From: Polytrichum commune
Taxonomy: Eukaryota; Streptophyta; Polytrichopsida; Polytrichales; Polytrichaceae
Reading direction: 5' to 3'
NCBI GenBank assembly: GCA_950295325.1
Contig: OX485806.1
Location: forward strand, 46,497,169 to 46,561,168
Length of the DNA: 64,000 bases
Of the stretch, positions 1 through 64,000 are shown piece after piece; the first letter of the stretch is position 1, and the number at the start of each line of letters is the position of its first letter. Below the pieces are notes generated by a model, which worked only from the letters and a program-made list of their open reading frames with translations, had not been told where the DNA came from and ran no database searches. The position numbers and the translations under genes are program-made.

Positions 1-442
1 ACAACTCTCAATGGCAATCACAACAATCTCATACATATATCCTAAATGAATCCCAATACCCACAACTTGCCCCCAAGAAATAACTATATGATTGTTTAAT
101 TATTTTCTCCTTTATTTTTCTTTTAACCAGACAAAGAAGGAAGGAGGGGGGGGGGGCAGGAGTGCCCCGGGTTGTTGTCGCGTGTCGTTGGACGGCCGCC
201 GATTACCTAATGAAACAGGAGCTTCCGGAGGAGCTGCTTCGCCTCTCTTTCTCTCTTTTTTAATTTTTTTTAATAGAATCAAACTTGAATCGGAATCAAG
301 AATGTTTTTCACAAGCTCAATGATATAAATTCAAGTTTGTAATCAAATAGATGACAAGAAATTTTGTAGATAATCCAATAATACATCAACACAATTTACC
401 TTGATGTGGCATTCAAAAACAAGTATTCTTCTTTTTGTATGT
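1..442. other. Non-coding flank, no gene seen
   Basis: No supported gene. The stretch holds an 11-G run at 146-156 and a short GC-rich patch at about 165-240 inside AT-rich sequence. Short open frames on both strands here overlap each other and have no recognisable domain. The phrase around 400-412 (TTGATGTGGCATT) recurs near 11187-11199, so part of this is dispersed repeat. Confidence 0.6.
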
Positions 443-1998
443 CCAAGCCGAACCCGGATGATAGGATAAAATGTGAGTACTTAGATTTTTGGAGGGGAAT
501 TAAATATGTGTTATAGTACCTCCGAAGGTTGGACCTTAGTTTTTTACTATTGTGGCTCTAAACTCCACTAATTAATTTCATATCTAGTTCTAACCTAAAC
601 CTACAACCTATTCTAAGCGCAAACGCACCAGCCTTGAAACCGAGACAATCCTAACTTGTGAATTGAGATGGCTCTAATACACACCAATCGGGTGTGACTC
701 ATACCACCCTTAGCTCAATGATTGGAATAACAACGATGTGATGGACCATTCAATTATTTCTTATTTCTTTACTTAGTCATATTCAATTTCCTAAGCGGGA
801 GATTTGGCCTAAGTTTCCGATTTGGGTCTCTTACCAACAAGGGTTTACGATTTGTTTTGTATGTTTTTAATTGTTAAGTGTATTTACACTAGATAAACCA
901 CAAAATACAACTTAATGGAATTAAGGTGACGGACAACCTGTAGGTTCAACATATTGCACAATCTTCATAAATTAGGGCTATTACTCCCAATCCACGGGGC
1001 CAACAACATAATAGTGGATTCGTAGGTCATTAATACCACCTTTCCACCAACAATATTCAGAGTGGTCGTGTCAGTGATTAATCCGACTTACCACATACGG
1101 AACTTGCTAATCAATAAAACTACTACCACAAAACATACCAAAGGGCTCGAGAACAATGGAGTTGGAGACCCCCTTGGCGGTTAAGTGGTCAAATCGCTTG
1201 ACCTTACGAGATAGGCGAGTGAGCTTAGGGATGCATACCATGGCCGCGCTCCTTGCAACCCTAAATAGAAAGCTAGAGTGAGTTAATTTACCTCAATTCT
1301 CCTTGGTTGATTGGGCTTAATGTAGACTGAGCTGCTACCTTCTTCCTTGCTCCACTTCTCGGACGTTGACCTTGTCTTCTTCCTTGTAGCTATTCAACTT
1401 CCAACTTCAAAAATTCATAGTAAATTCATTATTACTTGGATCTGGGCTTTCCATGCACTATTGGAAAGTTATTAACAAGGTTTCATTGAAAACAATATGA
1501 TCTCAGCAAGTTAAGTCAAGATGAATCCAGCAGACTCCTTATAATACAGTAGTCAACCATGAAGTCTTAAACTACGTATCCCGTTTTTAGAAATTCGTAT
1601 CTAATTTATTTCTTATTCAAATCAAATATTCTCAAAAACCTTGGAAAGCTATTAACAAGGTCTAATTGTAAAAAATAAAATATCATAAAGTTAAACCAAG
1701 ATGAATCCAACAGACTCCTCGTAATGCAGCAGGTAACTAGGAAGTCTCAAACTATGTACCCCGCCTTCAAAAATTCATATCTAATACATGTCTTATTCTA
1801 ATCAAACAATGTAAACAACCTTGGAAAACTAGACAAATTATCTACTTGGAAAAAATACAACTTTTCAAAATCAAAATTTTTATTGGGATAATAGGTCTGA
1901 TCCAACAGCCGCTACCCAAAGAAACAACATGTTTTTCTATTCCATCTTTGAAAATTCATAACTAACTGCTACCTTAACCAAATCACAAATGGAAAACG

Positions 1999-2006
1999 AC
2001 TACAGA
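1999..2006. repeat. Target-site duplication, left copy (ACTACAGA)
   Basis: Eight bases identical to 3858-3865. The bases just outside differ on the two sides, which fixes the length at eight. Confidence 0.75.
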
Positions 2007-3857
2007 CACAATTTTTGGGCTATCGCCTAGTTGAAGAACTACCATTTTTCAAATTAGTGACAATTAGCGGCGATAGTCACTCAGGGGCAAATTGCCAGTG
2101 TATACAGAGGACAATAGCCGTTCTGCAAACAGTTGCAACCGTCTTCATGTCCACTGCTGATAAGGAGGAGACCGACCATTATCAGAGCAGGCTATTTTCC
2201 ATTTGATAGAATCTAACATAGTCTCCACTTAGGATAGCAATAGGCTTTAGCAGCATCAGATCTCAGTGATTGAGACTGAGTGCAATTAGGCTTTCTCCGA
2301 GAATGAGAAATAGCAATAGCCGTATGAGAACTGAGCGATTCTGTCTCAGGCAATGTTATATTTGAATATGAGTAAAGCATCATGTCAATGAGCAATAGTC
2401 TTGTGTGTGTGTAATGTGATTGTGATGTAGACGTAGTAGTCCAGTACCAAGGCGAGTTGTCTTGAGTTGAATTGAGTCTATGGCAAGCAGTAAAGTGGGT
2501 ATGTTTTCATATGAAGGATAGCCAGGAGGACAAGCATATCTTGAAACATTCTGGCAATAGCCGTGAACATTGAAATAGACATATCATCCGCCGAGAGGGC
2601 GAAGAACTTTGTAATTGAGTCTGGGAGTAGCAATGGTCGAAGTCGGACTATGGCCATTGTCATGTGAGTGAGTCGAGTTAATGAAACAAAGGCTGATTGC
2701 CGAGAAAGAAGGGCAATAGCCTAGTGGAAGAAGGAAGAGTCGGAGTCTGAACATGGCCATAAGCAAGAGAGAGACTTCTCTCAGTTCGCTGTAGAAGTTA
2801 AGGGTTATTTGCCAAGAGTGGAGGAAGGGGCCATAGCCAAAAGCATGACCAAGTACTTTGGCAATTAGGCAGTGAGTGGTAGAGTCTTGGAAGTCTGTAA
2901 CTTCCGTGAGGCAAGGCCTGGGCAATAGGTTGTGTCGAAGGAAGTCCCGAGAGAAGTCCGTGAGGGCAAATAGTCAAGGAATAGCTATCGCCTGAGTGCT
3001 TTGGTTATTGCCCATATGTTTACCGAGAGACCTTGAGCGAGAGTTGAGAGAGTAACGTCCTATAAGGCTATATGCTTAGCAGGTGTCGTCCTTGAGAGAG
3101 AAGAGAGAAAGAGAGCAGAGAGGCCGCTCGTGGGAGCATAGCCAAAGGCCTACCCTAAGACATTGTCTGGCGTGAAGCTGTTGCAGTGACTGCAGAGACG
3201 AGATGAGTTATTCGTAGGCGTGAGCTGCGAACGACATTACCATCTCGTGAAAGAGAAGTTGATCAATTAGTGTAAGACATTACCAAAGGCTAATCCTTTT
3301 GAACTTAAAATGTATTTAGGCCTTAATCAAGGAATATCGCCTACATTATTGATGCATTGATTATATATAATGTTGTGGGGATTTGTGTGGACAAGTTGCC
3401 AGATAAGTTGAAGATGAAGATGATGATTACAGTCTTGTGAAGATTGGTTGAATGACTGTAAGTAAAATTAAGATGAATTAATTTGAAGTTATTGCAAACC
3501 TCAATTTTTGTTATGCAAAGACGATGTGGTTACAAAAAGACATTACCCTGGACTATGTCCTGACGAATTGCCCATGACAACTTGCCAAGCTTTTGAGCTT
3601 CACGACTGAAATAGGTCAAGACATAGAGTGATAGAAACTTACCGGAAGATAGGACAAAATCACTCACGACGGATAAACCACGAATGAACTATAAGAATGG
3701 GGGAATAATTGGAATAACGAATGAATGAAGTGAAAATGAACCTAAATTGTTATTGTGAACCTTAATCCAATGTGACATTAACCCTTATAGACACTATCTT
3801 AGTCTTCCTGGAGACTTAGTTCCTTGGGTTTGTTGTTTTAAGTCATAGCAAAAACTT
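2007..3857. mobile_element. Non-autonomous DNA transposon inserted in LX copy A, 8-bp target duplication
   Basis: The LX sequence breaks at 2006 and resumes at 3858. The octamer ACTACAGA is present on both sides (1999-2006 and 3858-3865) but once in the uninterrupted alignment, so this is an insertion of 1,851 bp. The ends show weak inverted similarity: AATTTTTGGGCTAT at the left against AAGTTTTTGCTAT as complement of the right end. The body is filled with a short motif close to GCAATAGCC or its complement, for example near 2110, 2238, 2311, 2391, 2552, 2711, 2927 and 3011. An 8-bp duplication is typical of the hAT superfamily, so hAT is the inferred class. No transposase is visible. Small frames at 2213-2395 and 2584-2925 are read as chance. 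Confidence 0.65.
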
Positions 3858-3865
3858 ACTACAGA
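3858..3865. repeat. Target-site duplication, right copy (ACTACAGA)
   Basis: Partner of 1999-2006. LX sequence continues directly after it (TAGCTATAG, matching 36412-36420 in complement). Confidence 0.75.
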
Positions 3866-4879
3866 TAGCTATAGAAAATCTCTGAGGTTTACAATACCTC
3901 CACTTGCAATCATAAAATCTAATCTACCTCTACAAAAGAAAGGAAGATTTTTTTTGTGTATTAACAAACATACATTCTAACTAAGTGAGATAGTAGAGGA
4001 TTTTTTCAAGCCTTGTTGACAGTCCATTGAAAAAACAAAATAAAAGTTTTTCCCTAACTACATGGAAGCAGAGTTTCGTCCAAACATTTAGAAAAGAAAT
4101 ATAGTACAAAGTGAAAGGAATGGATTTTTAAACCCTCTCAAAAATGGGTTTAAACCCTCTACCACCGGCTCCATTCTTCGAATCCTTCCCCAAAATTTAG
4201 GCTTGGGGGGTTTTCCCGGTTGAAGTTGCCACCTTCTCGTCAAGGTGGCTCCAACATGAGACCTTATAAATATTTCTAAATTTTTGCCATCGAGTTGGCA
4301 AGGGAGCAAGTGGGCAGGTAGCCCCTTTGTTTTTGTTTTTGTTTTTTAATTTTCATGCCGATTTTGCCTTTTGAGGCCAAACACCTCCAATTGTCTTGTG
4401 TGGCCATATTAACTAATAATTTAATATTTTCTTAGCTAGCATCTACCTACCTAAATCTTAGCTACTTGTTTCTACTTCGCTATTTTCTAGCACTACTTAG
4501 TTTTCATTTTAGCCAACCTTACGATTCACTAGATTTTTGTTTCATCCGATAGAAGGCCCAAAGTCCTCGGTAATTCATCTTCCTTCTTCTAGGCTAAATT
4601 CTAAATGAACTAATTTTTCCTAAATTCCCTATCAATTCTAAATTTTAATGCTAGCATCTTAACTAAAAGTGATCCCGCGAAGTGGTGGACCACTCTAGGA
4701 GTTCACACTCCGAAGCTAGGAAATAAATGCATGGAATTGAAGGTAGACAACGTGATTGTGGGCACTATGATAGCAAAGAAGGTGGGATGAAAATGGAAAA
4801 AATAAATGGATAATATCAAGGGAAATGTAGAATTTTCTGCAATTATGCTTGCAATATTACGCATAATGAAATGTGTATG

Positions 4880-7001
4880 ATGTATGACTACCAGTAGTCA
4901 TATTCGTATTTATCATGGTTGTGAATTGTATGAATAATAGTAGTCATTATTTTGTAACGGTCGTAAAATACGTGGTTATTAATAAAAAATACCAATACAG
5001 ATGATGAGGTTGGCTATAACATATACTGGCAGCAACATATAAAACTCGAAGAACAACCTCACGAGATAAAAAAAACTTGTAGCGAGCAAATGCAATGAGG
5101 AGGAGGAATAAAATGATTCAGCATTCAAACCTGAGGCCCATTGTGAAGTTAATAAAATAAAACCAGCATAGAAAAAGTGGAAAAACTTCAAATTGGCGCA
5201 TATGGTCAAAAGAGGCCATTGACATGTAGGATAACCGCAGGGGAGCAGAAGAGGCCAGGGATAAAGATTGCCAAACATAATGGACTAAGCGTAGGCGCTA
5301 TAACGGGCAAAAAAACTGAGGAATATGAAAAACGTTGGAAACAACAAGGCACAACCACCAAGAATGTGAATTTCTCAATCAAAGTGTATTACCCTTTATT
5401 GTTTTGTCAGACCACATGTTTCTTTGCATGGCTCATCTATGAGGTTCTGATGCACGTTTTGATAGAAACTATAGGTGCTCGCAACGACTGAAAAAACCCC
5501 ACCAACATGCATATTCTCAGCAGAGGATGTTGTGGAAGTAATGGATCATGGAGTAGGGAAAGACGAAAAACTGGTACATTGCATGGATTTATTATATAGG
5601 AAGGTTGTGTGTCTCTAGAGGTGTTGAGGAGCTACAATGATGAGTATGTCATGTTAAAAAATGTGGAACTGGATGACCCTCCTATGCGGAAGATTGGAGA
5701 ACAATAATAAATTTTACAATGTGGCCTACCAAGTTTCTACGCCATGGGTGTGTGCAATTGTAACTGAATGTAGGAACCATATGTTATGTACAAGATGGGT
5801 AGTAGTGCATAATTATCTACAAACATAAGTGTGAATATGTTTTAAAAATGAAACGTGCATGTGTGATTTCTTGTAATGAAATAATTAAAAACATTGAATA
5901 TGCATTACCATCTATCGTACCAATTTTTTTTCATGTATCGACTAAACATATTCATGTTCTGTACTCCACCAAGTGAAGACTATGACTATGTGTAGTCATA
6001 TCTTATTGCAAGTTGTTTGAATGCAGTGTCCATATGTAGTCATATCATGGAGGAAAATGTTTGCAGAAGATAACTATACTTACCAAAAACTTATAGTAAA
6101 GTGATTAAAATTGATGACTATATTTAATCCATTTATTAACACAAATACTATAACCGTTATAAATGTAACATGAAAGGATATTAAAAAATGATATTATTCA
6201 TAGTCATATTTGAAGACTACGTCTACACATGGAGATCGACTATACATATTTACCTTTTGTAGTCCACTGTTTGAATATGTTGACTATGCTTAGTCATATT
6301 TTGTTGTGAGTTGTCTAAATATGATGATTATATTTAGTCGTGCCATGGAGCAAAATGTTTGAAATTGATGATATTGCTTAGTCATCTTATTTATAGGAAT
6401 AGTGATATCGCCATGAATGTGACCTACTATTTATAATCATATCAAATGATTAATATAGTCACAAAAATTTGAAACATTTATTATTAGATTAAAAAAACAA
6501 TGACTAACCTCTCAGAATGCAAAGTGCCAAATGTGACTCATTTTAGTAAGCAATCATGTATCATGACTAGTAATAATATTTGTAATCACAATATGACTAA
6601 TAGTAATCGTTACTAAATGAATGTACATAACATATGACCACTCGTAGGTAAGACCATGTAGTCATGTAGATACAAAAACATGACTAATTATAGTCACATA
6701 CTGATGACTAATTCCAATCAAAGGATATGACTATACATAACTAAATATAGTCACATACTAATAAATAAATATAGTGAGAAATAATAAAGGTTCTAGGGGC
6801 GGCCCAAAACGAGGTCCCAAAACCACATGGGAAACGCGCCATGGGGAACAAAAGTTGTCCGATAAACCATAGTCATTTTTTCTAGAATGACTAGTCCGAC
6901 ATGACTAAGTTGAAGACTACAAATGGTGTTAGTCATCAATGCACTTTATAATCTATATTAATCATAAACGCCAATCAATTTTTTGTGTTTTCTTTATAGT
7001 G
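4880..7001. mobile_element. CACTA-like element end with dense subterminal TAGTCAT repeats
   Basis: The right edge reads TTTTCTTTATAGTG and ends at 7001. Its complement, CACTATAAAGAAAA, is a CACTA-type terminus. Upstream, the heptamer TAGTCAT or its complement ATGACTA occurs about 21 times between 4886 and 6935. Such dense subterminal motifs are known as transposase-binding sites in En/Spm-like elements. No clear partner terminus was found on the left, so the start is approximate. No transposase frame is visible. An open frame at 5177-5491 has no known domain. It may be a deletion derivative of a larger CACTA element. Confidence 0.55.
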
Positions 7002-9599
7002 CTATCACCTAGTAGGTATAAAATCAATTAAAGGTTAACACCAATGTTGTTAAAATAATAAAATTAACACCTTGATATTAATTCAATTGAACCTTACATT
7101 TTGGATATCTTTTGTTTTTAATTTAATTCATTTTGGACTTTACACCTATATCTAGAATGAAATAAGAACCTACCACCTACATATTAATCCTATAATTCCT
7201 TTAGAAAAATGGTACTATTCTCCTTGAAATGAAGGCCATTGCAATCATTGCCATTTGCCCAAAATTCAACTTAAACAACCACCGCAACCTACTAAAAACA
7301 CTTATTAACCACCCTTTGTTATCAATTCGACTTAACATGTTGGCATGGTGGGTCGACATTAAATTCCGACCCATCAATTGTACCAACCATCACTAGAATG
7401 TTGAGTTTCCAACTAAAATTCATACAAATCGACTACATATCGTGAAGTTGCTCGACCCAAGTGGTTGTCAATGCTAAGATGATTCGCCACTTAGAGTGAG
7501 CAAATTGGTCTAGCATGTTGACATGTTCCAACATGCGTAGGCCAATAGACTCGCTATGTCAACCTAATATACATAACAAAGACCCATTAATTTGCCAAGA
7601 CAACCAACCTTGATCATGCATGACACAAGTTGATCCACAACCAATAATGTGATTCTTAAATGCCCATCTTATATCCAATGGTTGTGATTGGCTGGCCAGT
7701 CAAACGTATTGGCAAGACCCACCATTGCTTTGCAACAAGGGAATTTGGCATACAAAAAGGCCTCACAACCATAAGCCTTGGATACTACCGTAGATTCATA
7801 GTTGGTTCGACAACTGAATAATTAATTAAAGTTCAAAAAGTAGGTTCGGAACCTAAAAATAGTATGTACATATTTTCGGCAATATCTCTTTTAATTTTTA
7901 AAAATTCGGCTTAATTCATTTTTGATGTTCTTTTTAAGCTTATATCTTGTACATCTCTCTTGCATTGAATGACAAGTAAGATGTGAGTGAAGAGTTGAGA
8001 ATGCTTTGTGCTTTATGCAAGTAAAGTGGAGTTGTGTTCAACAATGCATATGGGATATGTAAACTTTGAGGTGAAGCATTGAGTTAGACTTCATTTTTAT
8101 AACACGCATAACTTTTGCATAGAGTCTTCAAATGACATAAAATTTGTTGGAGGTGAAAGATTACTTGATTTCTAAACTTTTCTTAGACCAACAGAATTTC
8201 AAAAAAGTTGATCTTCTATGCAAAAATGAGCTCCGAAAAACTGTTATGAACGCATTTTAATTTTTTGATCTTTACAGGGCTGCAATGTTTTGTCCATATC
8301 TTTTGCGTAAAGACTTATTTTGACACAAAACTTGTTGGAGGTGGAAGAAGGATTGATTTCTCAACTTTTGTTAGTTGGCCAAAATTCTATAAAACTTCAT
8401 CTTCTATGCTCAATTGGACTCCAAAAATTTGTGTACAACACATTTGAAAAGCCTCACCTAGAGTCTTGCTACTTCTTAACCCATAGTCTTTGTGGACTAA
8501 TGTAAGTGAGCTTGATTACAAAAGGAGCACTTTCTCTCTTTCAAAATTCACATATGCTTCCACTGTAAGTAAAACTCTAATGAGAAGTAAAAAATTCTTA
8601 CTTTTTGGCAATTTTGAAAAATAATTAGTTTTATATTCGGCAAAAAATGCCAATAATATTCCAAAATTTTCGGCATCTATTTTAAGAATTATTTTGTGTC
8701 GAACCTGCTATTAAACTACGGTAATGGGCTTTGTACCTCGGTATCAATGAAGCCCACTCTTCAATTAATTAGTTACTTCAAAATTAGTGAGCAATCATTT
8801 GAAAAAAATTATATATTTAGCAAGCCATTTATCTATTTGGGTTTAATGAGCTCCATTTGGAATAGCTAAGATACCACTTAGGCCATCAAGGCGGAAAATA
8901 ATGAAGGAAATAAAAGATTTCTTGATTATTATCTAAAATTTCTTCATACTCAAACCATAAAATGATAGATTTGATAGAAAAAAATTGAGAATAAATGCCC
9001 AACAATTTGACTTTTTATATCTCCTACACCCATGCTACACTTAGCTTATATCACTCAACCTCTTTTCTTTTGAATGATGTTTTTATGGGCAAAATGAACT
9101 CTTGTGATTGTAAGAGGAAATATCCTAAAAAACCACAACATTAACCATATGTGAAAGAAAAACCCTTAGGCCACATTGTCAACTCACATTAATGTGGACA
9201 TCATGTTGTTCTACAAACCAATGAATATTTTAACTTATATTTGTGGATGAATTCAAGGTTTTATTTGAGTATATAAATGTACATGTTTTTTCACTCGTCA
9301 TTGCCATTAAAGATGGGTTGAATATGTGATCTTTAGCTTGGCACAATGCATGTGGAACAAATATTGTTTTTGCAAGGTGGAGTAGTTTCCAACTCATTGG
9401 GGATGTGAAAAAATGAGAACAACAATGGCGTAATGTGTACATGAACATGAGGTTCTTTCATAGATATACATTTCCTGAATTCTTACATACGCGTTTTCAC
9501 TATGGTTTTCCAAACAAGTTTTATACAACCTATTAGTGTCAAATTTAAGTGATGAAGTTATTTTTTTCTATTTACATGTTTATTACTTGCCCATTTCTT
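7002..9599. other. Non-coding AT-rich stretch with an imperfect tandem duplication
   Basis: No gene supported. About 8100-8275 and 8276-8450 are an imperfect direct duplication: each holds an AACTTTTGC- or TCTTTTGCG-like segment, then ACTTGTTGGAGGTG, then a TCAACTTTTCTTAG-like segment. This style of internally repeated, AT-rich sequence resembles decayed LTR DNA. A segment near 7795-7825 (GAATAATTAATTAAAG) recurs at about 43333-43348 inside the CACTA fragment, so some of this is shared transposon filler. Confidence 0.5.
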
Positions 9600-9925
9600 T
9601 TGAGAATCATATATTTTTCTTTGTCCACACCTTCCACATTGTTTTTTATTTTTATGCGCAGCAAAAAAATCGTTTCTTTTTTTAAGCCAAAAAAACGCTT
9701 TGCGTTCGATTCTATGCACCCAGAGAACGCTATGCGTTCTCCACCCTCAGCCTTCACTTCGATAAAATGTATTCTCTTCTCTAAAGTCTTTCATTTGCAA
9801 AGCAAAGAAATTGGGCTTTGCCACAGCTAAAGCTATCCCCGGTAAAGCAAGAAAGCTACCGAAAGGGCCTAGAGTTGCAGCCCCCCTTTTTACCGTTGGA
9901 GAAGAAAGGGCAGAGAAAAAAATGC
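9600..9925. other. Organelle-like patch (possible NUMT)
   Basis: The composition changes sharply from its AT-rich surroundings. Short perfect hairpins appear (GAACGCTATGCGTTC at about 9724-9738 and a similar AACGCTTTGCGTT near 9694-9706), followed by a run with CGGTAAAGCAAGAAAGCTAC and GGGCCTAGAGTTGCAG. This texture resembles intergenic DNA of plant mitochondria. That is an impression, not a match. A frame open on both strands is present here but has no recognised domain. Confidence 0.3.
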
Positions 9926-12900
9926 AATGTTAATCAAAATACATCTCCATATGTTCTTTGTTAATTTAATAACAATGAATCACAAGGATTATCTTAAAAA
10001 AAATCCTTTCTACATCAACTTAAATCAATATAAATGATATATGTTGTTACATTGCAACCAACAACATGCCAAAAAATCAAACTATTACATCTAAGGGATC
10101 TAATAATATCAACACTTGTTGAATTAATATTGTCTTGCCACAACTTGTTATGGGGAATTCAAGTGCATATGGTCATGTCATGGAAACAATGCATGAATTG
10201 TATTATGGACATGCATGGTGCACGAATAAGACATCCAATGTTTAAATTGGAATCGTTTCCATTCTAATGATGGTGTTTGTGGTGGCAACAAATGGACTAT
10301 ATCATTCCTTTATTAAATCGTGTAGATAATGCGGCCCTTCATAAAGATCAATATTTTGGGTTAAAAATACTGGCAATGTAATTTCCACAAATATTTTTGG
10401 CCCCAACATACAATTAAAACACTTAGAAAAAACCAATGCTAAGAATTTGTCCATGACATTATTTAAGGACACACTTCTTAGGTGTTGATTTAAAAGTTTT
10501 TTTAATATTTCAAAAGGTAATTTGCCAAAAACATCTACATGCTATCATAAAAATATTACAGGTTATTTTATCAAACATCATGGCACAATATGTCATATAA
10601 AAAAATATGACCAAACATGATCCAAATTTTTTTAATACTTCTCATGTTTGTATTATTCTTACAATATACATGGGAGGCCTATCCATATTTGAAATCAAAG
10701 ATGTTAGCTTTTGAATACGATGGTAACAAATTGCCCTAAAAAAATTTAGCTAAATGTATATAATAAATTAACAAAATAATTATAAATTTTAGAGTTTAAA
10801 TTAATTGATACATACCTTCAATTCAACATTAAATGTAAATCAAAAAGATCATCTCTCTATATATATATATATAAATGGAAACATAATCCATTTAACATGT
10901 GGAGATTACTTGATGCCTTGTAGAACATGATATTGCACAATCTTGATACTAAAGATTATATAAAAAATCTCCTAGTCCACAACTAAAAAAACATGTTGAA
11001 ATAATGTGGGTAGATTTCATTGTATCATGGGGAGCTCTTTCAATGTGGCTCCATATATCAACATTGGAGATCCACTAATACCACCTTTGGAGCCACACTG
11101 GGAGATCTCCCAATATTATTCCCAATGAAATTTTAACTAAATAAAATTACCATATCATTAAATAGAATAGAGCTTATTTTCCTTGATGTGGCATTTAAGA
11201 CACAAACTATAAGGATTGAAACAACAATTTGATTTATGTACTAAAAAAAATAAAGACATGAACTCAAAGAATTTAAGACATTAATTCTTACAACATATTT
11301 CAACAAAATCAATGACATAGGACATAAGAGCTAATGTGGACAGGACATGGTCTACATGTGGATAATAAAATTTTGAAAACCCCTCATGTTGTTGCATTTT
11401 GAAATTGACCATAACATTGCTCATCAAAACATAAACAACAATGTCCATACTTTAAAACATACATTTAAGTATTGATAATTTTGATATTAAGTTGTAAATA
11501 CATTGAATATTAAAGGGATGTTGTTTTCATTTAGAGAATTTTTGAAGTATCCATACAATTTGTAACAAAACATAAAAATACTAACATATAGCAATGTGTT
11601 GGTAGGTATTTTGATACTTAGGGATGAAAATAAATGAATATAAAAATATGTCACATTGTGTTATGTTTGGCTGTGATGGCCAAAGGACATGACCTGTGGT
11701 AATAATTTTATTTCATGCATGGTATATTTTTATAGCATCACCACAAAACTTCACTACTACTATGCCAATCGATTTGTTAGTTGATTGCACCATCAGCAGT
11801 TAGAGCTCTAGTGAGCAATCATATCCTTAGTCAACTTTCTTCAATTGACAACTCCCATTAGCAATTTATTAGGGAATTCATTGTTTTCATTAATAATCGA
11901 TTTGAAATGGACATCTCACTTAGAAATTGTTCAGGAAGTCTATTGCACCCATAGTAGCCAAATCCATATAAGGATTGGCATATTGATCTTGAGTCTCCAA
12001 CGGTCCACTTGCATTTGTTGTCATGCAATACCCAAGTCAATTATGTTTTTCATTTCAACTTTGCACAAAAGCTTTAGGGCTATGGTTCAAAATATTTAAC
12101 CATCCACAAGATAGAGAATTGAGTCACGACCTTGGTTCATGGGGAGGTCACTGGCAAAAATCGTAGAAATAAAGTGCGATAAAAAATAGGGTCTAATATA
12201 TTTATTATAGGTAAAATTTTCAAAAAATATACATTTAATATAGGGGGTTTTAAAATAATGAAACAAGTTTACATGTAAAATACCATCACATATAATGGCA
12301 TTTTTTATCTGGTCAGTACATGCAAAATAGCGTGGAAACAATTACTAGGGGTAGAAAGTTTAGGGTAGGGTCTATGCTAGTGGATGAAAAAATAAAATTT
12401 TTCGTTGAAAATACTTGGATGGATGACTTCACACGCTGGCTTGCTTAAATGTAACTGAACCAACGGTTCCAATTTAGAGTTAATTATCTCTACCCACGTG
12501 TTGGGAAGAAAACTTTTGGCGCTTTGTTTGAATTGCAATCTTCTTTTCAAAATATATATATATATATATTAAAAAAAAAAAACTCACTTTTTCTTCAGGC
12601 TGCCCTGAGACTGTTGGACACCGGGCAGTGCATGAAAAAAAATGGCGAAGTTGGAGGGGTCTCGATAGTCTAGGGTGAGAGGCTCATTAGGTAGCAAGAA
12701 AATGATAGTAGGACAAGAAAAGTGGAAGCCCTGCTTCAATGAAAGGCATCGTGTGCTCTTGTTGTGTGCTCTTGTCATGTTAGTAGCAAGGAGCCATTAG
12801 CAACGGGAATTAATCCAGTAAGTAGAGTGGATTCTTTCGTGTTGAGGGTTATTGGAATTCACTGTTGCATAGATCAAGGTTTAGGATTTTGGAGTTTAGG

Positions 12901-13288
12901 GTTTAGATACAAGTGTAATTAGTTGTGAAATTGCCGTATGTTAAGGTACTTGAACATCATCCTCCGGTTTCAATGTGTGAGATTGGGTCTAGGGTAGGGT
13001 TTGACCAGATATAGCCTCAAAGTTTAAGCAAAACTCACATTGTTTGCTTTTTAGTTTGATTCCTCAGAGTATAAGGTTTATGTTATCCTTCGTGGTGGTT
13101 TGATTGATTTTCACATGCTAACACACACTAGTTGACAACAATTTAAAGCAAACACAAGCAAAGGCCTTAAGGTATACAAATTTGTTGTATTGAAATATGC
13201 ATTGCTGGAACATGTACAAACAAGAAAAATAGATGTGATGTAAGTGCAAGATTTAGTGCAAAGAGGAAACTGTTGGATCTCGTATAAG
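9926..13288. other. Non-coding AT-rich stretch, no gene recognised
   Basis: Nothing supportable as a gene over about 3.3 kb. It contains AT dinucleotide runs at about 10857-10873 and 12551-12570, and poly-A at about 12571-12581. Open frames of up to 84 residues overlap on opposite strands and have low-complexity or no recognisable content. A short TTTAGGGTTTAG stretch at 12894-12905 is too short to be telomeric. Confidence 0.5.
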
Positions 13289-13983
13289 TGTGAACCCCTG
13301 GAGTGGTCCACCACTATGCGGGATCATTTTTAGTTAGGATCCTACCATTAAAATTTAGAATTGATAGGGAATTTAAGGAAAATTAATTCATTTAGCATGT
13401 AGCCTAGAAGAAGGATGGTGAATTACCAAGGACTTCGGGCCTTCAACTTGAAGAAACAAAAATCTAGAGAAGGGTAAGGTTGGCCAAAATGAAAACTAAG
13501 TAGTGCTAGAAAATAGTGAAGTAGAAAAAACATGCTAGCTAGTAAAAACAACTAGCTAAGATTTAAGTTAGTAGATGCTAGCTAAACAAATATTAATTTA
13601 TTAGTTAATATGGGCCACACAAGACAATTGAAGGTGTTTGACGTAAGAAGGCAAAATTGGCATGAAGATTTTTGGATTTCACAAGTTAGGATTATCTTGG
13701 TCGAAAATTGGTGCGTCTGCATTTAGAATAGGTTGTAGGTTTAGGTTAGAACTAGATATGAAATTGATTAGTGGAGTTTAGAGCCACAATAGTAAATAAC
13801 TTAGGTCCAACCTTCGGAGGTACTACAATGCATTTTTAATTCCCCTCCAAAAATCTAAGTACTCATGTTATACCCTATCATCCGGGTTTGGCTTGGGCAC
13901 TTGCAAATGCAGGCCACCTTCACTGAAGGGCTTGTGTGATATTTTTAGGCTCCCTCGGAAGGGGGTGGCTCAAAAATGCCAAA
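13289..13983 (+). mobile_element. LX-family LTR copy C, internally deleted
   Basis: Same orientation as the copy at 35520-38357. It starts with the full terminus TGTGAACCCCTGGAGTGG and follows the start of the family to about 13677. It then jumps to sequence equivalent to about 38050 and continues almost to the far terminus (GGGGGTGGCTCAAAAATGCC). Roughly 2.2 kb of the LTR interior is missing. No clear target duplication was found. No genes. Confidence 0.75.
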
Positions 13984-14878
13984 ACGAGTAAATTTATCTT
14001 TCGGCTTATACAGAAACGTGTTGATGGAGATTCAACAGGTGTTTGTGGAGTTGCTCAGCGAGCATCAACAATAAATCTCTAATAGTCACATTTCGGGGTC
14101 ATTTCATTTACATGTCCACGCTAGTTAGCCAATTAAATGGAAATCCATATGTATCCAAGGATAGGCTAACTCGCATGAAGAATTCTATTTATATCAGTAA
14201 CTCTGATGACTACTTTGTTGCATCATCATCTGTCACGTCTATCCTGCTAGGTCTAGGGTTTGATGTCGGTATTTTTTTTAAAGACATGCGAGGTTCTACA
14301 TCTATGGTGAGGGCAGCTAGGAAAAAAACCAGGGTAAGGCCTGCTACTATCAATTTAGGACTGATCAATGGCATGTATTAAATAGAAAGGGTGCAGAAAA
14401 TGAGGATGAAGGTGGGCAACACATGGGGTTTTTGTAGGTAGCCAATCGACTTGATGAAGAGGGCACTTCAACACAGAAACATGATATCAATCTTCCCAAT
14501 TGCAATAGTCTATTTGTATTGGTTTCAAAAGCATCTAGGCCACAAACAAATATAGGTATATGGAGAGAAATTGTGTTTAGATTGATGTGAATGCAATCAT
14601 CTTTACAATTTCTTTGTCATATTCAACAACTTCCAAAATTTACACACTTGATGAAGTTGATGTTAATTCTTTGGCTAAATTTATCAATAGCTAGAGGTAG
14701 TTTTCCATTTTGTTTTACTTGGTGACACATGTGGAGCTCTTGCCAAATTATTTGAAACTCAATTTTGCAATCTCAGGCTTTGGTTGTATTGGTTGTGGCT
14801 TTTAATGTGCATTATCAAACCAACTTGTTGGTCGGTAATATGTAACTTTTTGAACATTTCACATGTGTGAGCACTCAT
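13984..14878. other. Intervening sequence, no gene recognised
   Basis: An open frame of 112 residues at 14043-14381 (plus strand) has no domain, and its codon content is not distinct from its neighbours. I see nothing else in this stretch. Confidence 0.4.
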
Positions 14879-15806
14879 TATCGCGACCCTTGCTAGTTTT
14901 CCTTAACTTAGCTTGACTTCCCAACTCAATCAAATGCCACGAGCGCTAACATGTACATCCCACGCACATGCATGGTTAGTTCCCAATACTGCGAACCTTC
15001 AAGCTTATGGTTTGGTCACCAAATTGTCCTACACATGCATTCGGGACTTTCCCCTTAGTAGGTAGCCAATGGCTAAAATGGACTTCCATCCATGAAAGTC
15101 CACTCTTGAGTTGATCATTGTGTTGCCAAAACAACACCACACCTATCATGAGCAAATTGCCAAGTATGTTCCAAGGGGGTCGGTCGGCTAAGCCGCCTCA
15201 CCCATATAAGCCTCTAGGACTTTGAGCAGGGGCCCTACCTCACCGTCAAGTATCCTTTTGTTTCTCTACAACAGTTGGGGCCAAGTAGACATTTTCCCTT
15301 AGCTGCTGGGGCTAGAATCCCTCAGTAGCTTCAAACCACCATAACTTCTACATGTGATGTTTGATGTTATCAAGCAACTACTTTATTGTCATCTAATCTT
15401 TGCGTAGATGCCAATGAACCCCTCACTTGCCCCATTCAAGCAAGTATTGAGGAAGTTATGGCTGTTTAAACCTAGGCAATCCCGGGCGCCACTCCCAGGT
15501 CACTGCGGTCCCAGGGTGCTATCCCGGGATAGCGCCCCACTGAAATTGCCATATCTCCTAGCTTACACCTCCGCTTGAGGTGTTTTTTAGCATTATAGAA
15601 TTCGGCCGCCGTAAGCTACTAATAACTCATGGCCTTACCCTCATCACTCCTAGTCTCCGTGGGTGGGAGGCGTTCTCAACGCTTAAGGCCCACACCCACA
15701 CTAGGATCATTTGGGTCCTCTCACCGATGGCGCCAATGGGTGTTAGTCCGGGGTCCCCCTTGTGCCCATGGTGTTGTGGGCACTCTTCATGGAGAGGTGT
15801 GTGACA
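14879..15806 (-). mobile_element. LR-family solo LTR with 5-bp target duplication
   Basis: The block is the reverse complement of the LR LTRs at 59738-60670 and 60859-61830. It is bounded by CTCAT on both sides (14874-14878 and 15807-15811), the 5-bp duplication expected of LTR retrotransposon integration. The right terminus GTGTGTGACA is intact; the left begins TATCGCGACC, a probable TG to TA change. No internal region follows, so it is a solo LTR left by LTR-LTR recombination. The stretch around 15650-15800 is relatively GC-rich (CTCCGTGGGTGGGAGGCG) and gives overlapping frames on both strands that are not genes. Confidence 0.85.
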
Positions 15807-16730
15807 CTCATTGACTTCTTTGCAAGGTTTGGCATTGTTTTCTTGTTGGCGTTCGTGGACAACCAAAGCACTTATGTGTTGGCTTTTATTTTGTTGCGAT
15901 CTCGTCTTTTGTAAGTTTGGCCCACATTTTTCCTCCTTACCTTTGTTTGTTGTCCTTTGTTGAGGACGTGAACTTAAAATTATGCCTCATAATGTTGGAT
16001 TTTGTGTCAAATTTTGTGCACTAAGTTGTGGTTGACAATTTGAATTACAATTTTCATCTCAACAATGTTTATGTACATATTTGGAGTTTGGAAATTCTCC
16101 TATGAAATCTTGAATCGAACCTAAATGATAGAACATACTTACATTTGAGTCAGATCAAGCATGTTGACTGCATTGGGTCTATTTTATATCATATCTCTTA
16201 TGCTTTAATAGACCAAGAAGTAGATGAAAAAGTCTGCCTCATTAGTAAAAGGGTCCACAATTTTTTTTTTAATTTGGAAAACATTTGAAGGCTAGATTAT
16301 TCTGATGCATTCTATGAAAGGAAGGTTTTTAATGTCTTTCTCAATGGAAAGTGCAAGTGGATTGAGGGGACCCATCTCTTGTAAGATATGAAATGGGCGA
16401 TTTGTGCAATATGAGTAACAAATATGAATTGTGCATGTAGCCATTTCCTCATACTTTTTGGAGGTGATATGATCTTGTTCATTAGAATTATCATACATCA
16501 ACTTAAAGGATTTTTTCCCCGCCAAAATTTGGTTGTTTTGCATACAACATTTTCCATGTTCTGTAAGTTTTTGGTGGATGAATGAAGATTAGTGCCATTT
16601 AAAGCATATTAATACTAGGGTGATTTTATATAGGTATGGAATCTATTGCATGACACATAGACCCATATCGTATTGATTAACAAAAAGTTTGTCAAATACC
16701 ATACTAGAGTGGTATTAAAAAAGGTGAGTT
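15807..16730. other. Non-coding stretch, nothing recognised
   Basis: AT-rich sequence with a T-run at 16261-16270. Two overlapping minus-strand frames at 16292-16543 have no recognisable domain. No RNA gene seen. Confidence 0.4.
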
Positions 16731-17135
16731 TTGCATCAATGTCAAGGGAAATCTTTGGACTTAATCAACCAATATCCTTGCGTTTCCAATTCCAACAAGT
16801 TACATGTGACATCTTTTGGTTTATCGTTGTTCCATTGGGAATCATCCTCTAAACTGTTGAATGGTTTTATTTCAGGTGCAATAACTGCAAATCATCAATG
16901 CCTCTTTTACAAGCAATCAATGGGTTATAGAAAATTAAGGTCTCATTCCTTTAAGGCCAATAATTGTGAGAGGTACTTTACAAAAATAAAGTTAAGCGCA
17001 CTACGTAACAACCAATTAGTGGCTCCGATTCAAAGTGTCCAACCATTGCATACTATAAATGTTTCTGATCGAGCTTTAGGAACCGAATTGGACCTTCAAG
17101 GGGCTGGATACGTTGTGTTCCTAAACACAAACTGA
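16731..17135 (+). CDS. Orphan open frame of 134 residues, function unknown
   Basis: This is the longest open frame in the first 28 kb that does not lie in an obvious transposon. The predicted protein is mixed in composition, with no low-complexity runs, no transmembrane stretch and no motif I recognise. It ends QGAGYVVFLNTN. There is no clear promoter or splice signal next to it. It could be a decayed exon, a captured gene piece or a chance frame. I do not assign a function. Confidence 0.2.
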   Translation: MHQCQGKSLDLINQYPCVSNSNKLHVTSFGLSLFHWESSSKLLNGFISGAITANHQCLFYKQSMGYRKLRSHSFKANNCERYFTKIKLSALRNNQLVAPIQSVQPLHTINVSDRALGTELDLQGAGYVVFLNTN

Positions 17136-18107
17136 CTTCTATATTATATTAAATTTTATTTCATAGTCTAAGACAATGCTTCAATTGCATGCCTTCACCT
17201 CAGGTTTATTGTTTTCATTTAGTTCATGTGAGTTTAGTGTTGTGGCTGAACTTCACAATTCAGGGATTCTCGATTGTGTGACGATGAAAATAAACTAGTT
17301 GTAGAAATATTTGTGAATGACTTGGTGGAGCAATAGTAATTTGTAAAGTCCTTTAAATATGTGGTAATTTAAATATTTATGTCATAATGAACCAATCAAA
17401 ATACAATGTATGATTTTTCCATGCCAATATGAAGGTGCCAACCTTTATTAACTCCCATGTATTTGTAATTATATAAGAAAACCATAAAATCCTTCAAGGA
17501 AACATTGTCAACGATGTATTGGAAAAGATTTGGCATGACAACCATTATGGGATCCATCACCTTGGGCACAATATGTACAAACAGAACCCTTCCAATTTGG
17601 TGGGAATTTGGTATGTGGATTATACTTGGACATAGGCTTATGTACATTGCAATATAGGTAATATCCATTTTATGATTACAAATATACAATGAATGCATGT
17701 ATGAAAATTCTATCATGTTTTTTCATTGGACAAATATATGAATCATTACAAAATATATTAATGTTGATTTGTTATATCTGCCTCATTTTAATACCAATTT
17801 TATACAAGCATGGCATTCAATGTATTTGAAATCAAGGTCCATGATTTCATTACAAATTTACAAGACTTGATTCTAGAGCAAATCAAAATGAATTGCAACA
17901 AATTGGCAGTATTTTAGATGTGATAAGGAGCACACAATCCATAGTAATTTATGAAAATAATTTATTTACACATCATGTACAATTGGATAAAAAACAATGC
18001 ATCATAATCTTAAGTTTGTATGGATATAATTGGATTTAGAGTCTATATCCAATGGTATGGGAGGGTTGTGATTCAAGCGTCACTATTCAGATTTTGTGCT
18101 TATAGGG
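17136..18107. other. Non-coding stretch, nothing recognised
   Basis: AT-rich. A minus-strand frame of 106 residues at 17396-17716 shows no domain. The phrase around 17815-17850 is typical AT-rich filler. No repeat family assigned. Confidence 0.35.
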
Positions 18108-19640
18108 TGTGAGCCCAAAAGCATGTGCCCACATGAGCTTTAAGTCTGAAAATGATTAAGATTTGGGTTTGGATTTATTATTACTTCATCAAAATATAAA
18201 AATAGTGAGTCAGTCTAGTCTAATTGAAGTTAGAGGTTAAGGGAGGATGTTAGTATTTTAGCGTTGGAATAGAGGGGGACGTAAATTAGAGATTAGACTA
18301 TAGTTTTGATTTAGGCTTTAAGCTTTAAAGGATGGGGTTGGTGTGAAATTAAGTTAATTAGATACCACGGGTGCTCATTCAAGGGTAGAGGTTGGGTTTT
18401 AGAGTCGGATTTGGGCTACATCCCTGCCCATTCAAGGGGGGAGCTCCGGGTTTTTGGAGGATAAGCCCTGGTTCGGTATTGGGGAGAACTCTCGGAACCA
18501 GTGTGTGTCTCTCTCTCGTACCAGGGATATGGCGGCGAGGGACTGCGACGATCGGCGTGGGTGAATGAAGGAAGGGGCTCCTAGGAGGAGAGTTCCCTCA
18601 ATATGGTCTAGCCGTATTGGCAACTAACATCTAAGGCGTTGGGGAGAGGTTGCTGGAACTGTTCTCAGGTAGGGGGATTGAACAAAAGGGTGAGCCGAAG
18701 GCCGATGCCAGGGATGAGCATCCGGCATTGCGGTGAGGGGAATGCAGGCTAATGCGACTGTGGACAATCAAGGGAAGGCGGTACTCGGGAGCAGCAAGTG
18801 AAGCTGCAAGCGGAGTGAAGCACGGAGGAAAGTGAGTTCGGGGATGCTGATCCAGACCAGCCAAGGCGATCCAGAACGAGTTAATACCATACTGGGCATT
18901 TACGGAAGGCTACTGAAAGGTGAACGGAATTGCATAGCGTTGGATTGGAGGGTGAGTGCGTGGGTGAAATCAGACTGTGAAAGGTGTGGGGTGGAAGCGT
19001 GAGACGCCAGGTAGATTGCTCGAGAACAGGGCGGAGATGGCGGCATTCACGGCCGAGGCCAGTGGGCTCACTCTGCTGCGGACTTCTAGCAGGCTCGATG
19101 AAGGAGAATTTGAGCAAGCACACAGCTAGGGGGGTGCAGCCAAGGGCAATAGCCAGAACGCAGGTTGTGGGAAGTGAGATCCTTGGGACAGTGAGCGAAA
19201 TTGCATTACAGAGGGGGATTCAAGCCATTCAAACACAAGCCGAGGTTGCCACATGTCGTGGATTTGCAGGTTTGGGAGGCTAGCCTAAGGCCTGGGATGG
19301 TTGAGTGGCCGACTGCCGTTCGGTACCACTACTGAACTCTGCCAGGGGCTTGGTACCCAGTACTGGTCCAGCGGTTATGCCCTGGACTCGCAGTCTAGCA
19401 GCTTGAATAGTATTTAGAGTCGGATTAGAGGCAGGGTAGCAGTACAGTAATTAGGCGTGAAGCTGGTGGTTCGGACTGGAAATGAAGGGTAATGTGGGAA
19501 ACAAGGGGGTGATTGACTTAGGTAGTATTAGGCTAGGTGGTTAGTTAGGAGTGGGACTCGTACTTAGGGGTGCCAGGGAATTAACAATGAGGATAAATTA
19601 GCCTCGACCTAGGATTAATCAAAAAGGGGAGGGTACACGA
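18108..19640 (+). mobile_element. LTR-like block related to the G2 LTR
   Basis: The left edge TGTGAGCCCAAAA followed by TGTGCCCACATG closely matches the start of the G2 3' LTR at 56097. Similarity continues with stretches such as CAAAATATAAAAATA. Further in, only scattered phrases agree (TTAGGCTAGGTGG against TTAGGCTAGTTGG). The interior, about 18420-19350, is clearly more GC-rich than its surroundings and yields several short overlapping frames on both strands without known domains. The right end is not resolved. A diverged relative of the G2 LTR is the simplest reading. Confidence 0.4.
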
Positions 19641-22405
19641 GCAAGTACAAGGCTACCGGGACTAAAAATATTTCTAAATACTTGTGATATTGCTTCCTTA
19701 TGAGTAAAGTGGTCGTGTTATTCCCATTGGTGGTGTAATGTGTATTGGGGTGCCATGATGGGTTGAGATTACTTAAATACATGTAAGCATCGGGCCTCCA
19801 CCCGGACTATGATGCATAAGGGTGGGGGTTTGGGGCTCACATAGGGTTGACTATTTTCATTGAGGGTTGTAAACTCCGCTACCTTTACCTCCTTAGCTAT
19901 TGGGAATAATTGTAGATGTGTTTTGCAATGGCCTACCCCAATAATTGGGAATGATGTCCTAAACGTCCAAAACATTATTTCCATAATTTCAACCATTTTA
20001 TGACGTTTGTTTGCCTATCTATATCAACATTAAAAAAAATTACCATGTAACATTTGCTCAATATTCCAAGTCATGGTAGTACTTACAATCGGAGTGCATG
20101 ACAATACCCTTTTGCCCATGCATCCATTTGAGTCTATTAAAAATGAAACCTTAGAGGTGTGGGCCTTTGACAAACTTTGAGCATGGCCTCCCATGGGACC
20201 AAAATGCTCCTTCACTACATGTTGTAGGTGTTGAAACATGATAAAATTCGCAATAGAATTTGCGAGAAAACATGCTGAAATATGTGCACCACCCTTGTCA
20301 TGTGCTCGGCTATGCGATTCATCAGATAGCCCTGGAGGGTTACAACAAATTGTCATGCTTATTAGTTGTAAGCAAAAATATTGGTGTGTTTTGCGGGCCG
20401 TACACCATGGGTCCTATTGTACGCATGATATGGTGGCATTTCTCATTGCATGGTGAATTGTTCATATAGCCTATGATGGACAAAGGTTCTGCACAAAGGA
20501 TAACAACGTGTTTGCATCATGCGTGACAACAAACAATTTGGATGGACCATATGACCACATGATGATTCATGCATCTTCAGGTTCCAAAGGTTTAGTACAT
20601 ATGCCACACAAAAATTGTAGCCTTAATTCAACATGGCCATAACAAAGTTGTTGTAGTCGGAGGTACCACAATGCAAGATGATATTGCAGTGGTCCATCAT
20701 AATTCATCTTCAAGTCTCATATTCCAATCGATGCTAGGATCATGTTGCTCATCGACCATAATGACCCTTTGGGATTAAAAAAAATCCACAGTCAACCATG
20801 AAGTGAATAGAAGACAACAACCAAACAATTTTTGAAAGGATTCCTAAGTTTCTTAAGGTCAAACATCAATGCCTTCTCACGCATTGTCAACATGCCCATG
20901 TAGTTATCCTTCATCATCCGATTTTTTTCTAATTACCTTGGCATAATCAACCCTAACCACCTTTGTTTTTGTTGACATTGCATGTCCCCAACCCCTCAAA
21001 AGTTCCACCCACGTTCTGGTTAGCCTTGATATTCATTGTCTATAATTACAAAAATGGTCAACACCATAATTTGGGCACTTAACATTTGGACCTTGTTTGC
21101 ATGCTCTAGATGATCCAATTCTAATTTTTGCTTGTGGTTCGACTTGTAGTTTGCTGACTTAGCCTTCAACACCTCCATCGTGTGTTTTTCATCAATTACT
21201 AGTGGTTGTATTGGAATCTCTAATGTCAAAACACCTTTGGTCACCCCACATATACGTCCAAACCAATTGGCATCGGTCTCCAAAACACTTAAGGTTCACC
21301 TCCTCCCATAGCCCATTTTTTTGTTTGGACATCCAATCACTCTTCACATTTGAAATGAACATTTTCATAAATGTGTTCACTCTAGATACCTTTGGTCCAT
21401 GCTATACACCCACATACCCTTTCATTTTTCCATCCAAGATCAATGAGAACAATTCAAATCCTACACCATCTCCATATTGATGGCTTTGGTTTTCATATTG
21501 CAAGTTTTAATAATGTTTCAAAATTCTATCTCATATTTTTAATAATAAAAACGGTCGTAAGAAATAATGGATTATGGTGTCACGTGTAGAATGGAGAATG
21601 TACATAAATTGATGTGGTCTAGTAAAATTCAATTTTCAAATCAAAACTGACAATATGGCGACTGCTCAAGAGTAATTGTCTAGCTAAAAAGTCATTGTCT
21701 ACAAGCAATTGATAGTTAACCCTAAAGGTAAAGTATTTGTTGCCCCCCCCTTAATGTGATGTTTTTGAGTCTAACATCATGTTGTCATGACACACACATG
21801 AGAATGTAGAAAGTGAGGAACTAAAGGAGCCACTAGAAATTTTTCTTGAGCCAATTCAAGGACCTATATGACAAAAAGGTCAAAACATATGCAATTGACC
21901 ATGAAATACGGGATGAACATTCAAAGGAGTCTGAATTCAACAAGGAAAAACAACAACTCATGCAACTACTTGGATGCATTGTTTTTCAATGGTAATGAAG
22001 AGCATGGCATTTTGGACAACAAATAACAAAGTCATATTTAGATCACTCCACCACTTGGATATTTCCTTATTCAATTATTATGTCATAGATTGGTTGATAG
22101 AATTTTAAGTGAATGTTGTTCAGATTGTTTTGTAAAAATTATTTAATTTTTTTTGGTATATAATTTAGAGAACACAACAACTATTTTGAAGATTTTTTTA
22201 TGTTTATTGTGTTGGTTATACTTAAATTGATAGTTCTTTTGAATAGATTACCAAAGATGAAGTAGTGAGTACTGAACTCAATGGAACTTTAGCATTTTCA
22301 TGTACATCAAGAGGATTCCCAATGTTTTGTGATGCAATGTTCACATTGAAAATACCCATATTGACTACAAATTCAAAAACAAAGTAGATTTACACAAGCT
22401 TATTA
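19641..22405. other. Non-coding stretch, no gene recognised
   Basis: About 2.8 kb without a supportable gene. Frames at 20030-20356 (minus) and 20238-20469 (plus) overlap on opposite strands, and those at 21020-21380 (minus) likewise overlap plus-strand frames. None shows a motif I know. A C-run lies at 21745-21752. This may be old, frameshifted transposon sequence. Confidence 0.4.
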
Positions 22406-23544
22406 CACCCTAACCTTGATAATATCACACTTGTTAATAGAACACCTTGATATTGTCACCTAAAAGTTTGAAACCGATTTCCATAGTGTAAAACTCCCTC
22501 GTTATTATCACTATCACCCTTGATAATGTCACATTTGTTTTTCAAAATTTATAGTGTAAGTGTGATGATAACAAGTAACATGGATGAAAAAAGGCCGGAT
22601 GGACAACAAATTCTATGGATGACATCGGCATCTTCACCTGCTTCCGCTTGAATCTTGGGTTCTTGAATCTTGAATCTCATGTGCCGAAGAAGCAATGGTT
22701 TCTCTCGCAGATCAACTTCTTGCAACTCTGCCTGCATCATATGCTCTCTCCTCTCGCCACTCCACACACTGCTCTGCCCCTCATCTTCTTGCTGCTCTCC
22801 TCAACAAATTGCTGCATCCACAAGGTTTCTTCCTAAATGGTACTTTTGAAGCTTTGAGGCTTGTTGAATCAGTTCGGTGTTGAAGACCTTGTAATTGATT
22901 TCTCTGTTTCAAACTTAGACTGTTGGCATTCATTCTGTGGCATTTTCAGAGAATTGCATTGTGAGGTGGAAGTTGATCAATCGGTGGTTCCTGAGGATTT
23001 TGTGGCTGCCGTTGAAGATGGCGCACACATGGTAAGCACCTTAGTTGCATTCCTTCAGTAGCCATTTCCAATGTCGATAAATGCCTCTTAACCTTGAAGA
23101 TTCAGAGCTGGTAAAACATTTCCGAGAAGCAATTTGTTGGAGCTGCATACTTTCGCATTAGACACACCTTCAAGATTGTAAATTCTAAGAAGTTTCATGA
23201 TACATGACAAACTCATTAGAATTGGTGTTGCACATTTAACATCAACAAAACAATGTGACATTAGAAGCTTCTTTGCCTCTAGTGAGAGGTCTTTACCCGA
23301 TCTCAATGACACATTATGATGTGCTCTTGTTGTTATTCACAATTTTGAATTAGATTTTACATTCAAAAACATTGAAGTCTCGTATTTGTTATTTTAAAAA
23401 AATTGTAATTATATTTTGATTTTCTACATATTTTTTGATAATATCACATTATGCACAAAATGTGACATTATCAAGTATGTCACACATTATTTATATCACA
23501 CTTTTTGGTGAAACGGAGGGTGTGACATTATCAAGGTTAGGGTG
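22406..23544. mobile_element. TIR DNA transposon carrying a gene fragment
   Basis: Terminal inverted repeats begin CACCCTAACCTTGATAAT on both ends and stay matched for 24 of 25 bases (one A/G difference). A TA dinucleotide flanks each end (22404-22405 and 23545-23546). Extra copies of the inner motif GATAATGTCACA lie near both ends (about 22514 and 23462). The element is 1,139 bp and has no transposase. Its middle holds exon-like sequence at 22695-23031. The layout matches gene-capturing, Pack-type non-autonomous elements. The superfamily is not certain; a TA duplication points to Tc1/mariner-like or a short reading of a PIF/Harbinger site. Confidence 0.7.
22695..23031 (+). pseudogene. Captured exon-like gene fragment, frameshifted
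   Basis: From the ATG at 22695 a balanced protein-like frame runs about 60 residues (start MVSLADQLLATLPAS). It then closes, while the next frame continues the coding character from about 22864 (FGVEDLVIDF, then CEVEVDQSVVPEDF). A single frameshift near 22865-22885 joins the two. The second part ends in ATG followed by GTAAGC at about 23032, a good splice-donor context. This is higher-GC, non-repetitive sequence inside a TIR element, so it is probably an exon copied from a host gene. I do not recognise the parent family. Confidence 0.45.
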
Positions 23545-25347
23545 TACATGAAGAATAATGTAGCATCAAAAGGCCTTGATGCTACAATAAACATTTCATT
23601 ATCCAAGTTTTCATCAGGGCTTACTAATGTCATGTAGTGTATTATAAGATTCATGTTCAAGAACACCTACCCAATATTCATCATCAAAAGGTTTCATGAT
23701 GTCAATGTATATTCCAAATAACTTAATTTTTTTTTATATTTACTTACATCATCAACCTCCTTTCACACCTTCTTCCATGTGAGATTATTGAAAAATAAAA
23801 TCCTAACATCATGGCGTTTAGTTCCAATGTCCTTCATATGATGGGGAATTTGATTGTCACCCGTTTGAATTATTGATTTCATGTGCATAAATCATTTCAT
23901 AATCTTGCCTGGCCATGAGTCGATGAATTATTGCTATTTTTGTACACCTATTTATAGATTTACTACCGAGCGCAAAGACAAATAATCTTAAATTCCAATA
24001 CTACTCCATGTCTAAATTGTATTAAAAATTTGGTACCGAATTCCCTCCTTTCATCAAATAGCATTCACCAATAATGTGTTATAATGAGTTGGGTGGAAGC
24101 CTATGGATATTATTGCCAATAACTCTTTGAACAAAATTCCTCAACACTAACATCGCAAATGGATGCTATAAGTTTGAATATGTAATTAGGGAAAATATAA
24201 GGTACATATATTTTGACTAAATTTAGGATATAACATGAGAAAAGAATGTGAAAATAAAATGTGGCCAATTTATGAGTATGAAAAAACAACTTCCTTTTGG
24301 AATGCAACAAAAAATAATTTGTGATATATAAAATTTGGACTACGCCTTCCAATATTCAAGGGTGCCTTACAGAGAGTAGGATTGGTACCAATATATTAAC
24401 AATTGTTGATATGAAAGTATAAACATGGTAATCCTTTGGGCAACATTCTTGGATAAGAAACATTAATTGTACGGTAAGAACAATTTATTTTATGAAAATG
24501 GTGGGACAAGAAATATCTTATAGATCTAAATCATCTACATACCAATAAGATAAATTGGTCCGGCACCATCAATAATTCACAAGTCACTTATACGTCACTA
24601 TATTATAGTTTTTCATCAAATTAATTATTATCACATCATGAATTATCTTATCAACAATAAAATAAGGTTTGGTACTATTGATTTAATTACAATCATTGTT
24701 AAAGGCTTCATGCATATAAGCAAATATTGCAACAATTTAGGTCATGAGAAGTAAACTCAAGAGAATTGATAGTTATTAGTTCTTCCAGTTTGTTTAGACA
24801 AGGTTGTCCGTGTCACATCATGTCGTGACGTGGGGATGTCCATCAAAATATCAGGGTTGAGCCCCCACATCTATCAAAATGGAATATTTATTATGTGTGA
24901 TTGACAAGAGGGGTAAAATAGCTACCCAACCGGACAAAATGCACAAATGCAAGATCTCCAAATTTTGCAACTACTTTTTTGACCTCACGTTGCATATGCT
25001 TTTACTCGTTTTGTGCTTAAACTCAATTTTGTAAAATACATGTCCAACAACATTTTCTCCTACTCATCAAGGTTCTCAAGCCGTTATCCCTTCAACTAAA
25101 CCTTCAATGCTTCCTTCTCTTCCATGCTTTGGCCTCCCCCTACTTATAAATTTGGAGTTTGGATTTATTCTACTCGATTTCAATCCTTATCCGCATTCTT
25201 CGCGTCATTCCTGTAATTCCATTTAATTTGTTTGATTTTTATAATGCACTTGCATTTGCAAAGACAAAGCTTCAAAAAATGTCCAAGGTCTTGCACAAAT
25301 GTTGCATTCGTCAAAAAATGACTTGGGAATCGCGCGCAAAACTGCCA
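23545..25347. other. Non-coding AT-rich stretch, nothing recognised
   Basis: No gene. An 80-residue minus-strand frame at 24110-24352 is low-complexity. The sequence is strongly AT-rich and lacks identifiable LTR or TIR edges. Confidence 0.4.
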
Positions 25348-25943
25348 AGGTTAGGACAACCGAAAATCGTGCAATACTTGCCCGAATGGGGCAAGTGAGG
25401 AGTCTATCAGCATCTACATAAAGAGAAAATGTTGATGGACTAGTTGCAAAATAGAATCAAAGATTGGTAAACAAAGTTTAGGAGGTGTGAAGCTGTTGGG
25501 AAACTCCAACCCTAGCAACTAAGGGAAAATGTCAGCATGGGCCCAATTCTTATGAGATAGACAAAAACATATTTGAAGGTGGGGTAGGGCCCCTCCTCAA
25601 ATTCTAAAGGCTTATATGGGGAGGCAGCATTGTTGACCAACCCACCTGTTGTAGAACAACACATCCTCCATGGGCGTTGGCCCAATGTGGGCGCATAGTT
25701 GTCAAGTATGCTTTGGGGTTGTTGTAATGTTGCTTTGGCAACGCGATTATTAACCATTGGCTACCTATTAAGGGAAGAGTCCCAAATGCATGTGTAGGAG
25801 GGTTTGATAACCACGCCATCTACTTGGAAATTAATATGGGGAGCTAGCATGCGTGTGTGTGGGATGTGTAGTGTTAGTGTTTGTGACACTTGCTAGAGTT
25901 ATAAGCTATGAAGATAAATTAAAGGGAGCTAGCAAGGGTCACA
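25348..25943 (+). mobile_element. LR-family LTR fragment, 5' truncated
   Basis: Matches the second half to two thirds of the LR LTR at 60859-61830: ACTGCCAAGG, then ATGGGGCAAGTG, AACTAAGGGAAAATGTC, GGTGGGGTAGGG and GCTAGCAAGGGTCACA at the end. The 5' part is missing or too diverged. The end is followed by ordinary sequence with no primer-binding site, so it is a stray LTR piece. It is more diverged than the pair near 60 kb. Confidence 0.65.
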
Positions 25944-26067
25944 AAATGCTTGACATGGTCGGTCATGATGCAACATGCTTGAGAATCCTGCCAGGTTCCA
26001 TACGCCAAACCAAGTTGACCCCACTACCAAGGCCAACCTCGGATATCTTGAACACGAAGACTTTCTT

Positions 26068-27735
26068 TGATGCACCCCGTGGGTCGTTCCCTTGCAATTT
26101 AGCTCAAGAAGACTCACAGTGAGACATCACGTAAATTTATATTCGCTTGAGAACTACCGTGCCTCATTAATATGTTCGGTCTCGAATTAATAATCCCTCT
26201 ATTTTCCTTATGATATGAATATAATTTTTGGAGTGAACACAATCTCATTATCTTAATTCTTACTCTCAATGTAAGGCATCATTGATAATAAGAACCATTA
26301 GATTTAAAGAAAGCTTCAAGAGGTGTAACAAAATCCTTGATAATAATATAGTTTTTAATAAGTTATATGAATCCTTAAGGTTTGTAGTTAATAAACATCA
26401 ATCACACAATTGATAGTAATCTTATAATGATGAAGAAGATCTAATATTCTTGAGTCTTCCTTTTTAAGCTCAAGTGTTACTACTTATAATATTGTAACTT
26501 GACATGTATGCATATAGTAGTTATAATTTCATACATCATTGATTGTTTTGCAATGTCACGTTTAACTTCAAAGTGTTTCTTGATGACGATAGTAATTATA
26601 ACTCTCTTGAGTTTACTCAAGAGAGAGAACTCTTCTCTTTGATAGTTGATCCTTCACTTGTGATGACATCCAACAACTCACAAAGTATCTTAAGAGAAAA
26701 AACATTTTTACTACAAAGTGTTTCTTGATGACAAGAAGTAAACCTATCTTTCTTGAGTTTTGCTCGAGAGAGAAAGAGAGAGATTTTTTCTTGAATAGAT
26801 AATCCTTCAAATTGTAATGACATCCAACAACTCACAAAGAAACTTAAAGAAAGAAGTTCCAATAACAATGGTAGTAAGTAGATTATTTCATATCAATATT
26901 ACTTCATTCATATAGATTCAAACTTTGATGTAAATTTATATCTTCATCATTCTTGTTAATCATAAAATAAGTTTGATATTCAAACATATGTTATATAATA
27001 TAATATACATAATACTTGTAAGTCAATTATGTAGTTTATGATAATAAGTTCCTCATCTTTTGAAGGAGTTCGTAATCGTTAAGAAATTTCACTTTAATCA
27101 TCCATAACATGCATATAATTCTTCAAACATACAATCACATGTATATATATATAATTCCCTTTTGAGGAGTTCAATGATAAGTTCCACTTTTGAGAGTCAA
27201 TCGTAATTCCGACGTTCAAGCTTCAATTGACGTTACTACTCATAACAACTTCTCTCAAAGTTCCATTGATACTCCAACTATTCTTGAGCGCTTTGTTCTC
27301 ACCCTCGCACTAATGCTTTGAGTTCTTTCTCAAAACACCTACTCTCCTCTCGTTTATCAATCACTTAAGTCACAAGTACCAATTGACAACTCGTAATTCA
27401 ATTTGATAAAGAGAGAGAGAAAGGTCACACACACATTTGTGGAAAAGATAGTGTATTGCAAAGGTGCTCCTAGAGGAGAGTTACAAAAAAAACTCAAGTG
27501 TTTTTAACACTCAAATTTAAGATAACTTCGTTGTGTAGAAAATGAGGTGTGATCTCCTAAAAATGCTTCCCTTATATAGTCTTCTCTTCCTAATCCAAAA
27601 TCTATTTTAAAAGCGATTGTGATTTCCACTTTTCTAAATAACTATCTATCTTCAACATATGTAGATGATTCCTATCCTAAACGGTTATAACCGTTTCATC
27701 ACCTTAATGTTCCTATTTCCAAGATTACTGTCGAG
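26068..27735 (-). mobile_element. LTR copy LB-1 (U5/R and part of U3)
   Basis: Direct repeat of 53819-55435, with high identity by eye over about 1.65 kb. The plus-strand edge TGATGCACCCCG (complement ends TGCATCA) is the LTR terminus. On the minus strand a TATA box reads TATATAAG at 27578-27571. An internal imperfect duplication of about 145 bp (26570-26700 and 26715-26850, each with GACATCCAACAACTCACAAAG) is present in both copies. Beyond 27735 the two copies no longer match. It could be the tail of a long 3' LTR reaching 29910 or a separate LTR next to it. Confidence 0.65.
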
Positions 27736-28898
27736 GTCACCTTCCACCCTCAGCAACTTAGACGGTGTAACCCGCTGCTGACCGGTTTACATGGACACTA
27801 CACTTATCTAAATTAACTTTTGAAGGTGTTTCCTCTTGGATAAATCTCTAAGGAGAAAGTAGCCTAAGCTTTCAAGCTTATGTTCCCCGAAATCCTAATG
27901 TCGAGGTTAAGTGTTATGAATGAAGAGAGTGTTCTTTTGTAATTAATAACAACATTCCTCCATTCATTTATAAATCCTCAACCAAAGTATGCAATCACAT
28001 TACTTTGAGTGTTAATTTTAACAAGTCAATGCAATGCCTTCAAGATGGAAGTTGACTACTTGATGGTCTTCAATGTTTCTTTTTTCTCGAATGATGGCTT
28101 TGCAGTTCTCTTAATGTCTTCATTCTTCTAAGGTTCCATTTTTGTCTGGTTTTCCTTTGAATTCTTTACTCATGAGAGTTTTAATCCTTCATCTTCAAGT
28201 ATCTCTAAATTCCTTGGAAGGAATCTTCTCTAATCTATCTATTCTCTCGAATGCTTAGATCTTGGAATCTCCACGCAATCTCCTTAGAATGAGCTTGGAT
28301 CTTGTCAAATTCTTAGTAACTTTTACTTTTGATATCTTGACATCTCCTTAGTTCTAAAAGGGTACCTTAGACTTCCATGGAAAAGTCCCTCTAAACCTTA
28401 GTCGTCAAAGGGGCTTCAAACTCGCGGGACCTTCGGTCTTGGGCTCACGGTCCTTCAGCGCCGTGGGCCCTCAGTCCTCTCAAAATCTTCCGAACGAACT
28501 GCGGTCTCTAATCTTTTCAATCACATCCTCAGAAACATCTTTAGTCTATAATCTTCTCTCCCACGGTCACGTGGTCCCTCAGCACTGTGGGCCTTCAGCA
28601 ACGCGGGCTCCCAGTTTCCAGACTTTAGTCTTCTTGCTCAAAACCGTCCATCTTCAAATATCTTCAAGTATCTCTAAGTCTTCGTCTTCGTCTTCGCGGT
28701 CTCGCGGTCTCTCAGCCGCGGGCCTCCAGTCTTCGCGGCTCTCGGCTCTCAGCTACCAACTGGTCCTTATACTTGAAGTCTTTCGACTTCGAGTACCTTC
28801 AAAATATCTCGGAATCTTTGATCGTCGTTCTCGCGTTTCGTGGTCTCGCGGGCCCTCAAGGACACGAGCTTTCGACTTGAAGATCGAAGAAGACGAAC
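27736..28898. other. LTR-associated non-coding sequence between LB-1 and the G1 LTR
   Basis: Two parts are visible. About 27736-28390 is AT-rich with pyrimidine-rich plus strand. About 28390-28898 is more GC-rich, with repeated CGGTCT, CTCGCGG and GGGCCTTCAG-like phrases, and is open in several frames on both strands (for example 28439-28912 plus). I read those frames as shadows of skewed composition and not genes. It probably belongs to the LTR whose right edge is 29910. Confidence 0.4.
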
Positions 28899-29070
28899 TT
28901 GCGGACCTTTAAGCAAGGCCGGCTTCGTTCGATGTTGCGGACCTTTAAGCAAGGCCGGCTTTGTTCGATGTTGCGGACCTTTAATCAAGGCCGGCTTCGT
29001 GCAATCTTGCGGACCTTCAATCAAGGCCGGCTTCGTGCAATCTTGCGGACCTTCAATCAAGGCCGGCTTC
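28899..29070. repeat. Tandem repeat, five 36-bp units
   Basis: Units begin at 28899, 28935, 28971, 29007 and 29043; the last is incomplete. Each contains TTGCGGACCTT, then AAGGCCGGCTTCG. Because 36 is a multiple of three, both strands stay open through the array. The minus strand reads repeats of a KPALIKGPQ-like 12-mer. The units abut one another without spacers. The array lies just downstream (minus strand) of the TATA box at 29142-29131, so it would sit in the R/U5 leader of the LTR transcript. Confidence 0.85.
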
Positions 29071-29910
29071 GATGACGCTCACGTAGGAATGTTGGAAATG
29101 ATTAATGAGGTGCTATAGGGGTCCGTAGTGCCCCTTTATATAGGTTTTGAAATCTTAAAATTGGTTGAATTAGCGGTTAGGTGTGGCCCCTAATGCCAAA
29201 TGTCTAAATAGGCTAATTTTAGTCTAATTTTAGGTCTGCAGGATCTATTTACAGTAACCGCACGTGTTAAATATAGATGTTCTTGTGAGATGGATTGTTT
29301 AAAGTTCTTCTTACTTCCTAGATGTGCCTAGGTGTGTTCGGTTACCATCCATGAGTCATTCATTCACAATTTCATCCTTCATTGCTTAGATAGTTAAGGT
29401 GGTTAATGTCATCCAAGGGATGGAAATCCCTCGGCTTTGTTTTTCATCCTCATCCTTAACAAGTAAGTACGTGTTCACTACTTGCTAAGTAAAGTAGCTA
29501 AGTGCTTACTAAAGAGGGCTAAGATTAACTCCTAATCTTTCCGTCCATATCCGGCCCAGTCACGTTCCCGAGGAACCCGGCTCGTTCCCCTCCTCTTAGC
29601 CCTAAAAGGACCGGCTTCCCACTCTGTCCCATCATTTCGCCGCCTCCCCGTCTTCTCGCACCAGCTCCCTCGAGTTCACAAGTACCCGGCCGTCCTGGGT
29701 ATTAACCCAGTCTTCACTCCATCCCGGGTCTCTCCCCACTGGGTCCCTCTCAAGCCGCCACCTGTCTGCCTTCTCGCTTCCTTGGCCAACGCTCCATTCT
29801 CTCTCTCTGCCCTCGGAGACGCTCCCTCGGCCATCGCTCCATCCTCTGTCCTCGGAATTCTTCACTTTGGATCTTCGCACCTACAGTTGATAGTCTTCAC
29901 TGATCACACA
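29071..29910 (-). mobile_element. G1 3' LTR, upstream (U3) part
   Basis: The edge at 29910 is defined by a polypurine tract next to TGTGTGATCAGTG on the minus strand. Inside lies a TATA box, TATATAAAGGGG, at 29142-29131 (minus). The rest is non-coding, with a pyrimidine-rich plus strand (about 29560-29840). The LTR continues leftward through the 36-bp repeats to an end I cannot fix; 26068 is one possibility. Frames at 29632-29880 and 29782-30144 overlap on opposite strands and are not genes. Confidence 0.6.
29131..29142 (-). promoter_or_regulatory. TATA box of the G1 3' LTR
   Basis: TATATAAAGGGG on the minus strand, about 770 bp from the LTR edge at 29910, a usual place for an RNA polymerase II promoter in a long LTR. 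Confidence 0.55.
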
Positions 29911-29927
29911 TTTTACTCCCTCCCCTC
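29911..29927 (-). promoter_or_regulatory. Polypurine tract of G1
   Basis: On the minus strand GAGGGGAGGGAGTAAAA stands directly before the LTR start TGTGTGATC. This is the plus-strand DNA priming site of an LTR retrotransposon. It lies 16 bp past the end of the 3' ORF and fixes the 3' border of the G1 internal region. Confidence 0.75.
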
Positions 29928-29942
29928 AGAAGAAGCATGTCC

Positions 29943-32528
29943 TCATGCTTCGAACTCATCTTGCTGGGAGGGTACTGGTAGATCTGGGAGTGGTATGCGA
30001 AGTATGGTGCCGTTATTGATGTTGCCGAATTGGCCCTTCGTGATCGTGAACTGCTGCTCCTGCATTGTTTCTGTTACATACTCCTTGAGTTGGTGTAGAG
30101 TGACGTTGGTGGATTGCTCAGGGTGGTGTTCCAGCAACCATTGATGTCGTCTCACAGCCTCGTAACAAATAGTGGTGTCCTCCCGCCGCAAGGAATCTAC
30201 AGCATGCTGGAACGTCGCCTTGTTCTCGTGTAGAAGTTTTGTGATTACTAGCTTCTGACTGTGTGTGTATGGGCGTAAGGTAGGTAGAGGTGGGCTAATG
30301 TGGTGCTCCTTTGCATGTATTGCTTTGTGTTGGGCCAAAGACACTATGCTGCGAAGGATGTACCTCCGAATGTAGAAGGGTGGAGACCCTGTTACAAGTT
30401 CGAGGATACCTAGTGGGAGTTTGAAATCACCTACTGCCCACATGAATGCTAGAGTGTCCCTTGTTCTGGAGTTAGCCCGATTCCACAATTCTTGAAACTG
30501 TACTTGCTTCAATGTGATGCCCCTCTTGAGCACAGGTAGGTTGCTTGTCACCAAATCCATTGTTCTGTAAGCTTGGTAGTGCTGCATTACCGACGTGAGT
30601 GGTTCGGTGTGCTCTAGCAGTTTGCGAAAGAACTCCGTTTTTGGGTAAATGAACGAATGTGGCAGGCTATGCTCCCCTTCCAATTGCTGCAGTAAATCCT
30701 CCTTTTCTTGTGTCACTGCGCGCAGCTCATGTCGCAAATCATTAAGGATCTTGTCTGCCGCTCCCTCTGTCAAAACCTGGCGCTCTGTGAAATCGATCGG
30801 TCGCCCCGGAGTGTGGCTGAACTCCGAATCTTGTGCGGGGATCTGCTTCCTGGCTGCTTTCAACTCCCGATTCTCTGATCGCAGTTGGGTGAGCTCTGCC
30901 CTGTCTCGTTGCTGCAAAGGCTGGGGTTTTACTGCTGCTTCCTCTTTGAGTTTGCGAATTTGTGTTTGCATAGCCTCCAACTCTGTCTCCTTTGTGTGAA
31001 GTTGGAGCTGAGTCGCTTCAAGCTTCTGGAGGTTGGCCAACGCCTCCTGATCTGTATGTACAATAGTTTGGATCTCGTTTTTCAGTCTATGTATTTCCTC
31101 TTCCTGTTCCGCTAATTGGGTTTGAGTCTCAAATGAGTGCTCTACGTAGAGATCAATCAGTTCTTCTGCATTTGCTAATTTTGCTTCCATTCTCCCGATC
31201 TGGATGACCAGAGATCCTGTCATGTCAGTTTGTGGCGAACCGGTTTGGTCCTTATCTGATGTTGTTCCTTCCTTCACAATTGCTTCTCTTTGTATTTTGT
31301 GAAATTGATAATCCAGGTTCCGCATCAGCCTGGATGGTGCCTTGCTTGCTAAAGTGACCAGCAAGTTTTCGAGCCTCCTGTGGGCATGTTTTATCTGTTG
31401 CACAATGTTGGGAATGGCCTCTGGAATCTGCCATGGTTCCTCTGTCTCAATCACCACTGAGGGTGGGGACTCGGTGGAGGAAAGTGGTGGCGTTGATTTA
31501 GACGGCCCTGCTTGAGGACCTGTTGATTTGGGGCGGACAACTCTCACCGTGGTCTGGAAAGTTGGCGGTGGCGGTGGCGGTCATGTGGTCGGTCTGCTCT
31601 TGGGTTGGTTGGCGCTGAAAGTTTTGGCTATGCGGAAACCTGCTTCCGCTTCATGCCGCAAGTTCATGGCCCCTGCTGCCTTGATCAGTAGCGTCAGGTG
31701 GGGGCCTATGTTAGTCCTTACTGCCTTTACTGAGTTTTGTAGATGTTTACGGTGTAGCTTTATGACTTCCTCATGAAGTTCTTGATAGAACTCCTCAGGC
31801 CAATCCACTGGGTGGCCATTCAAAGCTGCTAGGATCAGCTCTGCGAAAGGTATGGAAATGTAATTTTGAGCAGCTGTGTTGAGACAAAATAAAAAGTTCA
31901 AAATTTTGAGAGGCTTCTTTGCACCTGGATAAGTGCAATCTGATACCTTCACCGTCTCTTGGTTTGGAGTTATCTTGAGTGACGGAAACAACTCCGGAAG
32001 CCCCCACTGTTTGGTTGACGACCCTTTTCGACTGGTAAGTTCAAAGATATCCTGCATTTGCTTCCTCCAGTCCGGTGCCAATAGTGGAAATGTTTGGCCC
32101 TGTACTGTGGTCTTCATGGACTGAACTTGGAGGTTATCTATTGCCTCCCGAACCAATTCCTCGTGCAGTACTCCCCATGTGACTCTGGCCACGAACCCAT
32201 CCAGGTTCACCTGTTTGAAGAACTTCATCTCTTCCAAGGTAAACTGGTGGTGCTTGAGAACAGTGTCTACTACAAAAATATATCTTTCGGGTTGCTCTTC
32301 TTCCTGCTTCCTCTTCATTTGGTCCAAAAATTCTTCGTTCTGGAGTTGGATTGCGGTCTTGCACAACAACCCTTGGAGAATGTGCCACTTGCACACCTGT
32401 GGGTTCCACTGAGATTGAGATGTGTTCCAATGTACTGGGGTGAATGCTTGCATGCAAGCTACCTGCAAGGCCCTCCAAAACTCTTCCTGGTCGCTCAACT
32501 GTGGGGTGAGCTCATATAGGCTCTCCAT
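29943..32528 (-). pseudogene. G1 extra 3' ORF: coiled-coil protein of unknown function, one in-frame TGA
   Basis: One frame of about 861 codons, broken only by a TGA at 31583-31581 followed by a polyproline run. The N-terminal part (about residues 1-315) is mixed alpha-helical in look and includes PFAELILAALNGHPVDWPEE. The middle (about residues 440-610) is rich in heptad-like E/K/Q/L stretches (for example LAEQEEEIHRLKNEIQ), a likely coiled coil. The C-terminal 250 residues look globular. There is no signal peptide and no transmembrane segment, so despite the env-like place after pol it does not look like an envelope protein. It lies between pol and the polypurine tract on the G1 strand, so it is element-encoded. 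I do not recognise the family. The TGA could be a CGA decayed by methyl-cytosine deamination, or a read-through site. Confidence 0.7.
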
Positions 32529-33946
32529 TCTTCATTTTCTGTGGTACAATCTGGTACCTAACTCCCTCAATCCGGAGGCTCTTGCTGCAACTGCTGGAAG
32601 TTGTGAAAGTTGGTTTCTCCGTTGCAGCTTCCTTTCAGCTGAACCTGGTGGTTAGGGTTCTGTTTCTAGGGTTTGAGGGCTCCAACTGACTCCCTCCCTT
32701 GCCAACTGGGAGGTGGGCCCCGATCCTTGCTGGACTTTCTGATACTCCAGGTAATACCCTCAACCCACTTTTATTTTGAAAGTTGTTGTCTTTAATCTCC
32801 ATACTAATTTTGTTTTAGTGGTTCTTTTCGCAGGTACTATAAGTCTCTTGTGGGATTCCCCACTTCGGTGGGTTGAATCCCCTTTTTCTTGGGGTCCACT
32901 TGTTGGACCCCTCCAACCAAAAATAAATCGGAATTGTTTCCTTTGATGTTCTTAGGTTGAGTCTTATGCAAGTTGCTCCCTTGTCGAATTTCTAAGCTTT
33001 GTATAATAAAGAAATTTTTCTTGCACGTAAATTTGAGTGTTGCGATGGGTGTCCATATTGCGGTTCACTTGAGGAAAACATCATTCCATGCATAAATTTA
33101 CTGTATTTGGAAAACAGTTCCCTCTTTTCTTGTAAATAAACAAAAATTCCAGTGAGCTGCTCCATCTATGTTCTCATGGCTCATTTAACATATCTGAATC
33201 CCTTCGTGATGTGTTCTGATTTTTGCCTTACCAACATTCATCCGCGCATAATCATCCATTCGTGCCCCAGTCATTTGTTCAGTGTTGGGTTGTCCCTTTA
33301 TTCGTACCCTTTTCCAAAATAAAAATAAAAATAGTGTTCATTCTTATCTATCTGATAAGGATTTTCATCAACATTCATCCGTCTGCGCGACTTCCTCCAT
33401 CCGTTCTCCTTGCTTTCTTCGTCGAACCTCATTCATTCCTGAAAACTTCTTCATCCCCGCAATTTCCTCCAAGTTTACTTTTCTGGAACTTCATCCATCG
33501 CTTGGCCTTCCCGATTCTGTTCACCCTCTTCGTCATCCGTTGGGACGATATACATCTCCATATTTCTCTAATGACATCCATCTTTTCATTATTCATTTAT
33601 CCTTGGCGGCTCTTAAACTTTTCTTTATCCTTGCTTCATTCCTAAAAATTTCATTTGTCCTTGTATTTTCCCCAAAGCTTTGTTTATTTCTTCAATCTTT
33701 AGGACCTAAAATATCTTTGCATTCCTCACAATTTCACATATCTTCCTATTTCCCAATACTTTGCTCGTCTCCTTCTTCCTTAAAGCTCACATCTTTATTC
33801 ACTTTACTTCATCCATTACTTTTGTACGTTTTTAAGGTATAACCTTATCCTGCTCCCAATTAAGGGGGTAAAATGCTCCGACTGGTTTACTGGTCCAGTG
33901 GTCGGTCCTAGGTGAGTCTTTTCCTAGGCCGCATTTCCTCAAATTT
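32529..33946 (-). other. G1 spacer between pol and the 3' ORF
   Basis: No G1-sense gene. The plus strand of about 33100-33840 is very pyrimidine-rich with many TTCATCC-like repeats, so the G1 strand is purine-rich. Long plus-strand frames here (33223-33645 and 33282-33842) are antisense, low-complexity and have no domain. The spacer may hold splice signals for a subgenomic RNA of the 3' ORF, but none is clear. Confidence 0.5.
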
Positions 33947-34078
33947 TCATTTGTGAGTTGGTTCCCCCCCAGTTGGCTCCAAGCCAGGTAAGGCAGGGTA
34001 GGCATGGGTTGTATTCCTCATAGGTGTTGTGCTTCTCCAACTTTCTCCTAAACTTGATAGTAGTTCCCATTGGGATAT

Positions 34079-34322
34079 GGTATGTAGGTTGGTTTCTTTT
34101 TCATCCTTTTGGTCGTGCCTTATGAGGTTTAAGGTATTTTCCTGTTGTTGGAATTGTATGGTATGTAGGTTGGTTTCTTTTTCATCCATTTGGTCGTGCC
34201 TTATGAGGTTTAAGGTATCTTCCTGTTGTTGGAATTGTATGGTATGTAGGTTGGTTTCTTTTTCATCCATTTGGTCATACCCTAGGGGGTTCAAGGTATC
34301 TTTCTCTTGTTTTGAGGGATGT
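34079..34322 (-). repeat. Three 81-bp tandem repeats in the integrase tail
   Basis: Units start near 34079, 34160 and 34241 and share GGTTGGTTTCTTTTTCATCC. On the coding strand each gives 27 residues (DTLN..RHDQ.DEKETNLHTI). The first two boundaries are nearly identical, so the expansion is recent compared with the rest of pol. Confidence 0.8.
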
Positions 34323-35514
34323 ATGTGGTATACTTCTAGCATGACCCTATGCATTTCCAAATCTTCAGCATCTAAGGTTTCTTGACTTTGGTAAGAGGTG
34401 GAACCAGTGTGTGAAATGGTTTCCTTATTTGATTGAGAAGATGGGGTGATGGGAATTGGTGTAGTACTAGTCCCTTTGTATAAAGGATTTTGTTTTGCTC
34501 GTATTTCCGTTTCTAAAAGGTGGCATGCTAGAATTTGTAAGGCATAAGCCTGAGTTGTTTCAGGCTCTTGGTATGGTTTTAGTTTGTTCATGTTGACTCG
34601 TCCCAAACTGTCCCCTTGTAGGGTGGTAACATCCACTGATCCGTTATCATAGACTTGTTGAATTAGATAAGGTCCTGCCCATCGGATCTTGAATTTACCC
34701 GGTCCGGGTATCTTATGGCGTAGATGCCACAGAATTCGCTGTCCAGGATAAAATCGGGTCTTGGGTGTAGGGGTTGGCTCCGCCTCTCTAATTTTGGAAG
34801 AGTTTTGAATTGCCCCTCTCGTTTGCGTGGTATCATGTTCCTTGGTCCTTTTCTGTGGAAGCTTGATTATCTCGTGACCACACTGCTTACATGGTGTCTT
34901 CACCTTTGGCTTGTCATGTCTCTCCTTCCGTAGTAACTGCATGTGTTTCATGTTCTCCTCAGCTTCATGTCGAGTGAGATCCACCACCTTGAGTTGTTCC
35001 ATCCTCTTTTCTAGGATGGGATGAATTTCCTGACTCTGCTTTTGATAAACATCGGGATGAAGGTACGCCATAGGTAACAATGCTTCCGTCCCGAATACTA
35101 ATGAAAATGGAGTGTGCTTCGTCGTGACCTTATAGGCTGTCCTGTAGGCCCAAAGCGCTGCGTGTAACTTGGTGTCCCAATCAGTTCGATTGGCGTTCAC
35201 CATTTTGGTTAAGGCAATCTTTATTACCTTGTTGGTACTTTCCGCTTGGCCGTTGGCTTGCGGGTAGTACGTGGTTGATTTCCGGTGTAAAATCATAAAC
35301 TCTTGGGTGAGCACCTTAATAGTGTCGTTGATAAAATGACTTCCTTGATCGCTCACAAACTCCAAAGGGCATCCGAATTTTGTAATTATTTCTTCAAAAA
35401 GGAATTTGGCTATGGATTTAGCCGTGTTATCCTTTAAGGCTCTGGATTCCACCCATTTGGTGGTGTAGTCCGTAGCTGTGATAATGTACCGATTTTTGGT
35501 ACCTTTAGCTGGCG

Positions 35515-35519
35515 GGTTC
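35515..35519. repeat. Target-site duplication GGTTC, left copy
   Basis: Matches 38358-38362. Together they bound the LX LTR inside G1 integrase; the integrase reading joins exactly when one copy and the insert are ignored. Confidence 0.9.
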
Positions 35520-38357
35520 TGTGAACCCTTTGAGTGGTCCACCACTCTGCGGGATCACTTTTAGTTAGAATGTTAGCATTAAAAGTTAGAATTGATAGGG
35601 AATTTAGGAAAAATTAGTTCATTTAGCATTTAGCCTAGAAGAAGGAAGGTCAAAATGAAACTAAGTAGTGCTAGAAGATAGCAAAGTAGAAAAAATGTGC
35701 TAGCTAGTAAAAACAACTAGCTAAGCAAATATTAGTAGATGCTAGCTATTAAGCAAATGTTAGTAAATGCTAGCTAAGCAAGTGTTAGTTTATTAGTTAG
35801 TGTGAGGCACACAAGACTATTGGAGGTGTTTTACGTAAGAAGATAAAATCGGCGTGAAGACTTTTGAAGACAAAAAAGAAAGAGAGCAAGGGGGATACTT
35901 GCCCACTTGCCCCCTTGCCAACTCGATGGCGGAAAAATTAGAAAGATTTCTAAAGGTTTTTTGTCGGAGCCACCTCGGCGAGAGGGTGGCAACCTCAACC
36001 GGGAAAACCCCCGAGCCAAAATTTCGGGAAAGGGTTTGAAAAATGGATCCGGTGGAGGAGGGGTCCAACCCTTTTGTGAGAGGGTTTAAAAACCCCTCCT
36101 TCCACCTTGTAGCTCTCTCTCTTTCTCTAGTTTTTGGGCGAAGCCCTGCTTCAATGTAGTTAGGAAAAAATCCTTTAGCATGTATTCTCAATGGTCTAAA
36201 AGAAAGGCTTGAGAACCTCCTCTACTCTCTCTCTCCTAGTTAGGTTGTGTGTTTATTAACACACCAACAAAATTATTCCTTCTTTTGTAGAGGTAGGTTG
36301 GATGGTAGAGTTTTGAGTAGAGGCATTATAGACCTCATCTGCCAATGCCCTGAAGGCTTAGTTCAAAAGCTAGAACAAGATACTTATCATTTTCTCTTAG
36401 AGAGATTTCATATAGCTATCCATAGCCGTTTCCCATTTGTGATTTGGTTGAGATGACAATTAGTTATGGATTTTCAAAGATGGAGTAGAAAAACTGGGTG
36501 GTCTTGTGGGTAGCGACTGCTGGATCAGACCTGCGAGCCCAATAGGAATTTGAATTCCAAGAAATTATATTTTTCCCAAGTAGAACTTTTGTGTAGCTTT
36601 CCAAAATGGCTTAGAACATTTGATTTGAGCATGATTTGAATTAGATATGAATTGTGCAAGATGGGACACATAGTTTGAGAACTTTTGGTTGACTGCTGCA
36701 TTACAGAGGACCTGCTGGGTTCACTTCGGCTTACCTTTCTAATCACATATTTTTATCAAATACATCTTTTTAATATCTCTCCAGGGTCATATAGAACGTT
36801 TGATTTGACTAAGATTTGAATTAGATATGAATTGTTGAAGGCGAGATACATAGTTTAAGCCTTCTTGATTGACTGCCGTGTTACAAGGAGTCCGCTGAAT
36901 TTCTATTAGCTTAACCTGCTGATGTCATAATTTTTCTAATTAGAGCTTGTTCATAGCTTTCCAATGGTATAAGGAAAGCCTAGATCCAAGTAGTAAGGAA
37001 TGTGCTATGAATGTTTGAAGTTAGAAGGTAGATAGGTGGGTTGGAAGGGTCGGTTGAATCGACCTCACACTTCCAACCCTCATAACTTTTGCATTTCTTA
37101 TCCGATTAGAGTGATTTTTAGATCATTGGAAAGATAATTTGGTGCACTAAGTATAAATATTATGCTTAGGATTAAATTACAGGGCAGAATAACACTTTAT
37201 ATTTTAATTGTTAACTAAGGTACGCTTACTACCAAACTAGTTACAAAGAAGGAGGCAAGGTCGACGCTCGGAAAGTGGAGCAAGGAAGGAGGTAGCGGCT
37301 CGGCCTACATCAAGCCCAAATCAACCGAGGAAAATTGAGGTAAATTAACTAACCTTAAGCCTTCCATTTAGGATTGGAGGGAGCACGGCTAAGGTACGCA
37401 TCTCTAAACCCACTCACCTATCTCGTAAGGTCAAGTGGCTTGACCACTTGACCGCCAAGGGAGTACCCAATTCCATTGTTTTCGGGGCCCTTGGTATGTT
37501 TTGTGGTAGTAGCTTCATTTATTAGCAAGTTTCGTGTGTGGTAAGTCGGATTAATCACCGACACGACCACTCTGAATGTTGTTGGTGGAAAGGTGGGGTT
37601 AATGACCCGCGAATCCACTATTATGTTGTTGGCCCCATAGATTGGGAGTAATGGCCCCAATTTATGAAGATTGCGCAACAGGTTGAACCTACAGGTCGCC
37701 CGTCACCCTGGTCCCATTGAGTTGCATTTCGTGGTCTATCCAGTGTAAACACATTTAACAATCAAAACATACAAAATAAATCGTAAACCCTTGTTGGCAA
37801 GAGACCCGAGGTAAGGGGTGATGCCTAATATGTTAATGTAGTAAGTTAGGACGTGCAAACAAAAGTAAGTAATTAAGAAGGAATTTGTGTGAAGGGTGGG
37901 ACTTAGGCCAAGTTCCCCCGCTTAGAAAACTAAATAAAACTAAATAAAGAAATAGGAAGAATTGAATGGTCCATCAAATTGTCGTTATTCCGTTCGTTGA
38001 GTTAGGGTGGTATGAGTCACACCCGGTTGGGTGTATCAGAACCATCCCAATTCACAAATTAGGATTGCCTTGGTTTCAAGGCTGGTGCGTCTGCGCGTAG
38101 AATAGGTTGTAGGTTAAGGTTAGAACTAGATATGAAATTGGTTAGTGGAGTTTAAAGCCACACTAGTAAAAAACTAAGGCCTAACCTCCGGAGGTACTAC
38201 GACGCATATTTAATCTCCCTTAAAAATCTAACTATTCACGTTATACACCTATCATCCGGGTTCGGCTTGGGCGCCTGCAAATGCAAGCCACCTTCACCGA
38301 AGGGCTTGTGTGATACTTTTAGGCTCCCTCGAAAGGGGGTGGCACAAAAGTACCACA
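35520..38357 (+). mobile_element. LX-family LTR copy B, intact ends, inserted in G1 integrase
   Basis: Exactly 2,838 bp, starting TGTGAACCCTTTGAG and ending AAAAGTACCACA (TG/CA termini), flanked by GGTTC duplications. It splits integrase between GPVN and PPAKG. I see no coding region, no primer-binding site and no repeated ends inside, so it is best read as a solo LTR. Its interior has three related blocks near 36560, 36780 and 36940 (each with TAGCTTTCCA or a similar phrase and GATTTGA), an internal amplification. Copies A (443-4707) and C (13289-13983) are its relatives. The integration is younger than G1 itself. Confidence 0.88.
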
Positions 38358-38362
38358 GGTTC
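38358..38362. repeat. Target-site duplication GGTTC, right copy
   Basis: Partner of 35515-35519. Confidence 0.9.
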
Positions 38363-41115
38363 ACTGGTCCAATGAAATCCAAACCCCATTTTTTAAATAC
38401 CTCAATGGGCATTGTGGGATGTAAGGGTTGGAGATTGGTTGAAATCTTGGGGCCAACTCTTTGACAAATATCGCATTGGGTGCAATATAAATGGACATCT
38501 CTTTTCATGGTGGGCCACCAATACAAGGCAGTTAAAACCTTGTGTAAGGTGATATTCGCCGAAAAGTGCCCTCCAGCTATTCCTTCATGAGCCTCCGCGA
38601 TAATGGCTGTAGTTATCGGTCCAGCTATGCATATCCTCCGTATACCATCGGGCCCTTCTTTTATCAGGGTCCCGTTGTAGTTTAGCATGTATGGACGACT
38701 TCGTATGGCGATTTGTTGTCGCTGCGTGGTTGAGGCTTCCGTGGTCAGCCTCCCGTGTGTTAAGTAATCGATGAAAGGTGCTCTCCAGTCCGGTTCTTCT
38801 TTATCCTTGATCGTGACAGTTTTGCAGTCAACAGCATGCTCCGGGGTTTCATTGGGCCAACAAACTCTACACTTCTTGCATAGATGGTCAATGTCCGGAG
38901 GAATTGTGGGCCACCAATAAGGCCCTTGGGTGACTTGTAAAATCATTTCATCCATTGAAAGATGGGGGTACATTTGATGGTGAATGGTGGATAACCATTC
39001 AATTCCTTCTTCTTGAGAGATACATAATTTTACTTGTCCACTTGCAAAGTCTCGCTTTAATTTTCCCTCTTCTAGGAAATAACGGGGCACTTCTGCCCGT
39101 AATGTACCCAATTCCTCATGGAAAGCAAAGTTGCTTAGTTCCATGGGATTTTTGAGGTGTTGAAGGATTGGTTCTCTCCAATCACGTGTCTTCTGATTCT
39201 GGAAGAGGATGGCCCCATAGTTCTCGATTTTAAGGCCTGACGTTGCAGTGATCTGACATGGTTTACATTCGTCAATTAAGTGGTTTACATCTGAAGAAAT
39301 GGTGGGCCACCAATACGGGCCTTTGTGTACTTGTGCAAGTACTTCTTTCCTCGTTAGATGCGGTATTTGATATTCATGTATCCTCTTCACCCAATCCTTA
39401 GCGTCTTCTTTGGCCACGCACATCTTAACTTCCCCATTTGGTAATCGATATTTCAAACCATCTTCGGCTATGAAATACGTTTCGGTGTTGAGGCTGAGTA
39501 ATCCCAAATCTTCATGTGTGCTAACGTGTTTCAACTCCTCAAAGTTCCTTAGCCATTGTATGATCGGTTGTCTCCAATCGGGCTCCAGCGTTTGTTTTGG
39601 TGGGGTTGAACTCTGACTCTCCTCGGGGTACTTACCCCGGGTCTTTGTTATTCTGCAGATTTTGCAACCTCTTAAATGGTTGCACACGTCGTTTCCCCAT
39701 GTTGGCCACCAGTACATCCCCGTGGCCACGGCCTTCCATGTTTCTACGGCGGTCAAATGAGGTTCTCTTTCCCCATGTACCTTAGCTAGGTATCTGGGTA
39801 CTTGGGTCTCGGGGATACCAACTTGATTGCTCTTTCCTCCTTTGCGTATCCGTTGTAGAGTGCCGTTGGTGAACACAAAATACTTATGGCTTTGTGTTAC
39901 TACCATTTTGACCTCTGGTGGTAATGTTTGGTCGAAGATTTCCTTGCATGTTAGGTACTCCATGTAAGGTCGTCTCCAGTCTACAGCAATCCCTCTTGGT
40001 AGGTCTTTCTGGTCCACAGGTGATGGTGTTTGCTGGTCCTTTGAAAATTCTGCTTGGTTGCTGTATACCGTACATTTCCGACGGCATAAGCCGTTAGTGT
40101 CAGCTCCACATGTGGGCCACCAATATGGTCCAAACATGACTAGGTGCCACATTGTCTCTTCGCTAAGATGTTGCCCGGATTCAGTAACATGTAGTTCCTG
40201 CAGGTACTCGTTGATCTCACGTCCCGCAATACATATCTTAATATCTCCATTCGCCAAGATTCGTTTTAGTTTCCCTTCTTCAATGAAATATTTTCGGCTT
40301 TGCCGAATTATTTCCTTGTATTGATTTTTCGAGATGCGGGGCCTTTTCAAGTATCCGTATGTGAGGTATTCTATAAGTAATTTCCTCCAATCCTTGTTGT
40401 CATGAGTTTGTACGATGACGGACCCGCAAATTATGTAATGGAGTGGGCCTCGAAATCTTCTTCGACAAGACGGACAGTCGTACATAATGTAGATTTGTAT
40501 GTCGCACAGCCCCATCGTGGGCCACCACCGATTCCCTTGCGAGCATCGAAGCCAAGTTTGTTGGTCGTCTAAGTGTCTCTGCTGGTGTACGAGCATTTTC
40601 CCTATCCAATGTTTTATTTGGTAACCAGCGATGCAAATTTTAGCCATTCTATTTTTCTCCAGTTTTTGAAGTTTTCCCTTTTCCAAAGTGAAAATTTCGC
40701 TCTCTCGTATGGTCTCCCTCTGCCCTCTTTGGGTCTCCATGTCCAATTTGAAACTTCCATGCGCCAGATATTCGACTAGAGGCGTTCTCCAATCGTTGAA
40801 GGTTTCCTTGTATGGTATAATGTCCGTCCCGTTACCAGGTTCCGAAGAGCTTGCTTCTGTTGGCAACTCTTCTCCTCGTTCTTCACACTCGGTGCATAGT
40901 GTGATGAGTAGTGAGACGTCTTCCGCTATAGTTGGCCACCAATAAGGGTCTTTAAGAACCAATTCCCTGGTGGCGTTTATGGGGAAATGCCGATTTTCTC
41001 GTATATGGAGGGTCTTGATGTAACTTCTCACATACCTTCCAGGCATACATTTCTTTGTAATGCCATTATGAAACATGCGGTGTAACTCTCCTTCAATGAG
41101 TATGAAGAAACGACT
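38363..41115 (-). pseudogene. G1 pol, part 2: zinc-finger modules 2-8 and start of integrase
   Basis: The frame continues from part 1 after a single TGA at 41118-41116. It encodes the rest of module 2 and modules 3-8 of a repeated unit, then the start of the integrase core (KKWGLDFIGPVN). A normal gypsy pol has one such unit, the RNase H-integrase connector plus the H2C2 zinc finger. Here YWWPT (RWWPT in module 3) recurs at residues 45, 183, 318, 455, 588, 720 and 852 counted from the Met at 41076. Module 8 is the canonical one (AEAHEG, GGHFS, CTQCDICQ) next to the core. The last 40 or so codons of the open frame, 38357 to 38236, belong to the inserted LTR. Confidence 0.9.
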
Positions 41116-41664
41116 TCAGTACACTACAAATTTTCTCTCTTCTTTGGGTAGGGAACTCACCCAGGGGGTTCCGTGTGTTAGACATGTCATGTGTTGGACA
41201 TATGGTGTTGTCCAATCCGATTCTGCTTTTCCTGTCATGTCTTCTTGCGCTTCCAAAGGTTGTACAGGGAGTGGATCGTCATCGTCCTCCGAATCTTGTG
41301 GGGTAATGTTCCCAGTTTCGTTTCCTTGGTCAGCAACCTTACATACCGGACATTCTTGACAGTATTCCAGTACGTCTCTTCGTCGAGTAGGCCACCAATA
41401 TGGGGTGCGTAGTATGTAATGCCATGTTGAAGTTAGATTGTAGTGTATCCCATCTTGCTCATGGGCTTCGCTTATGACTTCTTCAATGATGTCCCCGGCT
41501 ATACACTCATGTATCTTGCCGGAGATACTAACTCGCTTGAGTTTTTCGTCGTCTAAGACGAATGGCTCACTCAGTTGCCTGATCTTGTTTTGTTCTCGTG
41601 GGGTAGCTAGGGCTGACAACAATCTTCCGTGGGTAAGGTACTCAATGAAAGGTGCTCGCCAGTC
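38464..41664 (-). repeat. Eight-fold tandem array of RNase H-integrase connector plus H2C2 finger modules
   Basis: Module spans, from DW to the last Cys on the minus strand: M1 41664-41341, M2 41217-40885, M3 40794-40465, M4 40392-40072, M5 39981-39655, M6 39579-39256, M7 39183-38860, M8 38790-38464. Each has DWR or DWT, a YL-type helix, a hydrophobic Y-F-x(2)-G-x-L-x-R segment, an ICIAG-like strand, H-x(5 or 6)-H, YWWPT and C-x2-C. His/Cys sets are complete in M1, M2, M5, M6, M7 and M8. M3 has H-x3-H, and M4 has lost the normal second Cys pair spacing (CRRKC). Copies are clearly homologous in protein but differ in DNA, so this is not a recent tandem duplication. Linkers are acidic or polar. 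Confidence 0.9.
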
Positions 41665-42738
41665 TTCGAATGGTTGCACGTGAACCATGAATAAACTTGC
41701 ATCCGGAAACTGGTCTTGTACCCCTGAGGGGTCTTCTCCGCTTTCTATCCTTGATAGGTGGTCAGCCATTACATGGTTCCTACCAGGCTTATAAACTACT
41801 TCAAAATCGTACTCTTGAAGTAACAACATCCATCTCGCGATTCGCCCGGACACCACTGGTCGATTGACCAAGTATAGCAGGGCTTGATGGTCCACGTAGA
41901 ACACGAAATGGTTTGCTAACAAATAGTGTCTGAATTTGCCCACTGAGTAGATCATTGCTAGGGCTTCACGCTCCGTCGTACTATAGTTCTTCTCCGCACT
42001 GTTTAGGAGTCGACTAGCGTAATGAATTGGGGAATCTCTATCCCCGTGTATGTTCTGAGCCAAAACGGCTCCAATCGCGATGTTCGAGGCATCGCAGTGT
42101 ACGTGGAATTCCATGGTCCAATTGGGAGTTACCAAAATGGGTGTAGTTGTTAACATTTTCTTCAGTTCTTCGAAGGCCTCTTGACAAGATTTTGTCCAAA
42201 TGTACTTTTCTCCTTTCTTGAGTAATAAGTACAAAGGCCGAGTGATCTCAGAGTACATCCATATGAATTTTCGATGGTATGTAGTTTGTCCCAGGAAACT
42301 CCGAATTCCTCGTACGGTGGTTGGTGGAGGTAATCCCTTGATAACTTCTACCTTCTTTGGATCCACCAACAATCCTTCTTTGCATACCACGTGCCCTAAG
42401 AGTCTTCCTGAATTAACGCAGAAAAAACACTTCTCTGGGTTCAGGCTTACTCCATTTTCGCGGCACTTAACGAGACATTTTTCCAAATGCTCAATGTGGT
42501 CTTCCTTGGTTCCATAAACTGTAAAATCATCTAAAAACACCTTCATGAATTTGTCGAGGTAGTCGGCAAATATCTTCATCATGCCCCTTTGGAAGGTGGC
42601 TGGTGCACACATTAATCCAAAGGGCATTACCCGGTACGCGAATGCTCCGTACTCGGTGATGAAAGACATCTTCAGCTGATCTTCTAAGGCGATCATGATT
42701 TGGTTGTAGCCACTGTACCCGTCCATTAGCGTGTACAT
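41116..42738 (-). pseudogene. G1 pol, part 1: reverse transcriptase, RNase H, modules 1 and start of 2
   Basis: The reading starts abruptly at MYTLMDGYSGYNQI, the middle of the RT palm, because a CACTA fragment replaces the upstream RT. The active site is FLDD (residues 68-71), the form common in plant non-chromoviral gypsy RT. RNase H follows with its acidic residues visible: D216 in HVHCDAS, E258 in TTEREAL, D283 in YVDHQAL and D326 in MADHLSR. Then comes module 1 (DWRAPF 359 to C466) and the start of module 2 (DWTTPY 508). The frame ends in a TGA, but the sequence on both sides of the stop is collinear coding. The enzyme would copy genomic RNA to cDNA; this copy cannot, since the RT N-terminus is missing. 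Confidence 0.92.
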
Positions 42739-42745
42739 TTCGTGT

Positions 42746-45234
42746 CACTATAAGAAACCCGCGTTTTTGGGGTCGTTTTGGGGAAACGAGTGATGTCTTC
42801 CGAGATGTCACTATGTTCGGCAATAAACGCCCACAAAATTGCAGATTTTATTGGACGTTGCGTGAAACATGACAGATCATGGGCCAGGACATGGCGATGT
42901 CAGGAAGGATAGCCATGTTCTTGTGGATGTCATTTAAAACATGCTGACGTCCTGCGTCGGGCCGTTTGTAAGGCCGCTAACACCACGTCATCCCCACAGG
43001 TCTATCCACGGCATGTATAAAGTTGCGGCGGGCAGACTTAAAGTGTTGCCCGGGAAAAAAAGGTTGGAGAATGTTCAACTATGTGTGGTTGGCTATAAAA
43101 GACAAACTTGTTCCCAAAAATTTGAGGGAATGCCACATAAATTTCTCACGGTGCATCAATATGGTTCTTGGCATGCATGTTATTCTCCCAAATTCCGTTC
43201 AAATATTTGTAGCGGATGAGCCAAAAAACACGGGGGTGGTTGAGTCATTCTCTAATTGCCATAAGGTAGACATGCGGGACCACAATTGCATACCGTAGGT
43301 TCATATATAGCTGGTTCAACACATGTTAGCCGAATAATTAATTAAAGTGGAAAAATGCCCTTTGGATTAAAATAGAAAAATTATGAAATTTCAAGTTTTG
43401 CTACAAAAGGAATGTTTTCTCATTCACTTGTTTATAATTTAGTTTGTCATATGTTGATTTTGATTTCAAAGGATTTCAAAGGTTATATATTTGTACATTT
43501 AGACACGAGGAAATCAAGGGAAGACTTTTGCAAGCAAAATATGGCACTTCATTGCTCTCACAATTCCAAAAATACATGCGCCAAACGTGGGAGTGCCCAC
43601 GTTGGATCTCGTGGCCACATTCCACATATAGACGAGCAACTGCTACTGGAAAATCTTAGTGCCTAGAAAATTATGACCATCCGTCTGTTTGAACACAAAG
43701 GACGTCTCCGCGGACACCCGAGTAGACATCAGCCTTGACAGTCGGTTCCTCTCCAGCAAGGCGTCCCTTGTGACGCAACCTTATACATTGCATGCCATGT
43801 GTGATGTGACGTTGCTGTAGGTGCTTTGGGTTGTAACCACTAATACTGTGTTCCTTCGTTTTCTTCTTCCCCACGAACATCCAACGAGGCTGGGATGTGC
43901 ATGCCGCCGTCCGTTGCGGACTCTCTAGTGGGCTCTACATCTTGCATTTGTGGTTGTAAACCCACAAAGTCAGCATCGTGGCCGACATCGATTATGCGCG
44001 GTAAGGTCTGGTTGGTTTGTAATTGCCCACATCTACCCCTCACGTCCGTGCGACATACAACCTTCCATCCTGGCCTCGTCGGGTCATTGGAGAAAAAAAC
44101 TTGTTGACAATGCAATGGAAATGCAAAAGAGTTTGAGTGCACTTTGCCATCCATGCGGTTGAAGTTCGCAACGGTGAAACCATATTGATCCCGTGTGATG
44201 TTAGGGTGTCGAGGATTTGCACTTGGGCGAACCCAATCGCACACTCGCACAGTGGTGCAATGATTTCGGTAGTCTAGCTCCAAGATCTTTTCGATGTAGC
44301 CCACATACTCCTCGGTTGTCTCTATGGGTCGCCCATTTCTCAAGCCCCATGGTATTTGTCGTGTAAATGAGGCCACCACACATGAATCGCGCGTGACGAG
44401 GCCACCCTCAGCACCTCGTACTCGGAAGTGCATGCCAAACGCATACATTTTCCGGTGTGAGATTGCATATCGCTCGGGAGGTTGCGCGTATTGCGCAACA
44501 TCGACGTCCACAACTTCGCCGGAGGAACGCTGACGTGACAGACGTGACGTCAACCATGTTGCAAAGGGAGGAAGATTGTGTAGTTCCAACGGATACCGCA
44601 CTGCCAAAGTTGGATGCCGGCGGCGACACATTTTCCGAAAGGCCTCCCTCTCTTTCCAACGCGAAACTCTAGCTGCCATAAACTCCCTGCACAAGGTTGT
44701 GTGCCATTAAATTGTGGTTAGAAATGGCCCTTGCATGTATATAAAGGTGATGCAAAAGTGTGATGGCCATCATCTGCAATATCACATGTGACGGGTATAT
44801 CTCAGAGAGAATGTCATGTGGGACATCATGTCCAACACATCCTCATGCACTGCTGCATGTCACAGTTGACATGGCACATGTATTTTGCATTGGGTGACAG
44901 TATATATCATCGAGGCTTGAAGTAAAGTAAGTATGGGTTCCACTAACTCTCTGCAACGCTCCAATGACGACGCATTGTCCAAAACAAAAGCGTGCGCATA
45001 GTTGCGGAATTCGTCGGACATCTTTCGCTTTTGTTGTGAGTTGCAACGGAGAACCTCATCGTTAATGATTGCATCCTCTTCAGCGTCCCATACACGATGT
45101 GTAGTTCCTCTGTACTGATGCATGTACTCCGTGCAAAAACCAAGCGTGTCGTCCATTTGATAACCTTCCGCTATGCTACCCTCCGGATGTGCAAATGTTC
45201 GAACGTAATCTTTCAACGTTTTCATGTACCGTCC
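42746..45234 (-). mobile_element. CACTA (En/Spm) transposon fragment inside G1
   Basis: The edge at 42746 reads CACTATAAGAAACC, a CACTA terminus. It abuts RT codons of G1 directly, with TGT as the candidate 3-bp target site just outside. Within are a DUF4216 gene (43840-44694) and the end of a DUF4218 region (up to 45234), the C-terminal parts of a TNP2-type transposase, on the minus strand. The other terminus is absent: at about 45234 the CACTA coding sequence passes into G1 protease-tail sequence. So an insertion in RT was followed by a deletion that removed the CACTA 5' half together with the G1 segment between protease and RT. Confidence 0.8.
43840..44694 (-). CDS. CACTA transposase C-terminal region, DUF4216-like
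   Basis: A 284-residue open frame. The middle carries the pattern of DUF4216: SCVVASFTRQIPWG, then GYIEKILELDYRNHC, CDWVRP, YGFTVANFNRM, and a QQVFFSNDPTRPGWKVV segment. This domain sits at the C-terminus of plant TNP2-type CACTA transposases. The frame is separated by about 170 bp from the DUF4218 part at 44863, probably by an intron. The N-terminal stretch is Arg-rich (RWKEREAFRKMCRRR). The gene lacks the Transposase_21 catalytic part, so this copy is not autonomous. Confidence 0.8.
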   Translation of the reverse strand: MCREFMAARVSRWKEREAFRKMCRRRHPTLAVRYPLELHNLPPFATWLTSRLSRQRSSGEVVDVDVAQYAQPPERYAISHRKMYAFGMHFRVRGAEGGLVTRDSCVVASFTRQIPWGLRNGRPIETTEEYVGYIEKILELDYRNHCTTVRVCDWVRPSANPRHPNITRDQYGFTVANFNRMDGKVHSNSFAFPLHCQQVFFSNDPTRPGWKVVCRTDVRGRCGQLQTNQTLPRIIDVGHDADFVGLQPQMQDVEPTRESATDGGMHIPASLDVRGEEENEGTQY

Positions 45235-48069
45235 TAAGTTTAAATTCTTCACCAAGTCTTCATCTTCAACTGTCCACCCTGCTATCTTCTTCCCTTTAAC
45301 GGCTTCTGAGGCAAGGGTACGATCAATCTCTATCTCTCCTTCTTTTGCTTTGTAAAACTGGGAGGGATATACCGGTTTCTCCTCCATAGCTTCTTGTTCT
45401 TTCTTCGTTGTTTTTCTTGACCAAGGTTTCTCGGTTTCTCTTTTCCGTGCTCCAAGTTTCCCTGGTTCGTGGTGGGTATCAATCTTCACTGTGTTGCAGC
45501 TTGGTTCTCTTAGCTTTCTCAAGCTTTTCAAATCAAAGTTCCCCATGGGTAGAAGTTCTGGGAAGGCTTCATAGACTATCGCTTCTTCTTCATCGGACAA
45601 TCCCATTTCCCAGTCGTAGTCTTCCCAATTTAGGGGTCTTTTGGCCGGTGGTAGGGCCGGCGTTCTTTGGGTGCTTATCTCTACCTTGTTTCCTCCTTGC
45701 GTTAAGGTCAATTTGTTGAGGGGCCAATCATGTTGTGTTTGGGCCTCTTTTAACCATGGCCTCCCTAGCAAAAGGGAGTAACTGTCTTCGGTACTCACCA
45801 TGTCTATGATGGTGAGTGTCGTTCTAATCACGATGCCGCCAACATCCAGTCGTACGTCTCGGATGATTCCTTTGGGCATGACCTTCCTCTGGTCAACCAT
45901 CTTAATGGTAAATGGTGCGGGCTCTATCTTCTTGAGTCCTAATTTCTTCCTCAATGTGTCTGTGATGATGTTCACTCCTGATCCACCATCGATCAACGCG
46001 TTCGGTATTCGTTTATTCTTTACGATCACTGATATCATGGGCATTTCCTCATCGAATGCCTTTGCTGTCACTTGGTATGTAGAGGTCAGTTTCTCAGACG
46101 TTCCTTCTTGGCTGGTAAGGGCAGCCATTACCCGTTTCCTACAATAGGGGGCTATCTCTAGTAGTTGCCCTATTGAAATGTTGGCTCTTGTGTGATTCAT
46201 CACATTCTCTAAGATCTCATCTACCCTTGCCTGGGTAGTCTTTGGGACGCCTCCTTTCTCGGGGCTTCGTTCGTTAGGCTTCCCTGCCTCTTCTTCTTCT
46301 GGGTACCAAGGTGCGAACTCTTCTGGCGTGGGTAGAGCTTCGCCCTCTTCCTCCTGCATTTCCGTGATAGTTTTATTCACCTCCCGGTGGACTCTCCTAT
46401 CAGCTTCCCATTCATTGTTGTTGGCTCTTATCGGCCTTTCTTCTTTCTCCTTATCATCAATGTGTTCATCTTGCTCGAACACCTCCTCTTTGTCTTCATC
46501 GGGGTGTGCGTCCGGCTCGCGCACAACATCTCTCTCTTCATCAGAGTTCTCATCTCTTTGTTGGTGGTCTTCCTGCTCCTCAGAGCTGCCACTGCTCGAA
46601 TCGTCGTCATCATCATTATCGTCACTTTTGCTATCTTCCTTGCCTCCCTCGGCCGCAGCCCGTTGGGCTCTTGTCATCACACACACAGCAGGGGACACCA
46701 CGTTGGCTCCCACGCCTAGCTTAGCATTCCTGAATCCACTCAACTCCTGTTGGTGTTTGATAAAGTGCGGACAGTCCGTCTTCCGGTGTCCCTTTTGATG
46801 ACAGTAAAAACACTCGTCGGGGTTGCCATCTCGCTGAGGTACGCCAGTGTACCCAGTTCTCGGCGCTGCCTTGGTGTTGGTACTATCCATCAAGCTTCGG
46901 TTGTATTCATGGTTGATAGGTCCTCTGGGACCTCCTCGGTAGGGGTATCCATCTTCCCTCCGGTAATCTTGGCTCTTGTAGGGGTAGTAGCCTTCCCTCC
47001 TGAAGTCATCTATGTAGTTGTCATTGGGCCTATAGTATGACCGTTCTTCTCTGCGATATTCATTTCCCCAGTAGGGGCCTCCCGCCTCCCGCCGGTAATC
47101 GCCTTCCCTAAAGGGGGATCTCTCATCTCTTCTAAATTCTGTCCTTGGTTCAAACCGAACTGTTCTTTCATTTATTTCTCGCCTAGGAGTTATGGCTCCT
47201 GGCCTTCGATTAGATTGGGGTTGTATTTGGTTTACCCCATATCTTCTATCTCGGGGTCTCCGAGATTCATGCCGTTCGTAAACACACTCGCTAGTGTTGT
47301 GGGTTAAGCTGTTACAATTCGTACATTGTTTGATCTGACACTCTTGCACATAGTGTCCTTCATTTCGGCAGCGCCGACAAATTATGCCCGTTCTGAATTT
47401 CCGGCTTCCCAAAGCCAGTCCTTCTATCTCTTCTCTGAGAGTCTTGATGTCATCTTTGGTTGAGTCATTTCTTTTACTTTTTGTCTTTTTTTTTTTCTTT
47501 TTCCGTTCTTCTTCAGAATCATCGTTTGATTCATCGCTGTCACTCTCGTCATGGAATCTCCCTTTTCTCATTTGTCCTAGCTCCAATTTCCGAGCTGAGG
47601 CTTTGGCTTCGTCTAAGTCATCGGTTGGCATTAAATCGATGTGCTTGGCATACTCCTTTTTCAACCCATTGAGGAACCATGCTTTCTTGAATTGATTACT
47701 AGGCTGAGGGTGAATCTTTGATGATTCCACCATAACCCTTTCATAAAATTCTTCGACTGTCTCGTCTTTCTTTTGCTTGAGGGAGCCTAAGCTTTCAATG
47801 ACTTCTCCCTCTGATTTCTTTGATCTAAATCTCATAAGAAAGGCAGTTCCTAAAGTTGGCCAATCTGGAAAATGATTTGGGCCAAATTGGGAGTACCATT
47901 CTAATGCTCGCTTCTTCAAGGTGACTGGAAATAATTGCAACTTGATTGCATCTGTGTCTTCCTGGTTGGCAAGACACACATTGTTAAATTCTTGCATGTA
48001 AGTGTCGGGATCTGTCTTACCTTTGTAGGTCGGTAAGGGAACCTTTGTTCTCCGTTGTTGTGCAACCAT
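44860..48069 (-). pseudogene. G1 gag-protease fused in frame to a CACTA DUF4218 tail
   Basis: 1,069 residues. Residues about 10-165 form the capsid-like Retrotrans_gag region (RALEWYSQFGPNHFPDWPTL). Three CCHC zinc knuckles follow: 231-244 (CRRCRNEGHYVQEC), 249-262 (CTNCNSLTHNTSEC) and 420-433 (CFYCHQKGHRKTDC). Between the last two lies a Tyr/Arg-rich block of YRRE repeats (about 320-385). An acidic linker (480-545) precedes the aspartic protease, with ALIDGGSGVN (D694) and LLGRPW (767-772). At about residue 946 the sequence switches to DUF4218 of a CACTA transposase (RYMKTLKDYV, then EGSIAEGY) and runs 124 residues to the stop. Gag packages RNA and the protease cuts the polyprotein. The frame stays open upstream of the Met to 48312, so the true gag start was probably in the leader. 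Confidence 0.88.
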
Positions 48070-48317
48070 GTTGGCTGAATTGGGTGGGTTGTTTCCAACA
48101 CTGGGTGGATTATTTCTCTTGGCTGGTGGTGGGCTGACTCCGGTGTTAATTCCAAGGTTTTGGAATTGCTTAAGTTTCTCTTCAAACTTTCTTCGTAGTT
48201 CGTCAAATTCTTCTTGACTGATGGGTCTTTTTACTCCTAGGTCCGTGTTATCTTGTGTGCTCTCTCCGGAGAAGCCGGAGTCTTCAAAGCTAAATTGTTC
48301 TTCAAAATTTCGTCAAA
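48070..48317 (-). other. G1 gag N-terminal extension, cut by G2
   Basis: The gag frame is open from 48312 to 48070 on the minus strand (includes SFEDSGFSGE and EEFDELRRKFEEKLKQFQN), with an in-frame TGA at 48315-48313 right at the junction with the G2 LTR. The missing start probably lies beyond G2, at 57583 and higher, where the same strand reads YEQLQQEIEREEKNSRF. Confidence 0.6.
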
Positions 48318-48323
48318 GTAAAA

Positions 48324-49419
48324 AATGATCAAAAGTTTTATCTTGAGCCTTGGAGGTGCTCACCTACTCCCTTTCACATCACAATATAATCCTCACTCTC
48401 ATTTTTTTTTTTCTCCTTTGTGCTCATTGGCACCCTACGTGTTATGAGTGTGGGTGTGTGGGAAGCAAAAAAGGAGCACGTGTGTGTGCAAGGTCTCAAG
48501 GTGAAGAACCAAGACTAATTAGCCTTGAAGTTAGTTGATATTTGTTAGGAGTAGTCTTTGGTTTGAGGCATTTAGAGCTTAGCTCGTTGTGTTCAACTTA
48601 TAGAATTTAGACTTATATCATTTAAATTTATAGTGTTTAGAATTATGACATTTAGAATTGTAGCATCTAGATTCATGTTAGATTTAAAGCATTCAACCTT
48701 GTAGGCTTTAAGGCGGAGGCCACTTAGGCTAGCTGTTGGTTTGAAGTTGGAGGCAGTTAGGCTTAGCGGTTGGGTTGAAAAGGGAGGCTAGTTAGGCCTA
48801 GCGGCTGGGTTAAGTAGAGCCAGTTAGATTTAGCGAATGGATTAAGGAGGAATCTAGTTCCAACTAGTTGTGCACTCCCGAGTCTAAGCTAGATCGACAA
48901 GCTAAGTTACTACTAGTTAGTGAGGATGGTTAATTAGACTAATTAGTTAGGCTAGAGGGTTAGGCTAGTTGGGTTATGCTAGTTGGTTTAGTGGTTGCAT
49001 TATGATATGAAGTTGGGAAGGATTTGTGAGGGACTTGTGGAAGAGGAGGTAATGTTAAGTTATATAAGTGTTTTTCAACACTTGTATTAAAACTTATGTG
49101 CCTCATGCAATCAACACATCATAGCCTCAACGAGGTGTCATGCACCAGTGAATAATCGACAGCCAGAACCAAAATTGCAAGGGGAAAATCATTGAAGGCA
49201 TGCGTGGCAAAGGCAGTGGGGTGGACTCTGGAAAAAACCAAGGATGTGTCTATGCACGAGGTTCACACTAATAAAATTTCATGATTTGAATTAAGTTAGA
49301 AACTCATCATCAAGGTAGAATGTACATCCCATGTTACTACAAGTTGTTATGTTACACATGTGATCTCCAAACCTATTACCCGGACTAGGACGCTTAAAGG
49401 TGTTAGGTTTGGCCTCACA
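48324..49419 (+). mobile_element. G2 5' LTR, truncated at its 5' end
   Basis: Nearly identical to 56487-57582; by eye about eight to ten single-base changes were noticed over about 1.1 kb. The right edge ends GGCCTCACA at 49419 and a primer-binding site follows. About 390 bp of the LTR start, present in the 3' copy, are missing here. A frame of 62 residues at 48350-48538 (and its copy at 56484-56681) is LTR sequence, not a gene. Confidence 0.85.
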
Positions 49420-49423
49420 TAAA

Positions 49424-49441
49424 TGGTGCGTCCGCCGGGAG
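49424..49441 (+). promoter_or_regulatory. G2 primer-binding site, tRNA-Gly-like
   Basis: TGGTGCGTCCGCCGGGAG lies four bases after the LTR end. It is complementary, with about one mismatch, to the 3' end of plant tRNA-Gly(UCC) as I remember it (CCCGGCAGACGCA plus CCA). This site fixes G2 in plus orientation. Confidence 0.6.
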
Positions 49442-50312
49442 CGAAGCGGAAACTAGAAGGAAGACTTGGAGGCAACTAGAAGACTTGGAAGGCGATTAGG
49501 AAGACTTGGAGTTAGACACGAGTATGGAAGGAGTGCTCGAGGGAGGTGAGTATTTCTTGTTTAAATTTTGATTGGGTAGTGTAGTTGTTTTTTCATTGGA
49601 ATGAATTGCAGTTGATTTATGCAAATTCATTTATGGATGGAGCGCAGCTAAGGTATATGCTAAACTCTCCTGGGATGGTATAACAAGATCACACTAATAG
49701 AATTCGAATTAGTTCACTAAGAGTTAGAGGGATAATTAAATTTTAGGAAATCCAACTTTGACATTCACCTCGGGGTGAGTGTCTAAGTTCTTGACTAGGG
49801 GTTGTTACTTTTGAATTACGATTGCTAGGCTGGTTATTGTGTTGTATCAAACATGGTCAAGTGCGAGTGCTAATTTACAGGAGGAAGCGAATTGCTTGAG
49901 GTAAGCACAGTTTTTAAAGTGAAAATACTAATTAATTAAGGAAGGATTTTCGTACTCGTGTTTGTTGTTATCCGTTATAGAGGGTAATTTCCGAATCATA
50001 GTATCATGTTGAGGACAAAAAGGTGATGCCTCGGTCCTTAATGTGGTGCATGACAGAGGTCAGCCCCTCACTCTCGGTATCGTGGTTAGTGTCAATTCAA
50101 GGAATGACACGGAAGTGATTCTCCGGCTTGACTAAGAATTGACACGAACATGCCTATCCCATGTTTCGGATTTTGCACTTAAGTGGGCTTGCAGGATCTC
50201 TTTCCTCACCTCCATAATTTTTTAAGTCACACCAAGAAAAGTGATAACATTGAAGAGTGAAGTCGGTGAGAAGTGTGTTTGGTCAAGTAAGGGTTGATCG
50301 ATTCCTCATGGA
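49442..50312 (+). other. G2 leader
   Basis: Non-coding sequence between primer-binding site and gag. It begins purine-rich (GAAGACTTGGAG repeated at about 49463-49515). No frame of note. Confidence 0.5.
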
Positions 50313-51897
50313 ATGCAATGTAAAACTCGATCCCAAAAATCAAGTTTGACATTAGGATTAGAAAGATCTAGATGTGAGAGGACATCATCTAAAATTAGCG
50401 AAGGATTAGAAGAAGTGGATGTTAGAATAGAAAATTGTTTGAACGTTGAGCCTAGATCATTGTTAGATACATTAGAATCGGAGGAAGAGGTTATTCCTTC
50501 CAAGTTGAGTGATGAAACTTCATCAAAAAATAGCGTGCTTGGGGAAGAAGTTCCAATAAACGTTGATAGGGGGTTACAGGGGAGCGCACCGGCCACCATG
50601 GATCATGATCGAGGGACGAATCCACCACCCATACCTCCTATACCACCCATTGATCCATTGGTTAGGCCGAGAGGCTTACCAATCGTGGTTCCACAAAACT
50701 TACAAGCGGTGGACATGCCTTCCCACCTCCCTAAGTTATGGAACATAATCGTTTTATGGAACTAAGGATGAGGATCCTTATAGGCATATGGAGAGGTACA
50801 TGGAAAAGTTAGCTAACTCACTCATGACTAATCCGGGGTATTGGCTAGTATGGTTCCCCACCACTTTAGAGGGGGAGGCTTATGAATCGTATAGGGATCA
50901 TGCCGAGGGACATTTTAGAGGATGGGACCAATTGCAAAGGGAGTTCTTGAATGAGTTCCGTCCGGAGGTTGGTCAAAGCACGGCGTTGAGGGTATTGGTT
51001 TCAATCAAGCAAGATAGGGAAGAGGAAATTTCGGCCTACATTATGAGGTTTGATTTAGTGTGTATACAATTTGTGGGAACCATGCTAAGTGATGACACAC
51101 TAAGGCAATTATTTCTTCAAGGATTCTTTAAGTCGGGAACAATTAGGGGAGTTCTTGAGAGAAATCCTCACACATTAACGGATGCCAAGAGGGCAGCTAG
51201 GGAAATAGAGAGTTTGGATAAAGATCACGAGAGATTATGGAGAAGGGAAGATTAATTGATACCTCAATTCATTCCCATTCGACCTAGGGTGGTCACGGGA
51301 GAACCGGTTAAGTATGAGAGTCAAGTTCCTTATGCTATGGTCGAAATTGATCCACGTCCTTTAGCGGTTAGAGAACCGGTGCCACTTCTAGCATTACCGG
51401 CCCCTAGAGCGGATCCTCACCTTGTGGAAGTCGAGAGAATGTTAGGTGCTAGTCAATTGGGATTTCAAGAGGCGATGATCAAAAAAATGCAAAGCCTCAC
51501 GGATCAAATGTCTTTGATGATCAAGAGTCAACAACCGGGACCCCCTCCCCCAATTGAGTCGGGTAGACATTCGTTGGGTTTATGGTGCGTGCAATGTGGT
51601 CAACCGGGCCACACTCGTCAATTTTGTAGAAGTGGACAAAACCGTGATCAACGAAGAAACGGTGGTCCACCTCCACAAAATCAACGAGTCCAAACACAAC
51701 CTCAATATGGTCAAGGAAACAATAGGGGTCCTCCTCCTAGGGGTCAAGTTGGTCAAGATAATGAGAAGATTGAGTTCCATCCATTTTGTGAAAGGTGGCA
51801 TGCCCAAGGTCAATGTTGGTCCGAAGGGCAAGGTTATGGTTGTAGTAATTGTGGTGGAAATCATCTTTCGGACGAATGTCATCAACCGGACGTCTAA
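50313..51897 (+). pseudogene. G2 gag, frameshifted and with stop codons
   Basis: An N-terminal acidic/proline part (50313-50750, ending near PPIPPIPPIDPL and PSHLPKLW) joins the gag core by one frameshift near 50750. The core begins FYGTKDEDPYRH and MERYMEKL and holds WFPTTLEGEAYESY and RGWDQLQREFLNEF, the usual Retrotrans_gag pattern. A TAA at 51253-51255 interrupts the frame. Beyond it are a CCHC knuckle (CVQCGQPGHTRQFC) and a second Cys/His cluster (CSNCGGNHLSDEC), then a TAA at 51895. Gag would form the particle and bind RNA. Three lesions make this copy inactive, although the LTRs are almost identical, so the lesions are recent or the element was mobilised in trans. Confidence 0.82.
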
Positions 51898-52023
51898 TTC
51901 TCAAGACGTTAGATTTATGGATGGTGTGATGGATGTTCATTATGATGACACGCTTCTTTTCCCAATGGGATTGGAGAGGAGCAAGGTCAATGGCCTCCAC
52001 ACACCAATGCCATCACTTATAAA

Positions 52024-53175
52024 TTGAGGAGTCTAGATGATGAAGTCATTCGTGAAGCACCGGCGTTGGCGGTCACAACTAGAGCTATGAGAGAGAAGAA
52101 TCCATTAAAGGTAGGAGTGGAGGATCAAGAGGAAAATATTGATATGTCCAAATTAGATGAGATGGATAGGGTGGCTAAGAGGATCACTAAGGAGTTGGAA
52201 AAGGAGAATGTAATTCTCCATGATAAGAAGATGCCTAACGTCGTTCATGATCTAGACGGTAGTGATATGGGAGAATGGGAAGGACCGGACATTCCTTTGG
52301 ATGAGTTTGATGGTGTCAGCAATGCAAAAGTGGAGAAATCAAGTGGTTATGATTTGTGGGCCGACCTTAGTTCGCTCAAGGCGGACATAACCTTTGGGCA
52401 ATTATTGGAAATTTCACCCGTCGCACGGAAGACTATCAAGGATGGCATGCCTGTCAATTGGAGAATTAGAAAAGTGAAGACTAGAGTGGCCGCTAGAATT
52501 CAATCACAAGGAGGTCGAGATGTGAAGGCCATAGAGATAGAGGTCAACATATTAGACAAGGTGGTCCCAAATGTGCTAGTGGATGGAGGTAGTAGTTTGA
52601 ACATTTTGCCGGAACACACTATGAAGAAATTGGGTTTTGGTCTTACGGGTCCTTCGCCCTTGATTATAAACATGGCAAATCACAGCTCAACCACACCTTT
52701 GAGAATGATTAAGGATTGTAGGATGACTACCGAGGGAGAGGAGTATTTAGTTATTTTTCATGTGATTAAGATGCATTCCAACAAGGACTCATTCCCCATC
52801 TTATTGGGAAGACCTTGGTTGAGAATGGCCGATGCCATAGTAGATTGGGGAGGTGCGAAGCCATCCATTACTTATGGTCCTAAGGATAATCGAGTCAAAG
52901 TGTCAATTGGGTCATTAGAAGGGTGGATGAAGAAGGAATTGTACCTACCATTGGAAGAGGAAGACCTTGACAAAATCAATGATGAAGGAGGGGAGGCTCT
53001 AGTCGGAGTTGTTCATCCTGGAAGTCACAACACCATCACGGACTCGGGTTCGGGAAGTTTAGGTCCTAGGTTCTACAATTATGGAGATAATGGGGAGTAT
53101 GCACAATGGTTAAGGGAATATCCCGAGTCGGAGATCGATATATTGGTGACATCTCAAACTCCAATCGGTACGTGA
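52024..53175 (+). CDS. G2 aspartic protease region
   Basis: 383 residues in the same frame as the gag core. Residues about 110-130 hold SLKADITFGQLLEISP, which is also found before the protease of G1 (ISIGQLLEIAP). The catalytic motif is VLVDGGSSLNIL and the flap-distal motif is ILLGRPW, as in plant gypsy proteases. Asp-Gly-Gly replaces the textbook Asp-Thr/Ser-Gly in both G1 and G2. The protein ends QTPIGT and the frame closes. No reverse transcriptase, RNase H or integrase follows on this strand, so G2 looks non-autonomous (gag plus protease only). Confidence 0.85.
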   Translation: MRSLDDEVIREAPALAVTTRAMREKNPLKVGVEDQEENIDMSKLDEMDRVAKRITKELEKENVILHDKKMPNVVHDLDGSDMGEWEGPDIPLDEFDGVSNAKVEKSSGYDLWADLSSLKADITFGQLLEISPVARKTIKDGMPVNWRIRKVKTRVAARIQSQGGRDVKAIEIEVNILDKVVPNVLVDGGSSLNILPEHTMKKLGFGLTGPSPLIINMANHSSTTPLRMIKDCRMTTEGEEYLVIFHVIKMHSNKDSFPILLGRPWLRMADAIVDWGGAKPSITYGPKDNRVKVSIGSLEGWMKKELYLPLEEEDLDKINDEGGEALVGVVHPGSHNTITDSGSGSLGPRFYNYGDNGEYAQWLREYPESEIDILVTSQTPIGT

Positions 53176-53798
53176 AACTAATCCGCCTTTCTTCAAAACT
53201 TCTTCACGTTTGATCGATGTATATTCGGTTCATACATACCATTAAGTCAAGAAATCGTTTGGTGCTAATCCATTCTTCCGCTTTGTTAGATTCTTTGTTG
53301 TAATCGGGATATTCCCACGGCCAACTTGATATTAGTTCCTTTTGGTCGTTCACTATCTTCTCCTTTGATTTAATGTTCCAATTTTGTTTGTTGTTCATTG
53401 GAAATTTCTCCCGTTGTGTGCCACAATTTGTAAAGTAGGGACTCCTCAATCTCCACTTGATAGAATTTCTCTTGAGTTTCGGTCTCCTTGAATATCGCCT
53501 CGCAAAAAATGATGAAGTTTAATTCATTCAACGCATCACGTATCTCTCGGTCGTCTTCCGTATGTCTCTTCTCATTTGACATTCTTACTAGTAAGGCGCA
53601 TTATCTCCGAATCGTGTTAAGTTCCATTTGGTAGATATAACGTTGCGGTTATCCGCTCTTCTTGGCGTAATTCTCCACGTGCTTAGTTAACGCATTCGCC
53701 AAGAACCTCCGCTTTTGTCATTTTCACACTTAAAACACCGAGACACATTAAATCACCCTTTCATATTTAAATTACGAAAACACATTAATGGGAAGAAT
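53176..53798 (-). mobile_element. Leader and gag start of another minus-strand gypsy element (LB-2 internal)
   Basis: This reads on the minus strand from a primer-binding-like site at 53815. The frame 53582-53370 (70 residues, SNEKRHTEDDREIRDALN at its start) is close behind the leader, and coding character continues for a short way with stops. It runs into the end of the G2 protease gene at about 53176 without an LTR edge. It is a truncated piece of the element whose 5' LTR is at 53819-55435. Confidence 0.5.
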
Positions 53799-53815
53799 CC
53801 CCAGCATGGTCGCCA
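53799..53815 (-). promoter_or_regulatory. Primer-binding-like site next to LB-2
   Basis: TGGCGACCATGCTGGGG on the minus strand, four bases after the LTR end TGCATCA. Near-identical strings stand at 57758 (TGGTGACCATGTTGGGG) and 56092 (TGGCGACCATCGGGGG). It resembles the TGGCGACTC...TGGGGA sites of Tat/Ogre-type elements. I do not name the tRNA. Confidence 0.6.
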
Positions 53816-53818
53816 AAA

Positions 53819-55435
53819 TGATGCATCCCGTGGGTCGTTCCCTTGCAATTTAGCTCAAGAAGACTCAGGGTAAGACATCACATAAATTTATATTCGCTTG
53901 AGAACTACTGTGCCTCATTAATATGTTCGGTCTCGAATTAATAATCCCTCTCTTCTCCTTATGATATGAATATAATTATTGGAATGGACACAATCTCGTT
54001 ATCTTAATTCTTACTCTCAATGTAAGACATCATTGATAATAAGAACCATTAGATTTAAAGAAAGCTTCAAGAGGTGTAACAATATCCTTGATAATAATAT
54101 AGTGTTCAATAAGTTGTATGAATTCTTAAGGTTAGTAGTTCATAAACATTAATCACACAATTGATAGTAATCTTATAATGATGAAGAAGATCTAATATTC
54201 TTGAGTCTTCCTTTTTAAGCTCAAATGTTACTACTTATAATATTGTAACTTGACATGTATGCATATAGTAGTTATAATTTCGTGAACACATCATGGATTG
54301 TTTTGCAATGTCACGTTTAACTTCAAAGTGTTTTAATGACAAGAATAATTATAACTCTCTCTTGAGGTTTATTCAAGAGAAAAAACTCCTCTTTGATTGT
54401 TAATGACATCCAACAACTCACAAAGTATCTTAAAAGAAAAAACACTTTTACTACAAAGTGTTTCTTGATGACGAGAAGATTAGAACATCATTCTTACATG
54501 ACTCTCTTGAGTGTTTGTTCAAGAGAGACAACTCTTTCAACTTATAATGACATCCAACAACTCACAAAGAATCTCGAAAGAGAAAGAAATTCCAATTGGA
54601 TATCAATTGTTATAAGTAATTTATCAATATTACTTCATTCATATAGATTCAAACTTTGATGTAAATTTATGTCTTCATCACTCTTGTTAATCATAAAATA
54701 AGTTCGATATTCGAACATATGTTATATAATATAATATGCATAATACTTGTAAGTCAATTATGTAGTTTATGATAATAAGTTCCTCCTCTTTTGAAGGAGT
54801 TTGTAATCGTTAAGAAGTTTCACTTAAATTATCCATAACATGCATATAATTCTTCAAACATACAATCACATGTATATTTATAATTCCCTTTTGAGAAGTT
54901 CAATGATAAGTTCCACTTTTGAGAATCAATCGTAATTCCGACGTTCAAATTGACGTTACTACTTATAACAACTCCTCTCAAAGTTCCATTGATACTCCAA
55001 CTATTTTTGAGCGCTTTGTTCTCAGCCTCGCACTAATACTTTGAGTTATTTCTCAAAGCACCTCCTCTCCTCTCGTTTATCAATCTCTTGAGTCACAAGT
55101 ACCAATTGACAATTCGTAGTTCAATTTGAGGAGAAAAAAAAATCACACACACATTTGTGAAAAAAATAATATATTGCAAAAGGGCTCCGAGAGGAGAGAT
55201 ACAAAAGGAACTCAAATTTAAAATAATTTCGTTGTGTAGAAAATGAGGTGTAAGTCTCCTAATTTGCTTCCCTTATATAGTTTTTTCTATCTATCTTAAC
55301 ATCTATATTAAGAGTGGTTGTTAACTCCACTTCCTTAGATAACTAACTATCTCCGATATATGTAGATGCTATCTATCATAAACGATTATAACCGTTTTTT
55401 CCTCTCTAATGTTCATATCTCTAAGATTCTACTAT
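53819..55435 (-). mobile_element. LTR copy LB-2
   Basis: Direct repeat of 26068-27735 (LB-1), starting with the same terminus on the plus strand (TGATGCATCCCG). The minus-strand TATA box TATATAAG lies at 55279-55272. The same internal duplication is present (54320-54425 and 54455-54570). It is followed on the minus strand by a primer-binding-like site, so this one is a 5' LTR. Past 55435 it stops matching LB-1. Confidence 0.7.
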
Positions 55436-55791
55436 ATCCTCATTGTGGCTATATCACAAATCATTTATGAGATTTAAATCAAATCTTCATATTTGATTGA
55501 TTCCAATGATTTGTATTTAAAACATACTAGTAGAATCTAACTTTGTCCTATAGGTTTCTTAGTACCTTCATAATGCCTTTCATATTTCAATATTCCTATA
55601 TGTTGCATAATCATGCTCTTCAAAAATCCTACATTCCTATATACTCCGTAATCATACCTCTTCAATAGTCCTTTAAATCCAAAACCTTACATTCTTATAT
55701 ACTCCATAATGCTTAATACTAAATCCTTTATACTAATATAATAGCCTTCTACTTAATTCCTAAGTTCTCCTTCACTAAAACTCTGATTGTC
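55436..55791. other. AT-rich continuation, possibly U3 of LB-2
   Basis: No gene. Repeated phrases such as CCTATATACTCC and CTTCAATAGTCC suggest degenerate short repeats. It may be the U3 part of LB-2 that differs from LB-1. Confidence 0.35.
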
Positions 55792-56096
55792 CTATACCCG
55801 TGGGTAAGGGACCCTATAACCGTGTGACTTCCTTGTATTTCCGTGACAGTGGACCTTATCACTGTGGCCGAGGTTCGGAGAGCTCTCTTCGGTGTTTCCC
55901 TTGGTGTTCTTCTTTGTGAATCCTTTCATGTTCTTGCATGCTTGGTGTAGATCGAGATTCAATGGGTATTTTCTCACTTTCACTTGTTTTTCATTGATGT
56001 CTTCAACAGGAGCAGATGTAAGGAGTACAAAGAATGAATCGGCACTTACCTTCGGAGCAAGAGATTCGGGATGTATCCCCCGATGGTCGCCAATAA
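55792..56096 (-). other. Gypsy leader fragment with a primer-binding-like site, abutting the G2 3' LTR
   Basis: On the minus strand, TGGCGACCATCGGGGG begins four bases from the LTR edge at 56097. An open frame without Met bias runs on to 55792 (contains LTSAPVEDINEKQVKVRKY). This is the layout of a 5' leader of a minus-strand element whose LTR would be the one at 56097-57582. That conflicts with the plus orientation shown by the primer-binding site after the left copy. Confidence 0.45.
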
Positions 56097-57582
56097 TGTG
56101 AGCCCAAAATGGTGCCCACATGTGTTCTTAATTCTTTGAAACTATTAAAAGTTATGTTTTGATGTTTTATGATTATTTACAAAAATATAAAAATAATGAG
56201 GCTTGAATGAAGTTATATTTAGACCTTAGGTTGATTAGAAGTTTAGCAGTGTGAAAAAAATTCCTTAATTAGGTGAGCATAGTGTGTGGTAAACCAAGGG
56301 TGGCTCCTTGAGTTAAATGTTTGAATTAGGATCTATGTTGTTGGTTTAAGAGTTGAAGGCTTAAATAATAGGATGAGAGCCTACAAAGTAGGAAATGATC
56401 AAAAGGTTTATCTTGAGCCTTGGGGGTACTCACCTACTTCCTTGAAGGCTTAAAAGATAGGATGAGAGCCTACAAAGTAGGAAATGATCAAAAGGTTTAT
56501 CTTGAGCCTTGGAGGTGCCCACATACTCCTTTTCACCTCACTATATAATCGTCACTCTCTCCTCTCATTTTTTTTCTCCTTTGTGCTCTTTGGCACCCCA
56601 CGTGTTATGAGTGTGGGTGTGTGGGAAGCAAAAAAGGAGCACGTGTGTGTGCAAGGTCTCAAGGTGAAGAACCAAGACTAATTAGCCTTGAAGTTAGTTG
56701 ACATTTGTTAGGAGTAGTCTTTGGTTTGAGGCATTTAGAGCTTAGCTCGTTGTGTTCAACTTATAGAATTTAGACTTATATCATTTAAATTTATAGTGTT
56801 TAGAATTATGACATTTAGAATTGTAGCATCTAGATTCATGTTAGATTTAAAGCATTCAACCTTATAGGCTTTAAGGCGGAGGCCACTTAGGCTAGCTGCT
56901 GGTTTGAAGTTGGAGGCAGTTAGGCTTAGCGGTTGGGTTGAAAAGGGAGGCTAGTTAGGCCTAGCGGCTGGGTTAAGTAGAGCCAGTTAGATTTAGCGAA
57001 TGGATTAAGGAGGAATCTAGTTCCAACTAGTTGTGCACTCCCGAGTCTAAGCTAGATCGACAAGCTAAGTTACTACTAGTTAGTGAGGATGGTTAATTAG
57101 ACTAATTAGTTAGGCTAGAGGGTTAGGCTAGTTGGGTTATGCTAGTTGGTTTAGTGGTTGCATTATGATATGAAGTTGGGAAGGATTTGTGAGGGACTTG
57201 TGGAAGAGGAGGTAATGTTAAGTTATATAAGTGTTTTTCAACACTTGTATTAAAACTTATGTGCCTCATGCAATCAACACATCATAGCCTCAACGAGGTG
57301 TCATGCACCAGTGAAGAATCAACAGCCATAACCAAAATTGCAAGGAGAAAATCATTGAAGGCATGCGTGGCAAAGGCAGTGGGGTGGACTCTGGAAAAAA
57401 CCAAGGATGTGTCTATGCACGAGGTTCACACTAATAAAATTTCATGATTTGAATTAAGTTAGAAACTCATCATCAAGGTAGAATGTACATCCCATGTTAC
57501 TACAAGTTGTTATGTTACACATGTGATCTCCAAACCTATTACCCGGACTAGGACGCTTAAGGATGTTAGGTTTGGCCTCACA
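56097..57582 (+). mobile_element. G2 3' LTR, full length
   Basis: 1,486 bp with termini TGTGAGCC and CCTCACA. It matches the left copy (48324-49419) with few differences. A segment of about 88 bp near its start is tandemly duplicated (the phrase ATGATCAAAAGGTTTATCTTG occurs at about 56396 and 56484). Candidate plus-strand TATA boxes are ACTATATAATC near 56540 and TTATATAAGTG near 57224. No polypurine tract stands before 56097. G1 leader sequence follows directly at 57583. Confidence 0.8.
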
Positions 57583-57758
57583 CCAAAACGAATGAAACGT
57601 GAATTTTTTTCTTCTCTTTCAATTTCTTGTTGAAGTTGTTCGTAAGTTTTTTTGGTGTTACATCTAGCTTATTCATTCATGGTTGAATTTTTTCATCGTT
57701 CTCTAATCATCATGGCTATTCTTTCTTAGTCATGGTGAAATCCCCAACATGGTCACCA
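57583..57758 (-). other. G1 leader with primer-binding-like site
   Basis: On the minus strand, TGGTGACCATGTTGGGG (57758-57742) is followed by leader and then a coding-like stretch ending at the G2 edge. The gag N-terminus resumes on the far side of G2 at 48317. This makes G2 an insertion into the G1 leader and places the end of the G1 5' LTR at about 57761. Confidence 0.6.
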
Positions 57759-58239
57759 AAATCAAATACCTTTATTTGTTTCTAGGGTTGACCTTATCAT
57801 AGTGACCTAAAACAGTGTCTAGATTAAGATGAATAATTTACCTAATATTCTTATCATTTGTTATTATCCAATATTGGTTGTCTTCCTTTGTTATGTTGGT
57901 AGGTGTCTTTGTTATTATTTTAAAAGCTCTTCTACTTTGCGTTCATCATTATGGATTTTAAAATATAACTTAGAAGTCTATTTTTATTGTAATGAACTTC
58001 ATTTCTTGATGATATCTCTTCAATTAATCTCATTCAACCAAGTGTTGTTTTTAATCTATCAACTTGTTTGTTTGTAATTTTATTTTTGTGCTGATCTATT
58101 TTATGTGCCGAAGTTGTTTTTTAAGCTATTGTTATTTCCTATCTTTGATCTAGATTTTGTTTTGTCCTCCTTCTATGTCGTTGTGTTGTAATTTTTTTCA
58201 TGTGCCACAAATTTTTTTCTTCTCAAGTAACTACTTCAT
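57759..58239 (-). mobile_element. Probable G1 5' LTR, U5 end
   Basis: Position alone supports this: it lies just outside the primer-binding-like site. The edge would be GGTATTTGA on the minus strand, not a clean CA end. I could not match it to the sequence left of 29910, so the two G1 LTRs cannot be paired by eye. No gene. Confidence 0.35.
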
Positions 58240-59260
58240 TTTTTCTACAATAGCTAAGTATCTTAAATAGCCTTTTGAAATAAACTTATATCCAAGTAAC
58301 CATTTCTTACAAGTTAACCAAGTGGACACATAGTCAAATATCTTTTCTATAAGCTGCCAAGTATCAAATTAATTTTTTCTCTAAATCGCTAAACAACGAA
58401 GTTTTTAGTTATTCCTTTTTTCTATGTATCTTAGATAATCAAGTTGCCAAGTAACAAATTTCCTATAAGTATCCAAGGAACTATGTGACCAAGTAACCAA
58501 ATAGACTTTTTCCTTAGTGGCAATTTGGTAAGTGTCCAAGTAACCAAGTAACAAAGTAACAAGTTTCTCTTCTTCCAAGTTGGTAAGTAATTGAATAACC
58601 AAGTAACCAAGTATCTAATTAACCTTTTTCTTTGTAAAAAATAGCTAAGTAACCAAATAACAAACTCATTATTTTTCACTTTAGTAAGTAGCCAAGTAGT
58701 CAAGTATTCAAGTATCCAAGTAGCCTTTCTTCTTGGTGACAACTAACTAAGTAACCAAGTAACAAGTTCACTATTTTTTCACTTTGGTAAATAGCCAGGT
58801 AGTCAAATATCCAAATAATCAAGTATTTTCTTTTCTTCTAAGTATCTTGGTGACAATTAGCTAAATAACCAAGTATTAAGTATTTTCTTCTCTTCTAAGT
58901 ATCTCAAGATCCACGTCTCTTTCTTCAAGTTACCAAGTAACCAAATATCCTCTCTTTAGATAGCAAGTAAATTTTCTTCAAGTCATTGAGCCAATCAGGA
59001 AACTGTATCCAAGCGGGACGGCCTCTATATCCAAAACACATGCTATTCTAAATGGGATAAATAAAGAACATGTGATGATTCCCCCCCCCCCCAATTATAT
59101 ATATACATATATATACTTCCCAAATCAAGTTCAAAATTACATAGTTTTTTCTAGGGAACAAAAATTGCATAGTGACAAATTAAGTATAAAGTAAGCAAAC
59201 CAAGTAGCTAAGTAACCTCTCTTCAAGTAAGCACGTTACCTTTTGTTCCAAAAAAATTCT
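58240..59260. repeat. Degenerate minisatellite based on CCAAGTAA
   Basis: Over about 1 kb the phrase AAGTAACCAAGTAAC and variants (CCAAGTAT, GCCAAGTAG, CCAAATAA) recur dozens of times with irregular spacing, mixed with T-rich spacers such as TTTTCTTCT. Minus-strand frames at 58405-58742 are translations of this repeat. A 12-C run (59081-59092) and an AT-rich run (about 59094-59116) lie inside it. No gene. Confidence 0.75.
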
Positions 59261-59737
59261 CTCTCAACTCTTATTTCTAATCTCTTAATTGTTAGTTTTC
59301 ATTACCGAAATTTTTTCCCGTTAAAATATGTGTGGAAAACAATTTAATGTGATAATCAATTGTTGTTAGACACTCTTTTACTAGGTAGAAGAGATTTCCA
59401 TTCTACATGGGTGATAATGACTCTACCTACCTTCCATTTTTTTATCATCTCTTGAGGAGACATCTTTGAGTCATTATATTAAAATAAATAGCCAACTGTT
59501 ATCTTGGGTTAAAGGATTTGTTCACCTGGTTTAAGAATGTTTGAAAACCAGGCCTATACCCTTATTAGGATCAATGTTCAATGATGAGGTCCAATACCCT
59601 CATGGTTTTGTTAAGGTTCATGGCTTCCAGCCCCATCTACTTTGATGTTTGGTTTCTCAGCTCTCATATTATGGTTCCTAGTTTTTTTTGGTCTTGGCCT
59701 TTAGTTTGGTGTAATGCGATGCACCCGATGCAGTGTT
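59261..59737. other. Intervening sequence, nothing recognised
   Basis: AT-rich, without repeat edges. The last 30 bases lead directly into the LR LTR. Confidence 0.4.
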
Positions 59738-60670
59738 TGTCGCACACCTCTTCATGAGGAGTGCCCGAAACATCATGGCCACAAGGGGGACCCCAGAATG
59801 ATACCCGGGACGTGTATCGCCATTGGTGAGAGGGCCCTAGGCGTTGAGAATGCCTCCTACCCACAAAGACTAGGAGTCAAGAGGGTAAGGCCATAAGCTA
59901 TGCATAGCTTATGGCATGCGGATTATAGAATGCTCAAAAATAGCTTAATCAAAGGTGTGAGCTAAAAGATATGGCAATTTGAATGGGGCGTTGTCCTGGG
60001 ACAATGCCCTGGTACAGCAATGGCCTGGGAGTGGCTCTTGAGACTGCCAAGATGTGAATAGGCATAACTTCCTTAATACTTGCCCAAATGGGACGGGTGA
60101 AAGTCCACTAGCACCTACGTGAAACGTACATGACAATGAAGTGGTCAATTGTGAGCATCAAATATCATATAAAGAAATTATGGTATTATGAAGGTCCTGG
60201 GGACTTCTAGCCCCAACGGCTATGGGAAAATGTCTACTTGGCCCCAACTCTTGGTAGATTGACAAAAGATTTTGTAATGATGGGGTAGGGGCTCTGTCAA
60301 AAATCCTAAAGGCTTATTTGGGTGAGTTAATGTGGCCGGCCAAACCCACCCGAGGCTGAATGGCAACGCCTCCACGGGCATTGGCCCAACATAGGGGCAT
60401 AGGTTCTTAGTATGATTTGGCTTGTTTTAGTGTTGCTCCGGCAATACGATGATCCACTAAAGATTTGATTTTCATGGATGGATTCCACATCTTACCAATT
60501 GGTAACCGATTAAGTAGTGAAACTTGAATGCAAATGTATGAACTAAGAGGTCCACGGTATGAGGAGCTAACCATTCACATGGTGGAATGCAAAGGGTAAG
60601 CGCTCGTGATCCTTGCTAGACTTGGAAAAATTACCAAGATTGTTAAGGGGCCTTAGCAAGGGTTGCGACG
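59738..60670 (+). mobile_element. LR-family LTR, first of a close pair
   Basis: 933 bp from TGTCGCACACCTC to GGGTTGCGACG (last base changed from A). It aligns along its whole length with 60859-61830. A primer-binding site follows at once, so it acts as a 5' LTR. The frame at 59664-59864 is antisense LTR sequence. Confidence 0.82.
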
Positions 60671-60672
60671 TG

Positions 60673-60688
60673 TGGTATCAAAGCAAGG
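60673..60688 (+). promoter_or_regulatory. Primer-binding site, initiator-Met tRNA-like
   Basis: TGGTATCAAAGCAAGG, two bases after the LTR. It differs by one base from the common plant TGGTATCAGAGC site complementary to initiator methionine tRNA. Confidence 0.7.
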
Positions 60689-60858
60689 GTCCAATCTTTG
60701 AGCTAGCAATTTGAAGAAGAAATGACCATCAAATGTGCGGGTTATGATGGTGAGCCTAAGGTTTCTGGAAAATTGTGACATTAAAAATTAAACAAAGACC
60801 ATGTTGAAATGGATTTTGACCACACCATTGATTCTAATAACAAGGACGAGTATGACAA
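60689..60858 (+). other. Remnant internal region of an LR element
   Basis: Only about 170 bp separate the primer-binding site from the next LTR, so nearly all of gag-pol has been deleted. No frame. Confidence 0.6.
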
Positions 60859-61830
60859 TGTCGCGCACCTCTCCATAAGGAGTGCCCAAAACACCATGGG
60901 CACAAGGGGGACCCCGGAGTGACACCCGGGACTTGTGGCGCCGTTGGTCAGAGGGCCCAAGTGATCCTAGTGTGGGTGAGGGCCCAGGCGTTGGGAACGC
61001 CTCCCACCCTCGGAGACTAGGATGCACAAGGCTAAGGCCATCAAGTGTGCGTAGCTCATGGCGTGGTGATTCTAGAACGCTCAAAAACACCTCAATCGGA
61101 GGTGTGAGCTAGGAGTTATGGCCATTTGAGTGGGGCGCTGTCCCGGGACAGCACCCTGGTCCAGCAGTGCCTGGGAGTGAATCCCGGGACTGCCAAGGTT
61201 CAAACAGGCATAACTTCGTCAATACTTGCATGAATGGGGCAAGTGATGAGTCCATCGGCATCTACATGAAGCGTAGATGAAGATGAAGTGGTTTTGTGTT
61301 AGCATCAAACATCATACAAGGAAGTTATGATGGTTTGAAGCTGCTGGGGGCTTCTAGGCCCAGCGGCTAAGGGAAAATGTCTACTTGGCCCCAACTCTTG
61401 GTAGAGAGACAAGAGGTTTCTTGACGGTGGGGTAGGGGCCCCGCATAGAGTCCTAGAGGCTTATATGGGTGAGGTGGTGTGGCCTCACCCACCCGAGGCC
61501 GAACGGCACGGCCTTCATGGGCTTTGGCCCATTGTGAGGCCATAGTTGCCTAGTATGGTTCGGGTTGTTGTAGTGTTGCTCCGGCAACGCGATGATCAAC
61601 ATAGGATTGGACTTCCATGGATGGAAGTCCACATTGGGGAAATGGGTCAGCGATTAAGGGGTGAGTCCCGAAAGCAAAGTAGGAGGGTTGGTGCCCCTCC
61701 TATGAACTATAGGTACGGGGTAGGAGGAGCTAACCATTAGCATGGCGGAATGCGAATGGTTAGCACTCGTAACCTTTGGTAGGAATGAAAATTGGCAAGA
61801 TGGTCAAGGGGGCTAGCAAGGGTTGTGACA
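60859..61830 (+). mobile_element. LR-family LTR, second of a close pair
   Basis: 972 bp from TGTCGCGCACCTC to GGGTTGTGACA, intact termini. Contains GGTGAGGTGGTGTGGCCTC and a TTATATGG near 61461. The frames at 60882-61112 and 60788-61090 run opposite each other through GC-rich LTR sequence and are not genes. No matching 5-bp duplication was found around the pair. Confidence 0.82.
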
Positions 61831-62220
61831 AACAGTGGCTTCTGTGAGGAAATAGAAGAGTTCTTTGAAAAGGCTTCAGCAAACCTCAAAGAATATCTGG
61901 AAGCTAGACTACCAAATGCACCAAAACAATATTTGGAATTTGGAAAATAGTGATTTTGGATTGAAAGTCCAACTTAAAATGCTTAAGCTTATGGATTCCA
62001 TGAATCAAAAATTCAAGTTTTGCAAAAACAAAAAGCCCCAACAAGACAAAATGATCGAGAACCTTATGATGTAAGGTGTTAGGCCTTCTTCTTCAACAAA
62101 AAAATGAGCCAAGGTAAACATACCAAGTACCTTATTGGGTTTAGTAAAGAAAATAAGGTGAAAAAATTGTTGTTGGAAATGGACAACTACCATAATTTCT
62201 AAAGGTCAAGGTGCGCAACA
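61831..62220 (+). other. Short coding-like remnant after the LR LTR
   Basis: A frame of 69 residues (61865-62074) is Lys/Gln/Asn-rich with helical character, as in a gag or coiled-coil remnant. No motif. It may be internal LR sequence or part of the dead element to the right. Confidence 0.3.
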
Positions 62221-62576
62221 TTATTGCCCATAAAGTTGCATTGAGCTTGGAATACCAATTACATTTACGATTTTCCGTAAACTATAGGCAATGATTTGGT
62301 TGACTAATTTAACTAAGCCATTTGTCTGAGGGTGATAGGGTGTGGTTTTTTTATGGTCTATGCCATATGTTGCGGTCAATTCCTCCATAAGATTGTGTAA
62401 AAATGCGTACATCTATCACTATTAGAGATTTTTGAAAGTCCATATTGGGTAATGATGTTCTTAAAAATGAATAAAGCTGTGGTTTTCTTACTTGCGACCT
62501 TCATTGCCTTCATTTCCACCCACCTACTAAGATAATTCACCACATCGATTATATAGGCTATCTCACAAGAAGACAT
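62221..62576 (-). pseudogene. Degenerate gypsy integrase core
   Basis: Two overlapping minus-strand frames together read as an integrase core. 62576-62376 gives DVVNYLSRWVEMK and SNSDRCTHF; 62412-62221 gives YGIDHKKTTPYHPQTNG. The first catalytic Asp is Asn (VNYLSRW), and the catalytic Glu position after PQTNG reads Lys. A frameshift lies near 62400. The enzyme is dead. It is an ordinary single-finger gypsy lineage, different from G1. Confidence 0.75.
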
Positions 62577-63170
62577 AGGGTGGATTAGTCATACGTAGTG
62601 AATTCCTCATTTCTCAAATGGAAAATGTGGTAATGATAGATGAGAGGGAACGTCATGTGGAAGTTGTTTCATTGCTGAACGTTGACAAGCATTGCATCTA
62701 CGAGCATGGGTGTGAGCATCTGTGAACATGTTGGGCCAATATTAATTTGCTCAAAAGGCGTTTTGTGTCATGAGGCGATCAACAAATTGGCCGCCACAAG
62801 TGCTATCATGACATGCTATAAGGATATCCAAGATTTTTGTGACATTCTCACATTGGCAAAACACCCCATCCAATCACCTTTGGTAAAAACGACTAGCAAT
62901 GATAACATAATGTCGGTTATGGACGTTAATCTTCCACCGTTCATTCTTGTCCAATATATCAAGCATTGTTTGAGTGCTCAAGAACTCGGTAATGTGGGCA
63001 TACTATGATGGAATTATTTTAATGAAAAATAAATTATCATTTGGTGGTTCATCATTAATGTCCAATTTGCCAACCTCTTTGGATAATATTGAGAGGTGGT
63101 CAGCTTGCTTATGTAAGCGATTGGGCTTGTAAGTGTAATCTAACAACTCAAAGAATAAGATCCACCTTGC
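62577..63170 (-). pseudogene. Decayed connector region of the same pol
   Basis: Lies between integrase and RNase H on the minus strand, where the H2C2 finger should be. Frames are broken and I can read no finger with confidence. The plus-strand frame at 62682-63008 is antisense. Confidence 0.4.
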
Positions 63171-64000
63171 TATACAACTATAAGGTTGGGTTTAATAATC
63201 ATATATTGGAAGGCCAAATGGTCTAAAACAAATACTACTTGGTTCATCATAAGGTAGTGTCTGAATTTCTTGATACTAAATACCATAGCAAGGCATTCTT
63301 GCTTCGTAGTGGATTAATTCTTCTCCACCAATGCCAATTGATGACTAGCAAAGGCAATGCGGCGGTCCTTGAGGTCATGCCCATAGGGTTTGCAAAAAGT
63401 CGTGCCTACTGTAACAACAGAGGCATCACAATAGACATGGAATGGCACATCCCATCAAAGAGGTATAGGTCATGATAAAGAAGTCAATTTGGTTTTGAGG
63501 GCATCAATACCAACTTGACATTTGAGGGTCCACTCGTATTTTGTGTCCCTCCGAGTGAGGTTTGTTAAAATGATTGTTGGAGTGGTATAGTCCTCCATGA
63601 TGTCTCCATAACCATCCAAAATGGCCTAAAAATCTCTAGATCCCTTTGATTTTATTGACAAGTTGGAGGTTGAGGATCACATTAATGTTTTTGGGGTCCA
63701 ATTCATTATCAAACTCCAACACTACATAACCTAATAACATGCATTTTAAGAGTGTCATATATAGATTGATGGGGTTCAGGGGTTAGGCTATTTTGCCTAC
63801 ACCAAATGAAACACTTGCAAAACATGGAAAAATGAAGGGCCTTAGTTGTTTGGATGCTAGAATCATCAATAAAAACCAACATAGAATTGTGCAAAAGGTA
63901 AAAAAATATGAAGGTCATTACACGTTGAAATGCAACCATCACATTACATAGACCAAAGGGTATAAATACGTAACTGAATGTATCCCATGGCGTCATAAAT
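63171..64000 (-). pseudogene. Decayed gypsy reverse transcriptase and RNase H, runs off the window
   Basis: The frame 63996-63709 holds RT landmarks: FIPFGLCNVMVAFQRVM and then MLVFIDDSSI with the active-site IDD. The tail is frameshifted. The complement of 63239-63475 covers RNase H-like sequence, with the LVNQ/LALVY-type region broken by stops. Together with 62221-62576 this is one minus-strand pol with its 5' half beyond the window. Confidence 0.65.

Follow-up and report, generated by a model that had tools for sequence, protein, structure and literature searches.

The number of integrase chains that an intasome needs varies among retroelements from four to sixteen, and why it does so is, to our knowledge, an open question. 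Three described systems bear on the N-terminal parts of these proteins. The N-terminal extension domain (NED) of Ty3 stabilises contact with the LTR and reportedly binds TFIIIC (PMC8632968). In the MVV intasome, N-terminal domains (NTDs) of many of the 16 chains contact both DNA and protein (PMC9065133). The NED of PFV integrase is described as essential for complexing viral DNA, yet as playing no part in in vitro activity (PMC3738965).

Here we describe a pol gene in which a unit resembling such a head occurs many times. In a 64,000-nucleotide stretch of Polytrichum commune DNA (hereafter, the window), the minus-strand pol of a Ty3/gypsy element carries eight head units between RNase H and the integrase core (41700-38446; Table 1), within the Ty3/gypsy order of reverse transcriptase (RT), RNase H and integrase. 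The translated minus-strand frame 42738-38363 runs from RT through RNase H and the eight units to the start of the integrase core, with a single in-frame TGA (41118-41116) within module 2. Counted from the DW motif through the position of the last cysteine, each unit spans 108-111 residues; linkers of 23-41 residues join the units, and the eight YWWPT/RWWPT blocks are spaced 132-152 residues apart. The translation and the blocks bear out the preliminary description, which had proposed an eight-unit tandem array in a gypsy pol, with a period of about 132-152 residues and a frame open except for one TGA.

Table 1. Features of the array-bearing element in the window (window coordinates)
Feature	Coordinates	Strand	Remarks
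ORF: reverse transcriptase end, RNase H, module 1, start of module 2	41116..42738	-	
Module 1	41323..41700	-	Adjoins RNase H; HHCC complete; acidic type
Module 2	40867..41253	-	HHCC complete; contains TGA 41116-41118
Module 3	40450..40830	-	L for first H; found by module profile, without Pfam match
Module 4	40045..40428	-	Y for last C, as in L025
Module 5	39637..40017	-	HHCC complete
Module 6	39238..39615	-	HHCC complete in window copy
Module 7	38842..39219	-	HHCC complete
Module 8	38446..38826	-	Ordinary integrase NED-NTD adjoining catalytic core
Inserted repeat parting module 8 from integrase core	35520..38355		Self comparison
Integrase core and C-terminal part of pol	33947..35545	-	rve match
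Gag and protease ORF, DUF4218 (CACTA-like) fragment at its end	44860..48069	-	
Third ORF	29943..32528	-	Two frames in window (31581-32528 and 29943-31547); end in LTR-homologous region
3' LTR	27729..30647	-	Homology to LTR of L044-L046; limits approximate

Scanned singly against Pfam Integrase_H2C2, five of the eight window modules scored above the cutoff (m1 41.0, m2 29.8, m5 28.1, m6 29.6 and m8 57.1 bits, the m2 value being that of the post-stop part of module 2 only), two fell below it (m7 23.5 and m4 16.9 bits) and m3 gave no match. The same array scanned as two ORFs yielded 1 + 6 stretches (E up to 1), and the modules of L009, another copy in the host genome, divided in the same way as those of the window, with five above the cutoff, two below and one without a match. 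Where about eight matches had been predicted and one or two would have counted against the array, seven modules were matched, five of them above the Pfam cutoff. Module 3 of the window was recovered by a profile made from the window modules, and m3 of L009 has all four zinc ligands. This profile detects all eight window units by construction, and its matches in other copies are not circular. The complete H, H, C, C set is present in six of the eight window modules, as originally counted. The "altered spacing" ascribed to module 3, where L replaces the first H and another H stands two residues further on, turned out to be a change of the window copy alone among 19 rows, and the odd ligand set of module 4 (Y for the last C) is a rare change, present in L025 as well (2 of the 18 distinct rows).

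Profile matches also led us to correct the nature of the unit, which had been taken for a linker plus H2C2 zinc finger and looks like a whole integrase head, made up of NED and HHCC domain. A profile of window m1 and m3-m8 matched PFV integrase at residues 31-106 (E ~7e-8) and Ty3 pol at E 0.03. When the profile was made from the seven extra modules of L009, with the canonical one excluded, it matched PFV integrase at residues 29-105 (E 2.6e-7), and Ty3 was absent among its matches up to E 0.1. Residues 29-105 of PFV integrase comprise part of the NED and the whole HHCC domain, so that each unit resembles such a head. Both the profile similarity to solved integrase heads and the four ligands of the integrase NED-NTD (HHCC) were found. 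The seven extra modules of L009 have in common D-W, W-W-P-T, a cysteine preceding the helical part, and both His and both zinc Cys residues; all four zinc ligands are invariant there. A cysteine in the C-I-A-G region, beyond the HHCC set, is invariant in these seven modules. Mean net charge varies by position: m3, m4, m5 and m8 are basic, m1, m6 and m7 acidic, and m2 near neutral. All seven linkers are less conserved than the modules that flank them (12 copies; m1, m7 and m8 taken to end three residues early).

The host assembly (64 contigs, 407.8 Mb in all, with lengths of 42-78 Mb for the seven contigs concerned here) contains many copies of the array, which rules out a single-copy accident. 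A genome search with modules 6-8 gave at least 157 matches, with open frames of up to 3,716 codons, and 34 further stretches (20 + 4 + 5 + 5) were examined besides the window. Eight modules, as in the window, were found in 17 of them (L009-L019, L021-L024, L028 and L038), eleven in three (L020, L026 and L027), and five in four (L029-L032). Another four (L033-L036) represent sister families with one module, whose RT is 53-57% identical, and the remaining six are truncated or decayed, namely L025, which is cut to six modules, L037, a decayed remnant, and L039-L042, whose arrays, of the eight- or five-module type, are cut or decayed. The module number, at first thought to be fixed at eight, is thus 5, 8 or 11 across copies. 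Spacing between RT and module 6, about 2,273-2,306 bases in the eight-module form, is 3,522-3,547 bases, as in the eleven-module form, at eight places (hand arithmetic; one spacing is estimated, and two of the places are a tandem duplication). The frame from RNase H through the array is open over 2,646 codons in L009. Frameshifts occur in the arrays of L011-L013, stops in those of L013, L016-L018, L023-L028 and L030, among others, and insertions inside those of L028 and L038. Nearly identical and in inverted orientation at a distance of 14 kb, L011 and L012 resemble a segmental duplication. Five-module places, classed by RT identity, number at least 9 of 24 on contig C4, against 3.5 expected from length. 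A NAC-domain query of the host genome gave 28 exon matches, corresponding to about 14 genes; this suggests a land plant or close relative poor in NAC genes and perhaps outside the seed plants, although a single query can overlook members, and a seven-chromosome moss would be a guess.

Every module is under purifying selection. Pooled dN/dS, calculated with a codon bootstrap over five disjoint pairs, none of which is a duplicate of the L011/L012 type, was 0.10 for m1, 0.17 for m2, 0.13 for m3, 0.18 for m4, 0.29 (0.22-0.38) for m5, 0.22 for m6, 0.19 for m7 and 0.07 for m8, and the upper bounds of all modules were at most 0.38. The corresponding values for the core (0.03) and for RT/RNase H (0.05) are pooled over three of the five pairs, because the RNase H and core sets exclude L025, L028 and rows with more than three stops, and the core set also the window; L038-L042 and L044-L046 lie outside the dN/dS sets. 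Pairwise NG86 estimates, taken both inside groups and across them, had median dN/dS values of 0.05-0.31 over all modules and of 0.01-0.05 for RT/RNase H and core, for which the five-module set gave 0.08 (a single pair) and 0.03; these medians include L011/L012, and many of the underlying dS values exceed 1 (saturated). The selection suggested in the preliminary description is supported, with modules 2-7 all far below 1, and a relaxed or pseudogene array is ruled out. The array is beyond chance, given dN/dS well under 1 in every module and long open frames elsewhere. Selection of this kind means that the modules matter and says nothing of what they do.

The zinc ligands tell a similar story with exceptions. 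Among distinct rows, all four are kept in 16/16 for m1, 14/14 for m2, 14/16 for m3, 15/18 for m4, 16/18 for m5, 13/17 for m6, 16/17 for m7 and 19/19 for m8, and in the five-module family in 4/4 each for b1, b2 and b5 and 3/4 for b4. The ligands of m6 are lost in L022-L024, L026 and L027, with one lost in L025; in three pairs of this subfamily, m6 has dN/dS of 0.12, 0.41 and 0.37. Module b3 (L029-L032) has no recognisable zinc ligand set. Zinc is therefore not needed at every position, and the ligand-less m6 and b3 modules, which are alignable and fairly conserved, are possibly zinc-free scaffold units. Frameshift-split modules (L011 m4, L012 m4 and L013 m3) and pieces shorter than 110 residues were left out of the ligand counts, the median dN/dS and the module tree.

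This tree, built on few columns from 95 of 163 distinct modules and with 31 of its 92 inner branches starred, showed that modules cluster by position: the 16 labels take 17 changes, and after shuffling 71.7 on average. Modules m4-m8 each form one group, with support of 86 for m8 and starred for the others. m8 and b5 make up one starred set, which shares a common starred branch with m1 and b1; m6 pairs with m7 (starred), b4 attaches to that pair (94), and the branches of b2 and b3 are long. The extra modules of the eleven-module copies, a1-a3, nest in the m1, m2 and m3 groups, which indicates that modules 1-3 were doubled as a block to give the eleven-module form. In L015 and L016, modules 1-3 group with a1-a3, and such mixed module types are a sign of recombination between arrays. 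Several copies are very similar: the eleven-module L026 (C3) and L027 (C2) are 99.74% identical over 7.8 kb, the eight-module L010 (C3) and L014 (C4) 99.0% identical over 8.5 kb, and two LTR pieces of an eight-module copy on C4 (1,059 and 1,184 bases, on either side of the LTR middle) show one difference in 2,243 compared bases. Such close likeness between copies on different chromosomes, and between the LTR pieces, points to recent movement, and both array sizes, eight and eleven, have probably moved recently.

The remainder of the element is less regular. The upstream gag matches Retrotrans_gag above the cutoff (1.5e-9), and the protease and zinc-knuckle matches are weak and below theirs. 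Within the gag-pol of the window copy, at 43840-45100, there is a DUF4218 match and, by eye, an ORF like a CACTA transposase, for which Pfam gave no match. Pieces of the repeat inserted before the integrase core recur at 443-4709 and 13287-13981 in the window self comparison. In copy L044-L046, the paired LTR pieces are 99.9-100% alike, no target-site duplication was seen, and a 26-base stretch adjoining the LTR is identical to window 53795-53820. This primer-site-like stretch shares 14 of 18 bases, counted by eye, with the tRNA-Asp type; the Athila-like branch has a primer site of the tRNA-Asp type. A direct pair at 26068-27726 and 53819-55428 is 86% alike, and its right member adjoins 53795-53820. 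The pair was rejected as the simple LTRs of the element, since the LTR of the young copy matches from 27729 onward instead.

Copies of the five-, eight- and eleven-module kinds have a third ORF beyond the end of pol. In L044 it is a single frame of 926 residues (L044:481-3261) with coiled-coil-like matches; no Pfam family matched it above the cutoff, two matches lay below, and scoring of 8,000 candidates brought out 26 relatives. The ORF has 96 matches in the genome, none of them beside the four one-module places compared by eye, where a distant form could escape. About 235 of its codons fall inside the LTR, which thus carries coding sequence. Elsewhere in the window, a plus-strand element (48314-57582) with its own protease-like ORF adjoins the gag of the minus-strand element and has LTR-like ends (48314-49419 and 56473-57582) that are 97.6% alike. 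Tandem repeats of five 36-base units (28894-29073) and three 81-base units (34076-34318) are located in the LTR region and at the end of pol, respectively. Rfam and tRNA scans of the window found nothing.

Related proteins exist in public data. Two protein searches returned 12 and then 8 proteins (3 new), 15 in total, whose modules lie, by best match, at the same positions and in the same order as in the host arrays. Two of them hold module 1 alone, P0010 is without module 8, and none of the 15 spans a whole array. The first 12 have best identities of ~64-96% to the examined stretches, which are part of the host's copies, so some of them may come from other species. IMG/VR viral contigs gave one weak locus (34%). 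No description of such a multi-head array was found among the open-access papers listed.

These elements are best explained as a lineage of plant Ty3/gypsy retrotransposons in which the integrase head has multiplied in tandem to 5, 8 or 11 position-specialised units. As judged from sequence, it is nearly an even question, leaning slightly to the negative, whether the extra heads are a multivalent integrase arm in cis, for which the LTR contact of the Ty3 NED (PMC8632968) and the many NTDs of the MVV intasome (PMC9065133) are precedents; the preliminary description had likewise proposed an arm that could bind LTR ends or RNA, or choose target sites. Such heads would constitute a flexible arm for LTR-end binding and intasome assembly, in which the basic heads (m3, m4, m5 and m8) may grip several points along the LTR ends or the cDNA, and the acidic heads (m1, m6 and m7) may touch further chains of integrase. 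A task for which retroviruses recruit extra integrase subunits would then fall to one polypeptide, and module number would shift through block duplication and recombination. We also put forward, as a tentative and somewhat doubtful idea, that a multi-subunit intasome scaffold is built into the integrase itself in cis, with up to 11 specialised NED-NTD heads per chain, block-duplicated, and with a 1/5/8/11 series in one genome. Some observations count against the multivalent arm. The PFV NED, though described as essential for complexing viral DNA, reportedly plays no part in in vitro activity (PMC3738965). Of the eight positions, three are acidic and a fourth is near neutral, which fits simple DNA binding poorly. 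Zinc ligands are missing from b3 of the five-module family and from m6 of one subfamily, where the constraint on m6 is weaker in two out of three pairs (0.41 and 0.37).

The main rival to an LTR-binding arm is targeting, in which the extra heads read target sites or chromatin and the arm tethers the integration complex, with one partner per head. Strong divergence of the heads between positions combined with conservation from copy to copy, and a net charge that varies with position, would suit this reading, as would the reported TFIIIC binding of the Ty3 NED (PMC8632968). The genomic distribution speaks against it: the eight- and eleven-module places (at least 42) are spread across chromosomes much like the one-module places (at least 60), C4 excepted, where classing by RT identity puts at least 11 of the 42 (6.1 expected) and at least 11 of the 60 (8.7 expected). 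We consider targeting unlikely. The linkers between the compact modules are variable (23-41 residues) and several modules are basic, which would also be compatible with cleavage by the element's protease into free small zinc proteins, such as nucleic-acid chaperones or packaging factors. Gag, however, already has zinc knuckles (weak matches) and the acidic modules are constrained too, and we regard this release as improbable. Finally, module number varies between families, modules 1-3 are block-duplicated and L015/L016 have mixed types, all of which might be expected if the array were a non-adaptive product of repeated recombination, kept because it is harmless. This explanation is already disfavoured, and we judge it very improbable, as pooled dN/dS is 0.07-0.29 with upper bounds of at most 0.38 in all eight modules, ligands are mostly kept, and frames are open to 3,716 codons.

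The selected head arrays suggest an unexplored way of building a machine for inserting mobile DNA. An integrase domain regarded as single-copy can turn into a tandem array with position-specific conservation, and the 1-, 5-, 8- and 11-head relatives in one genome amount to a natural experiment on intasome chain number. A close point of comparison is found in this same genome, where the one-unit Ty3/gypsy elements L033-L036 share the order of RT (53-57% identical), RNase H, linker-H2C2 and integrase core, but have one unit in all four cases examined, against 5, 8 or 11 in the array families. With the NED-NTD of the integrase of the spumavirus PFV, the modules share a profile alignment to residues 29-106 that includes YWWP, H, H, C and C; PFV has one such head per chain and gains more through multimerising (PMC3738965), whereas the array has many per chain. 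HHCC domains of integrase origin have also been captured away from integration, in ZBTB11 and other host proteins; in ZBTB11, the domain is part of a host gene and stands next to a BTB/POZ domain (PMC12062965), and the array heads lie inside a retrotransposon pol. The 16-subunit MVV intasome resembles the array in bringing many NTDs into one complex (PMC9065133), a likeness of function that we infer; there the NTDs are supplied in trans by many identical chains, whereas in the array they are divergent heads joined in cis.
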